Origin: Sorghum bicolor
Lineage: Eukaryota > Streptophyta > Magnoliopsida > Poales > Poaceae
Direction: 5' to 3'
DNA length: 64,000 nucleotides
Assembly (NCBI RefSeq): GCF_000003195.3
Contig: NC_012878.2
Span: 43,819,047 to 43,883,046, forward strand
Shown: positions 1 to 64,000 of the stretch, one piece after another
Layout: the number at the start of each line of letters is the position of its first letter
Numbering within the stretch: position 1 is the first letter of the stretch
The notes under the pieces: model-generated
What the model was told of the DNA's origin: nothing
Databases searched by the model: none
Seen by the model: the letters and a program-made list of their open reading frames with translations, nothing else
Made by a program: the position numbers and the translations under genes

Positions 1-82
1 CGGTAAGTTTCCTCGCATTTTCACACTTCCTTTTGCAAAGTGTTTTTGGTGTTGTCTAATTTCTCCGTGTTGGTCTTTGCAG

Positions 83-559
83 GGCTTAAAGACGTGCTTC
101 TGGCGACCCAGGTCGAGGCCCGCTCCGCCAAGGCTCAGCTCGAGGGGGAGATTGCTTTAAACGGTCGACTAAGGACCACGAAATGACCTCTCGGCCTCCT
201 GGGAGCTTGAGCCTGCGGACGAGTCAAGGGAGGAGGCTCGAGGCGACGCGCTGGTAGATCAGCTGTGCTACCTAGGCGCCACGCTGAGGGACCGAGTGCG
301 GGACGCCCTTCATACTGGGTTGAAGAGAGCGATGGCGGTCGTCTGCTCGGGCTTTTCCTATGATATGGAGGTGGTGTCCCACGGCTTCATCACCGACATT
401 TCTAAGACCGATGCCGAGAACGAGGAGAGGCTCCACGCCTTGATCGACGATGCAGAGGTCCCTGGAGAAAGGCTGGCGAAGCTGTTCGATCCAGAAGTGC
501 TTCCTCCCAAGACTAGCCCGGGCGCGGACGATGGTGGTGAGGGCGGGGATGCGCACTAA
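83..559 (+). pseudogene. Last exon of antisense gene in Tat-1 (coiled-coil-like C-terminus)
   Basis: An intron fits 3-82: donor GTAAGT right at the window edge and acceptor TTTGCAG at 76-82. The following exon reads as a charged, helix-rich segment from about 85, then needs a one-base frame change near 175-185, and continues open through DALVDQL, YDMEVVSHG and ERLHALIDDAE to a TAA at 557-559. It runs opposite to the retrotransposon and converges on integrase, which ends at 1089. Tat-lineage elements are known to carry antisense ORFs between integrase and the 3' LTR; I infer that this is the end of such a gene. Upstream exons are outside the window. No domain can be named from this fragment. 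The frameshift suggests a pseudogene. Confidence 0.6.
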
Positions 560-1088
560 GGCCTGCGAGCCTATGCTGGGTGTCAATACCCATTGTAAAG
601 TACTTGTCTTAAGTAAACATTGTGTCTTTAAGTGGTTTATGAACATTTGCTTATCTTTATGCTCGAGATTCCTTTATTTCCTTTTCTACCTATGTCTGTA
701 TTTCTCGTATGGTCTTTTGTTAAGGCGACCTTGATTGCCTCGAGGGTTAGGGAGCGAGTAGAGTTACCATAGCCCGGGGGCGTAGGGGTTCTCAGGGTCA
801 TCGTCCCTCGGCCCTTAAGGGGCTCGAGGTGCCTCTACTAATCGACCGTGCGAGGTTTACTTATAGGAAAGAAAAAGAAATTGTTTAGTTTTTAGGAACT
901 TGGGGGGTCCCCTCTGCTAGCCCCCGAGGGAGCATCGACTATGATGGGTCATAGTTGGTACTCCCTTCTAACGTGGAGACCTTGACCGGCGAAAAAGTAA
1001 ATTGCTCGAGGAAAAGATCTCGTTTATTCATGCATTCATTCATTGGATCTTGGTACAGAATGTACACGAAACATAACACTTCGAAACT
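560..1088. other. Spacer between convergent antisense gene and integrase of Tat-1
   Basis: No convincing coding frame. It holds the presumed 3' UTRs of the antisense gene and of gag-pol. CTCGAG palindromes occur at about 661, 739, 823 and 1003. The stretch around 600-720 is T-rich on the plus strand, compatible with 3' end formation, but no defined terminator is visible. Confidence 0.5.
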
Positions 1089-2057
1089 CTAGGGGTAGAA
1101 TCGACGTAGCTGTTCGATGTTCCATGCGTTGGTGAAGACCGCCCCTTCTTCGTCCGCGAGTTTGTACGTCCCTGGCTTCAGGACCTCGGCCACCACGTAC
1201 GGGCCTTCCCAGGGTGGGGTCAGCTTGTGGCGTCCTTGGTTGCTTTGCCGTCGCCGTAGGACGAGATCGCCCACGTTCAGATCCCTTTTGCGCACGTGCT
1301 TGTCGTGATAGCGTCGAAGCTTCTGCTGGTATCTTGTGAAGTTGAGGAGGGCCATGTCTCGAGCTTCCTCGAGCTGGTCGACCGCGTTCTCTCGAGTTTC
1401 CCTGTTCGTCTGCTCGTTGTAGGCCTTGAGTCGAGGTCACCCATACTCTAGGTCTATTGGAACAACAGCCTTAGAGCCATAGACCATGAAGAATGGGGTA
1501 TATTTTGTGGCCCTGCTAGGAGTCGTCCTTAAGCTCCACAGGACCGAAGAGAGCTCTTCGACCCATTTCTTGCCAAATTTCTTCAACCGGTTGTAGATTC
1601 TCGGTTTGAGCCCCTGCAAAATCATGCCGTTGGCACGCTCGACCTAGCCGTTAGTTCGAGGGTGTGCTAGTGCAGACCAGTTCACACGGATGTGGTGCCG
1701 GTCACAGAAGTCCAAGAACTTTTTGCCGGTGAACTGGGTGCCGTTGCCGGTAATGATGACGTTGGGTATCCCAAACCGGTGGATGATGTCGGTGAAGAAA
1801 AGGACGGCTTACTCGGAGCGGATGTTCGTGATGGGTCGAGCCTTGATCCATTTGGAGAATTTGTCGACAGCCACCAGGAAATGGGTGTATCCTCCTGCTG
1901 CTTTATGTAGAGGTCCTACGAGGTCAAGACCCCACACTGCGAATGGCCATGTGATGGGGATCATCTTGAGGGCATGAGCGGGAAGATGGGTTTGCTTGGC
2001 GTAGAATTGACACCCATGGCATGAGCGTACGAGCTCTATGGCGTCAGCTACGGCCAT
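1089..2057 (-). pseudogene. Tat-1 integrase (broken)
   Basis: Integrase inserts element cDNA into the host genome. The minus-strand reading shows the end of the zinc-binding region (SCHGCQFYAKQ), the first catalytic Asp (WGLDLVGP), the second catalytic block and the region up to the C-terminal domain (PPWEGPYVV, then NIEQLRRFYP before the stop at 1089). Breaks: in-frame stops near 1807, 1648 and 1438. The second catalytic Asp is replaced by Gly (block reads ITGNGTQF near 1741-1760, where the family has Asp). The zinc-binding region continues to about 2230. The protein cannot be made or be active. Confidence 0.9.
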
Positions 2058-2877
2058 TGGCCAGTAGAAGCCTTGTCGAAAAGCGCTCCCTACGAGGGTC
2101 TGTGGAGCAGTGTGGTGGCCGCAAGCCCCTCGAGTGTAGATCCTCGAGGAGCTTTCGGCCTTCTTCTATGGTGATGCAGCGCTGCAAGATCCCGGTCGGG
2201 CTTCGTCGATATAGTTCGTTGCTTTCGCCGTAGATCATGTATGATTTGGCCCGTCGAGCGATACGGCGAGCCTCGGATCGATCTTCCGGTAGCTCACATC
2301 GAATCAGGCAATCAAGAAACGGCGTGCGCCAGTCGAATGGTCGACCGAGACGCTGTTCTACTTCCATTACTTCTGCTGCCGCTAGCAGGGCTTCGACAGC
2401 GTCGGTTGGATGGGGGGCGGTGGTTTTGACGTCAGCCCCTGAGCTCAAATTGATGGATGGTTCGTGCAGATCTCTCAAGAATGCGTCGAGCGGGACCGTG
2501 CCTCGGGTCGACGCGATCTTAGCGAGTTCGTCGGTTGCCTCGTTGTAGCGTCGGGCGATGTGGACGATCTCGAGGCCGTGGAATTTGTCCTCGAGTTGAC
2601 GTACCTCCTTGCAGTATGCCTCCATTTTTGGATCATGGCAGCTCGAGGCCTTCATTACTTGGTCGATGACAAGCTGAGAGTCACCTCGAACGTCGAGGCG
2701 CCGAACTCCTAGCTCGATGGCGATCTTCAGCCCGTTGACAAGGGCCTCGTACTCCGCGACGTTGTTAGATGCGGTGAAATGTATTCTAATGACATACCTC
2801 ATATGGACGCCGAGGGGGGAGATGAACAGCAGACCTGCCCCAGCTCCCGTCTTCATGAGAGATCTATCGAAGTACAT
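2044..2877 (-). pseudogene. Tat-1 second (archaeal-type) RNase H, into integrase N-terminus
   Basis: Open minus-strand reading of about 278 codons. The RNase H fold starts at MYFDRSLMKTG (the Gly after the catalytic Asp is Arg), continues with NNVAEYEALVNGL (catalytic Glu) and DVRGDSQLVIDQV (catalytic Asp), and ends at ARRYNEATDELAKIA. The downstream part (LPEDRSEARRIARRA, then YGESNELYRRS) is the linker and start of the integrase zinc region. Tat-lineage elements carry this extra RNase H in addition to the one in pol. A stop at about 2912 separates it from the upstream domain. Confidence 0.85.
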
Positions 2878-2913
2878 CGTCCACAGCTTCGCTTGAACTT
2901 GAGCCGGGGGGAG

Positions 2914-4110
2914 CTAGGAATCCGTCCACTCTACGACAAAGTCCACCAGAGCTTGAGATTTGATGGCTTTGCGAGGCGCATAAGTGAGGGTCTCACTCAT
3001 GAGCTTGACCGACCATTTGGCGATTCTTCCTGTGGCCTCCCGACTTTGGATGATCTCTCCCAAGGGGAAGGACAAGACCATCGTGATAGGGTGACCAAGG
3101 AAGTAGTGTTGCAACTTGCGTCGGGCGAGGATCACTGCGTAGATTAGTTTCTGGATCTGTGGGTACCGTACCTTGGTTTCTGATAGTACCTCGCTGATGA
3201 AGTAGACCGCCCTCTAGACCAGCAGCGCATGTCCTTCCTCCTGTCTTTCGACCACCACTGCTTCAGTGACCACCTGGGTCATTGCAGCAACGTACAGAAG
3301 CAGAGGCTCTGCGGGCTGAGGTGGAACGAGGACCGGGGCGGAGGTCATTGTTTTCTTCAGGCTATCGAGGGCCTCCTCGGCTTCAGGGGTCCACGAGAAA
3401 CGTTCAGCTTTTTTCAAGACCCGATATAGCGGCAATGCCTTTTCTCCTAACCTCGAGATAAAACGGCTTAGCGCCGCCAAACACCCCGTGACCTTTTGTA
3501 CCCCCTTGACGTCTCGAATCGGCCCCATTCTCGCAACGGCCGAGACCTTCTCGGGATTGGCCTCGATGCCGCATTGTGAGACTATGTACCCCAAGAGCAT
3601 GCCTCGAGGTATGCCAAAGACGCACTTCTCGGGGTTGAACTTGATTTTGTTGGCACGTAGACAATTGAAAGCGATCTTGAGGTCCTGAATCAGGTCGCCT
3701 CGTTTCTTCGATTTGATGACGATGTCATCGACGTATGCCTCGACCGTCGACCCTATATGCTCGCCAAACACGTGGAGCATGCATCGCTGGTATGTTGCCC
3801 CAACGTTTTGGAGCCCGAACGGCATGGTCACATAACAGTACATCCCAAAAGGCGTAATGAAAGACGTCGTGAGCTGGTCGGATTCTTTCATTTTTATTTG
3901 ATGGTAACCAGAATATGCATCAAGGAAAGAAAGGGTTTTCACATCCCGCGGTAGAGTCAACAATTTGATCGATGCGTGGTAAAGGGAAAGGAACTTTTGG
4001 ACATGCTTTATTTAAACTTGTTTAATAGACACACATTCTCATCTTCCCATTCTTTTTCTTAACTAGTACAGGGTTTGCTAACTAGTCGGGATGGTGAACC
4101 TCCTTGATAA
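2914..4110 (-). pseudogene. Tat-1 reverse transcriptase and pol RNase H (broken)
   Basis: Best open part is 3214-3963. It shows LSFLDAYSGYHQI, TPFGMYCYVTMPFGLQNVGATYQR and the catalytic box EAYVDDIVIKSKK, then the connection domain (FSWTPEAEEALDSLKK). The N-terminal fingers are recognisable in other frames between about 3964 and 4110. A stop near 3212 precedes the RNase H part (2914-3135, ILARRKLQHYFLGH and SQALVDFVVEWT). RT makes the element cDNA; this copy keeps YVDD but not a continuous frame. Confidence 0.9.
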
Positions 4111-4318
4111 ATCCGGCCGCCAAAAGCTTGTGGATCTCCTCGCCAATGATCTTGCGTTTCTCCTCGTCGAAGCGACGCAGCCGCTGTTTCACTGGCTTGG
4201 AACCGGCTCGAATTTCCAAGGAGTTCTCGGCGACTTCCCTCGGTATGCCCGGCATGTCCGAGGGACTCCATGCAAACATGTCGGTGTTTGCACGGAGAAA
4301 GTCGACGAGCACGGCTTC

Positions 4319-5026
4319 CTATTTGGGGTTGAGGTCGGTGCTGATCGTCAGCACCTTGCCGTCGGAGCCGTTGGGGTCGAGGGAGATCTTCTTCGTGCCT
4401 TCCGCCGGCTCGAAGCTGCCCGCGTGACGCTTGGGTTCCAGAGCTTCTGTAGCAAGGGCTTCGAGCTTTGAGGCAAGCCCTGTGGAGTTCTCGATAGCTT
4501 CTCCATACTCGACGCACTCGACGTCGCACTCATACGCATGCTCGTAGGAGGAGCTAACGGTGATGACCCCCTTGGGCCCAGGCATCTTCAGCTTCAGGTA
4601 GGTGTAGTTGGGGATAGCCATGAACTTGGCGTAGCCCGGGCGCCCGATGATGGCGTGGTACGTGCCTCGAAATCCCACCACCTCAAAGGTGAGAACCTCC
4701 TTTCTGAAGTTGGCCACCATGCCAAAACAGACCGGCAGGTCGATTCGACCCACTGGCAACGCCTTCTTTCTAGGTACGACACCATGGAAGCCGCCCGCGC
4801 TTGGTTGGAGCTGTGTCCTTTCGATGCCGAGGAGGTCAAGGGTCTCGAGGTAGATGATGTTCAGGCTGCTGCCGCCATCCATCAGTACTTTCAAGAGTCT
4901 GGTGTTGACGATGATGGGGTCGACGACGAGCGGGTAGACGCCAGGGGCGACCACTTTGTCGGGATGGTCGTCGCGATTGAAGGTGATGGGGGTGTTCGAC
5001 CAGTTGAGGTATTGGGGCACCGCCAT
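4319..5026 (-). pseudogene. Tat-1 aspartic protease region
   Basis: Minus-strand reading of 235 codons. It starts with AVPQYLNWSNTPITFNRDD, has the active-site box VLMDGGSSLNIIY (catalytic Asp present) and the second block YHAIIGRPGYAKFMA. The C-terminal 80 residues are a linker to RT. Its start overlaps the gag reading at 4891-5026 in another frame, so a frameshift lies near 5000-5050. The protease would release gag and pol products. Confidence 0.85.
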
Positions 5027-5975
5027 TCTTGTCGCAAAGCCTCGCGGTGTTCCCTCTTGCGCTGCCTTGTCGTTAGCTGCGTCGAGGGTCCGCCGTAGAT
5101 CATGTAGCAGTCGTCGACGGCTGGGAAGCCCTCGTCTTCTTTGTCGTCCCCCTTGTCGCCGTTCTTTTCTTTCTTCTGGTCGTCCTTCTTAAGCCCCAGG
5201 CCGTCGAAGTGCCCTTTCAGCATGCGGCAGTCTTCAAGCTTGTGGTTTGCCCCTCCCTTATGGTAAGGGCAGGGCTCCTTTAGCATCTTGTCGAAGATAG
5301 CTCCCTCAGGGGGACCTTGAGGTTTTTTACGCTCCATGGCGGCGACGAGATCGTCGTCGAAGGCCTCCCGTTTGAACGGCTGTGCTTTCTTCTTCTTCTT
5401 GTTTTTCTTGGGCCCTCGACTGGGACCCTCATCATCGTCGGTTGGTGCCTTGCCTTTACCTCCTTTGTAGCTGAAGAAAGCACCGACCGCTTCCTCCCCC
5501 GCAGCATAGTTTGCCACCACGTCCATCAGCTCGTCGATGGTTTGTGGGCGGTTCCGACCTAACTCCCGTACCAAATCTCGGCAGGTGGTGCCTGAGACAA
5601 AGGCCAAGATAACGTCGTGGTCGGGGATGTGCGGCAGCTCAGTGCGCGGCTTCGAGAAGCGTCGAGCGTACTCTCGGAGAGTTTCTCTCGATTTTTGCTT
5701 GCATTTGCTGAGGTCCCACGAATTGCCAGGTCGTATGTAGGTCCCTTTGAAGTTGCACTCAAACACCCTGACTAAATCAATCCAATCGTGGATCTGGTTG
5801 GCAGGGATTTCCTCGAGCCATCTGCGGGCGGTGTCGGAGAGGAAGAGTGGTAATTGTCGGATAATAGCTCGATCATCCCCTCGAGCGCCTCCCAGCTGAC
5901 AGGCTAGCCGAAAGTCTGCTAGCCATAGCTCTGGTTTGGTTTTGCCGTTGTATTTAGCAATGCTGGTCGGGGGTC
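4891..5975 (-). pseudogene. Tat-1 gag (capsid and nucleocapsid part)
   Basis: The Retrotrans_gag-type core runs from about 5975 to 5560 (LSDTARRWLEEIPANQI, WIDLVRVFECNFKGTY, LREYARRFSKPRTELPHI). It is followed by a Lys-rich linker and a CCHC-like motif in CPYHKGGANHKLEDC near 5215-5260. Gag forms the virus-like particle. The reading ends near the frame change into protease. The last codons to 4891 are out of frame with the family and are probably not native. Confidence 0.8.
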
Positions 5976-7512
5976 AGAACGGGCTGGGCAGCAGCGTGCT
6001 GTGGATTGTTCTGCTAAACACGCGAGGGCCCGACGGTTCTGGGGCCATCCGGTCCTCGTCGCTGTCGTATCGCCCGCCGCGGTGGGCGCTGTAACCGCGC
6101 TCCTCTACATCCCCATGTCGACGGCGACGATATTCGTTGATGTCGTGTCGTGCGTCGTGTCACCGTTGATTATCGACGGGGTGGTTTTGGACAGGCGTTG
6201 TCCTCTTTCCTCGAGGGGGTGGTTGCTGATGGACCGACACCTCCTTTTCGTTTCGGACCGGCTTGTTAAGCCTCTCCGTGGCTGCTCCTCGACGTCAAGA
6301 GGATGAGCTCTCGGCCTACTGAACTGCCACCACTTGAAGCAGAGTCTGCACCTCGTCTTGAATTCGCCGCGCTTGGGAGTTTGAGGGTTCAGGCATGTTA
6401 CGTAGCAGCATCGTCGCCGCCACGACGTTCTGGCCCGCTCGAGGGAAGTGGCTGACGGGTTGTTCTGGTTCCCCGTCCCCGACAATCTGTCGATGTACTT
6501 CTCGAGCCCGTCTGCGGGCACCTCCGCCATGCGGGTATGGTTGGTCCTGCTCGAGGGCGTGCTCGAGCTGGACAAGGTGCTCGCGATCTTCATCGAGCTT
6601 CGCTCTGAGCTCTCATAACTGCGCAAATTGCGCGGCTTTGTCTTCCTACGGCGTGGGGTCGACCTGACCGTCGTTCCTAGGCGTCCTGGGGTCCTCCCTT
6701 GCTACAGGGGCTCGACCGCCAGCGATGGCGTCTTGTGTTTCGTCGGTGGTTTCTACCTCCCCGTCGATGTTGAAGCATTCCCTTGTAGGGTCGTAGCTGT
6801 CGGACATAGAGTCGGGATCCGGCTCTACGGTGTAGAAACATCCGCGTCGTTCTTTCGCCAGCCGTTGTCTGAGTGAAGTGATCGTGTATCGCCCAGGTCC
6901 TAGGCTGCGGAGGCCTCGTACCTGGGAGAAATCCAGTAGCTCGAACGCTTGCTGCTGTGTTCTGGCGTCGCGTGGGAGGACCATTGGTCGCTCCACGTAC
7001 GTCTGGGCGTTTGGACATATCGCCCTGGCAAGCGACGCCGCAGCGTTATCTAGGCCGAACGGGAGTGTTCTTCTTGGGGCAAACAGTTCGTGCGGTAGCA
7101 GCGTCGTGGGGGACGGGAGCACAGGAGGCGCGTTGTCACCCAACGTCGCCGCATGGTCCTCGTGACGTTGGGCTGTCGTACCCACGGCTCCGCCGCGCGG
7201 GTTGTCGATTCCTGCGTCACCGCCTGCCTGGCACGAGCCGGCGAACGTGAGGAGGCAGAAGAGTGGTGGCGGCACTGTCCATGCCTCTTCTTGGGTGGGG
7301 AGGCATGGTGGCGAGGCCGTCTCGGAGCCCTCAATTGTGCTGGCGCAATACGAGCTCCTTCTGGTCCTTTGACCGAGAGCAGGATCATGTCGTAGCCGAA
7401 ACCGGTAGACATGAACTCGAGGCTCCCGAACCAAATCACCATGGAGCGTGGAATCGGTGAAACGAGAGTGGCCATCTGGAAAGAGATGGGAAATTGGTGA
7501 AAAAACATGCAG
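5976..7512 (-). pseudogene. Tat-1 leader and gag N-terminal extension
   Basis: Between the primer-binding site and the gag core. Several overlapping minus-strand readings exist (6646-7533, 7050-7508, 6677-7018, 6105-6626), none continuous into the gag core. A plausible start is the ATG at about 7472 (protein begins ATLVSPIPRSMVIWFG). Codon-like composition and many CTCGAG sites suggest an old coding region with several indels. I cannot assign a domain here. Confidence 0.45.
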
Positions 7513-7532
7513 GACCCCTACCTGGCGCGCCA
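7513..7532 (-). promoter_or_regulatory. Tat-1 primer-binding site
   Basis: Minus strand reads TGGCGCGCCAGGTAGGGGTC, two bases inside the 5' LTR end. The placement, and the TGGCGC... style seen in many grass gypsy elements, identify the tRNA primer site. I cannot name the tRNA with confidence. Confidence 0.75.
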
Positions 7533-7534
7533 AC

Positions 7535-8598
7535 TGTCAGTGTTTTCCCCCCGGGGGGTCACACCAACGAGTAAAACTTGTGTGCATGTTTCCTTTCCTA
7601 GATGGTGATGCAAGAAAGACACAAAGATTTATCCTGGTTCGGGCAAGAGAAGGCCCTACGTCCAGCGGGGTGGGAGATGTTTCTATTATCTTCCACTTAA
7701 GTGCTTGTACAGGGGCGAATACAAGTTGGAACCGTGGATGGATGGAGATGAAGTATGGTTGATCTTCTACGTATGTCTCGTCTCGTGTCCCCTATCCTTT
7801 CCAGGGCTCCCCCTTTTATAGTTCCAAGAGGAGACCTAGGTTACATGCGTAGGTGACAGAGTAGGGGTCGATAGGGGCGTGGCGCGCTGACTTACTCGAG
7901 GCTTCCGTACTGGCGTGGCCTCGAACTGTCTTGTCTCGGTACCTTGATGATGATTACGCATGCCTCTGAATCCTGCTCCTATGCGCCGCCCTAGATGGGC
8001 TTATCCGTGGGCACGCCTGTACGTCGTGCTGCAGTTGCGTTAGGGTGGTTGAGGTGCTGTCTTTCACCGCCTGACTCTTCTCAGGGAAGGAACGCGTTCG
8101 CTCGAGGGTCCGGCGCTGCGCTAAACCCTGCTGATAGGAGCGCTGACTTTGGGCGTCTCGAGGGGGTCATGACAAGACGTTCCGACCGTCTTGCCGTGAC
8201 CTGCCATGCTCTGATTCATCCGGTGGACAAGGCTGTAAAAAGGGCGATGGGATGGGTGCTTGCTCCCTATCACGCTTCCCGTGACTGTCGGGTTAGGTGA
8301 GAACGCGGCAGGCGCATTAAATGCCCTGATCCCTGTACCCGCGTCAGGCGGCGGACTGCGTCCTTTGCGCTCGAGGCCTATCGATTCGTATGAGCTGGTT
8401 CCCGTATTCGACTGCCGCTGTTCGGTCGAGCCCCAGTCAATTCGCACGACGCTCTTTCCGTGTTCGGGGCTATGGTCGTCGTCTTGCCTTGGCGGTCGTA
8501 CGTGCGATCAGGAGGCGTCGAGTCGGGGGCCTCGATTTACGTACGGGTGCTCTCGTTATGTGTATCAGTTAGGGTACCCGTTACTGATACCCTCGACA
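7535..8598 (-). repeat. Tat-1 5' LTR
   Basis: Plus-strand limits are TGTCAGTG at 7535 and CCTCGACA at 8598; in element sense it starts TGTCGAGGGT and ends ACTGACA. Length 1064 bp. A TATA box (TATAAAAG, minus strand, 7813-7820) lies in the element-sense promoter. Its partner LTR is outside the window, so the 3' limit is supported by the primer site only. CTCGAG is frequent here too (for example near 7894, 8101 and 8158). Confidence 0.8.
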
Positions 8599-8614
8599 CT
8601 ATCCATGGCGTCTA

Positions 8615-8774
8615 AGACCTTGTTTAGTTCACCCAAAAAATAAAAAAATTAAGGTTTTTCGTCACATCGAATCTTACGGCACATGCGTGAAACATTAAAT
8701 ATAGACAAAAACAAAAACTAATTGTATAGTTTACTTGTAAATCACGAGATAAATCTTTTGAGCCTAGTTAATTG
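8615..8774 (+). mobile_element. Truncated MITE-like repeat
   Basis: Begins CCTTGTTTAGTT and contains CACATCGAATCTTACGGCAC and TCTTTTGAGCCTAGTTA, a phrase set I recognise from a very common miniature inverted-repeat element of sorghum-type grasses. Only the left part is present; the usual right end (AACTAAACAAGG) is missing. It abuts the truncated gag of SIRE-1. Confidence 0.5.
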
Positions 8775-9453
8775 CCACATTCTTCTCTTCATTTGCCATG
8801 AGACCAATATGAGAAGGGGCATAGAGAGTTGAGCTTCTTAATGAGGTGGATTCATTATTTGGCCTCCACCAATCACAATATTTTTCTTCCTTCGAAATAT
8901 TAGTCCAACAAAAACTAGAGGAAGTAGAAGTACCACATATAAATGCATTGTTCTCACCAACTATTTCATTGTCTTCCATTAAGTCATATGTTAGTGAGAA
9001 AGTAGATGTGGCATGATCACTTAGACCTTTTGGGAGAATCACTTGAGGCTATTCTTTTGTCGGTGAAGTTGAGACTTCCTCAAGTGGTTCCTCCAATGAG
9101 AGCAACTTCTCAACACATTTGGACTTGTCATATCTTTCTATGAGTGTGGTCCAAATGAGATTAGCATCATCAAGTGGTTCATCATCTCCAAATATGATGG
9201 TGTCAAGAACATCTTCTCTCAAAGCACTAAATAAAACATTAGTAGCTTGAGCATTGTATTGTAAGCATTTTACTTCCTCTCTAGATAGATAGACCAAATC
9301 ATCACTAGGAGGTGAAATGCTCATATCTACAACCCGCTCGATATGAGGACCCATGTCATTAAAAACAGCAAGCACACTAGCAGACCAAGATGTATAATTT
9401 GAGACATCTAAAAGTAGAAGTTCTAGAGATATCTCCTCACTTATCAACATCAT
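8764..9453 (-). pseudogene. SIRE-1 gag, truncated
   Basis: Starts 35 bp inside the primer-binding site, as expected for a copia gag. The reading shows NYTSWSASVLAVFNDMGP near the N-terminus and EVKCLQYNAQATNVLFSAL and LIWTTLIERYDKSKC further on, a copia gag-like helical domain. An in-frame TAG at 9049-9051 interrupts it. It continues to 8764, where the stop codon lies at the junction with the MITE-like repeat. Everything downstream (pol, 3' LTR) is missing. Confidence 0.65.
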
Positions 9454-9484
9454 CTCTCAAGGCGGTTAAGCCAAAATTGAGAGC

Positions 9485-9499
9485 CTAACTCTGGTACCA
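9485..9499 (-). promoter_or_regulatory. SIRE-1 primer-binding site
   Basis: Minus strand reads TGGTACCAGAGTTAG, one base from the LTR end at 9502. It is a close variant of TGGTATCAGAGC, the usual complement of initiator methionine tRNA. Confidence 0.75.
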
Positions 9500-9501
9500 A
9501 T

Positions 9502-10945
9502 TGAAAGGACCTTGATGTCGCCTAGAGGGGGGTGAATAGGCATTTATGAAAATATCAACAATTAAAACTTGTAGCGGACTAGCAGACTGCGGAGCCTCCA
9601 TGCTGAAACGTGGAACCTCTGGGACCCCGTCGGATGCTGATGTCAACATCTGACTAGTGCAACACATGCACAACAAAGGGTAAAGGGTGTGTTGGACACG
9701 CAGGAACTATGGTGTTAGACGCTCTGGTACTCACACTGTAGCAAAGACTGTCTTCTGCAATGCGTCGGATGCTGCTAAGGTTCAGCGTCAGACGCTAACC
9801 CTAGCACCGGACATTATGCACAAAGGTTTGAGAATGCTCCAATGGGCGTCAGACGTGTCTGATGGGTAAGCATCAGACGCTGGCCGGAGTACGACATACC
9901 CCCAAACTGAAAGGACCTTGAGGTCGCATAGAGGGGGGGAGAATATGCGTTTATGAAAAATACCAACAGTTAAAACTTGCAGCGGACTAGCAGACCATGG
10001 AGCCTCCAGACTAAAGTGTGGAACCACCAGGACGCGGAACCTTCGACGAGGTTGTGGAACCTCCGAAAAGCATAGAGTACTCAGCAGCTGCTACACCTAG
10101 AGATCAAGAACTCAAACCAAACTTGAAGGTGTGTTTGATGATGCCCAGTGGCAAGTCCATGAAGTACTTGCACTCGCAAACACGCACAACTAGAGTGTTA
10201 GGTCATGGTAATGACAATCTTGGGCAATGTGGTTTTCATACCACCTATCGATGGAAATCGTTTCGGTTTTCAAAGGATTGACAACAAGGTTAAGGACGGT
10301 TAGTTCCGAGCATCGAAGGTGTTGAGTGACGTTTGGATTAGTCGTAGGACTTGGTTTTCCTTTGGCCATACTATTATGGGGGGTGCAAATGGGTAGCTTG
10401 ACCGAGGTGAGTCTAATGGTTAGGTGTGGTGCTCACTTGTCAAAATTAGCACTAGGTAGCTTCATTTTGTCCCTAAGATTAGTTGAAGTCAACTCGGTTC
10501 ACAAAGAATTTGGATTGGAAGTGAAACGAGGACTTTTTGCTACGTCGGATGTTGAAGAAGTGAGCGTCGGATGCTGATGTCAACATCCGACTAGTGCAAC
10601 ACATGCACAACAAAGAGTAAAGGGTGCGTTGGACATACAAGAACTGTGGTGTTAGATGCTCTGGTACTCACATTGTAGCAAAGACTGTCTTTTGCAATGC
10701 GTTGGATGCTGCTAAGGTTCAACGTTGGACGCTAGCCCTAGCACCGGACTTTCTGCACAGAGGTTTGAGAATGCTCCAATGGGCGTTAGACGTGTCTGAT
10801 GGGTAAGCATCAGACGCTGGCCGAAGTACGACGTACCCCAAAACTAAAAGGGCCTTCATGTCGCCTAGAGGGGGGTGAATAGGCGTTTGTGAAAATATCA
10901 ATAATTAAAACTTGTAGCGGACTAGCAGACCATGGAGCCTTCGGG
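9502..10945. repeat. About 400-bp unit repeated within SIRE-1 LTR
   Basis: Copy 1 is 9502-9907. Copy 2 starts at 9908 and resumes at about 10564-10844 after about 530 bp of extra LTR sequence. Copy 3 (partial) is about 10845-10945. Shared phrases are GTGCAACACATGCACAACAAAG (9657, 10596), GTGTTAGACGCTCTGGTACTC and GCATCAGACGCTGGCCG (about 9868 and 10807). Variants of GTCRGACGC or GTCGGATGC recur in all copies. Confidence 0.75.
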
Positions 10946-11586
10946 TCTAAAGCAAACATTTGAGATCAAGGGAGTGCAAGAGCCTTTTGAGGTGTTTGTG
11001 ATTTGATAATCCAAGATTAAGGACCTCATTAGTTCATAGGGAGTAGCAAGTGTGCATCCACCTTCCTCATTAGGCTTGTTATGGTCAAGTGAGAGTTTGT
11101 GCTTATTACTCTTGGTGATCGTTATCACCTAGATAGCTTGGTGGTGATTGGGAGCTTGGTGATCATCCGGCGGAGCTTGTGGATAAGACTCATCTTGTGG
11201 GCAGTTTTGGGCAATTCACCATGTCGAAGCGATGAAGAATCAGCCCGCAGAGAGCACTTGATCCTTGTATGGATCAAGGGGAGCTACACCCTTGCATGGG
11301 TGCTCCAACAAGGACTAGTGAGGAGTGGTGACTCTCTGATACCTTGAGAAAACATCATGGTGTTCCTTTTCTCTTTAATTTGAGCATTTACTTTCAAGCA
11401 TTCCAATTTTTGTCTTTACATTCCTAAAATTGCCATGCTAGTATATTATTGGAACCTAGGGTGCAAAACTTTTATCGTGGTAGAATTGCAAGGAAACACA
11501 CTTTAGGCACCTAATAGGTTTTAATTACCGCTTTAATTTTTAGAATTAGCCCAATTCACCCCTTATTGGGTATCTTGATCCTTTCA
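9502..11586 (-). repeat. SIRE-1 5' LTR with internal tandem duplications
   Basis: Plus-strand limits TGAAAGGACC (9502) and GATCCTTTCA (11586), 2085 bp, the TGAAAG...CTTTCA ends typical of grass SIRE-type copia LTRs. The phrase CGCCTAGAGGGGGGTGAATAGG, normally found once at the LTR end, appears three times (9519, about 9926 as a variant, 10866), each followed by ACTAGCAGAC. The LTR therefore contains a repeated unit of about 400 bp. Confidence 0.8.
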
Positions 11587-11822
11587 GTTAATTCCGTCAA
11601 AGTGGTGATGTAATAGTTGATAAAACTATGTGATGTAGCCATTAAATTGGTATTCATGATGTATGAAATGTGGTAGAAGTTGGATATTATCAATATGATG
11701 CCCTCATCTTCCTGGGACTATCATATTATGTTATGTGGATTTTCTTTGAGAAAATCGAGGTTCCTTTCACGAATTTGTCTCGAGCAGGTGGAAAATGACA
11801 TTGTTTGCCAAGCGATCTCAGT
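11587..11822. other. Unassigned 236 bp
   Basis: AT-rich sequence between the SIRE-1 LTR and Cassandra. No ORF, inverted repeat or recognisable element was seen. Confidence 0.5.
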
Positions 11823-12102
11823 TGTAACATCCCACCTCCACAAGGTCGGGTCTGATTACATCTAGTAGCTTTTCTAGGACATAGTCATCCCTCACAGACC
11901 AACACCAGTGTTTTCGGCACACTTTGTCCTCACTCGTGCGCACCTATAAAGAACTTCCTGGTCGGTCACCTATCCCTAAATTTCTCTAGGCCAAGCATGC
12001 TTAACTTTAGAGTTCTTTGGAGATGGGATTACAGAAAAGAAGTTGCAACTTGTTGGTATGAGTATTCTATTAATCCTATTAAGCCTTGGGTGGGATGTTA
12101 CA
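11823..12102 (-). repeat. Cassandra 3' LTR
   Basis: 280 bp, TGTAACATCCC to GGGATGTTACA. Shares AGCTTTTCTAGGACATAGTC, CTTTGTCCTCACTC and CTTAACTTTAGAGTTCTTTGG with the other LTR. Confidence 0.88.
11959..12070 (-). other. 5S-rRNA-like segment in Cassandra 3' LTR
   Basis: On the minus strand the order GGTATGA...AGAACTCTAAAGTTAAGC...GCTTGG...GGGATAGGTGACC follows the plant 5S rRNA core, including the box A region (AGTTAAGCNTGCTT) and the internal control region (GGATNGGTGACC). It is degenerate and lies inside an LTR, so it is not a 5S gene. Confidence 0.75.
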
Positions 12103-12175
12103 TCCTCACCCTCTTAAGAGACTGACGTCCTCATCAGTCAACCCCAAGCCAGGAACGTACCCTCTTAGCCACGTC

Positions 12176-12451
12176 TAGGGATGAAAACGGTACGGATATT
12201 TTTCGACCGTATTCGAGACTGAATTCGTTTAGTGAGGTTCAAATTTGTCTGTATCCGAGTCTGAATATTCAACATCCAATACTGTATCTATATCAGAATA
12301 CTTAAATCGCATATTTATGATGTCGACATCTAACCGTATCTTATCCGACATGATTGACATTATCCGCATTCGAATCTGAATACGATCACAAATATGAAAA
12401 CAAATATGATATCGATAATATCCGTCCGTATCTGATCCGTTTTCATCCCTA
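12176..12451. mobile_element. hAT-type MITE inserted in Cassandra
   Basis: 276 bp. Terminal inverted repeats TAGGGATGAAAACGG (12176) and CCGTTTTCATCCCTA (to 12451), flanked by a perfect 8-bp duplication GCCACGTC (12168-12175 and 12452-12459). An 8-bp duplication with these ends is typical of hAT-derived MITEs. The interior is AT-rich with repeated GATA/TATC-like words and no ORF. Confidence 0.92.
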
Positions 12452-12570
12452 GCCACGTCCATATGTCTAGTGCCAGCACATGTGCCAAGCTGTGTGACCA
12501 CTCCGGGTCCACACCAGCCATGCACACTATGCCTGTGCAACTATGACACACGCACCCATGAAACCACTAC

Positions 12571-12587
12571 AGTCGGCTCTGATACCA
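12571..12587 (-). promoter_or_regulatory. Cassandra primer-binding site
   Basis: Minus strand TGGTATCAGAGCCGACT, three bases from the LTR; complementary to the 3' end of initiator methionine tRNA over TGGTATCAGAGC. Confidence 0.88.
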
Positions 12588-12590
12588 TTT

Positions 12591-12862
12591 TGTAACGTCC
12601 CACTTCTATGAGGCTGGGCCCGCTTCCATCTGGTAGCTTTTCTAGGACATAGTCAGCCCTCATAGACCAACACTAGTCTTTTCTGCACACTTTGTCCTCA
12701 CTCATGCGCATCCGAGAAGAACATCCCGGTCGGTCACCCATCCCTAAATTTCTCCAGAGTAAGCACGCTTAACTTTAGAGTTCTTTGGAGATGGACTTCC
12801 AGAATAGAAGTTGCAACTTGTTGGTATGAGTATCCTATTAAGCCCTAGGTCGGGATGTTACA
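12591..12862 (-). repeat. Cassandra 5' LTR
   Basis: 272 bp direct-repeat partner of 11823-12102, TGTAACGTCCC to GGGATGTTACA. Confidence 0.88.
12728..12838 (-). other. 5S-rRNA-like segment in Cassandra 5' LTR
   Basis: Better preserved than the other copy. Plus strand GGTCACCCATCC (12732-12743) and AAGCACGCTTAACTT (12760-12774) match the complement of plant 5S rRNA closely, followed by GAGTTCT and, further on, GGTATGA. In element sense these are the 5S box A and downstream control region, so the LTR may carry a polymerase III promoter (known for the family). Confidence 0.82.
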
Positions 12863-12984
12863 TCAATAGCTTTGGTGGTGGCATAGCTCCATTTCCCCAA
12901 AGTAAGCCCAAGAGCCACCAAGCTTGGCTACCTAGAGGAGGCTAACTTGGTGGAGGCCATGGCAATGGCAAAAGAGCTTACTTT

Positions 12985-14230
12985 GGTTGCAAAGGTAACG
13001 ATTGTGGTATTGAACACCGATAGTCTCCTACACTAGCCTCTACCTAGGGATGCACACAAGCATATCGACAACCACATGGGACCTCCTTGCTAGGACAAGA
13101 AAATCTAGTAGTAGTATGTACATAGGTGCCTCCAACTAGGTTCTTTTTTATGGAAAGAATATGTTGCACGTTCTTCAATAGTATCATCTTTTCGGACCGA
13201 ACTTTAGAATGGTCATACCAATACAAGAATACGCTCATGAGACCTGTTTCCCATTAGCAAGACTCTAGTCCCGCTGACCTGATAAGAAGAAAACAAAGAA
13301 GCATCAGCATACACATTTATATTAGCTGTAGTATCCATTCACCACTCAAACGAATGACAAACTGCAAAAAAATGGTAAAGAATTGCCATATTCAGATGTT
13401 CCTCCTTTAGGCTCGCTAACAATCATACATGTTTGTAGGTTTCTTTTCTCACTAGTCATGCACTTGCCCAATGCTCATTGCTCCTGCAAACAAAGCAAAC
13501 ACCTTATTTGTTCTTTTTCTTCTTATAAAAGTGGTTGTTTTCTTAGCCTTCGAGTTGTTCTCTTGCTTGTTCTTTTTTCTTTTTTTTTATGATGAGATAC
13601 ATTAGAGTTTTTCTTCTACACCATATTGGCACTAGAAGACTCAACTACTTTTCCACATGTGTCATTTAGACTCACCCTATCCTCAACATCAAGAGACCCA
13701 ATAAGCTCAACCATGCTAAACTCTTCTCTAGTGCTTTAGAGATATAGCAAAATCCCTACAGAAAGGTGATAACTTAGCGATAATACCTCTAACCACAAAC
13801 TTGTTAGGCAATATACATAGAAACTGCTTGAGTTCCTTAGCTAGTCCTTTTATTTCATGAGCCTATTCCACTAGTGAACAATTATCAACCATTTTGTAGT
13901 CATACAACTATTTCATGATGTACATCTCACTACCAGCATAAAAAACACCAAACTAAACATCAAGTGCATTGCATAATTCTTTGCTTGTCCTGCATATTAT
14001 GTAATTGTCCTCATATTTGTTATGAAAAGTACTAATTATGGCACCTCAAAATAGGTTATGATAGGCGTGAACTTTTGCTCCTATTCAAGAGTAAATTGTT
14101 TGGGCTTCTCGGTGCGCCATGATAGCAAAGTAGTCAACACCAAGACCATCTAAGCATGCAATCTCTTATAGTTTATGCCATCAAAATCATTCGGCTTTAA
14201 GGCAAAAGCAAAACCAATAAGAAAAAATTG
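12985..14230 (-). pseudogene. Copia-J: decayed gag-protease of a Ty1/copia element
   Basis: Minus-strand pieces in shifting frames keep the family order. Near 14140-13900 are relics of the gag helical domain. At about 13470-13510 is a zinc-knuckle relic (CFACRSNEHW). At about 13340-13270 is the protease to pre-integrase part (WWILQL, then ADASLFSSYQVSGTRVLLMGN), and near 13160-13100 LLKNVQHILSIKKNLVGG. Many stops; ends near 12985. No RT or integrase core follows, because Cassandra lies close by. Confidence 0.65.
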
Positions 14231-14931
14231 CTTAATATTAGGTTTTTGAATTATTAGGTATTTAGGCATTTTCATGTTAAGTTGATTCTAGAAAAATAGT
14301 AATAAATTGGTGGAGACAAATATAAGCTCGTGGATATTACCAGTGTCAACTATGATGAACATACTAATCATAACATAACCAATATTGAATTGACACATTG
14401 AAAGAAAAAATTGTACCCTGTAGAGGGACCCTTGCTCAAGGCACTGGTGGCTCCATTCATAAGAGATATTTGTGTTGCTCAAAGTTATGGACCTCAGTCA
14501 GTGTAGGTAGATGTTCGCAGTGCAGTCCCTCGCACCTCCACCATAAAAGGTGAAGAAGTAGATGATCATTCACACCACTAGGAAGAAGATGTTCCGATGA
14601 ACAACATCACCAGAACAAAGATCATATCAGCGAGCAGTCGTAGTGATGCTCCGAAAACCTGATCACCCATGCACCTAAGCAAAATCTTGATCATCCGCAT
14701 ACCCGAGCAAGTGTCATAGGTGCAGATGGCAGTTCCTAAGGTCTTCTCTCCTAACTCTCCATGCGCACAGAGGATTGGGATATATGACAAGGAAACTTAG
14801 ACGACAGTGAGAAGAGGAAATACACTAATTGACTACCATAGGATTTTCCAAACTACAAACTTCCAATGGTAGTTCTATTGTTGCTCTTTTCTAGGAGGAT
14901 TGGTCCATATATATATAAGGAGGTGAACCCT
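14231..14931. other. Unassigned sequence, possible leader or LTR of Copia-J
   Basis: No supported gene. It lies where the 5' leader of Copia-J would be. A TATATATATAAGG stretch (about 14909-14920) precedes the solo LTR. No primer-binding site was recognised. Confidence 0.35.
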
Positions 14932-15174
14932 TGTTGACGGTAGTTAAAGTATATATTATGGACCATCAACCTTTCTCACATAAATAATAGATATGAAAGA
15001 ATAGGAGGTTATTACTAACAGTTTTCATGAGTTTTGTTGAATTCATATTTTTTGTAGGGATTATTCCAGATATACAAAGGAGGATAAAAATGTTAAAAAG
15101 GACTAAACTTAACTATGACAAAGAGTACATTAGAAGACTCTGAAAGACTCTAGAAGATACCACGTCTAAGCGGG

Positions 15175-16411
15175 TGTTGATATTTGGTAACGCAATAAGG
15201 AAATGATCCGCAAGCGCACGAATATCGGTGAGCATTTCACCCGGGAGGTTATCCAGAGTTATCGTATTTATATTTTTACCACTGGGAGAAAGAGTGCATC
15301 TGACTAACCAAATCTATTGCTACTATCCCTTTAGGCACAAAGAATGTCTTTCGATGTGAGTGATAAATAGAGAAGACTGCAACCGTAGTCTCCTTCTAAC
15401 CTTGGTAAGGATGATCTACTGTTCTAATGGGGAGGCTAACGGAATCTAGACAACACAAAGGATGTTCGACCCGCACCTATAAACCCTATCCTTCCTGCTA
15501 ACGAGATGTGATCTACAAAGGTAGCTCGGAATTGTCACGTTCCTCACTACTACCACGGTCCAGCTAGTCAGGGAATATCTATGAGTACCCCAGCCTAAAC
15601 ACCACGTTTACGCCAGCAATGATTACTCTAAACTCTACGCGAAGAGATTAAAGTAAACTCATAAACCATAAGAACAATAAAACAAGAACTTACTAGAATT
15701 TAGAAGTCGAATTACTGAAGAATCCTAGGAGCAAGCTTCGGGTTAGGAGAACTTGATCCCGCAGGTACAAGCTTGGAGTAGACACCAACAAGCCCGGCTT
15801 CCTCCAATCTACACCTCCACTCTATCTCTCTCAATCTAGTAGAAACTAGAAGATCTATTTCTACCTTACATTGGTTGCTAAGCCTAAAAAGAAATATTAA
15901 TTAGAGAAGAGGTTTTCCTTCGAGGGCACCCCTCAATCTCTATGATAATTTCTTCATGTCTTCTCCAGGGGCCAAGGGGGTCTCCTTATATAGTCCTCCC
16001 CTTCTATGCGTTTTTGGGTCGATAGGCGAGGTGGTACTATGTTTTCCTTGATCCAATAGGTCGGTGGAACATCCCGAGCGAAGAGAGTCCTGATCTGGCT
16101 CTAGCAGGGGGCGGGCGCCCAGGTCCTCAGGGCAGGCGCCCTGGGCCTGGCCCCGTTTCGCCTCTGCTTCGGTCTCGTGGCTTCTGGAGTCTTCTAGATG
16201 GTAGAAAATTGCACAGTGCGTTGATATCTCTATGTAATCCCGACATGTGGGCCTTTCTCCCTTATTTCCTGATAACCCCCTGCAGAAATAGACAAACACC
16301 AAAACTCGTGAAATTCTGTCAGATAAAACCCTAAGTCTAGATGTTGATTTTATTTGGATCCTTTTCTTTGTTTATTTGATAATTAAATTTGATACTTAAG
16401 GACCGTCAACA
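15175..16411 (-). repeat. NA-1 3' LTR
   Basis: 1237 bp, TGTTGATATTTGG to GACCGTCAACA. It has a 21-bp insertion near 16120-16140 in a GC-rich palindromic run that the partner lacks. Minus-strand TATA box TATATAAG at 15985-15992. Confidence 0.93.
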
Positions 16412-18748
16412 AACTCCCCCAAGCTTACCTCTTGCTCGTCCCTGAGCAAGGATAGACTTTGCTATGGATCAGAAGTTGTTGCAATATCTTAAAAATTTGA
16501 CGGTACACATGCTTTTAAATAAGATCTCATCTCTGAGTTAGAGTAAACTGTCAAGAATTAAAACTTACTTACTTTACCTCTCACCATGGGACTTGTAACC
16601 GTCACTTCTGTCTTGAGTAGTTAAAAGATAGAACAGTCTAGCCAAGTGCCATGTCTCTTATTCTTGATCAGCTATAGCTCTGGGGTTTTTGCAGATTTTC
16701 AAATAAAACTCAGAGATTCCTTGTATGACTCTCTCATATCTCTCTTTTGTGGTATTTCTGGATCCTTACCAAGGCATTGATGGTATATGCCTTCTCTCAA
16801 GATATGTGGTATTTATGGTATAAGGCATAGTGACATTGCCTTCTCTCTCACCCTACTCTAATAAGGCTTGATATCTGGAGCTCATAGGTGGGAGACAGTT
16901 AATACATACTTACAAGACATTTATTGCATAGTCAAGCCATGGATCCAGAGAAACAAATCAATAAGCCAAATCAAGATGTGCATGTGTGGCGAATGAATGG
17001 TGTATGGTGATGATGGTAATAACAATGGTGAAAGTCTAATTCTACTTTTGCTCTTTTGAGGGGATACGTACCTTCCTTGCTTTTTGAAACTTTATGAGGA
17101 GAATGAGATGCTCTTCTTTTTCTTTCCTCTCAGGTGGGTATCTTGTATCCCTAATTCTATTATCGGACACTTGTCCATTTTTACCTCTCGTCTCACTTTT
17201 TCTTTCTTTCGAGGTTCCGGGCACTTGTCCCTTTTTATTTCCTCGTTTATATATATATATATTTTTCTTCTCTTTTCTTTCTCTTTTTTTTTCTTTTCAG
17301 AGCACTCATCTCTTGAGATAATATAGCAAGTGGTAGTAACCAAAATATTTGGAGCATTTATTTCACAGGGAATAACAGGGATAGGAAAATGTTTTTGACT
17401 ATTCTCTCCCGGATTAGGAGTAGAATATTTTTGGGTGATTCTGGAGATGGAAATGGATGGATATATGTGGATGGTACTTCTGGAGTAGAAGTAGCATATA
17501 TGAGTGAACGTGCAAGTGAATCTTGATTTAACCACATGACAAGCTCCTAAGGGTCTACACAGCTTGACCACACTCAATGCTCATAAGCAGTAAATAGTAA
17601 ATGTGTGGCTCAAAGTCTAGCAAGCATGTATATATGGCTGTGGTAGGAATTTAAACTCTCATCATACAGGAACTCATCATGCAATATTTTAAAGATTTTT
17701 CAAGATAAAGTTCTCCAGAATTCTAGCATCTCTAGGAACAGATAAACAGCAGCTCAACCTTCCCATATCATATCCGTTAACAACTTAGATTTTAGATCAA
17801 GTTTTCGTCCCACAAGTTTAGATCTAGAGCAAGCTTTAAATTATAACAGTTATGTCTAAACTTGAGAGGGAACTTTAAAATTGCAAATTAGGCAGAGCAA
17901 CTATTCATCATATCCATGATAGAGTTTTATTATTAAGATTCAGATTAGCATAGCCACTTTATTTATTTATTAAACATACTAAGCAAAAGATATATATAAG
18001 CACAAAATCTTTATTTGGTTTTTCATAGTTTATGTATTTTAATATTCTAACATAATATAAGTATAAAGATAGGTAGAAATACTTAGCGAGAATAATGGGG
18101 GTGCTCTCCCCAAGCTGAATTTTGACGTAATTTCTCTTGATGTAGCTAGCAGGTGGCAGAGGTGTATTTGAAAGTCAGTAGCATTCTGACAGCGATTAGA
18201 ATGTCCTCCGTCTGCTAGTCTTCTTGATTCTTAAATTCTATGGAGCTCAAATAGACAACAAAGCTTGTGGAACTAATTAAGTGTTAGCATAAATATCTAG
18301 CCTTCATCATGTTGAGCTTCCTTAATAAATGTTATTTATTTAGCAGGATCATGCACTTATTATTTTTATATTTTTATTGTAAGATGAAAACATATTTATT
18401 TTATTTTTATGCCACCACAGTGAATGTACTTATGGGTTTTATGCCATGAGCATACTCACATGGGGCTTACTTTTTTTTAACATTTTTATTTTCTTTTCAA
18501 GATAGCATGAACCTAAGCAAACTATTGAATGGAAAAGGATAACTACCAAGTTTACCTCTTGGCAAGGCGTTCGGTATTTTTATGTCCTCCGAACGGGACT
18601 CTCTGTTTTCTCAGTCGTCCTGGAATTCGCTAGGTGGCGTAGTCGGTGATTCCGGCGGCACCTCTCTTCGTGTATAACTATCTTCTCCCTCCACACCTGA
18701 CTCGGTGCTATGGTCTCCTCAGGACAGTTCTATTCAAGTTGTATGTCT
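16412..18748 (-). other. NA-1 3' internal region, noncoding but conserved with NA-2
   Basis: Starts with the polypurine tract (minus strand AAGCTTGGGGGAGTT, 16412-16426). No coding frame longer than chance. It aligns almost base for base with 61320-63540 of NA-2, including CTTGCTCGTCCCTGAGCAAGG (16428) and a TA/T-rich tract (17248-17300). The conservation may reflect recent common ancestry or a needed RNA element. Confidence 0.75.
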
Positions 18749-19303
18749 TCAGTCTTTATCACTTCTCCTTCGTAGTCTACCCATCCGTTCTTGATGATTT
18801 GCCTCCTCTTGGTTGCGGTTGCGTCGTCTTCTTGTCCTGACCTGCTTAGAGTCTTCAACTATATAGTTATGGTCAGAAAAATAGTTGCGTACCTTCTCAG
18901 AGGGGAAGTACATGTGGACTTCTCCGGTTCCAATGTAGATGATTGCTTTGATAGTGTTGAGGAACGGTCTTCCAAGGATGGTGGGTGGATCATATTCGTC
19001 TTCTCCCATGTCAATGACCTGAAAATCATCTAGAGCTGAATATATTGGTTGTAGGGGCATGGTTCCATACAGGAGCTGATAAGTGACTGCGGCCATTATG
19101 TTGTCGTCAGATCCGGTGTCGTAGAGTGTCTTCTGAAAAGAGTATCCATTGATTGCGCACTTGATGTTTGGAACACCAGGGTCATCCTTCTTGATCAAGA
19201 AAGGTGACCTGAGTCGACGATGTTGACCTCTTCCGACAAGGATCCAATGTTTTAAGTCTTCTGGACAAGACTTTCTACCATCTTCATCCTTTAGGTGCAT
19301 CAT
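18749..19303 (-). pseudogene. NA-1 retroviral-type aspartic protease fragment
   Basis: Minus-strand reading of 184 codons. It shows RSPFLIKKDDPGVPNIKC, the active-site box LYDTGSDDNIMAA (catalytic Asp present) and ILGRPFLNTIKAIIYIGTG, then an Arg-rich tail. The arrangement matches the gag-protease junction of Athila elements. Compared with NA-2 and Athila-A, a block of about 30 codons is missing after MPLQP, where those copies read QMADQTF and further residues before FQVIDMG. The segment would have processed gag; here it is probably non-functional. Confidence 0.75.
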
Positions 19304-21852
19304 TTAATTAGGTGTGGACCTTGACGCCTGCACCTCTTGATACGGTGTTACCCATGTTCTTCTTTGCCCAGTAGTTCGAAGTATGGTGTTGGCAATATCC
19401 TGCTCAGTGTGTTTGTGCTCATAGATCCTGGTCCTTCACTTGGTGGAGTCTTGGAGTTGTAAAACTCCTCCATGTTTTGCTTGAAGTGTACCTGTTCATA
19501 GAGACAAGGCAGAGATCAAGTGCATGGGCTCTGTTGGTGGAAAACACCAACAGAACCAAAAGTGTATTTGTTCTTCTCTAACCTTAAGCATAGTGAGCAA
19601 GACAAAGTTGATGGATAATAAGATCATGAGTGTAGTCTTTGAAACATTTGTCAGATCAGATGGCTCAACCTAATGGAAAGATGATCTATCTATATTTATG
19701 TTTTGTTTATATCTTCCAAATATTGAATGTGCAACATATTAGCTTATATGTTTAGGAGAGCGTGGGATCACGAAGGTAGTACTAAGAACAAAGATTAAAG
19801 GACTAAACATGTTGAATTAATTGAGTTGGTTAATCTGGAGTTATAAATCATACATGTTTGTCTCTTTATTTATGTGAATGCTAGAACCAAGGAGAAGCTT
19901 ATAAAAGCGATAGTCAAGTACCTTAAGGTGTTACCTTACTTGAAGAGTGACGGTACAGTATCACCTTGTGGAAGCTTTCCTTTCTTAGCGGTTGCGCATT
20001 GTGTTTGTGGCACCCTCCATGAATCATCTCTTACGAGCCACGTCTTTATTGTGCAAATTGTTAAACTTCATGTGTCACTTTCTTCATCTCCAATGCGAGT
20101 TTATCTCAGGACTTCCTAGGTTGATATTGAAAATTTTCCTGCAGGGGTTAGTCCAACAAAATATCCCATATCTACTATAGCATACTATCGGCTTAAAAAT
20201 CAACCTAGACACCATGTCTAATTTGATTTAGAAGGGCATTTTAACCTAAGCACCATGCTTAAATTAAAATCCTTTGGAAGTAAGATCATCATTCCTAAAC
20301 TAAGCACCATGCTTAATTAAGAGATAAATGAAACTAGTCCAAACCTAGACATATACTAAAGCAAATAAAGGTAGCATGAGAGCATTTATAGAGATCTACT
20401 TAAGTGGAGATGAAGTAGTGTAATTGGTATTTAACAAATTGAGCATGTCTCAAAGGTAAGGACAACCAACGTAGCAACATGGCAAAAGATTTTTTATGTA
20501 AAGTACTCCCCCAAGCTTGAATTTTACAAAATTTAAGTTTGGATGAATTTAATTCAATGTTGTGTGATGGTTGGTTGGACATACCCTGTGCTTGTCATTC
20601 ATCCGATCTTCTTGCTCCAATCCTGGAAAGGTTAGTGACAAGAATACCCGAAGGAATATTTCTACAATTATCTTTATATGCTCAATACACAAGGCAATGT
20701 TGCAAATAATTAGAAGTTCATGTTATGATCTGATAAGTGTTTGTTTTAGGACACTAAGCTTGTCCTTGGGAAACCATCAAGTTATGTTGGTGAAGTGGTT
20801 TCCCCTCCAACACCTACCTATATCAAGATCAACTCAACGAGATCTGCAATATTTATTATAGACATATGCATCGACAACCACCCTTTTAAAGTTTTTATAA
20901 ATGAAGAGGGAGAGGGGGTTGGAGATCTCAAATGTGGTAAGGATGGAGAGACAAATTGATTGGAGAGATGTTTTATATGAGCAAGGACTGGGTGAGGTAT
21001 TTATGAAATAACTTCCATGCTCACTGTTGTTCCTCTCATTCTTAAACTCCAAGGATGATTCTTCATGAATGCTTAAAATTCCTCTAGGATTGTCTCTCAA
21101 GTTTGTTTTATCTATCCATTCAATGGTGATAGCACATGGATTTTTAATGCCCTCTAGCCATTGATGTTGCTCTTCTCGATCCTCCTTCTTATGCATGGGA
21201 TGTCTAGAGAGATTCATAGGATTATCGGGAGGTTCAAGAGAAAAAGCATAGTAGAAATTATTAAGCTCAAGGATGGGTTGGATAGCCGAATTATGGGATT
21301 GAAATGTTTGGAAATCGGCTATTGAAACTTCCTCTCCTCGTCTGGGAGATGATTCCTTCTCTATCCCTAAGATTATTCTATGAAGACTAGTACAATAAGG
21401 ATGTCCATGAATGAAGACATACCTTCCTTTACTAATAGATAAAGAAAGAAGGACTCTACCAAAGGTTATATGATTAATACCAATGTAAAAATATCTAGGA
21501 AAAACATGGTCTTGTAGGGCTAGGTCTAAACCAGAATTATAGAAAGATTAACAGATTCCCTAGGTGTGGCTAAAAGTGCATTATCTTTTTGATTAAAAGA
21601 TAGGACCTCAGCTATAGAAAAGGGTTGGTTTTGACCTATTGCAGTCAACTCCGGACACAGATCGTAATTAGGGGCAGGACGTGTTGACTCCCATGGTCTA
21701 TGGCTGGTTTCCGAAGGTGCAAAGAATTTAATAATAGGTATGGAATTCTAGTTATGCATAAAGATAAAAATAAAAAGATAAAAGAATAAAAGTATAAAAG
21801 TATAATACAAGATAATAGCAAGACTCAAAGTTATCTCAGCAAACCGTCTTTC
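19304..21852 (-). other. NA-1 5' internal region, degenerate gag or leader
   Basis: About 2.5 kb between primer site and protease. Short minus-strand readings only (for example 20834-21217, and the segment after a start near 21750). No gag domain can be recognised. Short repeats of AAGCACCATGCTTAA occur at 20240-20320. Confidence 0.45.
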
Positions 21853-21870
21853 TCCCCGGCAACGGCGCCA
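21853..21870 (-). promoter_or_regulatory. NA-1 primer-binding site (Asp tRNA type)
   Basis: Minus strand TGGCGCCGTTGCCGGGGA, exactly the complement of the 3' end of plant Asp tRNA, the usual Athila primer site; 8 bp from the LTR. Confidence 0.92.
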
Positions 21871-21878
21871 GAAATGCT

Positions 21879-23094
21879 TGTTGATATTTGGTAACGCAAT
21901 AAGGAAATGATCCGCAAGCGCACGGATATCGGTGAGCATTTCACCCGGGAGGTTATCCAGAGTTATCGTATTTATATTTTTACCACTGGGAGAAAGAGTG
22001 CATCTGACTAACCAAATCTATTGCTACTATCCCTTTAGGCACAAAGAATGTCTTTCGATGTGAGTGATAAATAGAGAAGACTGCAACCGTAGTCTCCTTC
22101 TAACCTTGGTAAGGATGATCTACTGTTCTAATGGGGAGGCTAACGGAATCTAGACAACACAAAGGATGTTCGACCCGCACCTATAAACCCTATCCTTCCT
22201 GCTAACGAGATGTGATCTACAAAGGTAGCTCGGAATTGTCACGTTCCTCACTACTACCACGGTCCAGCTAGTCAGGGAATATCTATGAGTACCCCAGCCT
22301 AAACACCACGTTTACGCCAGCAATGATTACTCTAAACTCTACGCAAAGAGATTAAAGTAAACTCATAAACCATAAGAACAATAAAACAAGAACTTACTAG
22401 AATTTAGAAGTCGAATTACTGAAGAATCCTAGGAGCAAGCTTCGGGTTAGGAGAACTTGATCCCGCAGGTACAAGCTTGGAGTAGACACCGACAAGCCGG
22501 GCTTCCTCCAATCTACACCTCCACTCTATCTCTCTCAATCTAGTAGAAACTAGAAGATCTATTTCTACCTTACATTGGTTGCTAAGCCTAAAAAGAAATA
22601 TTAATTAGAGAAGAGGTTTTCCTTCGAGGGCACCCCTCAATCTCTATGATAATTTCTTCATGTCTTCTCCAGGGGCCAGGGGGGTGTCCTTATATAGTCC
22701 TCCCCTTCTATGCGTTTTTGGGTCGATAGGCGAGGTGGTACTATGTTTTCCTTGATCCAATAGGTCGGTGGAACATCCCGAGCGAAGAGAGTCCTGATCT
22801 GGCTCCAGCAGGGGGCGGGCGCCCTGGGCCTGGCCCCGTTTTGCCTCCGCTTCGGTCTCGTGGCTTCTGGAGTCTTCTAGATGGTAGAAAATTGCGCGGT
22901 GCGTTGATATCTCTATGTAATCCCGACATGTGGGCCTTTCTCCCTTATTTCCTAATAACCCCCTGCAGAAATAGACAAACACCAAAACTCGTGGAATTCT
23001 GTCAGATAAAACCCTAAGTCTAGATGTTGATTTCATTTGGATCCTTTTCTTTGTTTATTTGATAATTAAATTTGATACTTAAGGACCGTCAACG
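21879..23094 (-). repeat. NA-1 5' LTR
   Basis: 1216 bp. By eye it differs from the other LTR by about 14 substitutions plus the 21-bp indel, a little over 1 percent. Its last base is G instead of A (GTCAACG). TATA box TATATAAG at 22689-22696 on the minus strand drives the element transcript. Confidence 0.93.
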
Positions 23095-24055
23095 GCGGGC
23101 AGCGAAAGGACCAGAGGTGGGACCGACTTGCCCCTGAACCGCCTCACCATGATCTTCTAGAACTTTCTTCCATCACCTTTTAGGATGCTTCTTAGCTATA
23201 ATTTAAGTTTAGTTTGATCTAAGGGCTCATGTTAATCCCCTAAGGCTATATAACCAGGCCTGCACCCCCTCGAGCCATGTGAGATCCTAGGAGCTGAAGA
23301 GCTAGAAACCTTAATTCATATCTCCACTAGGATCGAGGCTAGAAGTCAAGAAGATTAGTCCTCCTTAGGGTCTAGTATTGTAGTTAGAAGTAGAGAGATA
23401 AAGTGAGAGAAAAGAGTTCTAGAGGAGTTTTGGCCTATCGATGCTTCTCTCTAGTTGTATCTATAGGATCAAGTTCCTCCTGGAGCTTGCTTCTGAGATT
23501 CTCTAGTAATCAACTTCCAATTCATGTAAGTAATTGTTTACATCGTTCTTCAAGTTTGCAACTCTAATTTGAGTGCTTTGATCTTGGTAGTTCCTTGGTT
23601 GAAGTGGTATTTTGTAGTGTAAGCGTGGTGCTTAGACTAAGTTTACTTGCATTTGCCCCCATATTTTCTAGATTCCGTGGTAGTTCACAAAGGTGACTTT
23701 ATAGCTTCGTTGATTCCTCTATAGTCCGCTTCCCATTAGTAGGATTTGGTAGGCTTGTGGTGCTTATATAGAAGAAACTTTGTTTTTATTCTTTATAAGA
23801 CATCGTCCTTGATAGAACGATAGAAGGAAAGCTTATTGAGATTGGAACTAGAGTCCTCAATCTTCTTTATTCTCCTTATTATCTGATCTTAGTTGTGAAG
23901 TTGAGTTAAGCATAGAACTCAAAATAATCATCACCTACTGTTCCTTTGGTTTTGATATTGAAACTGGGTTAATCTTGGTGAAATGCTACAACGGTATAAT
24001 ATCTATGCGCTTATCTATATTTACTTGTGTACATTTAATTTATACCAACAACCCT

Positions 24056-24844
24056 CTATTTCCACATCAGCAACAATATGATAGTAATTGATGTTGCACC
24101 TAACACCTCTAGTTGTGGGCTTAAATATTAAAGCCCATTAGGAACACATGTATATGGCCTTTGAGATTTACTAGTAGCCATGCACGTGCGACACGCACGT
24201 GGCTATCTTTGAAAAAATTCATATACATTAGAGATATTTTTTGCATAGTTTATTTAAAAAATTGAATTTGATGTTAAGCCAAGTAGCCGCAACCATACCG
24301 GAGATAGTAGAAAAGGAATAAAAATATTATTCAACCAGAATTTAAGGAGAACACAACTGTTAAAAAATGTAAATGTTAAACAAAATGCAGTATAAATTGT
24401 CCCATTAGAAAGAAATTGTTATATCCCTCACAAAACATGAAATTGACATATTATATATTCCTAAGCCAGCCTTATGTTCCTAGCACCAATTGTCAAGAAA
24501 CAAAGCAGTGAAAGATTACTGTACAAAATTATTCTTTGAAGGTTATGGTATGATGTGGTGTCTGATTTAAGAGAATGCTAATCTATAATTACATTTAATG
24601 GTATGAAATACCTGGTACTCAAACTCAGCCTTTGAACTTGAACTCTTAGTAACGAAGACCTGCTCAATGATGGGCTCAGTCTTAAGTGCAAATTCACCAA
24701 GTCTGAGTCGCCAGTTGGAACTGGATGCCACTCGAGTACTACGTGTCCTAGTGGTTCATGGACATGCAAGAAGATTATTAATCAGACAAATGAGCTTAAC
24801 TTATAAATCCTACAATCCTCATAGGCTACAAAATTTATTAACAG
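24056..24844. other. Older background sequence between solo LTR and Copia-E
   Basis: AT-rich, no complete element. Contains an imperfect palindrome GCCATGCACGTGCG...CGCACGTGGC (24178-24205) and a possible exon fragment (24614-24740). Confidence 0.4.
24614..24740 (-). pseudogene. Possible captured host exon
   Basis: On the minus strand a stop-free stretch reads RTRSTRVASSSNW, RLRLGEFALKTEP and IIEQVFVTKSSSS, ending KAEFEYQ immediately before GTATTT, a possible splice donor at 24612. An acceptor-like AG precedes it near 24745. The composition looks like a host protein exon rather than a transposon domain. I do not recognise the protein. Short length means chance cannot be excluded. Confidence 0.35.
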
Positions 24845-25246
24845 TGTTGTTGGAGCAAGGCCTGCTCCACGACACCGTGCGTGCCGTCGGACGCAATGAT
24901 GATCACGGCGAGTTAAACCCTAAAGGACACAATGCTCAAGATCATGGGAGAATATGATGATGCAACCAACCGTAGCTTGTGTGGCCCTTTGTTCCTTGTA
25001 TTTATAGACCTGCTTGAGGTTTATAGACTCCAAGCCCCCATGCCATGTCACACAAATATCACAACGACGTTGCACCACGGCGTGTGCTACGCACGCTCCG
25101 GATGACATGACATAACGCTGACGGACACTCTCAGGTACATCATGATCCCGCACGCCTACGATCACGCCTACCCATCCTAGACCATTACAGACTCTTAACT
25201 TGACTAAGACTCTATGATAATTATGCATTAATTAGCTAACAAAACA
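24845..25246 (-). repeat. Copia-E 3' LTR
   Basis: 402 bp, plus strand TGTTGTTGG to AACAAAACA. The minus strand has a purine run CTAGGGGG immediately upstream of the element-sense LTR start (25247-25254). A TATA-like TATAAATAC lies on the minus strand near 24998-25006. The partner LTR is not in the window. Confidence 0.65.
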
Positions 25247-25254
25247 CCCCCTAG

Positions 25255-25851
25255 ACTTGATGCAACTCGACGACTCCTAAAGCACTCTGCTGCTGCACGA
25301 ACTTGACTCTTCCCAGTGCGTTGGTGAAGAGATTGGCTAGATGCTCCTCAGTGCCTACATGATCAACTTCCACCATGCCATCTTCTATACACTACCACAG
25401 AAAATGATACTTTGTATCAATATGTTTGTTGCGATCGTGATGAACGGGATTCTTACTGAGTGCTATCACAGCTTGATTGTCCATAAGTAGCTTTACTGTC
25501 ATCTCCTTAGTCCCCAACATGTGCAATAAGTCGGTTTAGCCACATTCCCTGACATGCTGCTGCCACCGCTGCCACATATTCAGCTTCACACAAAGACAAA
25601 GCAACAATCATTTGCTTCTGTGATGCCCAAGTAACCAGACTACTTCCAAGAAAATAGCCTATACCTAACATGCTTTTTCTGTCTTCGACATCTCCTATGA
25701 AGTCACTATCACTATAAACAAACAAGATTGGTTTTAGTTCAGCACCTTTCAGATATTTGTAGCCATATTTGACGGTACCCTTCAAGTATCTCAGTATATG
25801 CTTGACAGCAGCCCAATGTTCCTTCCTAGGCGCCTCCATGTACCTACTCAT
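25255..25851 (-). pseudogene. Copia-E RNase H (3' end of pol)
   Basis: The minus-strand reading 25507-25851 (114 codons) shows HWAAVKHILRYLKGT, FVYSDSDFIGD (catalytic Asp), SLCEAEYVAAVAAACQG (Glu) and WLNRLIAHVGD, then a stop. Family sequence continues in another frame to about 25255 (the segment that normally reads DNQAVIALSKNP and the end of RNase H). RNase H removes the RNA strand during cDNA synthesis. The rest of pol was separated by the insertion of Angela-C at 25852. Confidence 0.85.
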
Positions 25852-26373
25852 TGTTGGGAATATGCCCTAGAGGTAATTATAGAGATGATGATATTACGAT
25901 TGTATCCATGACATATATTATGAGTTCAGTGAATATCCATTATAGACAAACTTGTATTGATTAACAATTATGTGAATTGTTTTTGAAACTCTTTTACTTG
26001 TATGGTTATTCTAAAGTTATCCCTGATCAGAGTTCGTGTGAGGATACACATGAACATTAGATTAGCACATGTATTAGTTGATGACTTTTTTCACAAGTCA
26101 TAGACATAGAGATGTCAAACTAATAATGTGGCACATGTATAACATGGGGCTGGACTAACCCAACATGAGATGTTCTTATAATCTCTTTATACATCATGTA
26201 CGTTATGTCCTTAGACCTGAGATTATCGTATGTTCTCAAGATGTGAAACGACCTACTTAGGGACTATTAAACGCTACTCCGTTATAGGGTAGTTATAAAG
26301 GTGGTCTTCAGGTTTGTCGGGGAACATGATGTGAGACATAGATGATCAAGATGGGCGAGTAGGAGTACTCGGC

Positions 26374-28308
26374 TGAAAGCCCTAGTTTGGTTTTGGATAA
26401 TTGATGAAACCCTAGTACTAACCTCTATACTAAGTGTGTGTAGACTTAATGAGGTTGGTACATGCCAAGTGATGGAGCAAGTGATGATCATGGTGATGAT
26501 GATGATGACCACAAGGTGATCAAGTGCTCAACTTGGAAAAGAAGAAAAAGAAAAACAAAACCCTTTGGAGATCAAGGTAAAGGTATTGCTTAGGGATTTG
26601 GTTTTGGTGATCAAGACACCATAGAGGGTGTGATCACATTTAGGATAGATAGCCGTACTATAAAGAGGGGAATTCTTTGGCTAAGCGGTTATCAAGTGCC
26701 ACTAGGTGTCATTGTTCATGTGCATGCATTTAGAACCTAGTGAGCTAACTTAACTCCTTTGAAGAAAATGATTGTGAAAATGCTAACACACGTGCACATA
26801 TTGGTTTACACATTGTGGTGTTGGCACACTTTGAGAAGGAGGTGGAGTTTGAAGGGTAGAGAGAGGATGGGTTTACACATCGCAAGCTCGGCGGGATTCG
26901 GTGCTTTTTGAGAAAATGAAGTGCATATTTTCTATTGCGCCGGTGGGAAATTCAGAGAAGTCGCAAGAGTGTTTCTCGCTAAGGAACACTCACCGGACGC
27001 TGAGTCTGAGCGTCCGGTGCAGACAGTGCCTGGCCCAGCTAGGGTAAGGCACCGGACGCAAGGCACCGGACGCAGTTTGGAGCGTCCAGTGGTGTGAGTC
27101 CGGTGACCTGAGCGTCTTGCAGAGCTCTCTGAGTTTATGTCTGGTGAGCACCAGACGCAGCTTGGAGCGTCCGGATGTGTGCGTCTGGTGACCCCACGAA
27201 CTTGTAGACCTCTCTAGGTTTAAGACCGGTGTGCACCGAACGCGTCCGGTGCCAACTTGCTCAGCGTCCGGTGCACTACAGGTGACCGTTAGACTCTGAC
27301 ATGAGAGATTCAAAAAACAACACGTGGCTGATGTTGGAGCACCGGACGCATGGGCTGAGCGTCCGGTGCCCCCTAAAGAGCGTCCGGTGACCCCGAGTTT
27401 TGCCCACTGAAAGAGCCAACGGCTCTATTTCTTTGAGGGGCTTATAAATAGTTGTTGGCCGGCTTGGGGCTCACCCTCTTGGCATTCTAGCATACTTGAC
27501 ATACTTGTGAGCCTAAGCAAACACCTCCCACTCATCTCCTTCATAGATTATTCATCTTTGTGAGATTGGGAGTGATTCCAAGTGCATTTGCTTGAGTGAT
27601 TGCATCTAGTGGCACTTGAGGATCGTTCTAGCTGTGGTTTTCTTGTTACTCTTGGAGGTTGCCGCCACCTAGATGGCTTGGAGCAGCGGAGGAGCATTGG
27701 CACAAGTTGGTGATTGTTCGTGGCCATCTCCCGGTGATTGTGAGACGTTTGTGCCTACCTTGGCGGAGAGCCAAAGGCAACTTTAGTGGATTGCCCGTGT
27801 CATTGAGCTACCTCACTTGTGGGTAGGTTCTTGTGGTGTCCTAGTGAGGATGAGGTTCGTGCTACACCTCTTAGCCACCGAACCACCAAGTGTTGGTCGA
27901 CACAACGGGGACGTAGCGTGCCGGCAAGCACGTGAACCTCGGGAGAAAATTGTGTGTCTCCATTGTGATCGTTCATTGTATTTGTCCCGGTGATTGGACT
28001 TTATTTTATTGATTGGTTCATCCCCTTTACGCGGAGGTATAAAGATCAAACCATCTCTCTTACATTCCCGCAAACTAGAGTAGCTTACTTACTTGTGTAG
28101 AAACTTTAGGTAGCTTTCTAGTGTGAGTAGTGACATAGCTTTGTGTGTTTAGTGATTATATCAACTAGAATTGTTGGAAAGGTGGCTTGCAAACACCCCT
28201 TTAGAGCTAGAGCTTCGCTTTGTTATTTACTAACCTCTTGCTCTAGTGAGTTTGTATAATTTTTAAATAGGCTATTCACCACCCCTCTAGCCATATTAGG
28301 ACCTTTCA
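26374..28308 (+). repeat. SIRE-2 5' LTR
   Basis: 1935 bp, TGAAAGCCCTAG to GGACCTTTCA. Contains a cluster of CACCGGACGC and its complement GCGTCCGGTG between 26990 and 27395, and a TATA-like TTATAAATAG at 27441. Confidence 0.93.
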
Positions 28309-28310
28309 AG

Positions 28311-28323
28311 TGGTATCGGAGCC
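28311..28323 (+). promoter_or_regulatory. SIRE-2 primer-binding site
   Basis: TGGTATCGGAGCC, the initiator Met tRNA complement with one change (A to G), two bases after the LTR. Confidence 0.88.
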
Positions 28324-28367
28324 GTGGTCACTGTTTGTGAAGGCTTAACAACCTCGGTGCTCAAATT

Positions 28368-30449
28368 ATGGCTCAAATAGTGTTCAACCATGTTGGGGGT
28401 AAACCACCATTCTTTAATGGCACAAGTTCCTTTGACTATTGGAAGAGAACAATGAAAATGTACCTTGGATCAATCAATGATAGAGTGTGGGAAGTCACGG
28501 AGAATGATTTTGTGATCCTTGACCCCGCCAACCCAACCGACAATGAGAGAGCCAACAAACAATGCAATACTATGGCTCTCAACACAATTTACAATAGCAT
28601 TGATTCAAAAGTATTTGAACAAGTCAAAGATCTTGAGAAGGCAAGTGAAGTATGGACAAGACTAGAAGAAACATATGAGGGCACTACAACGGTAAAAAGT
28701 GCCAAGTTGTACATGCTCAAGGACAAGCTATCCAACTTCAAGATGAAGGATGATGAGTCAATCCCGGAGATGTTCTATAGGATCCAAGTCATCATCAATG
28801 ATCTCAAGGGCCTTGATGAGAAAGTGAAGGATGAGGACTTCATTCATAAGTTCTTGATGTGCTTGCCCAAGAGGTTCAAGACATTGAGAACAATCATCTT
28901 TAGAGGAGGATTGATAGGTGTATCTCCCAATGAGGTACTTGGAGATGTCATGACCGAAGATCAATACAATGACAATGATGATGATGAGGTCATGAAGAAG
29001 GATGATGATGACAAGAAGAAGAAGAGTGTAGCATTCAAAGCTAGCACGTCATCCAAGAGCAAGAACAAGGGCAAGGCCAAGAAGGAAGAATCAAGTGATG
29101 AGGAGTGCTCCAATGAGGATAGTGATGATGAAGCACTAGCACTCTTCGTCCACAAGTTTGGTAAGATGATGAAGAAGAAGGGCTATCACACAAGAAAGAG
29201 AAGAGATCATTTCAAGAACAAGGAGCATGTGAGGCTATGGTACAAGTGCAAGAGCCCCGATCATATTATGGCAGATTGTCCTTACAACAGTGACAATGAT
29301 GAGCATGACAAGAAAAATAAGAAGGAGAAGAAAGAAAAGAAAGAGAAGAAGATGGTCTTCAAGAAGAAGAAGAAGGGTGGATCCTATGTTGTGACATGGG
29401 ATAGTGATGCTTCTTCGGATGATGATTCTATTGATGATGACAAGGCATCCAAGAAGAAGGCACTTGCAAGCATTGCTATCAACAAGCCATCACTCTTCGA
29501 CACTCCTTCATGCTTCATGGCAAAGGGCCACAAGGTACAATATGATGAGAGTGAAAGTGAAAGTGAACATGAACATGATAGTGATAGTGATGATCAAAAT
29601 GAATTCACTAATGAACAACTCATGGAGATGCTAGAACAAGCCGATTCTCTCATTCAATCTAAAAACAAGAAGTGCAAAGAATTGGCTAAGAAGTTAAAAG
29701 CTCTTGAGCAATCCTTTGATGAGCTTAATGGTAATCATGAGAGGCTAGTGGAAGCCCATGAGAAGCTTGGCAAGGTTCACACCAAGCTTGAGAAAGCTCA
29801 CTCCTTGTTGTTAGAAGAGAACAAGGAAAAAGTTGTTATATCATGTGATGTGGGCACAACATGTGACTTAATTAAAGAATCACCCAACCCATCTATTGTT
29901 ATTGCCACTAATTCTTCTTGTAGGTCTTCATCCACCACCACCAACTCTACCTCTACTTCTAGTGTTAGTGTCACTTGTGATGCTTCACTAAAGGTTGAGA
30001 ATGAGACTCTCAAAAGAGAGGTGGATGAGCTCACTCACGCCCTAGGCAAGGCCTATGGTGGTGAGGCCCGCTTGCTAAAGTGCTTGGGTAGCCAAAGGTT
30101 TTCTCTCAACAAAGAGGGATTAGGCTATACTCCCAAGATGGGCAAGAAAGCCTTTGCAACTCACAAGCCTAGCTTTGTGAAGAGCAATGGTCGGTATTGC
30201 AACAAATACAAGCAAGTTGGGCACCTAGAGCTTAATTGCAATAAAATGAACAAGAACAAGAAAATTGCTAATGCACCTTACATTCCTATTGATTCTTGTT
30301 ATGTGGTTACCAAGGGTGAGAAGGGTGTGCATGCTAAGTTTGTTGGTACACCAATTGTGGGTCCAAAGAAGAAGGCCATTTGGGTACCAAAAAGCTTAGT
30401 CACTAACCTCCAAGGACCCAAACAATTATGGGTACCTAAGAAACATTGA
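28368..30449 (+). CDS. gag: SIRE-2 gag polyprotein, 693 codons, intact frame
   Basis: Starts at the first ATG after the primer site. Residues 1-190 are the copia gag domain (FFNGTSSFDYWKRTMKMYL, EVWTRLEETYEG, LKDKLSNFKM, FIHKFLMCLPKRF). About 200-280 is Lys/Asp-rich. A first zinc knuckle lies near 288-303, but its first Cys is Trp (LWYKCKSPDHIMADC). A second near 609-623 has its second Cys replaced by Tyr (YCNKYKQVGHLELNC). Residues 420-490 form a heptad-rich coiled coil (LMEMLEQADSL, KLGKVHTKLEKAHSLL). Gag assembles the particle and binds RNA through the knuckles. Both knuckles look impaired. The frame is otherwise open to TGA at 30447-30449. Confidence 0.92.
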   Translation: MAQIVFNHVGGKPPFFNGTSSFDYWKRTMKMYLGSINDRVWEVTENDFVILDPANPTDNERANKQCNTMALNTIYNSIDSKVFEQVKDLEKASEVWTRLEETYEGTTTVKSAKLYMLKDKLSNFKMKDDESIPEMFYRIQVIINDLKGLDEKVKDEDFIHKFLMCLPKRFKTLRTIIFRGGLIGVSPNEVLGDVMTEDQYNDNDDDEVMKKDDDDKKKKSVAFKASTSSKSKNKGKAKKEESSDEECSNEDSDDEALALFVHKFGKMMKKKGYHTRKRRDHFKNKEHVRLWYKCKSPDHIMADCPYNSDNDEHDKKNKKEKKEKKEKKMVFKKKKKGGSYVVTWDSDASSDDDSIDDDKASKKKALASIAINKPSLFDTPSCFMAKGHKVQYDESESESEHEHDSDSDDQNEFTNEQLMEMLEQADSLIQSKNKKCKELAKKLKALEQSFDELNGNHERLVEAHEKLGKVHTKLEKAHSLLLEENKEKVVISCDVGTTCDLIKESPNPSIVIATNSSCRSSSTTTNSTSTSSVSVTCDASLKVENETLKREVDELTHALGKAYGGEARLLKCLGSQRFSLNKEGLGYTPKMGKKAFATHKPSFVKSNGRYCNKYKQVGHLELNCNKMNKNKKIANAPYIPIDSCYVVTKGEKGVHAKFVGTPIVGPKKKAIWVPKSLVTNLQGPKQLWVPKKH

Positions 30450-31073
30450 TTTGTTTTGTAGGTAAACTATAAAGCCGGAGGAAGGCATTGGGTGCTTAAT
30501 AGTGGGTGCACACAACACATGACCGGTGATTCAAGAATGTTCAATTCATTCAATCCAAATGATGATCATGGTGTTGATAGTATCACATTTGGTGACAATG
30601 GCAAAGGCAAGGTCAAAGGGCTCGGTAAAATTGCTATATCCAATGACTTGAGCATTTCCAATGTGCTACTAGTAGAGAGCTTGAACTTCAACTTACTATC
30701 CATAGCTCAACTTTGTGATCTTGGTTTCAAATGCATATTTGGAGTTGATGATGTAGAGATCATAAGTGTAGATGGCTCTAACTTGATATTCAACGGCTTT
30801 AGATATGAGAATCTATACTTGGTTGATTTCAATGCTAGTGAAGCTCAATTATCAACATGCTTGCTCACTAAATCTAGCATGGGTTGGTTATGGCATAGAA
30901 GGCTTGGTCATGTTGGAATGAAACAATTGAACAAGCTAGTCAAGCATGATCTTGTTAGAGGCTTGAAAGATGTCACATTTGAGAAAGACAAGCTTTGTAG
31001 TGCATGTCAAGCCGGAAAGCAAGTTGGCAACACTCATCCAAAGAAGAGCATCATGAGTACATGCAAGGCATTT
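30450..31073 (+). pseudogene. SIRE-2 protease and pre-integrase
   Basis: Same frame as gag, but separated from it by TGA (30447-30449) and TAG (30459-30461). Protease active site reads LNSGCTQHMTG; the catalytic Asp codon is AAT (30498-30500), so Asp is replaced by Asn, which should inactivate it. Then come NVLLVESLNFNLLSIAQLC and the pre-integrase zinc region (WHRRLGHVGMKQLNKL, LCSACQAGKQ). It ends at an in-frame TAG, 31074-31076, in the place of a family Glu. Confidence 0.9.
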
Positions 31074-31076
31074 TAG

Positions 31077-31781
31077 TTGTTGCACATGGACTTATTTGGA
31101 CCAACCACATACACAAGCATTGGTGGAAACAAATATGGATTTGTGATAGTGGATGATTTCACAAGATACAATTGGGTATTCTTTCTTAGTGTCAAGAGTG
31201 ATGCTTTTGCAACCTTCAAATCATTTGTCAAGAGAATACACAATGAGTTTGAAACAACCATCAAGAAAGTGAGAAGTGACAATGGAAGTGAATTCAAGAA
31301 CATAAGAGTTGATGAGCTTTGTGATGAATTTGGCATTAGGCATCAATTCTCGGCCAAGTACACTCAACAATCAAATGGTCTTGTTGAGAGGAAGAATAGA
31401 ACCTTGATTGACATGGCAAGATCGATGTTGAGTGAGTACAATGTGAGTTATTCTTTTTGGGCCGAAGCAATCAACACGGCTTTCTACTATAGCAACCGAC
31501 TCTATTGTCACCCAATGATGGAGAAAACACCATATGAGCTCTTGAATGGTAGAAAGCCCAACATTGCATATTTTTGGGTTTTTGGTTGCAAATGCTACGT
31601 ATTGAAGAAAGGCACTAGATTGAGTAAATTTGAAAAGAAATGTGATGAAGGTTTCTTGCTTGGTTACTCTACTACTAGCAAAGCTTATAGAGTGTGGAAT
31701 TTGGCTAGTGGTACTCTTGAGGAGGTGCATGATGTTGAGTTGATGAAACCAATGGCTCTCAAGAGGAAGATGAGAATCTAG
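31077..31781 (+). pseudogene. SIRE-2 integrase core
   Basis: Open frame of 234 codons. Catalytic motifs are HMDLFGP (Asp), VRSDNGSEF (Asp) and LVERKNRTLIDMARSML (Glu), all present, followed by GYSTTSKAYRVWNLASG of the C-terminal region. Broken upstream by the TAG at 31074 and downstream by a frame change near 31740-31790. Confidence 0.9.
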
Positions 31782-31786
31782 ATGAT

Positions 31787-32725
31787 GTGAGAGGCACTCA
31801 ATTGGCCGATGCAATGATGAACATGGATATTGGTGATTTAAGGCCTATAGAGGTGATTAATGTTGAAGATGACAAAGAACAAGTGCTTCCTACCTCTAAT
31901 GTGCAAGCCAATGGTTCTCATGATCAGAATCAAGCTAGTACAAGTGGTACTCAAGTGCAAGATCAACAAGCTAGTACATCATCTCATGATCAACCAAGTG
32001 CAAGCAATCAAGTGCAAATACTCCAACCAACAAATATTGCAAGAGATCATCCATTGGATTATATCATAGGTGATATTCAAAGAGGAGTGCAAACTAGATC
32101 AAGACTAGCATCATTTTGTGAGCATTTCTCCTTTGTGTCTCACATTGAGCCAAAGAAGATTGATGAAGCATTGAGATATGTTGATTGGGTTAATGCTATG
32201 CATGAAGAGCTTAACAATTTCAAGAGAAATCAAGTATGGGAATTAGTTGAGAGGCCTAGTGATCATAATGTCATTGGTACAAGATGGGTCTTTCGCAACA
32301 AGCAAGATCAAGATGGGATAGTTGTAAGGAACAAAGCAAGATTGGTAGCACAAGGATATACTCAAGTTGAAGGTCTTGACTTTGGTGAAACATATGCCCC
32401 GGTTGCAAGATTGGAAGCAAATAGGATCTTGTTGGCCTATGCTTGTGCTCATAACATCAAGCTATACCAAATGGATGTCAAAAGTGCATTTCTCAATGGC
32501 TATATCAATGAAGAAGTCTATGTTGAGCAACCTCCCAGATTTGAAGATGACAAGAAATCCAACCATGTTTACAAGCTAAGAAAGGCATTATATGGCTTGA
32601 AGCAAGCACCTAGAGCATGGTATGAGAGATTTCTTACGCTCTAAAGGTTTCAAGATGGGCAAGGTTGACACCACTCTCTTCACCAAGAAGATTGGCAAAG
32701 ACTTGTTTGTGTTGCAAGTAACATG
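31787..32725 (+). pseudogene. SIRE-2 reverse transcriptase, truncated before catalytic box
   Basis: A Gln/Ser-rich linker (31860-32060) is followed by the RT N-terminus ([109 protein letters not shown]). A small deletion shifts the frame near 32630; the next frame reads KGFKMGKVDTTLFTKKIGKDLFVLQ, where the copy jumps at about 32725 to 3' untranslated sequence. The YVDD box and all of RNase H are missing. Confidence 0.9.
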
Positions 32726-33337
32726 ACAAAAGAAGGGGATCAATTAAAATTTGAAGCACACAAGTAGGGGGAGCAAGCTCATAAACTTGTATGTTGCATT
32801 TGAATGTGCATCGCATATGGTTGCTTGCATTTGCATTAGCTTTAGAAGCTTTCTCTCCAATACCTTGCTTGTGTGGTGTATGCTAGTTGTAAGTTTGATT
32901 GATGAAATGAAGAACTAGCATGCATAGGTAGTGTAACTAGATTTTTAGTTGTTTCACAAGTGATACTAGAACCTAGTTTATAATGTTGATCTCACGGGTG
33001 TTCTAGTTTTGTGAATGTCTAGTTACTAATGGTGCTAAGGATGGGATACATTGGCAACTCCGATTGGTATCACGCTTCAAAGGTCCATTCTTTACACCTT
33101 AGCATCATTTGGTAGAAATTGACTCCTATGTTTCCTATTCAAGCATATGTGCAAGCTTTCAAATCCAAACTCTTAGCACATATGTAGGGGGAGCAATTGC
33201 TACCAATTTGGGTTTATGAAACTTGTCCATAACCTTTGCACATGGTAAAATTCTTGGGCAAGCAACATGAATCCAAGAAAATTTTATTGAAAATCTTTGT
33301 AAAAAGGGTTGTCATCAATTACCAAAAAGGGGGAGAT
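32726..33337 (+). other. SIRE-2 3' untranslated region and polypurine tracts
   Basis: Contains AGTAGGGGGAGCAAGC near 32765, ATGTAGGGGGAGCAATTGC near 33181 and the terminal tract AAAAAGGGGGAGAT (33324-33337) next to the 3' LTR. No ORF. Confidence 0.75.
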
Positions 33338-34834
33338 TGAAAGCCCTAGTTTGGTTTTGGATAATTGATGAAACCCTAGTACTAACCTCTATACTACGTG
33401 TGTGTAGACTTAATGAGGTTGGTACATGCCAAGTGATGGAGCAAGTGATGATCATGGTGATGATGATGATGACCACAAGGTGATCAAGTGCTCAACTTGA
33501 AAAAGAAGAAAGAGAAAAACAAAACCCTATGGAGATCAAGGCAAAGGTATTGCTTAGGGTTTTGGTTTTGGTGATCAAGACACCATAGAGGGTGTGATCA
33601 CATTTAGGATCGATAGCCGTACTATAAAGAGGAGAATTCTTTGGCTAAGCGGTTATCAAGTGCCACTAGGTGTCATTGTTCATGTGCATGCATTTAGAAC
33701 CTAGTGAGCTAACTTAACTCCTTTGAAGAAAATGATTGTGAAAATGCTAACACACATGCACATGTTGGTTTACACATTGTGGTGTTGGCATACTTTGAGA
33801 AGGAGGTGGAGTTTGAAGGGTAGAGAGAGGATGGGTTTACACATCGCAAGCTCGGCGGGATTTGACGCTTTTTGAGAAAATGAAGTGCATATTTTCTATT
33901 GCGTCGGTGGGAAATTTGGAGAAGTCGTGGGAGTGTTTGTTGCTGAGGAACACTCACCGGACGCTGGCTTCTGGAGCACCGGACGCTGAGTCTGAGCGTC
34001 CGGTGCATACAGTGCCTGGCCCAGCTAGTGTAAGGCACCGGACGCAAGGCACCGGACGCAGTTTAGAGCGTCTGGTAGTGTGAGATTGGGAGTGATTCTA
34101 AGTGCATTTGCTTGAGTGATTGCATCTAGTGGCACTTGGGGATCGTTCTAGCTGCGGTTTTCTTGTTACTCTTTTTGGTTGCGGCCACCTAGATGGCTTG
34201 GAGCAGTGGAGGAGCATTGGCATGAGTTGGAGATTGTTCGTGGCCATCTCCCGATGATTGTGAGAGGTTTGTGCCTACCTTGGCGGAGAGCCAAAGGCAA
34301 CTTTAGTGGATTGCCCGTGTCATTGAGCTACCTCACTTGTGGGTAGGTTCTTGTGGTGTCCTAGTGAGGACGAGGTTCGTGCTACACCTCTTAGCCACCG
34401 AACCACCAAGTGTTGGTCGACACAACGGGGACGTAGCGTGCCGGCAAGCACGTGAACCTCGAGAGAAAATTGTGTGTCTCCATTGTGATCGTTCATTGGA
34501 TTTCTCCCGGTGATTGGACTTTATTTTATTGATTGGTTCATCCCCTTTACACGGAGGTATAAAGATCAAACCATCTCTCTTACATTCCCGCAAACTAGAG
34601 TAGCTTACTTACTTGTGTAGAAACTTTAGGTAGCTTTCTAGTGTAAGTAGTGACATAGCTTTGTGTGCTTAGTGATTATATCAACTAGAATTATTGGAAA
34701 GGTGTCTTGCAAACACCCCTTTAGAGCTAGAGCAAAAAGCTTCGCTTTGTTATTTACTAACAACTTGCTCTAGTGAGTTTGTAGAATTTTTAAATAGGCT
34801 ATTCACCCCCCTCTTGCCATATTAGGACCTTTCA
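33338..34834 (+). repeat. SIRE-2 3' LTR
   Basis: 1497 bp, nearly identical to the 5' LTR, but about 460 bp corresponding to roughly 27095-27560 are missing at about 34075-34082, and a short GGCTTCTGGAGCACCGGACGCT insertion-like segment is present near 33966. Confidence 0.93.
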
Positions 34835-35349
34835 TCGGCCCATGTCTATATGCACGTGAACCCATAGGGTCGCACACTTAAGGGGCTGGAAACCTAATTC
34901 GGCTTGGACCCGAATTAGACAAGGCTTAGGGTTTCTAATTGGGCCCCCGTCTCAGGGCTAATTGGAGGATGCCTATATAAGAGAGGGAGGGGGTGCGGCC
35001 AGGGTTAATCCCACGCCATTAGGCAGCCACCGCTGCTCACCCACGCTTGTGCCTTTTGCTCCTCGTGGACCTAGCAGTCCGGAGGCGCAATGCTTCTTCC
35101 CTACACGTGTGGGATACCTCGGAGGTGCTGCATCTAGAGCACAAGGACGAACCGCGGGAGAGGGATTGGTGTGGTGGATGACCAAGCAACTACACGACAC
35201 TGCTACTACGCGCACAACTACACCGAGTCGCTTCCGCTGCATCTGCGCGTCTAGTGGTAATCCCATGATCTATAACTTGCAGTTGATCCTTGTTTATGAG
35301 GTTGAAATTTTTGTTTCCTAGCTAGCGTAGCATCCTCATAATCCATCAG

Positions 35350-35362
35350 TGGTATCAGAGCC
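35350..35362 (+). promoter_or_regulatory. Angela-C primer-binding site
   Basis: TGGTATCAGAGCC, the complement of the initiator Met tRNA 3' end, right after the rejoined 5' LTR. Confidence 0.9.
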
Positions 35363-36716
35363 ATTACTGCATTGCTATAGATTCGATTGGGTACATATAG
35401 AGATATGTGCGGTTTTAGATGAGTCTCATGATCTTGGTTCATGGTTTTGCTGTGCTGGTATTGTAACGATCTACTCGTACCAGTCGGAATTCCGCCATTC
35501 GAGTTAAGAGATACATGTAAACCCATTTATGGTGAGATAGAGATCAATCAGATCGATCTAATTGAACCCTAGGTCAAGTGTCGGGCGCATGTGATGCGCG
35601 GCGGTAGTAGATGGGATCTACTGCCGGGCGGCGAATTGCCAGGCAAAGTGTTGTTCGGTAAAACAGCCGTAACTTTTGATCCGTAACTCGGATTGAGACG
35701 ATCTCTAAACGAAAACCATAGAGAAAAAAATTTTACATCTGATTTTACATTGTGAAACTATGTTTGGCAAAATTAGAATTGCGAAAAAAGGTCGGGGAAA
35801 TAGAGTTTTTGGCCATGCAAGTTTAGATGTCCGAATCGGTTAACTCTGTTTTGCAGGGATTCATGACTGGTATAGCCCTTATGTGTATATGATGCATTTA
35901 AGTAATAAATTCATGGCATTCAAGTCATGATAATGACAATATGGCTGGTGCCACATAAATATTGTCCACCTGATGTAAAGGCCTGCGTGCCAATCTATGA
36001 TGATCCTACCCGCGACTATGTAATTTTAATTCACTGCCTTGCGTTAGTGATAGCTAGTCTAGGTGGAATCATTACTGGAGGATGGCGTACATGGATCATG
36101 GAGATGGAGATCACCATGATGAACAGATAGATGGATATGGAGATCCCCAAACTGATAATGGGCTAATACCAAGTCATATCTGTGTTAAATGCCATTCTTA
36201 TACTTTCATATGCGATGATGTTTTTGTCTACATGCGCGTGGTAGTGAAGTAGAACGATCCCTCAGCAATGTTTAAGCTACATGCTTCCCCAAACCTTGCA
36301 CTGTCATGTGTCTTGTACAATCGGTGGTAGGTCTATGAAATTAGGGTGCCACTAGTTTTTCTTGACTAGGCTAGTTCGTATCGGATACTTACTGCAGAAG
36401 GGTTGGTTTCTTGAACAAGGTCATCCTAATGGTTAGGGACCTTGGAGCATAAGTAGTTGGGTAACACAAGCATAGAGATGCCATCCCAACAACAAGAGTC
36501 ATATGTGATATGATTAGCAAGGAGTTGCTTACCGATCTACCATGTCTACTAGCGGTGATGCTAAAGCTCACTAGTATACTTGTTAGTTGTGGGTCTTGAA
36601 TCACTAAGTATCAATTGAGGGATATTGATTTTAGTGGGAGTAGATTTTATTTAATATTATTTACTCTGTCTTGGATACGTTGTCTTATTATTTTTCATTA
36701 CATTTGTTGTAGATTA
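35363..36716 (+). other. Angela-C long untranslated leader
   Basis: About 1.35 kb between primer site and gag without a supported ORF. Long leaders are usual in the BARE/Angela lineage. Confidence 0.65.
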
Positions 36717-37481
36717 ATGGCGCCCACCAATCAAACATTTACTTTGCGCTCAATTTTTGAGAAAGATAAGTTGAATGGAACAAACTATGCAGATTGGATC
36801 CGCAACCTGAGAATTGTTCTCAGGGCTGAGAAAAAGGAAGAGATTCTGGACACCCCATTACCAGAAGCACCTGAGGATAATGCATCTACTGCAGAGAAGA
36901 ACGCTTACAAGAAAGCATGTGATGCTGATCTTGAAGTGAGTTGCCTCATGCTTGCTTGTATGGAACCTGAGCTGCAGATGCAGTTCGAAAATAATCATGC
37001 AGCGTATGATATTAGCATAGCGCTTAATGATATGTTCCATGCTGAGGCTAGAACTAAAAGGTTCCAAGTCTGAAAAGCTTTTGTTCATTGCAAGCAAGCA
37101 GAGGGCGCAGCAGTTGACCCACATGTAATTAAGATGGTTGGTTACACTCAGAGGTTGGATTAGCTAGGCTTCCCAATTGGCCAAGAGTTGGCTACTGATT
37201 TCATTCTCTCATCTCTTTCGCCCAGTTATGGAAACTTCATCTCGAACTACCATATGCATGGGGCGGAGAAGGGCTTGAATGAGTTGTGTGGAATGTTGAA
37301 AACAGCAGAGGCTGACATCAAGAAGAGTGCAGGCAGTAGCCAAGTGTTGGCTGTCCAAAACAAGCCTAACTTTAAGAGAAAGAAGGGCAACGCTTGGAAG
37401 AAGAAAAAGGGCAAGGCTAAGGATGAGATCCATAAGCCAAACCCACCTGCACCTAAGGCTGGCCCAGATGCTGATGCTTAG
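36717..37481 (+). pseudogene. Angela-C gag (broken)
   Basis: ATG at 36717 (protein begins APTNQTFTLRSIFEKDKLNG). The gag domain includes NYADWIRNLRIVLRAEKKE and EVSCLMLACMEPELQ. In-frame TGA at 37071-37073 and another stop near 37163 interrupt it; the rest (ATDFILSSLSPSYGNFISNY, LNELCGMLKTAE) continues in the same frame to a stop at 37479-37481 within the basic tail. A zinc-knuckle relic (CFHYKGKGH) follows immediately. Confidence 0.88.
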
Positions 37482-38165
37482 TGCTTTCACTATAAGGGGA
37501 AAGGTCACTAGAAGAGAAACTGCAAGTTGTACTTGGCGTCCTTGAAGAAGGATGGCGGTGGTAAAGGTACTTCCGCTGCTCATAAATTTGTTGTTTATGT
37601 TATAGATATTTTCCTCGCTAACTCTTATACTAATTCTTGGGTATTTGATACCGGATTGGTTGCTCATATTTGCAATATGATGTAGGGAATGATAAGATGT
37701 AGAAGCGTTGAAAAGGGAGAAGTTGATTTCTGCGTGGGCAATAATGCAAGAGTTGCTGCGTTGAACGTCGGGACAATGCAACTTCATCTACCATTAGGAT
37801 TTATTTTGGAATTGAATAACTGTTATTTTGTTCCTAGTTTAAGTCAAAACATTGTGTCTCCTTCATGTTTGATGAAGGATGGTTATTCATTTGTGAGCAA
37901 AGACAATGGTTGTGTGATCTCTAAGAGTGACATATTTGTGGCTTATGCATCCATTGTGAATGGGTTATTTATTTTAAATCTTGATGATACACCTATCTGT
38001 AATTTTAGTGCTAAAAGGCCTCGACTTAATGAGTTAAGTCCTACTTATTTGTGGCATTGTCGTTTGGGTCATATAAGTGAGAATCGCATGAAGAGGCTCC
38101 ATGATGATGGGCTTTTAACTTTGTTTGCTTTTGAATATACGAGACATGTGAGTCTTGCTTACTAG
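37482..38165 (+). pseudogene. Angela-C protease and pre-integrase (broken)
   Basis: The protease region is visible as WVFDTGLVAHICN near 37640-37680 (Asp retained). After a TAG at about 37683 the open part 37689-38165 reads LELNNCYFVPSLSQNIVS and SPTYLWHCRLGHISENRMKRLHDDGLL (pre-integrase). Stops near 37509 and 37683. Confidence 0.85.
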
Positions 38166-38170
38166 GAAAG

Positions 38171-39037
38171 ATGACCAAGGCACCTTTCATAGGTTTTCCT
38201 GAGAGAGCGTCTGACTTATTGGAACTTGTACATACTGATGTATGTGGACCAATGAGCATGACAGCTAGAGACGGATTCCAATACTTCATAACTTTCAGTG
38301 ATGATTTTAGTAGATATGGATATGTCTACTTAATGAAACATAAGTCTGAAACATTTGAAAAGTTCAAAGAATTTCAGAATGATGTAGAGAATCAATGTGG
38401 CAAGAAAATTAAGGCTTTGCGATCTGATCGGGGAGGCGAATACTTGAGTCACGAATTTAGCAATCATCTAAAGAGTTGTGGAATCGTTCCACAACTTACG
38501 CCACCTGGAATGCCTCAGAGGAACAGTGTGTCCGAGCAACGTAATCGAACTTTGTTGGACATGGTTCGATCTATGATGAGCCAGTCAGACCTACCTTTAT
38601 CATTTTGGGGATACGCTCTACAAACAGCCGCTTTCACTTTAAACAGGGTACCGTCTAAGTCTGTAGTTAAGACACCATATGAGATGTGGACTAGTAAGTG
38701 TCCCAGTTTGACTTTTCTGAAAATTTGGGGTTGTGAAGTTTATGTAAAATGACTTATATCAGATAAACTAACACCCAAATTAGACAAGTGCTTTTTCATG
38801 GGATACCCAAAGAAAATTTTAGGGTATTATGTCTATAACCGGACAGAGGGCAAAGTGTTTGTTCCTCAAAATGGTGTTTTCTTAGAGAAAGAGTTTCTCA
38901 AAAGGGAGAAAAATGGACAGAAGGTTTATCTTGAAGAAGTTCAAGATGAATCAGTTGGGAATGACTCTACGAGCAATGCTAATGTAGCAAAACAAGTTGA
39001 GACGCCCGTGGTAGTACACCACAACCACGAAGATTAG
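38171..39037 (+). pseudogene. Angela-C integrase (broken)
   Basis: In a different frame from the pre-integrase. It shows MTKAPFIGFPERASDLLELVHTDVCGP (first Asp), LRSDRGGEYLSHEF (second Asp), then GMPQRNSVSEQRNRTLLDMVRSMM, where the catalytic Glu is present in SEQRNRT. Stop near 38750, then continuation 38798-39037 (GYYVYNRTEGKVFVPQNGVFLEKEF). Confidence 0.88.
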
Positions 39038-39051
39038 CAAGACTTCACGAA

Positions 39052-40128
39052 TTGCGGGGGAAATTGTTATTGTTAGACGATGACGAACCTGCAAATTATG
39101 TAGAAGCAATGATGGACCTAGATTATGAGAAATGGCAAAGTGCCATGAGATCCGAGATAGATTCCATGGGAGACAATCAAGTTTGGAACTTGGTTGATCT
39201 GCTTGATGGGGTTAGACCCATAGAGTGCAAATGGATCTATAAAAAGAAAAAGGATATGGATGGAAATGTTCATGTCTATAAAGCTTGACTTCTCGCAAAG
39301 GGTTTTAGGCAAGTTCAAGGAATTGACTATGACGAGACTTTCTCGCCAGTAGCGATGCTTAAATCTATCCGGATCATACTAGCAATTGCTGCATATTTTG
39401 ATTATGAGATATGGCAGATGTATGTTAAAACAGCCTTTCTAAATGGAAATTTGGAAGAGGACGTGTATATGATACAGCCCGAAGGTTTTGTTAATCCTAA
39501 TAATGCTGGAAAAATATGCAAGCTTAAGAAATCTATTTATGGATTAAAGCAAGCATCTCGGAGTTGGAATATTCGTTTTGATGAAGTGGTCAAAGGTTTT
39601 GGTTTTCGTCAGAATGAAGAAGAACCTTGTGTTTACAAGAAGGAAAGTGGGAGCGCTGTTGTATTTCTAATCTTATATGTGGATGACCTATTATTGATTG
39701 GGAATGACATTCCAATGTTTCAATCAGTAAAGACTTCACTGAATAATAGTTTTTCTATGAAGGATTTAGGAGAAGCAGCATACATTTTGGGCATTAAGAT
39801 CTATAGAGATAGGTCCAAAAGGCTAATAGGATTAAGCCAAGATACATATATAGACAAGGTGTTGAAACGGTTCAACATGGAACAATCTAAAAGAGGGTTC
39901 TTGCCTATGTCACATGGTATGCGTTTTAGCGATAAGCAGTGTCCTTCATCAGATGAAGAGCGCATACGCATGAGTAAGGTTCCATACGCTTCAGTAATTG
40001 GTTCCATCATGTATGCCATGATATGTACTCGCCCAGATGTCTCATATGCTCTAAGTGTTGCGAGCAGGTGCCAGAATAATCAGGTGAAAGTCACTGGACA
40101 CTTGTTAAAACCATTCTTAAGTACTTGA
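39052..40128 (+). pseudogene. Angela-C reverse transcriptase (broken)
   Basis: Two pieces in one frame (39052-39288 and 39355-40128) separated by a TGA near 39286. It shows WQSAMRSEIDSMGDNQVW, MYVKTAFLNGNLEEDVYMIQPEGF, LKKSIYGLKQASRSW and the catalytic box LILYVDDLLLIGND, then DLGEAAYILGIKIYRDRS and ICTRPDVSYALSVASRCQ. YVDD is intact. The frame changes after 40110. Confidence 0.9.
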
Positions 40129-40658
40129 GAAGGACTAAAGATGTGTTCCTAATCTATGGAGGTGAGGAGGAGCTTGTTGTAAATGGTTACACCAATGCTA
40201 GCTTCCAAACTAACACAGATGATTCATAATCTCAATCAGGTTTTGTGTTCACGATAAATGGTGGTGCAGTAAGCTGGAAAAGTTCCAAGCAGGTGATAGT
40301 GACCAATTCTACAATAGAGGCCGAGTACATCGCAGCTTCTGAAACTTTGAAGGAAGGTGTTTGGATGAGGAGGTTCCTCATTGAGCTTGGTGTGTTTATG
40401 AATGCATTGAGCCCATTGAATCTACATTGTGACAATAATGGGGCGATTGCACAAGCTAAGGAGCCTAGGAATCAGCAGAAGAACAAACATGTGCTGCGGA
40501 AGTTTCACCTCATTCGAGAGTTCATTAGGCGAGGTGAAATTAAGATGTGCAAGATACATACGGATTTGAATATTGCAGATCCTTTGACAAAGGCTCTTCC
40601 ACAACCTAAGCATGAGGCACACTTGAGGTCTATGGGTACTAGATATCTTAGAGATTAA
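40129..40658 (+). pseudogene. Angela-C RNase H (broken)
   Basis: The open part 40245-40658 reads GGAVSWKSSKQVIVTNSTIEAEYIAASE (catalytic Glu), LHCDNNGAIAQAKEP (Asp) and KFHLIREFIRRGEIKM, DPLTKALPQPKHEAHLRSMG. The first part of the domain (40129-40244) contains stops. RNase H would degrade the RNA template. Confidence 0.88.
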
Positions 40659-40678
40659 CTCTAGTGCAAGTGGGAGAC

Positions 40679-41005
40679 TATTGGGAATATGCCCTAGAGG
40701 TAATCATAGAGATGATGATATTACGATTGTATCCATGACATATATTATGAGTTCAGTGAATATCCATTATAAACAAACTTGTATTGATTAACAATTATGT
40801 GAACTGTTTGTGAAACTCTTTTACTTGTATGGTTATTCTAAAGTTGTCCTGATCAGAGTTCGTGTGAGGATACACATGAACATTAGATTAGCATATGTAT
40901 TAGTTGATGACTTTGTTTCACATGTCATAGACATAGAGATGTCAAACTAATAATGTGGGCACATGTATGACATGGGGCTGGACTAACCCAACATTTGATG
41001 TTCTT
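40679..41005 (+). repeat. Angela-C 3' LTR, first 327 bp
   Basis: Matches 25852-26180 closely; starts TATTGGGAATATG (TG changed to TA). Cut by Athila-A after GATGTTCTT. The remainder lies beyond the window. Confidence 0.9.
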
Positions 41006-42861
41006 TGTTGACGGGAAATAAGACCAAGTTCTATATATTCAAAAGCCCATCAACAGTCCTCGATTGAAGGAAGATAAGCATCACATGAACATATTTGTCA
41101 CTAATAAAGTTCCACTTGTACTCTTAGCTTGTTCAATGTAGGGAAGAAGGAAATGAGCCCTGTGGGCCCCATAACCCAGGTCGACCGACTAGGGTTTGGG
41201 CCCACCAGGGGCTCCCCTCCATGGCATGAGCCAGGCATACTCCAAGGAGTCAATCCCAACCCTTGGATCCAAGTGTGCTTGCCCTCAATGGTTCAAACAC
41301 TTAGCACATGGATCCTTGGGCCTACATGGAAACAAGCAAGTGTGCAATTAGACTCAATTTTGGACAACACTTCACACGACAAGTGGGGACACCACCAAGA
41401 GGCCAGAGGTGGGCAAGGGGCTCCAAAGGTCGGTCGGCCGACCGACCAATGGGGTGATGCCACCTGGCCCAACCTCCCACCGACTTAAGGATATCCTAGA
41501 AGGTCAGTGGGACCCACTATCAGCCAAAGGGCAGGTCGGCCAACCGACATGTGGGCCCCGTTTGGAGTCAGTTCACTCCCACTGACCTTCCTCATGTGTG
41601 GCAATGCTCCAACCGTCCATCTAAGGCGGTTGGGAGGTCGGTGCATCCAAGGGTGGAGAAGGAAGGAGCACGTGGATCACTGATGTGGCACCCCCTCTCT
41701 CACCCCTATATAAGGAGGGGTCCTCCATCACATCTCTCACATCTGCCATCTATCATTTCATTTCCTTGGGAGATCAAGTGTAGTGTAGTCTAGTCTAGAG
41801 TGGGAGTTAGAGTCGAGTCGAGCGAAGCTCGGGTCTCTGAAGCTGTCTTCTGGAGAGTCTTGTATAGCTCTTGTACCTTTTCTCTTGTATTACATTCTTT
41901 ATATTAATATAGTCTTTCTTTACTTTACTAAGTATTTACTTCAAGTCTTTACTTTGAGTATTGCTTAGTGCATTACTATACTTGTAGTAGTGTTGTGTCT
42001 TAGTCTTATTAGTGTAGCTGCCTTAGTTAGATTAGTGTCTTCAACACCTTGTGTGTGTTCCACTACCATTAGGGGCTTTGGCTATTTACGTGATAGTTGA
42101 AGTTATAAGACTAGTGTAAGCGAGGTGCTTAGGCTAGCGCTTATTAGTGGATGCCACCGTATCAAACATGTTAGCGGGCGGCGGCGAAGCGTGAGAGTCC
42201 TCTGCTTCCCACTAGGTTCTATTCATGTCTGTTACGGTTTGTAGGCACCCATAAGACAAACGTCCGCTTGGATAGGAGTTTCATCCTCCTATTGCAGTCG
42301 ACTTCCCACCACACAGGATTGTTTGGATACTAGTCTAGTTGAGTCATTTACATTGATTATAATTAGAACATAGAAGTAGAGTTAGATACATGGGAGTCCT
42401 TACTCACTCGTTGTCCTCCCACCTAGCTAGCTCACTACCAGTTATCTTTACTTATCTTTATCTGACTTATCTATTATTCTATCTTGCTATTCTTACCCCC
42501 TATTAGCACTAGTGAACTTAGATTGAGTAGACATAGACCACGGATATCCATCCATATATTTATTAAGAGAGTCTTAGTCTGCTTCGTGTGAGCAAACTAT
42601 AAATTACGACACCACGGATACTCACCACGGCTGAAGTGCTACAGCGGTACCTGTGCGCTTGCAGAGTTACCCTTGGTATGTCTTGCGTCACCGCTAGAGT
42701 TCAGCGTTGCTTAGAATTTCTGGAGCCGTTGCTCAGGGTAGACTGACACCCTATCCTAGTAATAGCTCAGGCTTGCAATTAAGCAATGCTGGTTAGGCGC
42801 CACCATTTCTAGATACTTGTCACATCTTACTCTAGCCGGTGTGCGTTAAGCTTTGCCAACA
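41006..42861 (+). repeat. Athila-A 5' LTR
   Basis: 1856 bp, TGTTGACGGG to TTTGCCAACA. TATA box TATATAAG at 41707-41714 in the phrase CTCACCCCTATATAAGG. U3 contains palindromic motifs GGTCGGTCGGCCGACCGACC (41428-41447), CAGGTCGGCCAACCGACA (41532) and CAGGTCGACCGAC (41178). Confidence 0.85.
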
Positions 42862-42869
42862 AGCATTTC

Positions 42870-42887
42870 TGGCGCCGTTGCCGGGGA
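42870..42887 (+). promoter_or_regulatory. Athila-A primer-binding site (Asp tRNA type)
   Basis: TGGCGCCGTTGCCGGGGA, 8 bp after the LTR; same site as in NA-1. Confidence 0.93.
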
Positions 42888-43013
42888 AGTGTCGTACTAG
42901 GAATCTCTAATAAATTGGAATCCGTGGTCTACTCTAAAATCTAAGTATCCATTAGTGTTAGGGGCTTACCCTTCACTTGTCTTGTTTCTCGTTATCGTGA
43001 ATCTAGACAATGC

Positions 43014-43534
43014 ATGAGTGGTTTTCAATTGCCGTCAAACTTCGTTGAAGATCCTGAGCAATTGTTGAGGAGAACTAGACGCCGTCAGGTTTCTCCTCAA
43101 AGGTTCATCTCAGAGACCGAACCGCTTGTGGAAGGAAGTCCCGCACCAGTTGTTGAGGCAGTCATGGCCCAAAAGACCATCACTGAGTTCTCGTCACCGT
43201 CAGCTGACTTTGTCGCTACGGGGTCGAACCTGAACTTGGGCGATGCGACCTTTGAGCTCAAGCCTGCACTGATCAACATGGTGCAAGCCAATCCATTCTG
43301 TGAGAAGCCACATGAGGATGCCAATGACCACCTTCAACACTTTTTGGAGGTGTGCAACACTTTCACCATCAAGAACGTCACGGCGGATGCCATTCGCCTT
43401 CGCCTTTTTCCATTTTCACTCTTGGGGAAGGCGAAGCAGTGGTTCTACGCCAACAAGAGCGTGGGAAGATTTCGAGCTTCCAGCAAGTGTCTGACGAGAT
43501 GATTCCTGAAGCATGAGAACGTCTCAATGAGTAC
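43014..43534 (+). pseudogene. Athila-A gag, first part
   Basis: ATG at 43014. Reads SGFQLPSNFVEDPEQLLRR, FELKPALINMVQANPFCEK, DANDHLQHFLEVCNTFTIK and DAIRLRLFPFSLLGKAKQWFY, the start of the Athila/gypsy gag capsid domain. The frame changes after KQWFYANK and the reading stops at 43502. Tat-2 is inserted at 43534; the domain resumes at 55942. Confidence 0.9.
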
Positions 43535-44258
43535 TGTTGATGCAAAAGCTGATATGCAAACACAAAGGGCTAATACCTGATTCAAACTTTAAGGCGTGCC
43601 AGCCGATTTGACCTTACAATTGACAAAGGTGGTAACTCAAACACATTGGTCCCGACAACAGCGATGCGCCCAGATGTCACGGCCAAGAGGAGCTCACGCA
43701 GAACTTGAGAACACGCCGAGTTCGACTCGACGAATTCTTAAGAACTCGTAGTAAAAGGAAAATAGGACGAAGTCGTCGAAAAGTAGATGCTAGAATGTGT
43801 AAAAACTTGTGTTTGATTGATTGATAGATACCTATTACATCACCACGGGGTCTACATTTATACCCTGCTTACAAGAGTTATGACCAGACACGTCTAGGAT
43901 TCGAATTCTAAATTAAACAGAATCTGTATACAAAACAAACTCTAATAACTATGGAAAGCATTAAATTATCTTCCACAACCGATCGGCACATCGCCATGAG
44001 TCGGTTGACAAACCCTGTGCCCTCTTCCATGATCATCGGCAAACCACTTTCCATGGCTATCGGCAGCCATCAGCACTGGTCATCGGCACGAATCCACCAC
44101 CACTCTTGGACTTGATCATATCCCGTCGTTCTTACATCGGCACCAACCCTCATCGGCAACGCTGCTGTAGACCAGTCTCCACTTTTCGACCTGCCGATCT
44201 ATACCTCAGTAAATCTAGATACGCACCCAGAGATACGTGTCCAAAAACGATGTCAACA
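43535..44258 (-). repeat. Tat-2 3' LTR
   Basis: 724 bp, TGTTGATGCAAAAGC to GATGTCAACA. The minus strand has the polypurine tract TTGGGGGGCATG next to it (44259-44270). Confidence 0.95.
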
Positions 44259-44656
44259 CATGCCCCCCAATTTTGGAGTATAAAATCATTAATGCTTCGA
44301 AATTCTCCCCAGTAATGACGACTTTCCGCAATTATCCCTTTCTGTTAGCAATTAATTACCAAATCCAAACAACCTCAGCCCGGTCTTACAGTAGGTACCT
44401 CGAATCTCCCAACTTCTCGAACTGAATCTCCCCAGAATGCGCACATCGGCAATATTACCGTTAGAGAAGACTGCCGATGAACCGACCAAGCGATCTTGCA
44501 TAGTAAGATATCTTCAAAACCATGATCGCTTGCTGTCAAATCACCTACGCAATCTCTTGATTACCGTGCGAACAGTTACCATATCCACCTGAACACCCTC
44601 GGATTTCACGGATGCGGCAAAGAGATAAGTCAGATTTGCCCCTGCCCTTTTTGCTC

Positions 44657-44664
44657 TATAAATA
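44657..44664 (+). promoter_or_regulatory. TATA box of Tat-2 antisense gene
   Basis: TATAAATA in TTGCTCTATAAATACTTCC, 162 bp before the ATG of exon 1 and on the strand opposite to gag-pol. A pyrimidine-rich acceptor TTTTCTCAG (44804-44812) just before the ATG suggests a possible 5' UTR intron. Confidence 0.7.
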
Positions 44665-44818
44665 CTTCCTTCTCCGGTGCTCTTCTTCCATCCTGTCATT
44701 CTACAACCCCAAACCCACCTTCCTGGTGGCGGCATCGTTCGAGAACTTCAAGCACTCCGGCAAGGGCTTCCTCCAACAATCTTCCAAGTCTCTGATTTTC
44801 TTGTTTTCTCAGGAAGAA

Positions 44819-47800
44819 ATGGCCATCAGCTTCGTCGTCCCTGAGGTTAACTCAACACCCCTCTGTCTTTTTTCCATATTCTTGTTGTACTCCTATTCCT
44901 CTGTGAATTTATTTACTGAGTACGTTTTCTTCTCTTTTTTCTGTTCTTTTGATCTTCAAACCCTTTAGGAATTGGCCGATAAAATCGTGATTCCTACCGA
45001 TCAACCCCACTTTCAGTGTCTTGGCCCATTGGGAAACCCAGATCCCACTGATCTGATAAATGCAGAGACAAATAGGATCCCTTTTAGAGCTTAGAATTTT
45101 TCCTTAGATCTGTGCAAAGATGCTTTCCGTTCCTGGCCCAGTTCCACCAAGGGATGGAAAGATTTGTTCCTGAGAATTGGCAACTCAAATGAAGTCCAAT
45201 GTGGTGAGCGGAAATTGGACCAATGCATTAGGCTATCCATTGCCGATGTGGAGAGAAACGAGTCGCTGCTGATAGCCGCTTCATACTTTTGGTCAGATAC
45301 CCTTAATGCTTTTGTATTCGGCCATGGTCCTGCTTCTCCTACTCTTGCCGATGTGCTTATGCTCACTGTCTTAGATATATCAACTGCCGATAACAGTCAT
45401 CTGTTTGATAATAAGCCTAGTTCTAAGGTAGAAACTCGCAGCATCGGCGGTTGGTCTAGGTACATTCAGAAGTACCGAAAAACAGGACCTGTTGGGGAAA
45501 GGGAACACACCATTTTTCTGAATATGTGGCTGGATAAATTTGTATTTTGTGGCCGATCGGCAGGACCAACTTTTGTTTATCTATCGGCAGCAGAGAAATT
45601 AGCCGGCGGCGATCATTTTCCCCTCGGCCGATATTTGTTAGGCTCTGTCTATCACCTTCTTCATCAAGTAGCTGAAAAGCTTTTCCTAGGCCAACCTATC
45701 GGCAACTTAGGGGGACCTTGGTGGTTCATCAATATGTGGCTCAGCGTTCATATGCATAAGCGTCTTGGATTCAATCTCTTCGCACAACGCTTTCCCAGAG
45801 ACATAGCCGAAGATCATGAACCGGACGAGGAAGAATCGGCAACTCGCTCCCCTTTGAACTACGGTGAGGCCGCCATAGTCTTACCTGGTACCGGTGGCAA
45901 TGAAGACCAGGTCAGCCGATTCTTCCAAACTCTCTATGAGGGTCTGGCCAAAGACCAGCAGGTATGGATGCCTTATGAGGATCCAGAAACTAGATTCCTA
46001 CTCACTTTCCATCCCTTTGATGATGCCCTCAACAAGGACCATGATATGATGATGGCAATTATTACCCCGAGAGCTATACTAGTGAACTTATTTAGCAGTG
46101 GGAAAACTTTCAGCGTCACCTACGAATTCTACAATCCATCGGCACTGGCTCGTCAACTGGCCTTTGGACAGCTGCCAATTGCACTCTGCTATGCCGATGT
46201 GGTGAAGCCAAGGGAGACCATAACTAGCAGCCTTGAGTGGATCAGAATAGCCCAACTCCCACCAAATGCCGATACGTCAGACATTGATCTATCGGCCTGG
46301 ATCACAGCTCTCTTCATTACTCAAGCATACAAACAGTGGTGGGAGGAGTGGAAAGAGCATCTGTTCTGCACATCGGCTCTTATATACCGTGGCATGATTG
46401 ACCCTAAGTATAAAGTCCCCAAGAACACTGTAAGTCTTTAACCGATGCTTCAATCCTTTCATTACTTTTACCCTTATCGGTAACTCACTTCTTCCCTTTT
46501 GAATAGGTTAACGATACACCACCAACAGTTAGCAGGAGTGGAAAGTCGATCGAGGTCCTTCCATCAGGCCTGATTTCTCTGATCGGCAACAATGCACCAA
46601 CCTTGGCAGCCCTAATGCACCGGAATGTGCGTTTCAAGAAGATAACCACCAGACGAGCAAAGACATCTCCATCGGTCACCGCTACTACCTTGGCACAAGC
46701 TTTCAAGGTAAATTTCTGATTTCCTCAATTTTTACTGATTCCATTCTATACTCACACAATTTTTTCAGGATACATCGGCCGCTATGGGAACCTCATCGGT
46801 AACTTTTACCGTTTCAACCAAAATTTCATCAATACTCTGTTACATTTGTACTTATGAAACTTTTGTTGTTGCATCAGCAAACTGGAGACCAGAAGTACCA
46901 AGATAAGTGCCGATACCCCCAGTCTAGTCAAGCTAAGAGAAAGGCCCCCACAAGCACTAAGATGCAGCCAAAACGCCAGAAAACAGCACCACCTTCTTCT
47001 CCTCCTCCAGTGTTGCCAATTCATGTAGAATCATCCCCTTCTTCACCAGAAATCCAGACGCAGCAAGCACTATCTCCTCCTCAACCAGCATCTCCTCAAC
47101 CAGTACTCCAGCTACAAGAAGCACCAGCCGATGTACCTGAACAGATTACTGATCCAGCAGATCCAATTATACCATCAGCAGTCTCTTCAGAACAGACAAG
47201 CACTACAACTCCTCAAGGTAAAGTACTGTCCATAACACCATTAACGATGAATTTTCTTCAGATTATCATCACCTTTATCATATCTTCGGTCGACGTCATA
47301 CCATCGGCAACTCCAGCCGATCAACCCGTGGTACCATCGGCATCAACCAGCCAGAGACGAGAAATAGCTCTAAAACAAGTAAGTTATCTGGTCTCCATTC
47401 TTTTCCACTAATATTTGATCACCAAATAACTTATCTTATTTTTATTTTCAGGAACAAGACTCCATGGATAGCTTATTCTCCTTCGCCATCGAGATTTCTG
47501 ATGATGAGGGCGAGGAAGCAAGCTCTTCCGAGGCAATAGGGGTTTCATCAGCAGAGATCAGAGCCAAATTGGAAGACCTACTAGCCTTGCTACACCAAGA
47601 CACTGCTCAATTGGTTGATGATTCTGATCCAGCCAAAGCTCAGTTCAAGGCTCTCCGCGGTCAAATTCCAGCCGACACCAAGGAGATTCTTTTCCAAGCT
47701 GCACACTTGGAAAGCCGTCAGCTCCAGTACCAAAAGGCTACCCAATGCCTTGCCGATAGAGCTACCCAGGCCCAGCTCTCAGAGGAGGTAATGCAAGTAA

Positions 47801-48147
47801 AGTGCCTCGCCGATGAGAAGGACAAAAGCATCGGCATTTTGCAATCCTCAAGAGATGAGTTAAAGCAAAAGATCTCGACCCTATTGGCAAAAAGGGAAGC
47901 CTTGCTGGCTGAGCTCAAACAAGTGGAGGAGGCTTTGTCCCAAGCTCAGCAAGAAGAAAGCCAGTTGCTTGAGATGATCAAGACTCTTCAGCAAGAACGA
48001 AACATCCAGGCTTGCAAGGTGTTGCAGATGAAGAAGAAGCTGAGGCCAGTGGAGGGCTCTGCCAATGAAGATATCCGGGAGATAGAAGAAGCCAACCAAA
48101 TCCGCCTGCACGCCATATCGGCTATCCAAGCTCTGTTGAACTCGTGA
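44819..48147 (+). pseudogene. Tat-2 antisense six-exon gene: plant-mobile-domain-like protein with coiled-coil C-terminus
   Basis: Exons by splice sites and reading frame: 44819-44845, 44969-46429, 46507-46707, 46769-46798, 46878-47378, 47452-48147. All five introns (61-123 bp) start GT, end AG and are phase 0. The spliced frame would be about 971 codons, with one TAG at 45092-45094 in exon 2. Exon 2 has features of the plant mobile domain (LLIAASYFWSDTLNAF, EHTIFLNMWLDKFVF, LGGPWWFINMWLSVHMHKR, LTFHPFDDALN). Exon 5 is Pro/Ser/Gln-rich with a basic patch (KRKAPTSTKMQPKRQK). Exon 6 begins acidic, then a long coiled coil (LLAKREALLAELKQVEEAL). The product resembles no enzyme I can name. It converges on integrase, which ends at 48300. 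Antisense ORFs are known in Tat elements; role unknown. Confidence 0.85.
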
Positions 48148-48299
48148 GCTCTTCATGGGCAACTTGTCTTGTTCTGTTTTTTAGAAAAACTTTTAATCAC
48201 CCTAGTCTAGCCGATAGGACTGTTATCGGCACTTTTGAAAACATTATGCCCCAGATACATTTCATTCAGCCGATAGGAGTGTTATCGACACTTAAACTC

Positions 48300-49480
48300 T
48301 TATGCATCAACCCACATGCTTGGGTAATACTTCTTTAAATATTTTCCATTTAAAGCTCTAGGAAATTCAACTCCTTCGAGAGTCTCCAAAATATAAGCAT
48401 TACTAGGAGCAGACCGATTTATCCGATAAGGACCTTCCCAATTAGGAGACCATTTGCCAAACTTTGAACTTTTAGTCCCAATCGGTAAAATTAGTTTCCA
48501 CACCAAATCTCCATCGGCAAACTCCTTAGCTTTTACTTTTTTATCATACCACCTAGCGACTCTCTTTTTATTTTCTTCTATACTTATCAAAGCCCTCAAC
48601 CGATGCCCTACCAAATCGTCTAACTCATCTTTCATCAAAGTAGCATAGTCATCGGCAGCCAACTGGTCTTGAAAAGATAATCGTCTAGATCCGGTCTTAA
48701 TTTCCCATGGCAATACTGCATCGTGCCCATACACCAACTGATAAGGTGAGACTTTGGTCGACCCATGACACGACATCCGATATGACCATAAAGCTTCACT
48801 CAACAATGTATGCCACCTCTTAGGATTTTCTTCAATCTTTCGTTTTATGAGCTTAATAATTTCTTTGTTAGATGCCTCGGCTTGCCCATTAGCTTGAGCA
48901 TAATAAGGGGACGAATTCAACATTTTAATTCCCATACCGATTGCAAATTCATCAAACTCCCCTGATGTGAACATGGTACCTTGGTCGGTAGTGATTGTGT
49001 GAGGAATACCAAATCGGTAAACAATATGCTCTTTCACAAAATCAATCATGTTAGCCGATGTTACTTTCTTCAAAGGAATTGCTTCAACCCACTTGGTAAA
49101 ATAATTTGTGGCAACTAAAATGAACTTATGACCTTTGCTTGATGGTGGGTAAATCTGGCCGATTAGATCAATAGCCCATCCTCGGAACGGCCATGGCTTA
49201 ATAATAGGATTCATGGCCGATGTGGGTGCTCTCTGAATATTGTCAAATTTCTGACATCCTTGACATCCTTTGAAATATTTAAAACAATCCTCGAGTATAG
49301 TTGGCCAATAGTATCCGTTTCTTCTAATCATCCATTTCATCTTAAAAGCCGACTGATGTGCTCCACATACTCCCTCATGGATCCACCCATTAAACTTTTA
49401 GCTTCATCATTATTCAAGCACCTAAGTAGAACTCCATCTATTGTTCGATAATATAACTCTTCTCCGAGGAGTACTATTTG
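48300..49480 (-). pseudogene. Tat-2 integrase
   Basis: Open part 48300-49340 (346 codons). End of the zinc region (YFKGCQGCQKF), catalytic Asp (WAIDLIGQIY), catalytic Asp (TTDQGTMFTSGEF), catalytic Glu (GQAEASNKEIIKL) and C-terminal domain (WSPNWEGPYRIN, NGKYLKKYYPSM). The His part of the zinc region (HEGVCGAHQSAF) lies upstream at about 49345-49385 after a frame break with a stop. This is the best-preserved pol domain of the element. The stop is 153 bp from the end of the antisense gene. Confidence 0.92.
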
Positions 49481-49485
49481 GTATC

Positions 49486-50093
49486 CTAAAACCTGACGCG
49501 TCTCTCAACCTTTTTAGATGGATCTGTCAAATAATCAATGATCTCATTTCTCCAATCATCGGCACTGATTGCCGATAACGCGTTTAATATGGGCTGATAT
49601 CCCGAGGCATGCTGAGCCAACCGATTAGCCTCCTCATTATGTAATCGAGGAACATGCTCTAGTCGGAAATCCTTGAATTTCTTCAATAGTTGCATACTTT
49701 TTCATAATAGGTTATCAAGACCTCGCTTTGGCATTCATAAATTCCAGCCAACTGATTTATAACAAGCATAGAATCACCGAAGATTTCAACATCATCAGCA
49801 TGAACCTCTTTTAACAATTCCAACCCTTTGATCAAAGCTTGATATTCAGCCTGATTATTTGTTGACGTGGCAACAACCGGCAAAAAGAACTCATACTTTT
49901 TTCCCTGAGGAGAAACTAATACTATACCGATTCCTGCCCCCCGGTCACACGTAGATCCATCAAAGAAGAGCGTCCAAGGAACAATTTCCAAAGTCCCCAC
50001 TACACCACAATGCTGAGTCACAAAATCGGCCATAATCTGCCCTTTAACTGCCTTAGCCGATTCGTAACGTAGATCAAATTCCGACAGTGCCAA
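49486..50093 (-). pseudogene. Tat-2 archaeal-type RNase H
   Basis: 49683-50093 reads WTLFFDGSTCDRGAGIGIVL (Asp), NNQAEYQALIKGLELLKE (Glu) and DVEIFGDSMLVINQL (Asp). After a frame change near 49690 it ends with RLEHVPRLHNEEANRLAQHASG. Second RNase H of the Tat lineage. Confidence 0.9.
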
Positions 50094-50096
50094 AAT

Positions 50097-51325
50097 TCAT
50101 TTGCCGATTCTACCACTCATGATCGGCATAGATAAAATGTATAAGACTACATCATCTTTGCATATAACAGTGCATTCGGCCGATAGCAAATAATGTCTCA
50201 ACTTAACACATGAAAAGTATAAGCACAAACATAACTTTTCAATTGCCGAATACCTGGTCTCAGCATCAATCATTCTTCTACTTAAATAATAAATCACACG
50301 GTCCTTCCCTTCAAATTCATGAATCAAAGCCGAACCAATGACCATTCCATCGGTAGACAAATATAATTTGAAAGGTTGTCCTTGCTGAGGTGGAATTAGA
50401 ACTAGAGGATTTGTCAGATAATTCTTGATTTCGTCCAATGCCGATTGTTGCTCCTTTCCCCATACAAACTCTTGATCGGCTTTTAACTTAAGTAAAGGAC
50501 TAAAAGCACGAATCTTACCAGACAAGTTAGATATAAATCGCCTGATAAAATTTATCTTACCGATCAGAGATTGAAGTTCAGTTTTGTTGGTGGTAGCAAC
50601 TGTTTTGTTGATGGCATCAATAGATCTCCTACTAATTTCAATCCCTCTCTGATGCACCATGAAACCAAGAAACTGCCCCGCCGATACGCCAAATGCACAT
50701 TTGTTAGGATTCATTTTCAAGCCATGTTTTCTTGTACATTCCAACACCTTTCGCAGATCGGCAAGATGCCTTGTAAACTCTCCAGATTTAACCACCACAT
50801 CATCAATATAGATTTCCACTATCTTGCCAATGAACTCATGAAAGATAAAATTCATAGCTCTCTGATAGGTAGCACCAGCATTTTTCAAGCCAAAGGTCAT
50901 GAATATCCATTCAAATAACCCAACATGACCAGGACATCTAAATGCAGTCTTCAGAATATCTTCTTCGGCCATGAATATCTGATTATATCCTGCATTGCCA
51001 TCCATAAAGCTAATAATCCGATGTCCAGCCGCAGCATCAACCAGCAAATAGGCAACTGGCATTGGATAACCATCCATCGGTGTAGCTTTGTTAAGATTCC
51101 TGAAATCAATACAGACACGAAGCTTCCCATTTTTCTTGTAAACTGGAACGACATTGGAAATCCACTCGGCATATCGACATTGCCGAATAAATTTAGCTTC
51201 AATAAGTTTAGTTATTTCGGCCTTGATATCGGGAAGAATATTAGGATTGCATCGGCGGGCTGGCTGCTGATGTGGCCAAAATCCAAATTTGATAGGTAAC
51301 CGATGTTCAACGATCGATCGGTCTT
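50097..51325 (-). pseudogene. Tat-2 reverse transcriptase and pol RNase H
   Basis: The main open part 50097-51077 shows ISFMDGNAGYNQIFMAEED, FIFHEFIGKIVEIYIDDVVVKSG (catalytic box YIDD, near 50799-50813), KLKADQEFVWGKEQQSALDEIK and RNase H (PFKLYLSTDGMVIGSAL, DRVIYYLSRRM, ETRYSAIEKLCLCLYFS). Upstream, to about 51325, the fingers region (KNGKLRVCIDFRNLNKATP) is open in the same frame. Fairly well preserved. Confidence 0.92.
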
Positions 51326-51572
51326 AACCAGGCATCTCAGTATAATCCCAAGCAAAGCAATCTTTATATTCCTTTAACAAATCGGTTAATTGTTGTTTAC
51401 ACTCAGAATCTAACTTAGCACTAATAAACGTAGGTCTTGGCCTATCACCATTACCTATATCTACTTCTACCAAATCATCGGCCGATGTAAACCCCTGGCC
51501 TAATTTTCCATCATCGGCGAACCTATCTATTAAAACTCTTCGTCAGAACCGACTGCTTGGATCGGTGGAATT

Positions 51573-52442
51573 TCATAATCGGCGAATTTCATAATCGGCA
51601 ACTTTGAGAAAATCTTTCTCCCAAACTTCCCCTGAGATGCATCTGGTCTTCTCATAAGTATCTGCTTTTGCCGATGTGATGACATATGAAGAATCTCCTG
51701 GGACAATCTTGATTTTGTCACCTACCCACTGAACCAAACATTGGTGCATAGTAGATGGGATGCAACAATTGGCATGAATCCAATCTCTCCCCAACAGTAG
51801 ATTATAAGCACCCTTTCCACTGATGACGAAGAAAGTCGTCGGCAAGGTTTTGCTGCCGATGGTCAACTCGACACATATGGCTCCTTTGACTGGAGACACA
51901 TTCCCTTCAAAGTCCTTCAGCATCATGTCGGTCTTGGTCAAATCTTGATCTCCTTTCCTATGTTTCCGATAAACTGCGTACGACATAATATTGATAGCAG
52001 CCCCACTGACAAGTATCTTGGTCATCGGCTGTCCATCAACCCTACCTTTGACAAATAGAGCTTTAAGATGCTGTCTTTCATTGTTGGCAGGCTTTTCAAA
52101 GATAGCCGTCATGGGATCTAGAGCCAACTGAGCTATCTGGTCGGAAAAATCCACCTCCTCGTCATCACTGGACGGCGCAAGGAACTCCATCGGCAACATA
52201 AACACCATATTGACACCTGCCGATGGCCCTCTTCCTTTAGGATCTGGCTTGTGCTGATCTTCAGTCTTAGCAGAATTCCCTTCTTTACTCAACTCTTCTC
52301 GTCTTTCACGCTGTAGCCTTCTTTTCTGTGTCCTAGTCAGCCCCTCTGGACACCATGGAGGAAGTTGTGGCTGCTTTACCGATTGGCGACGACCTTCCTT
52401 TGACTCCACTAGTATTAGCATCTCTGCAAAATATGAACTCAT
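51573..52442 (-). pseudogene. Tat-2 aspartic protease region
   Basis: 289 codons. A Gln/Pro/Lys-rich start is followed by ANNERQHLKALFVKGRVDG and the active-site region ILVSGAAINIMSYAVYRK (near 51990-52012), where the family has Asp-Gly-Gly; the catalytic Asp is absent. The fold continues with CVELTIGSKTLPTTFFV and YNLLLGRDWIHANCCIPSTMHQ. Probably inactive. Confidence 0.87.
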
Positions 52443-52883
52443 CGGGAACTCGTGCGTCTACCATCTCCTCAAGCTCCTCTTGGTTCCTGGGAAAATACCT
52501 GACACGGTCACCAAGCCTGTCATGCACACTGAGCCTGCCCCCAACCGATCATGAAACGAGGCTCTTCCCCTAATCGGCCCATCAAAACGCCGATCATTGT
52601 TCTGATACTGTCGATTTGGTCTATCATACCAATCATAGCCATTACATTCAGGGCAGTCTCTAACAGCCGGCAGCTTGATGTTTTGCTCCCAGCAATGGAT
52701 GAAAAACGGGCAGTTCCAGTGATCTTTATGCCTATTCCATTCTTGTCGGCGCCTTTCTTCTTCCCTACAACGATCCTCCTGTTGGCGCCGATACTGATAT
52801 TCACGTTGCTGCTAGGTCTACCGACGCCTTCTATGAGTAATCACAATGCCGGATCGGGGAAGCCTTCCTGAGCTGGTTCCTTC

Positions 52884-53465
52884 CTAGATCAAACCCTTGC
52901 CTTTAGCATCATCGGCAGTAATCTGGTGCTGAGGATCTACCGATGCGCTTCTTTCAGCTGCCTCTGACGTCAAGACCTTAGTCTTCCCCTTAGCATCCAA
53001 CATATTTGTATGGAAAGGATGCTGGTCAATCTTCATCGGCTTTTGAGTTTTGGAACTATCGAACTTAATTCTTCCAGATTCTATAGCCGACTGTAGCTGT
53101 TGTCTGAAAACCTTGCACTCATTTGTGCTGTGAGATGTTGAAGTATGCCATTTGCAGTATTTCATCTTCTTTAATTCCTCCGCCGATGGAATCACATGAT
53201 TGGGTGACAACTTAATTTGCCTTTCTTGAAGTAGAAATTCAAATATCCTACCGGCTTTGGTGATGTCAAATGCAAACTTCTCTGGCTCTTTATGCCCAAA
53301 AGAGCAAGACATCGGCTTCTTATTTTTTACCCACCCTGCCAAGCCGATGACTGGTTCTTCATCAGAGTCTGAGCTTGTCGCTTCATTGACAAATGGCACC
53401 TTTTTGTTCCATGCCCTCTTTGGTTCGAAGGCCTTGATATCTTGGTCTGAGATCCTCTGCACCAA
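52884..53465 (-). pseudogene. Tat-2 gag, nucleocapsid part
   Basis: 193 codons with a Cys/His motif CKWHTSTSHSTNECKVFRQQL. The remainder is a charged linker toward protease. Joined to the capsid part by a frame with a stop near 53490. Confidence 0.75.
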
Positions 53466-54077
53466 ATGACTCAGACTCTCAAACTCCTATGAAGCATACT
53501 TGTCTCTGATATGAGGCAATAATCCCTGGAAAGCCAAATCGGCTAGCTGCCGATCATCCAGAACCAGACTATAGCATTTATTTTTAACCTCTCGCAACCT
53601 TTGCACAAAGCTTTCAACCGATTCAACATTGTGTTGCTTCAACCTGACTAAATCGGTAATCTTCTTCTCATGAACTCAAGAAAAGAAATATTTGTGGAAT
53701 TGCTTCTCTATATCGTCCCAAGTAATCACTGAATTAGGAGGTAATGAAATAAACCAAGTAAAGGCCGATCCACACAAAGATGACGAGAACAAGTGAACCC
53801 TTAACTCATCTCTGTTAGCAGCTTCTCCACACTGGATGATGAACCTCTTAACATGTTCCATAGTCGATGTATCATCCTGCCCAGAAAACTTGGTGAAATC
53901 TGGTACCTTGTTCCGATTTGGAAGTGGAATTAAGTCATATGCAGGAGGATACGGTGTCCGATAAGAGTAAGTGTTGACTTTGGGTTTTATCCCAAATTGG
54001 TCTCTCATCACTTCAGCTATCTTATCAGCCCAATAAGCATCGGCATCCTGCCGATGAGGTGGTTGTGGATCTGGCAC
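53466..54077 (-). pseudogene. Tat-2 gag, capsid domain
   Basis: 53676-54077 shows the Retrotrans_gag core (KVPDFTKFSGQDDTSTMEHVKRF, LRVHLFSSSLCGSAFTWFISLPPNSV, WDDIEKQFHKYF). It continues after a stop (TGA near 53676) with LRLKQHNVESVESFVQRLREVK-like sequence to about 53480. Confidence 0.87.
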
Positions 54078-55184
54078 CTACTGATAAGCTTCCACGTGTC
54101 TCTGAGGTGCACGATCTCCATGGAACATTGGATTAACCATCGTCTGCTGACCACCAAGTTGCTGGCCAAGATTCATCGGCTGGTTGATCAAGCCTTGACT
54201 CCAAAATCCAGGTTGCACTGGCCCCTGTTGAAACCCCACAGCCTGATGATTCTGCTGAGGCATCTGTGGAAAGAGAAACTGCCATGTCCATCCATTGTTA
54301 ACATTCATCAGCGTAGGTCCTACCGATGACTGGTAATTGGGCATCATCATTGAATTGACATACCCTGGCTGTGTCATAAACCTTTGCTGCGTCGGCATTG
54401 GATCTACCGATGCATTAGGCATCTAGAACGTTGGCACTTGAGAATTCCCAGTGAAAGGTCTTGCAGTAGTAGTTGTAGAATACTAGGGATTCTGAGTCAT
54501 CGGCGAGCTTGGGGACGCCGAAGCCATAGGAGCCTTGCCTGTCATGTTAGCCGCTTGAGACGTCCAAGAGCTGTTTGGCATAAACTCTGGGGGCATACCA
54601 TATCCCCACCAATTAGGAGGAACAGACACTGACATTTCCGATGCCAATAATCCGTAGCAAGTTTGACTTGTCCCTCCGATGTTGATGGATTGGTCGTCAT
54701 CGGTGTGGATTGCGCATTAGTCATCCCTAATGTACTTGGAGGGGAAGTAACTTCTGCACTCGCAACAGCCATAGTAGTCGATGGAGTCGTAACCACCGAT
54801 GACCCTGGCTGATGATAGGCAGGACCCACATAAGATGGTGGTACTTGTCCTTCTTTGAAAGTTCTAGCCATAGCATTGAAAACCGTATTGGACAATACAC
54901 CGGATTGATTGATTAGAGCACGGTTGACAGCACTATCAACCATCTCTTGCAATTTACCAGGATTGGCTTCAAAAGTTATTTGCCGAGGTGTCAGTAATGC
55001 TTCCTTTTGGATCACCTCGCCACTCCTGTTGATACTGAAGGATTTCAAGCATAGCTGCTTGTAGTCCTCCATGGCTTTTGCCACAGCTTGCTTCTGCTCA
55101 TCTCTGAGATTGGCTTCCGTCACGGGGATGACGTTCTCCAAGTCGAAATCAGTGTTCGACATGTTGATCTTGATCTTGAATCTC
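54078..55184 (-). pseudogene. Tat-2 gag, N-terminal region
   Basis: Begins near 55161 (protein SNTDFDLENVIPVTEANLRDE), shortly after the primer site, and runs through a Thr/Ser/Pro-rich region to about 54650. Frame changes occur there; 54078-54422 continues as a Gln/Met/Pro-rich stretch (PMNLGQQLGGQQTMVNPMFHG). Low-complexity N-termini are usual for this group; no catalytic function. Confidence 0.75.
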
Positions 55185-55203
55185 GGTCCCACTGGGCGTG
55201 CCA
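55185..55203 (-). promoter_or_regulatory. Tat-2 primer-binding site
   Basis: Minus strand TGGCACGCCCAGTGGGACC, 7 bp inside the LTR end. The tRNA is not identified with certainty. Confidence 0.75.
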
Positions 55204-55210
55204 AAAGATG

Positions 55211-55936
55211 TGTTGATGCAAAAGCTGATCCGCAAACACAAAGGGCTAATACCCGATTCAAACTTTAAGGCGTGCCAGCCGATTTGACCTTACAATCGAC
55301 AAAGGTGGTAACTCGAACACTTTGGTCCCGACAACAGCGATGCACCCGGATGTCACGGCCAAGAGGAGCTCACGTGGAACTTGAGAACACGCCGAGTTCG
55401 ACTCGATGAATTCTTAAGAACTCGTAGTAAAAGGAAAATATGACGAAGTCATCGAAAAGTAGATGCTAGAATATGTGTAAAAACCTGTGTTTGATTGATT
55501 GATAGATACCTATTACATCACCACGGGGTCTACATTTATACCCTGCTTACAAGAGTTATGACCAGACATGTCTAGAATTCAAATTCTAAATTAAACGAAA
55601 TCCGTATACAAAACAAACTCTAATAACTATGGAAAGCATTAAATTATCTTCCACAACCGATCGGCACATCGCCATGAATCGGTTGACAAACCCTACGCCC
55701 TCTTCCATGATCATCGGCAAACCACTTTCCATGGCTATCGGCAGCCATCAGCACTAGTCATCGACACGAATCCACCACCACTCTTGGACTTGGTCATATC
55801 CCGTCGTTCTTACATCGGCACCAACCCTCATCGGCAACTCTGCTATAGACCAGTCTCCACTTTTCCGCTTGCCGATCTATACCTCAGTAACTCCACATAC
55901 GCACCTAGAGATATGTGTCCAAAAATGGTGTCAACA
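55211..55936 (-). repeat. Tat-2 5' LTR
   Basis: 726 bp partner of 43535-44258. Contains about eight ATCGGC/GCCGAT hexamers. Confidence 0.95.
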
Positions 55937-56619
55937 AGTACATTCGCGCCTGTCCTCATCATGGGATAGACGAATGGCTCATTATTCAAGGTTTCTACCA
56001 TAGGCTGACTAGCGTGGCCCGTAGTCACCTTGATGCCTCAGCTGGAGGGACATTCTTGCAGAAAAATATCAAGGATGCCAAGGACCTCATTGAAAAGATG
56101 GTCATCAACCAAGGATGGAATGAGGAGCGCCTCCAAACCAAGAAGAGAGGTGTCCATGCCCTCAATGAGGTGGACATGCTCTCTGCCAAGATGGACCTCC
56201 TTATGAAGAAAATAGAGGAATCTTCCTCTAAAAAGGGAATTGAGGCCATCCAGACCCTTGCCACTGTTCGTGCTGTGGAAACTAATCCATGGTGCAAGGT
56301 ATGCAGAGGAGATGATCACTCGGGCAATAACTGCCCTGAGACCCAGGAGGAGGTGAACTACATCAACAACAACTTCAACAACGGGAACCGGCCCCAACAA
56401 CAACAATGGAGTTCACACCCCTTCTACCAAGGCCAAGGTATGGGTTACAATAATAATTCTAGTAATTCCTTTGGTAACCAACCTTCTCTTAGAGATCTTG
56501 TGCTAGGCCAAACTAAAATTAATGATAGTATCAATAAGAGAATTATGGCTAATGACAAGATCCTAGAAAGCATTAGTGAGAAAATGGCAGCTTTAATTTT
56601 GCCAATAAGAATCAATTGA
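55937..56619 (+). pseudogene. Athila-A gag, second part
   Basis: Continues the capsid domain after the Tat-2 target site: FYHRLTSVARSHLDASAGGTFL, NIKDAKDLIEKMVINQGWNEER and MDLLMKKIEESS. Then comes a zinc knuckle (WCKVCRGDDHSGNNCPE, CCHC complete) and an Asn/Gln-rich tail. Ends at TGA 56617-56619, with another stop six bases later, where the family reads through into protease. Confidence 0.9.
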
Positions 56620-56625
56620 GCTTAA

Positions 56626-57411
56626 ATGTTAGAAACACAGTTAGCTCAATTAGCAGCAGCTATCCCATCATATGAGCAAGGTAGGATCCTAGGGAAACCT
56701 GAGGACCCGCTTGAGTCCGTTAAAATAGTCTCTACGAGGTATGGTAAGCCTCTGGTCCGTTCAAACTGGGGATATCTGCTTGATCCCCCATTCATCACAA
56801 AGAAGGACGACCCAGACATGCCAACCATCACTTGCGAGATCAGACCACAGCTCTTCCACAACGTCTTCTGCGACCTTGGATCAAGCGTCAACATCATGTC
56901 CAAGGTAATTTATGAAAATCTATTAGGGTGTGTTTTGCTCCCTACCTTTATGAGATTGCAGATGGCGGACCAAACCATTCGGTTTCCGGAGGGAGTCGCT
57001 AAGGACATCTTGTTTAAAATCCAAGATAAATATGCCGCTGCCAATTTCGTCATCCTTGACATGGGGACAAACATCGACGTCCCCATCATCATCCTGGGAC
57101 GGCCATTCCTAAACACGGTGAATGCCATTATCTACGTCGGGTCTGGCCAGATCCATCTACAGTTCGCAGGTAAGAGGATCAAATGTCCTTTCAATGGCTA
57201 TAAAACTAACACGCAGCCGAAGGACACGAAATCGGAGGAGAAACCTCGTAGCAAATCCCGCCGGAGGTACAATAAAGGCAAGTCGGCCAGAAAGGCCAAA
57301 AAGAAGGAGGAACCCGCCAAGGAAATAGAACATTCCAAAAAGGAATGGCGGGAAAAGGAGATGCCTGCACGGTCCCCGTCTCTAGGACCGACCGAGGCGT
57401 CCATAGAATGA
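56626..57411 (+). pseudogene. Athila-A aspartic protease
   Basis: Same frame as gag after two stops. Reads LETQLAQLAAAIPSYEQGR, PPFITKKDDPDMPTITCEI, active site FCDLGSSVNIMSK (Asp present), LQMADQTIRFPEGVAKDI and IIILGRPFLNTVNAIIYVGSG, then a Lys/Arg-rich tail to the stop at 57411. This is a complete protease relative of the NA-1 and NA-2 fragments, but no RT follows. Confidence 0.9.
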
Positions 57412-58486
57412 AACCCGACCGAGAGGTCCTCCTCTATGGACCTAAAACATGGAGCCCTCCGCTGACCTGGTATGTTAGTAGTTATCTCATATTTATTTTC
57501 TGCACTTAAACTTTGCTTTTCAATTTCATGCTTACTAAAAAAATTGCATTCTCTTTCAACGAAATAACTTAGACATAAACAATAAAACTTGAGAAGATTG
57601 ATTAGAGAAAAGGTGAGCTGGTGGGGCCACCATTGCCAGGTCGGCCAACCAGGCTTTGTGGGTCCACCACCTCTCCCTCCACTCTAGCTAGAAGTAGGAA
57701 TCCTAGGAATGGCATTGGATACCCTGGGGCTCCCAAGGGCAGGTCAACCGACCTAGCCTTGGTGCCACCAAGCATCCGCTAACTCCCAATGATGATGTCA
57801 AAGGATTCCATGCTCAACACACTAGCCAGAATTCGAGGCGAGATGGTCCAATGCTCATGACTTTAGCTTAGGATGCTACTTTAAGCATTTTGATGCTTTA
57901 GGGAACATTCCAATAGCCAAAGCTAGCATAGGGAGCAACAATGCAAGCTTAAGGGTCCCCATGGTCCATGGGAATCACTTTGGTGCTTGTCCCCTCTTTT
58001 GCTTTCTCCTTTTCTCTTTCACCAAACACTAAAAATGGGAATCCGAGGAAACCAGCAGCAACTTTAGATCAGCACCACCACCATCTTTATCAGACAACCC
58101 AACATAGCGTGACTAAAGTGGTGGGGGCAAAAGACTTGGTCGACCGACCATGATTTTGATCCCAATTGGTGACTTTATGCAAGCACGAGGCTAGATTCCC
58201 TGTCCAAAGTTGACAGCATGCTTCAAAGGGGGTGAACCCAGGTTGGCCGACCTGCCCTATGCGGGGTCTTGCCATACCCTTTCACCCCTATAAATAGCCC
58301 CTCAATGTGAGCTCAATACCGCACCAACACCAGCAAAATCATCTCAAGCTCACTTGGCCTTCTCTCTTCTCTTTAGTGTTCCAAGCCTTCTCAAGCTTAG
58401 TAGTAGCTATAAACCCAAAAACATTTCCCTTCTGCATAGTAGTATAGTAGGAAGCTTGGTCTTGTCTATTCACTTGTGAAGCTAGC
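57412..58486 (+). promoter_or_regulatory. Athila-A spacer with internal promoter upstream of ATHILA ORF
   Basis: No ORF. The TATA box TATAAATA at 58289-58296 sits in TTTCACCCCTATAAATAGC, very like the LTR promoter phrase CTCACCCCTATATAAGG. It also holds palindromic motifs like those of the LTR U3: CAGGTCGGCCAACC (57637), CAGGTCAACCGACCT (57740), GGTCGACCGACC (58138) and GGTTGGCCGACC (58240). I infer a separate promoter for the downstream ORF. Confidence 0.6.
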
Positions 58487-59533
58487 ATGAAGAAATTCAT
58501 CACCGCCAAGCTCACCAAGAAGAGGCATGGTGAGGGCTCATCCTCGAGCTCTCACCACTCCGAGGGGAGGAGCCACGAAAGAATGAAGGAGGAACAACTG
58601 CACACACTTGTTCCCTTCACTCCCGCTAATAGGATACTGGAGCCCGAAGACAACCCCTTGCACACTCATGAAGAGGTAGGGAAGCTCTACACCCTTCGCA
58701 CTTGCAGCTTCAACCACACCACTGTCTTCGACGAGCAACTCCTGGACCAATCAGGTATGTGCACCGAGTTTCCTACTATCTTTTATGCCATTGGTTGGGG
58801 TGGATTTTGGCAAGTTCCTAAACTTGGTATAAAAGTACTCTCTCAAGAATTTCTTGCCACACTAAAATCAAACGATACGGGAGTAACTTTTCACATGTTC
58901 AACAAAGATTACAATTTAACTTGGAGTGAACTAAGTACATGTCTAGGCTTTGATCAAGATTGTGAGCTAGACATAGATCATGCTTTGTAAAATTTTGACT
59001 TAGCTAAATTCTAGAAGTTGATTACTTGCTCCAATAATCTCTCTGTTCGTAGACCTGTCCAAAACCATAACCCAACCTTAAGATTCATGTACATTTGGAT
59101 CATAGTCACTCTCTTCCCTGGTCCTAGCATGGAAGATATAGGCTGTAAAGAATTGTAAATCCTTTATGCCATGGTAAACAAAATCAAATTTTCACCTATC
59201 AAGTGGTTAGTACCTTTCTGGATCTCCTCCATTGCACCTAGCATGCCCCTATGCTTTACTTCACTTATCACTAGAATTGCTGAATCCATGGGTTTGCTTG
59301 AAACAACAGAAGTAGAGTACATCCAGGATGATAGATCTATTTTAGGTGAGCAAATGTTTAGGAGTGCTAATTTGATTAAGAGAGATCTCAGAAATGGCCT
59401 TAAAATGATTTATGGGAACCATTCCATTGAGGTCATTCTACCCAATGAGGACCTTTGGTTGTATAATGCTTCATCACTAACCCTGAGGCTAGGAAGAGAG
59501 AATAGAGCCAACCCTGTTGCATGGATAGAATGA
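58487..59533 (+). pseudogene. Athila-A ATHILA ORF-1-type protein (env position)
   Basis: ATG at 58487, 191 bp after the TATA box. N-terminus KKFITAKLTKKRHGEGSSSS, then TEFPTIFYAIGWGGFWQVPKLG and FHMFNKDYNLTWSELSTCLGF. Stops TAA 58988, TAG near 59012 and TAA near 59156 interrupt the frame, which continues at 59171 with KIKFSPIKWLVPFW, CFTSLITRIAESMGLLE and ending RENRANPVAWIE. This is the family known as Arabidopsis retrotransposon ORF-1 (ATHILA), encoded downstream of pol in Athila elements. Function unknown. Residual sequence in another frame (59521-59665) resembles the Arg/Thr-rich tail. Confidence 0.8.
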
Positions 59534-59665
59534 CGAGAGCACGATCTCGTGCTGCTCAACGGCAAGCTGGTCCCTCTTATGCTGCACCACAAGGGGAGGA
59601 TGAGGTGAGCTCCATGCATACGGAAACACCTCATCACTCCAGGACGTCTTTAGCAACGCGCACCC

Positions 59666-61319
59666 TGTTGGGTATTCTTAACATCATTACCAAAAGTAGA
59701 CTAAGTTCTCTAAATCTAGCAACGGTGCCAAAAATGCCAAACCTATCCCTCACACCACTTAAGCCAAGTTGTCATCCCCAGCATGATATAAGAGACGCGG
59801 TATTGAAATATGCAATTGCTCTTCTAAATAAATAATGAATTGGATCTGCAAGCGCACAGATTAATACCGATGTAGCATTTTAACCGGGAAGTATTCCAGG
59901 TATCGTTATTTATATTTTTACCACTGGGAAGGGATTAGCGATCATCACTATTGATTACAGAATAGAATATGAGATTGAGCATCTATCATTGCATGTATAA
60001 TTGAGAACATTATATCTAACTCTTCATACAGGGATAAGTGTCACATAAAAGATATATGAAATAATAATAGTGACAAGGATAACTAATCTGATCTAGCCAC
60101 ATAATAAATATGATAAGCACCTCAATTAGATACTCTAGAAAGTGATTAGCATGGTATTAGAACGAACTACAAGAATATTCCCTAAGTTATTCTTAACTAT
60201 ATAGTCTAGCATTATCATAATTAGTGCAAGCATACTTAGCAATCATTATGAGACAAGACTACGCCCATGCATAGTGATATTAGCAAGGAATATGAGAAAC
60301 ATAGCAATCACTCCCCTCTAATAATGTTGCTCTGCCAGCCCAATACACGAGAGGGGGACTACATAAGAATCAATGAAGCTGTCACTATCACAAACCACCC
60401 CACGATCTGGCATATTGGGTACAATCGCAGATAAATACGGTATAAGCACCACGCCACACAATATCTATCATTTACCCATGGATCCGATGGATAAACGCTA
60501 TACGATCCTAAGCATGTATATAGATCCAATCTAACTAAGCCAAGTACATAACTATGATAAACTAAGAACAATATAATCTTGAATATAAGCAAGTAGAGCA
60601 AAGTCATAAGCAATATATTGAAGTAGAACAAAGTCATATTCATAATATTGAAGAACAAAGATAATTAGAAAGCAATTAGAAGCACAATCAGAGAATTACC
60701 AAGAATCCTCTCGACAGATCCGGAAACCAATCGAAGATTGACTCCTTCTAGTTCTAATCCTATGTAGCTATGCTAATCTAGATGTCTAATTGATGTGGTG
60801 GCTCTAATCTTGATCAGAGGCTTCTTCTCCCTTGATGGAACAATGAATTAGGGTTGAGAGGCTCCCTCCTCCAGGGGCCAGGGGGTCTGGTTTTATAGTC
60901 CCTCCAAGTGAATATGGGCCATTGGATCAAACCGACATAGATTGTATGGTTTAGATTCATCCTTTAGGTCGGTGGAGATATCCCGCAAAGCAGAGTCCTG
61001 ATTAGACTCAGGGGCAGGGCGGGCGCCCTGACCAACTGGGCGGCCGCCCAGGGTCAGGCCCCGTTTCGCCTCCGCTTCGGTCTCGTGGCTTCTGGAGTCT
61101 TCTAGATGTAAGATAATTGCGCAGCACGTTAATATCTTTACGTAATCCCGACATGTGGGCCTTTCTTCCATATTTCCTGATAACCCCCTGCAGAAATAGA
61201 CAAACACCAAAACTCGTGGAATTCTGTCAGATAAAACCCTAAGTCTAGATCTTGATTTCATTTAGATCCTTTTCTTTATTTATTTGATAATTAAATTTGA
61301 TACTTAAGGACCGTCAACA
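59666..61319 (-). repeat. NA-2 3' LTR
   Basis: 1654 bp, TGTTGGGTATTC to GACCGTCAACA. From about 59850 it aligns with the NA-1 LTR (GATCTGCAAGCGCACAG..., TTTATATTTTTACCACTGGG), but it has about 170 bp more at the left end and a different middle (60000-60700). It contains GCAACGGTGCCA at 59719-59730, which looks like a primer-site complement inside the LTR. TATA-like TATAAAAC on the minus strand near 60889-60897. Confidence 0.78.
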
Positions 61320-63582
61320 AACTTCCCCAAGCTTACCTCTTGCTCGTCCCTGAGCAAGGATAGACTCAGCTATGGATCATAAGTTGTTTCAATATCTTTA
61401 AAAATTTGACGGTACACATGCTTTTAAATAAGATCTCATCTCTGAGTTAGAGTAAACTGTTAAGACTTAAAACTTACTTACTTTACCTTCACCATGTGAC
61501 TTGTAACCGTCACTTCTATCTTGAGTGGTTAAAAGATAGAACAGTCTAGTCAAGTGCCATGTCTCTTATTCTTGATCAGCTATAGCTCTGGGGTTTTTGC
61601 AGATTTTCAAATAAAACTCAGAGATTCCTTGTATGACTCTCTCAAATCTCTCTTTTGTGATATTTCTGGATCCTTACCAAGGCAGTGATGGTATTTGCCT
61701 TCTCTCCATATATGTAGTATTTGTGGTATGAGGCATAGTGACATTGCCTTCTCTCTCACCCTACTCTAATAAGGCTTTAATATCTGGAGCTCATAGGTGG
61801 GAGATAAAGTATACATACTTACAAGACATTTATTGCATAGTCAAACCATGGATCCAAAGAAACAAATCAATAAGCCAAATCAAGATGTGCATGTATGGCG
61901 AATGAATGGTGTATGGTGATAACGGTGATAACAATGGTGGTGGAAGTCTAATTCTACTTTGCTCATTGACGGAATACATACCTTCCTTGCTTTTTGAAAC
62001 TTCATGAGGAGAATGAGATGCTCTTATTTTTCTTTTCTCTCAGGTGGGTATCTTGCACCCCTAATTCTACTGTCGGACACTTGTCCATTTTTACCTCTCG
62101 TCTCACTTTTCTTTTCTTTCGAGGTTCCGAGCACTTGCTCCTTTTTATTTCCTCGTATATATTATATATATATATATATATTTTTAGAGCACTCATCTCT
62201 TGAGATAATATAGCAAGTGGTAGTAATAAGATAACTTGAGCATTTATTTCACAAGGGAAAACAGAAATATTTTTGGTTATTCTCTCCCGGGTTAGGAGTA
62301 GAATATTTTTGGATGATTCTGGAGATGGAATGGGTGGGATATATGTGGATGGTACTTCCGGAGTAGAAGTAGCATATATGAGTGAACGTGCAAGTGAAAT
62401 CTTGATTTAACCACATGACAAGTTCCTAAGGGTCTACACAGCTTGACCACACTCAATGCTCATAAGCAGTAAATAGTAAATGTGTGGCTCAAAGTCTAGC
62501 AAGCATGCATATATGGCTGTGGTAGGAATTTAAACTCTCATCATACAGGAACTCATCATGCAACATTTTAAAGATTTTTAAAGATAAAATTCTCCAGAAT
62601 TCTAGCATCTCTAGGAACAGATAAACAGCAGCTCAACCTTCCCATATCATATCCGTTAACAACTTAGACTTCAGATCAAGTTTTCATCCCACAAGTTTAG
62701 GTCTAGAGCAAGCTTTAAATTATAACAGTTATATCTAAACTTGAGAGAGAACTTAAAATTTGCAAATTAGGCAGAGCAACTATTTATCATATCCATGCTT
62801 AAGTTTTATTTGATACAGATTAGCATAGCCACTTTATTTATTTATTAAACACACTAAGCAAAAGACATATATATATAAGCATAAAATCTTTATTTGGTTT
62901 TTCCTAGTTTATGTATTTTAATATTCTAATATAATATAAGTATAAAGATTGATAGATAGAAATACTTATCGAGATAAATGGGGGTGCTCTCCCCCAAGCT
63001 GAATTTTGACGTAATTTCCCTTGATGTAGCTAGCAAGTGGCAGAGGTGTATTTGAAAGTCAGCAGTATTCTGACAGCGATTAGAATGTCCTCCGTCTGCT
63101 AGTCTTCTTGATTCTTAAATTCTGTGGAGCTCAAATAGACAACAAAGCTTGTGGAACTGATTAAGTGTTAGCATAAATATCTAGCCTTTATCATGTTGAG
63201 ACTCCTTAATAAATATTACTCCCTGTTTTTTATATTTTTGTTTTTATAAAGCAGAAAAAATATTTATTTTATTTTTATGCCACCACAGTGAATGTACTTA
63301 TGGGTTTTATGCCACTCGTCTACTCACATGGGGCTTACTGTTTTTCACATTTTTATTTTCTTTTTAAGATAGTATGAACATGATTAACTAAGTAAACTAT
63401 TTGAAATAATTGAAAGGGAAAGGATAACTACCAAGTTTACCTCTTGGCAAGGCGTTCGGTGTTTTTAAGTCCTCCGAACGGGACTCTCCAATTTCTTAAT
63501 CGTCCTGAGGTTCATTGGGTGGCGAAGTCGGTACTTCCGGCAGCGCCTCCTCTTCTTGTATAGTTATCTTCATTTTCCATAC
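61320..63582 (-). other. NA-2 3' internal region, noncoding, conserved with NA-1
   Basis: Aligns with 16412-18748 through long identical stretches (for example CTTGCTCGTCCCTGAGCAAGG at 61336, GGGTCTACACAGCTTGACCAC near 62429). Differences are mostly substitutions and length changes of the TA/T tract at 62155-62185. No credible ORF. Confidence 0.75.
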
Positions 63583-63987
63583 CTAACTCGGTGCTTCAAT
63601 CTCCTCTGGATAATTCTGTTTAAACTCAACGTCTTCTGACCTTACAACTTCCCCTTCATAGTCTGCCCATCCGTCCTTGATGATCTGCCTCCTCTGGTTG
63701 CGGTTGCGTCTCTTTCTGACCTGCTTAGATTCTTCAATGATATAGTTAGGGTCAGTAAAATAACGGCGTACCTTCTCTGAGGGGAAGTGCATATGGACTT
63801 CTCCAGTTCCAATGTAGATAATTGCTTTAACGGTGCTGAGGAACGGTCTTCCAAGGATGATGGGTGGATCATACTCATCTTTTCCCATGTCAATAACTTG
63901 AAAGTCTGTGTAGACAAAGTGATCGTCTATTTTGACTGGGACATCAGTAACTATTCCTTTAACTTCTCGAAATGTCTGATCTGCCAT
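63583..63987 (-). pseudogene. NA-2 protease C-terminal part (extends past window)
   Basis: Minus-strand reading begins ADQTFREVKGIVTDVPVKI, then FQVIDMGKDEYDPPIILGRPFL and STVKAIIYIGTGEVHMHFP, followed by an Arg-rich tail and an acidic end to the stop at 63583. It matches the Athila protease C-terminal half and contains the block deleted in NA-1. The active-site Asp lies beyond the window. Confidence 0.78.
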
Positions 63988-64000
63988 CTGGAGCTGAATG

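Follow-up and report, generated by a model that had tools for sequence, protein, structure and literature searches.

A hexamer conserved throughout a Tat/Ogre-like LTR retrotransposon of Sorghum bicolor, and the antisense protein that might read it

The hexamer ATCGGC, counted together with its complement GCCGAT, recurs throughout a 12.4 kb LTR retrotransposon of Sorghum bicolor, and its sites are retained in related copies far more often than other hexamers are. The element lies at positions 43535-55936 of the window, by which is meant the whole 64 000-nucleotide stretch of DNA that was analysed. The word is almost certainly under selection as double-stranded DNA. What reads it? The explanation favoured here is a joint one: the word would be a tag for self-recognition, its most likely reader would be the plant mobile domain (PMD) protein that the element encodes in antisense, and the element's chromatin would be kept open or transcribed in a VANC-like manner. 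Taken together, these proposals have about an even chance of being right.

An earlier note on this DNA had put the word at roughly 90-100 copies in 12.4 kb, where about six would be expected by chance. Exact counting gives 90 (49 on the + strand, 41 on the - strand), in line with the first figure; the second was too high, as the expectation is close to four: 4.2 under a dinucleotide Markov model, 2.9 with the word sites masked, and a mean of 4.3 in 200 dinucleotide-preserving shuffles of the element. The maximum among these shuffles was 11, which makes base composition an unlikely cause, and the ratio of observed to expected remains at about 21, rather than near 1, after correction for dinucleotides. 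An expectation based on 5-mers reaches 84 and is circular, since those 5-mers are part of the motif. Elsewhere in the window (51.6 kb) there are six occurrences, the closest 8.7 kb to the left (34834), and none in 55937-64000; with outside sites so sparse, the signal ends at the element borders, as the note had held. Genome-wide (709 Mb, 846 contigs), the pattern CATCGGCA-N(0-30)-ATCGGC has 17,622 matches (8,580 + 9,042), and its reversed-pattern control has 72 (38 + 34).

The fuller form of the word is (C)ATCGG(C/T)(A)(A/G). C stands before 44 of the 90 sites, A after 49, and A or G follows next in 64. ATCGGT is found 31 times in the element (4.2 expected), and the leading ones among the other 17 one-letter variants are ATCAGC (16 vs 8.3), ATTGGC (13 vs 8.3) and TTCGGC (9 vs 4.2). 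Because the sites share, beyond the word itself, no more than one preceding and two following bases, longer repeats have not been copied. Tandem duplication is also an unlikely cause: spacing is Poisson-like (coefficient of variation 1.03, dispersion index 1.02), and Tandem Repeats Finder reports one short word-bearing array, at 51568-51599.

The element-wide spread described earlier holds for both LTRs, the antisense ORFs, the gag-pol ORFs and the spacers (Table 1), and fails for the ORF at the start of gag, which has no site; the 500-bp bin from 54535 is empty in the window copy, where ten relatives average 2.8. One word site of the 3' LTR is missing from the 5' LTR through one substitution. 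The Tat-clade features present are an integrase that follows the reverse transcriptase (RT), the LTRs and the target site duplication, and to these are added a second RNase H and a PMD gene that lies antisense between pol and the 3' LTR, both of them marks of Ogre-like members of the clade. By domain order, the element is provisionally filed as a Tat-clade, Ogre-like Ty3/gypsy retrotransposon.

Table 1. Features of the element at 43535-55936 and of a second Tat-clade element, Tat-1 (positions in the window; L030 denotes the 10 kb to its left; word sites are ATCGGC/GCCGAT)
Feature	Position	Strand	Basis or remark	Word sites
Tat/Ogre-like LTR retrotransposon	43535..55936	gag-pol on -	LTR repeats, domains, word list	90
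5' LTR (gag-pol sense)	55211..55936	-	94.75% identity with partner LTR, TG...CA ends	7
3' LTR (gag-pol sense)	43535..44258	-		8
Target site duplication AGTAC, 5 bp	43530..43534	.	partner 55937-55941	
Antisense ORF, plant mobile domain, candidate reader	45095..46441	+	PF10536, E 6e-16	16
Antisense ORF without Pfam family	46803..47411	+	may be a further exon	5
Antisense ORF without Pfam family	47419..48147	+	coiled-coil-like by eye	4
Integrase	48300..49397	-	PF00665, PF17921	5
Second RNase H	49683..50096	-	RVT_3 PF13456, RNase_H PF00075	2
Reverse transcriptase and RNase H	50097..51323	-	PF00078, PF17919, PF17917	8
Protease region	51573..52457	-	gag-asp_proteas 9.6e-05, under curated cut-off	7
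gag	53676..54077	-	PF03732, 1.2e-05	3
ORF at start of gag, 723 bp	54542..55264	-		0
Tat-1, Retand-like Tat-clade element	1..8604	-	RT, RNase H and gag domains; extends left past the window	
Tat-1 LTR	8067..8604	-	partner L030:4686-5223, 93.3%	
Tat-1 antisense Transposase_28 gene	L030:5953-6762	antisense	7.1e-17	

Could codon usage or a single protein motif account for the word? The earlier note had argued that they could not, and synonymous shuffles, the noncoding excess and retention at fourfold sites agree on this. When the protein and codon usage of each of 11 ORFs are kept through 500 shuffles, the word is expected 10.7 +/- 2.8 times (maximum 19) and is observed 56 times, which makes codon usage an unlikely cause. 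For six ORFs the observed number is reached by none of the 500 shuffles; for the others it is reached by 7 (the ORF at 53676), 15 (47419), 30 (second RNase H), 71 (54078) and, for the ORF at 54542 with its zero sites, all 500. The noncoding parts (4.0 kb) hold 34 sites against 1.04 expected. Fourfold third positions, scored where the first two bases are kept, are retained in 524 of 610 cases within the motif and in 4602 of 7909 elsewhere.

Conservation was followed in ten relatives from one contig (C1), 78.2-79.3% identical to the window copy. These were chosen among the listed matches to the word pattern, and hence for having the word, and they are kin to each other, so that the cells compared are not independent and the conservation amounts in effect to one deep comparison. 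Within it, window word sites are retained in 576 of 796 cells, against 28927 of 110117 (26%) for other hexamers, 586 of 2557 for NNCGNN and 105 of 274 for ATCGGT. With overlaps left out, mean retention is 0.722 for the word (82 sites) and 0.247 for 10288 other hexamers; further backgrounds give 0.221 (245 NNCGNN), 0.239 (1701 hexamers with four G/C) and 0.265 (118 CG anagrams). In resampling, none of 10000 draws reaches 0.722 from all other hexamers, from NNCGNN or from those with four G/C. Column identity is 0.89-0.94 in the motif and 0.61-0.87 in the 15 columns on each side. The prospect raised earlier, that word sites might be kept no better than their flanks, is answered by retention of 72% against 25-26% for other hexamers. 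Coding and noncoding sites are retained alike (382 of 540 and 194 of 256).

The two stretches taken from each relative carry 89-105 word sites, flanks included, totals that are no evidence of family-wide density because the relatives were found via the word; the evidence for such density lies in the genome-wide pattern count and in site-by-site retention. Each relative has 49-62 aligned sites in common with the window, and a further 30-36 where the aligned window sequence lacks the word. Sites therefore turn over while their number stays near constant. The window letters at the relatives' extra places are often one step off the word: among 44 distinct places, nine read ATCGGT and four each ATCGAC, ATCAGC and ATTGGC. 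Noncoding divergence (0.216 in alignable parts, motif excluded) is lower than that at third codon positions (0.31-0.46); constraints besides the word, or alignment bias, also act in the noncoding parts. Could the word be an artefact of biased mutation, gene conversion or the spread of small repeats? One short tandem array does bear it and the relatives have common ancestry, but the site contexts are unrelated, the spacing is that of scattered points, fourfold sites are better kept in the motif than elsewhere and shuffles fall far short of the count. An artefact is accordingly very improbable.

Without both LTRs the two strands carry 38 and 37 sites, and the ten relatives, turned to the window orientation, carry 542 and 468. 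Near-equal strand counts indicate double-stranded DNA, and as both strands, all six letters, and coding and noncoding sites are alike, double-stranded DNA is most likely what the reader sees. The same balance makes RNA packaging an unlikely cause. It bears as well on the proposal that another element protein, integrase or Gag, reads the word for packaging, return to the nucleus or self-targeted integration. The element encodes both proteins and is covered almost wholly by sites, but packaging of RNA would favour one strand, and both integrase and the gag ORF at 53676 show few changes at codon positions 1 and 2. Moreover, the retroelement contig L001, found through an RT search and bearing RT and RNase H domains, has no strong hexamer (top z 4.7 in 4.7 kb). 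A role of integrase or Gag as reader is thus improbable. L001 sits in a Streptomyces record, and its plant origin is presumed.

Every word site contains a CG, and 121 of the 414 CpG of the element fall in ATCGGC/T. It might be supposed, then, that the word acts through the DNA itself or its methylation, in nucleosome placement or methylation protection, with no dedicated reader; but retention does not rise above average, or hardly does, in other CG hexamers and CG anagrams, and all six letters are equally conserved, so that this idea has a lower probability still than that of integrase or Gag.

The antisense gene is the more promising candidate. Divergence at the three codon positions of the PMD ORF is 0.191/0.126/0.464, a coding pattern on the + strand, with 0.249/0.224/0.418 in the ORF 46803..47411 and 0.222/0.140/0.460 in the ORF 47419..48147. 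The PMD gene is under constraint, but its divergence is faster than that of integrase and RT. It is this constrained, faster-diverging gene outside gag-pol, together with the ties of PMD proteins to transposon silencing in Arabidopsis (PMC5418596, PMC7156037, PMC9899485), that makes the antisense protein a candidate; that it is the reader has roughly one chance in two. A protein that reads double-stranded DNA would bind many ATCGGC sites together, and word density, not any single site, would set DNA of the family apart from other DNA in the genome. Many sites spread over 12 kb fit recognition by density, as has been proposed for VANC21 (PMC5735166). The PMD protein, from its gene between pol and the 3' LTR, would be the most likely to bind in this way, and its likeliest job would be to maintain the element's chromatin in an open or transcribed state, in the way that VANC acts on VANDAL. 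Anti-silencing as the outcome is proposed by analogy and with less confidence than the identity of the reader.

Structural comparison offers the PMD protein little help as a reader. Pfam matches the antisense gene to PMD only. An AlphaFold model from a more diverse alignment reached a pLDDT of 82.6 (54.4 in an earlier model), and a fold search with it in PDB and BFVD gave no match at E 0.001; there is therefore no structural sign of DNA binding. A PMD profile matched no PDB chain at E 1, and tblastn with PMD found nothing in plasmids. Dipeptide counts in PMD homologues were set aside as evidence, as protein constraint confounds them.

A host factor, either a transcription factor or a chromatin protein, might instead read the word and be exploited for transcription or resistance to silencing, the PMD protein having another role. 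Selection on the word benefits the element whatever protein reads it, and the missing fold match suits a host reader. MAIN/MAIL1 affect genes that have the 'DOWN' motif in their promoter, perhaps via an unknown transcription factor (PMC9899485). A promoter, however, would seem to need few sites, not 90 through coding DNA, and outside the element the window has few copies of the word. Since a conserved word helps the element, a host repressor is unlikely as the cause. Overall, a host reader is given about half the weight of the antisense protein.

Do PMD genes elsewhere bring a word with them? Out of 180 PMD matches in the source genome, the 30 loci with the best scores were compared (3.5-4.1 kb each, L057 with 1803 masked letters; 117 of 4028 candidates scored). 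They are distant from the window PMD, with a tblastn match in four of the 30, at 22-28% identity. No clear dispersed word of comparable strength was seen in these loci or in two longer stretches around other PMD matches, and this counts against PMD as the reader. The top hexamers of the loci come from repeats, either simple or GC-rich: AAATTT (13 vs 2.0, L050), CGCCGA (11 vs 0.9, L039), CCTGCA (14 vs 2.6, L043) and CACCGG (17 vs 1.7, L054). The last has a z of 9.3, close to the lowest z (9.8) among five pieces of the window element, each 2.5 kb long; CACCGG is also found in tandem repeats at 27046-27237 of the window, and in L054 it may be tandem-repeat sequence. In the two longer stretches the top hexamer has a z of 6.6 and 5.8. 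L062 has a MULE transposase (4.2e-19), and L061 only a MuDR match under its cut-off. Within the window, 6-kb segments free of simple and tandem repeats and of the two elements give a highest z of 7.8 (CACCAC, 11 vs 1.5). Searches for DNA of the family in viral contigs, and by PMD in genome contigs, confirmed none.

A reader encoded in antisense gains from Tat-1, which has another antisense gene, Transposase_28, and another enriched word. Its RT is 36% identical to that of the element at 43535-55936. The word is CTCGA(G): CTCGAG occurs 29 times where shuffles average 4.2, and CTCGA/TCGAG 95 times where they average 28.6. Tat-1 has one ATCGGC, and the other element one CTCGAG. In five ORFs CTCGAG is found 10 times, against 2.0 under synonymous shuffles, and in noncoding parts 19 times against 1.5. 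Retention was scored against a neighbouring inverted copy, found by position and 78.9% identical, a single pair with small numbers: CTCGA/TCGAG is kept in 37 of 53 cases (CG 5-mers 400 of 1215), CTCGAG in 10 of 13 and (C/G)TCGA(C/G) in 17 of 29 (NNCGNN 86 of 320), and TCGA in 38 of 63 (other NCGN 139 of 345). Genome-wide there are 10,194 CTCGAG pairs, and the reversed control has 7,397, so that the Tat-1 word is much less exclusive and only weakly clustered. In one 2.5-kb piece of the Tat-1 antisense region (L030 from 7186), CTCGAG is not the top hexamer. At another Transposase_28 locus (L064, a 2.5-kb piece), CCGAGC occurs 16 times against 1.7, a hint at most, because 11 of the 16 fall in a 70-bp tandem array.

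A general scheme may tentatively be drawn from the two elements. Each Tat-clade family would have its own word through the whole element, coding exons too, and its own antisense reader, PMD where the element is Ogre-like and Transposase_28 where it is Retand-like; the reader would know its family from the density of the word and counter silencing by the host. This scheme is more doubtful than the identity of the reader in the present element; if true, it would explain why antisense genes are kept. Were the antisense protein the reader, sequence-specific self-recognition would have arisen in LTR retrotransposons too, besides VANDAL DNA transposons, and coding regions could bear a superimposed DNA code. 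In any event, a conserved element-wide word is a concrete candidate target for the antisense genes of Grande, RIRE2, Retand and Ogre, and is directly testable.

How does the word compare with known systems? Bacterial DNA uptake sequences are also short words, found on both strands and through genes, that mark self; they differ in serving DNA import and are unrelated to transposons. Closer at hand are the antisense ORFs of the Tat clade (Grande gene23, RIRE2, Retand TRP28 and the PMD of Ogre), which likewise lie between pol and the 3' LTR. In one survey 57% of Ogre elements had PMD and 23% of Retand elements had Transposase_28 (PMC6317226); TRP28, which is predicted to bind DNA, was present in 97% of recently active Retand clusters (PMC11963269), and the function of Tat-clade antisense genes has been called unknown (PMC7264820). 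These genes were known already; what is added here is the measured element-wide conserved word. The available portions of the antisense ORF literature mention no dispersed target word, and the accessible parts of the open-licence literature yielded no earlier description of a word both dispersed and conserved in LTR retrotransposons. The PMD host proteins MAIN/MAIL1 are alike in being linked both with the silencing of transposons and with a word in promoters (PMC7156037, PMC9899485), but the DOWN motif, which reads CATGCAGTTT in the promoter of MORC1, does not resemble ATCGGC, and direct recognition is there described only as a possibility.

The earlier note had likened the word to the motifs of VANC and VANDAL in Arabidopsis, and the likeness stands in part. 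Both systems have a short family-specific word at high density and an extra gene, here a faster-diverging one, and in both related families have different words. VANDALs, however, are Mutator-like DNA transposons, whereas the LTRs, RT, RNase H and integrase make the present element an LTR retrotransposon. VANC21 motifs are reported to lie mainly in noncoding DNA, in tandem repeats of the same orientation (PMC5735166), and the words of the VANC/VANDAL system likewise mainly in noncoding one-orientation tandem repeats (PMC5735166, PMC10398659). ATCGGC, on the other hand, is dispersed at 49:41 over the two strands, with 56 of 90 sites in ORFs, the rest in noncoding DNA and one short array, in an element whose extra gene encodes an antisense PMD protein.

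Closely spaced ATCGGC/GCCGAT sites in the main element, the Tat/Ogre-like retrotransposon at 43535-55936, tend to have opposite orientations: 10 of the 12 pairs no more than 20 bp apart are inverted when the right-hand LTR is left out. In related stretches from ten family copies the same holds for 108 of 148 such pairs, which are not independent of one another. This arrangement could reflect a dimeric reader. For the antisense protein (45095-46441), the candidate reader of the word, the predicted structure of the plant mobile domain (PMD) is good (pLDDT 82.6); a Foldseek comparison of the domain model with solved and viral folds gave no matches. The gag-start open reading frame of the window copy (54542-55264) carries no motif site, unlike the relatives, which average 2.8 sites in the 500-bp bin at 54535.

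The second Tat-clade element has a word of its own, CTCGA(G), conserved in part.

Coordinates of further elements and repeats
Feature	Location	Remark
Second Tat-clade element	window 1-8604 and L030 (10 kb left of the window) 4686-10000	antisense Transposase_28 gene
Short tandem repeats with CACCGGACGC	window 27046-27237 and 34032-34060	
70-bp tandem array, rich in AGTCCCCGAGC	L064 (G000 C1:35272000-35274499) 1606-1859	piece of another Transposase_28 locus

The hexamer CACCGG is strong in the CACCGGACGC repeats and also at L054, a distant PMD locus. A Ty3/gypsy-type retrotransposon fragment, whose reverse transcriptase is 47% identical to that of the main element, lies in a Streptomyces clavifer record (BMWJ01000029.1), probably as plant contamination.

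At L064, the 11-mer AGTCCCCGAGC recurs beyond the array, at 2028 and 2376, and array and outlying copies together look like a VANDAL-type arrangement.
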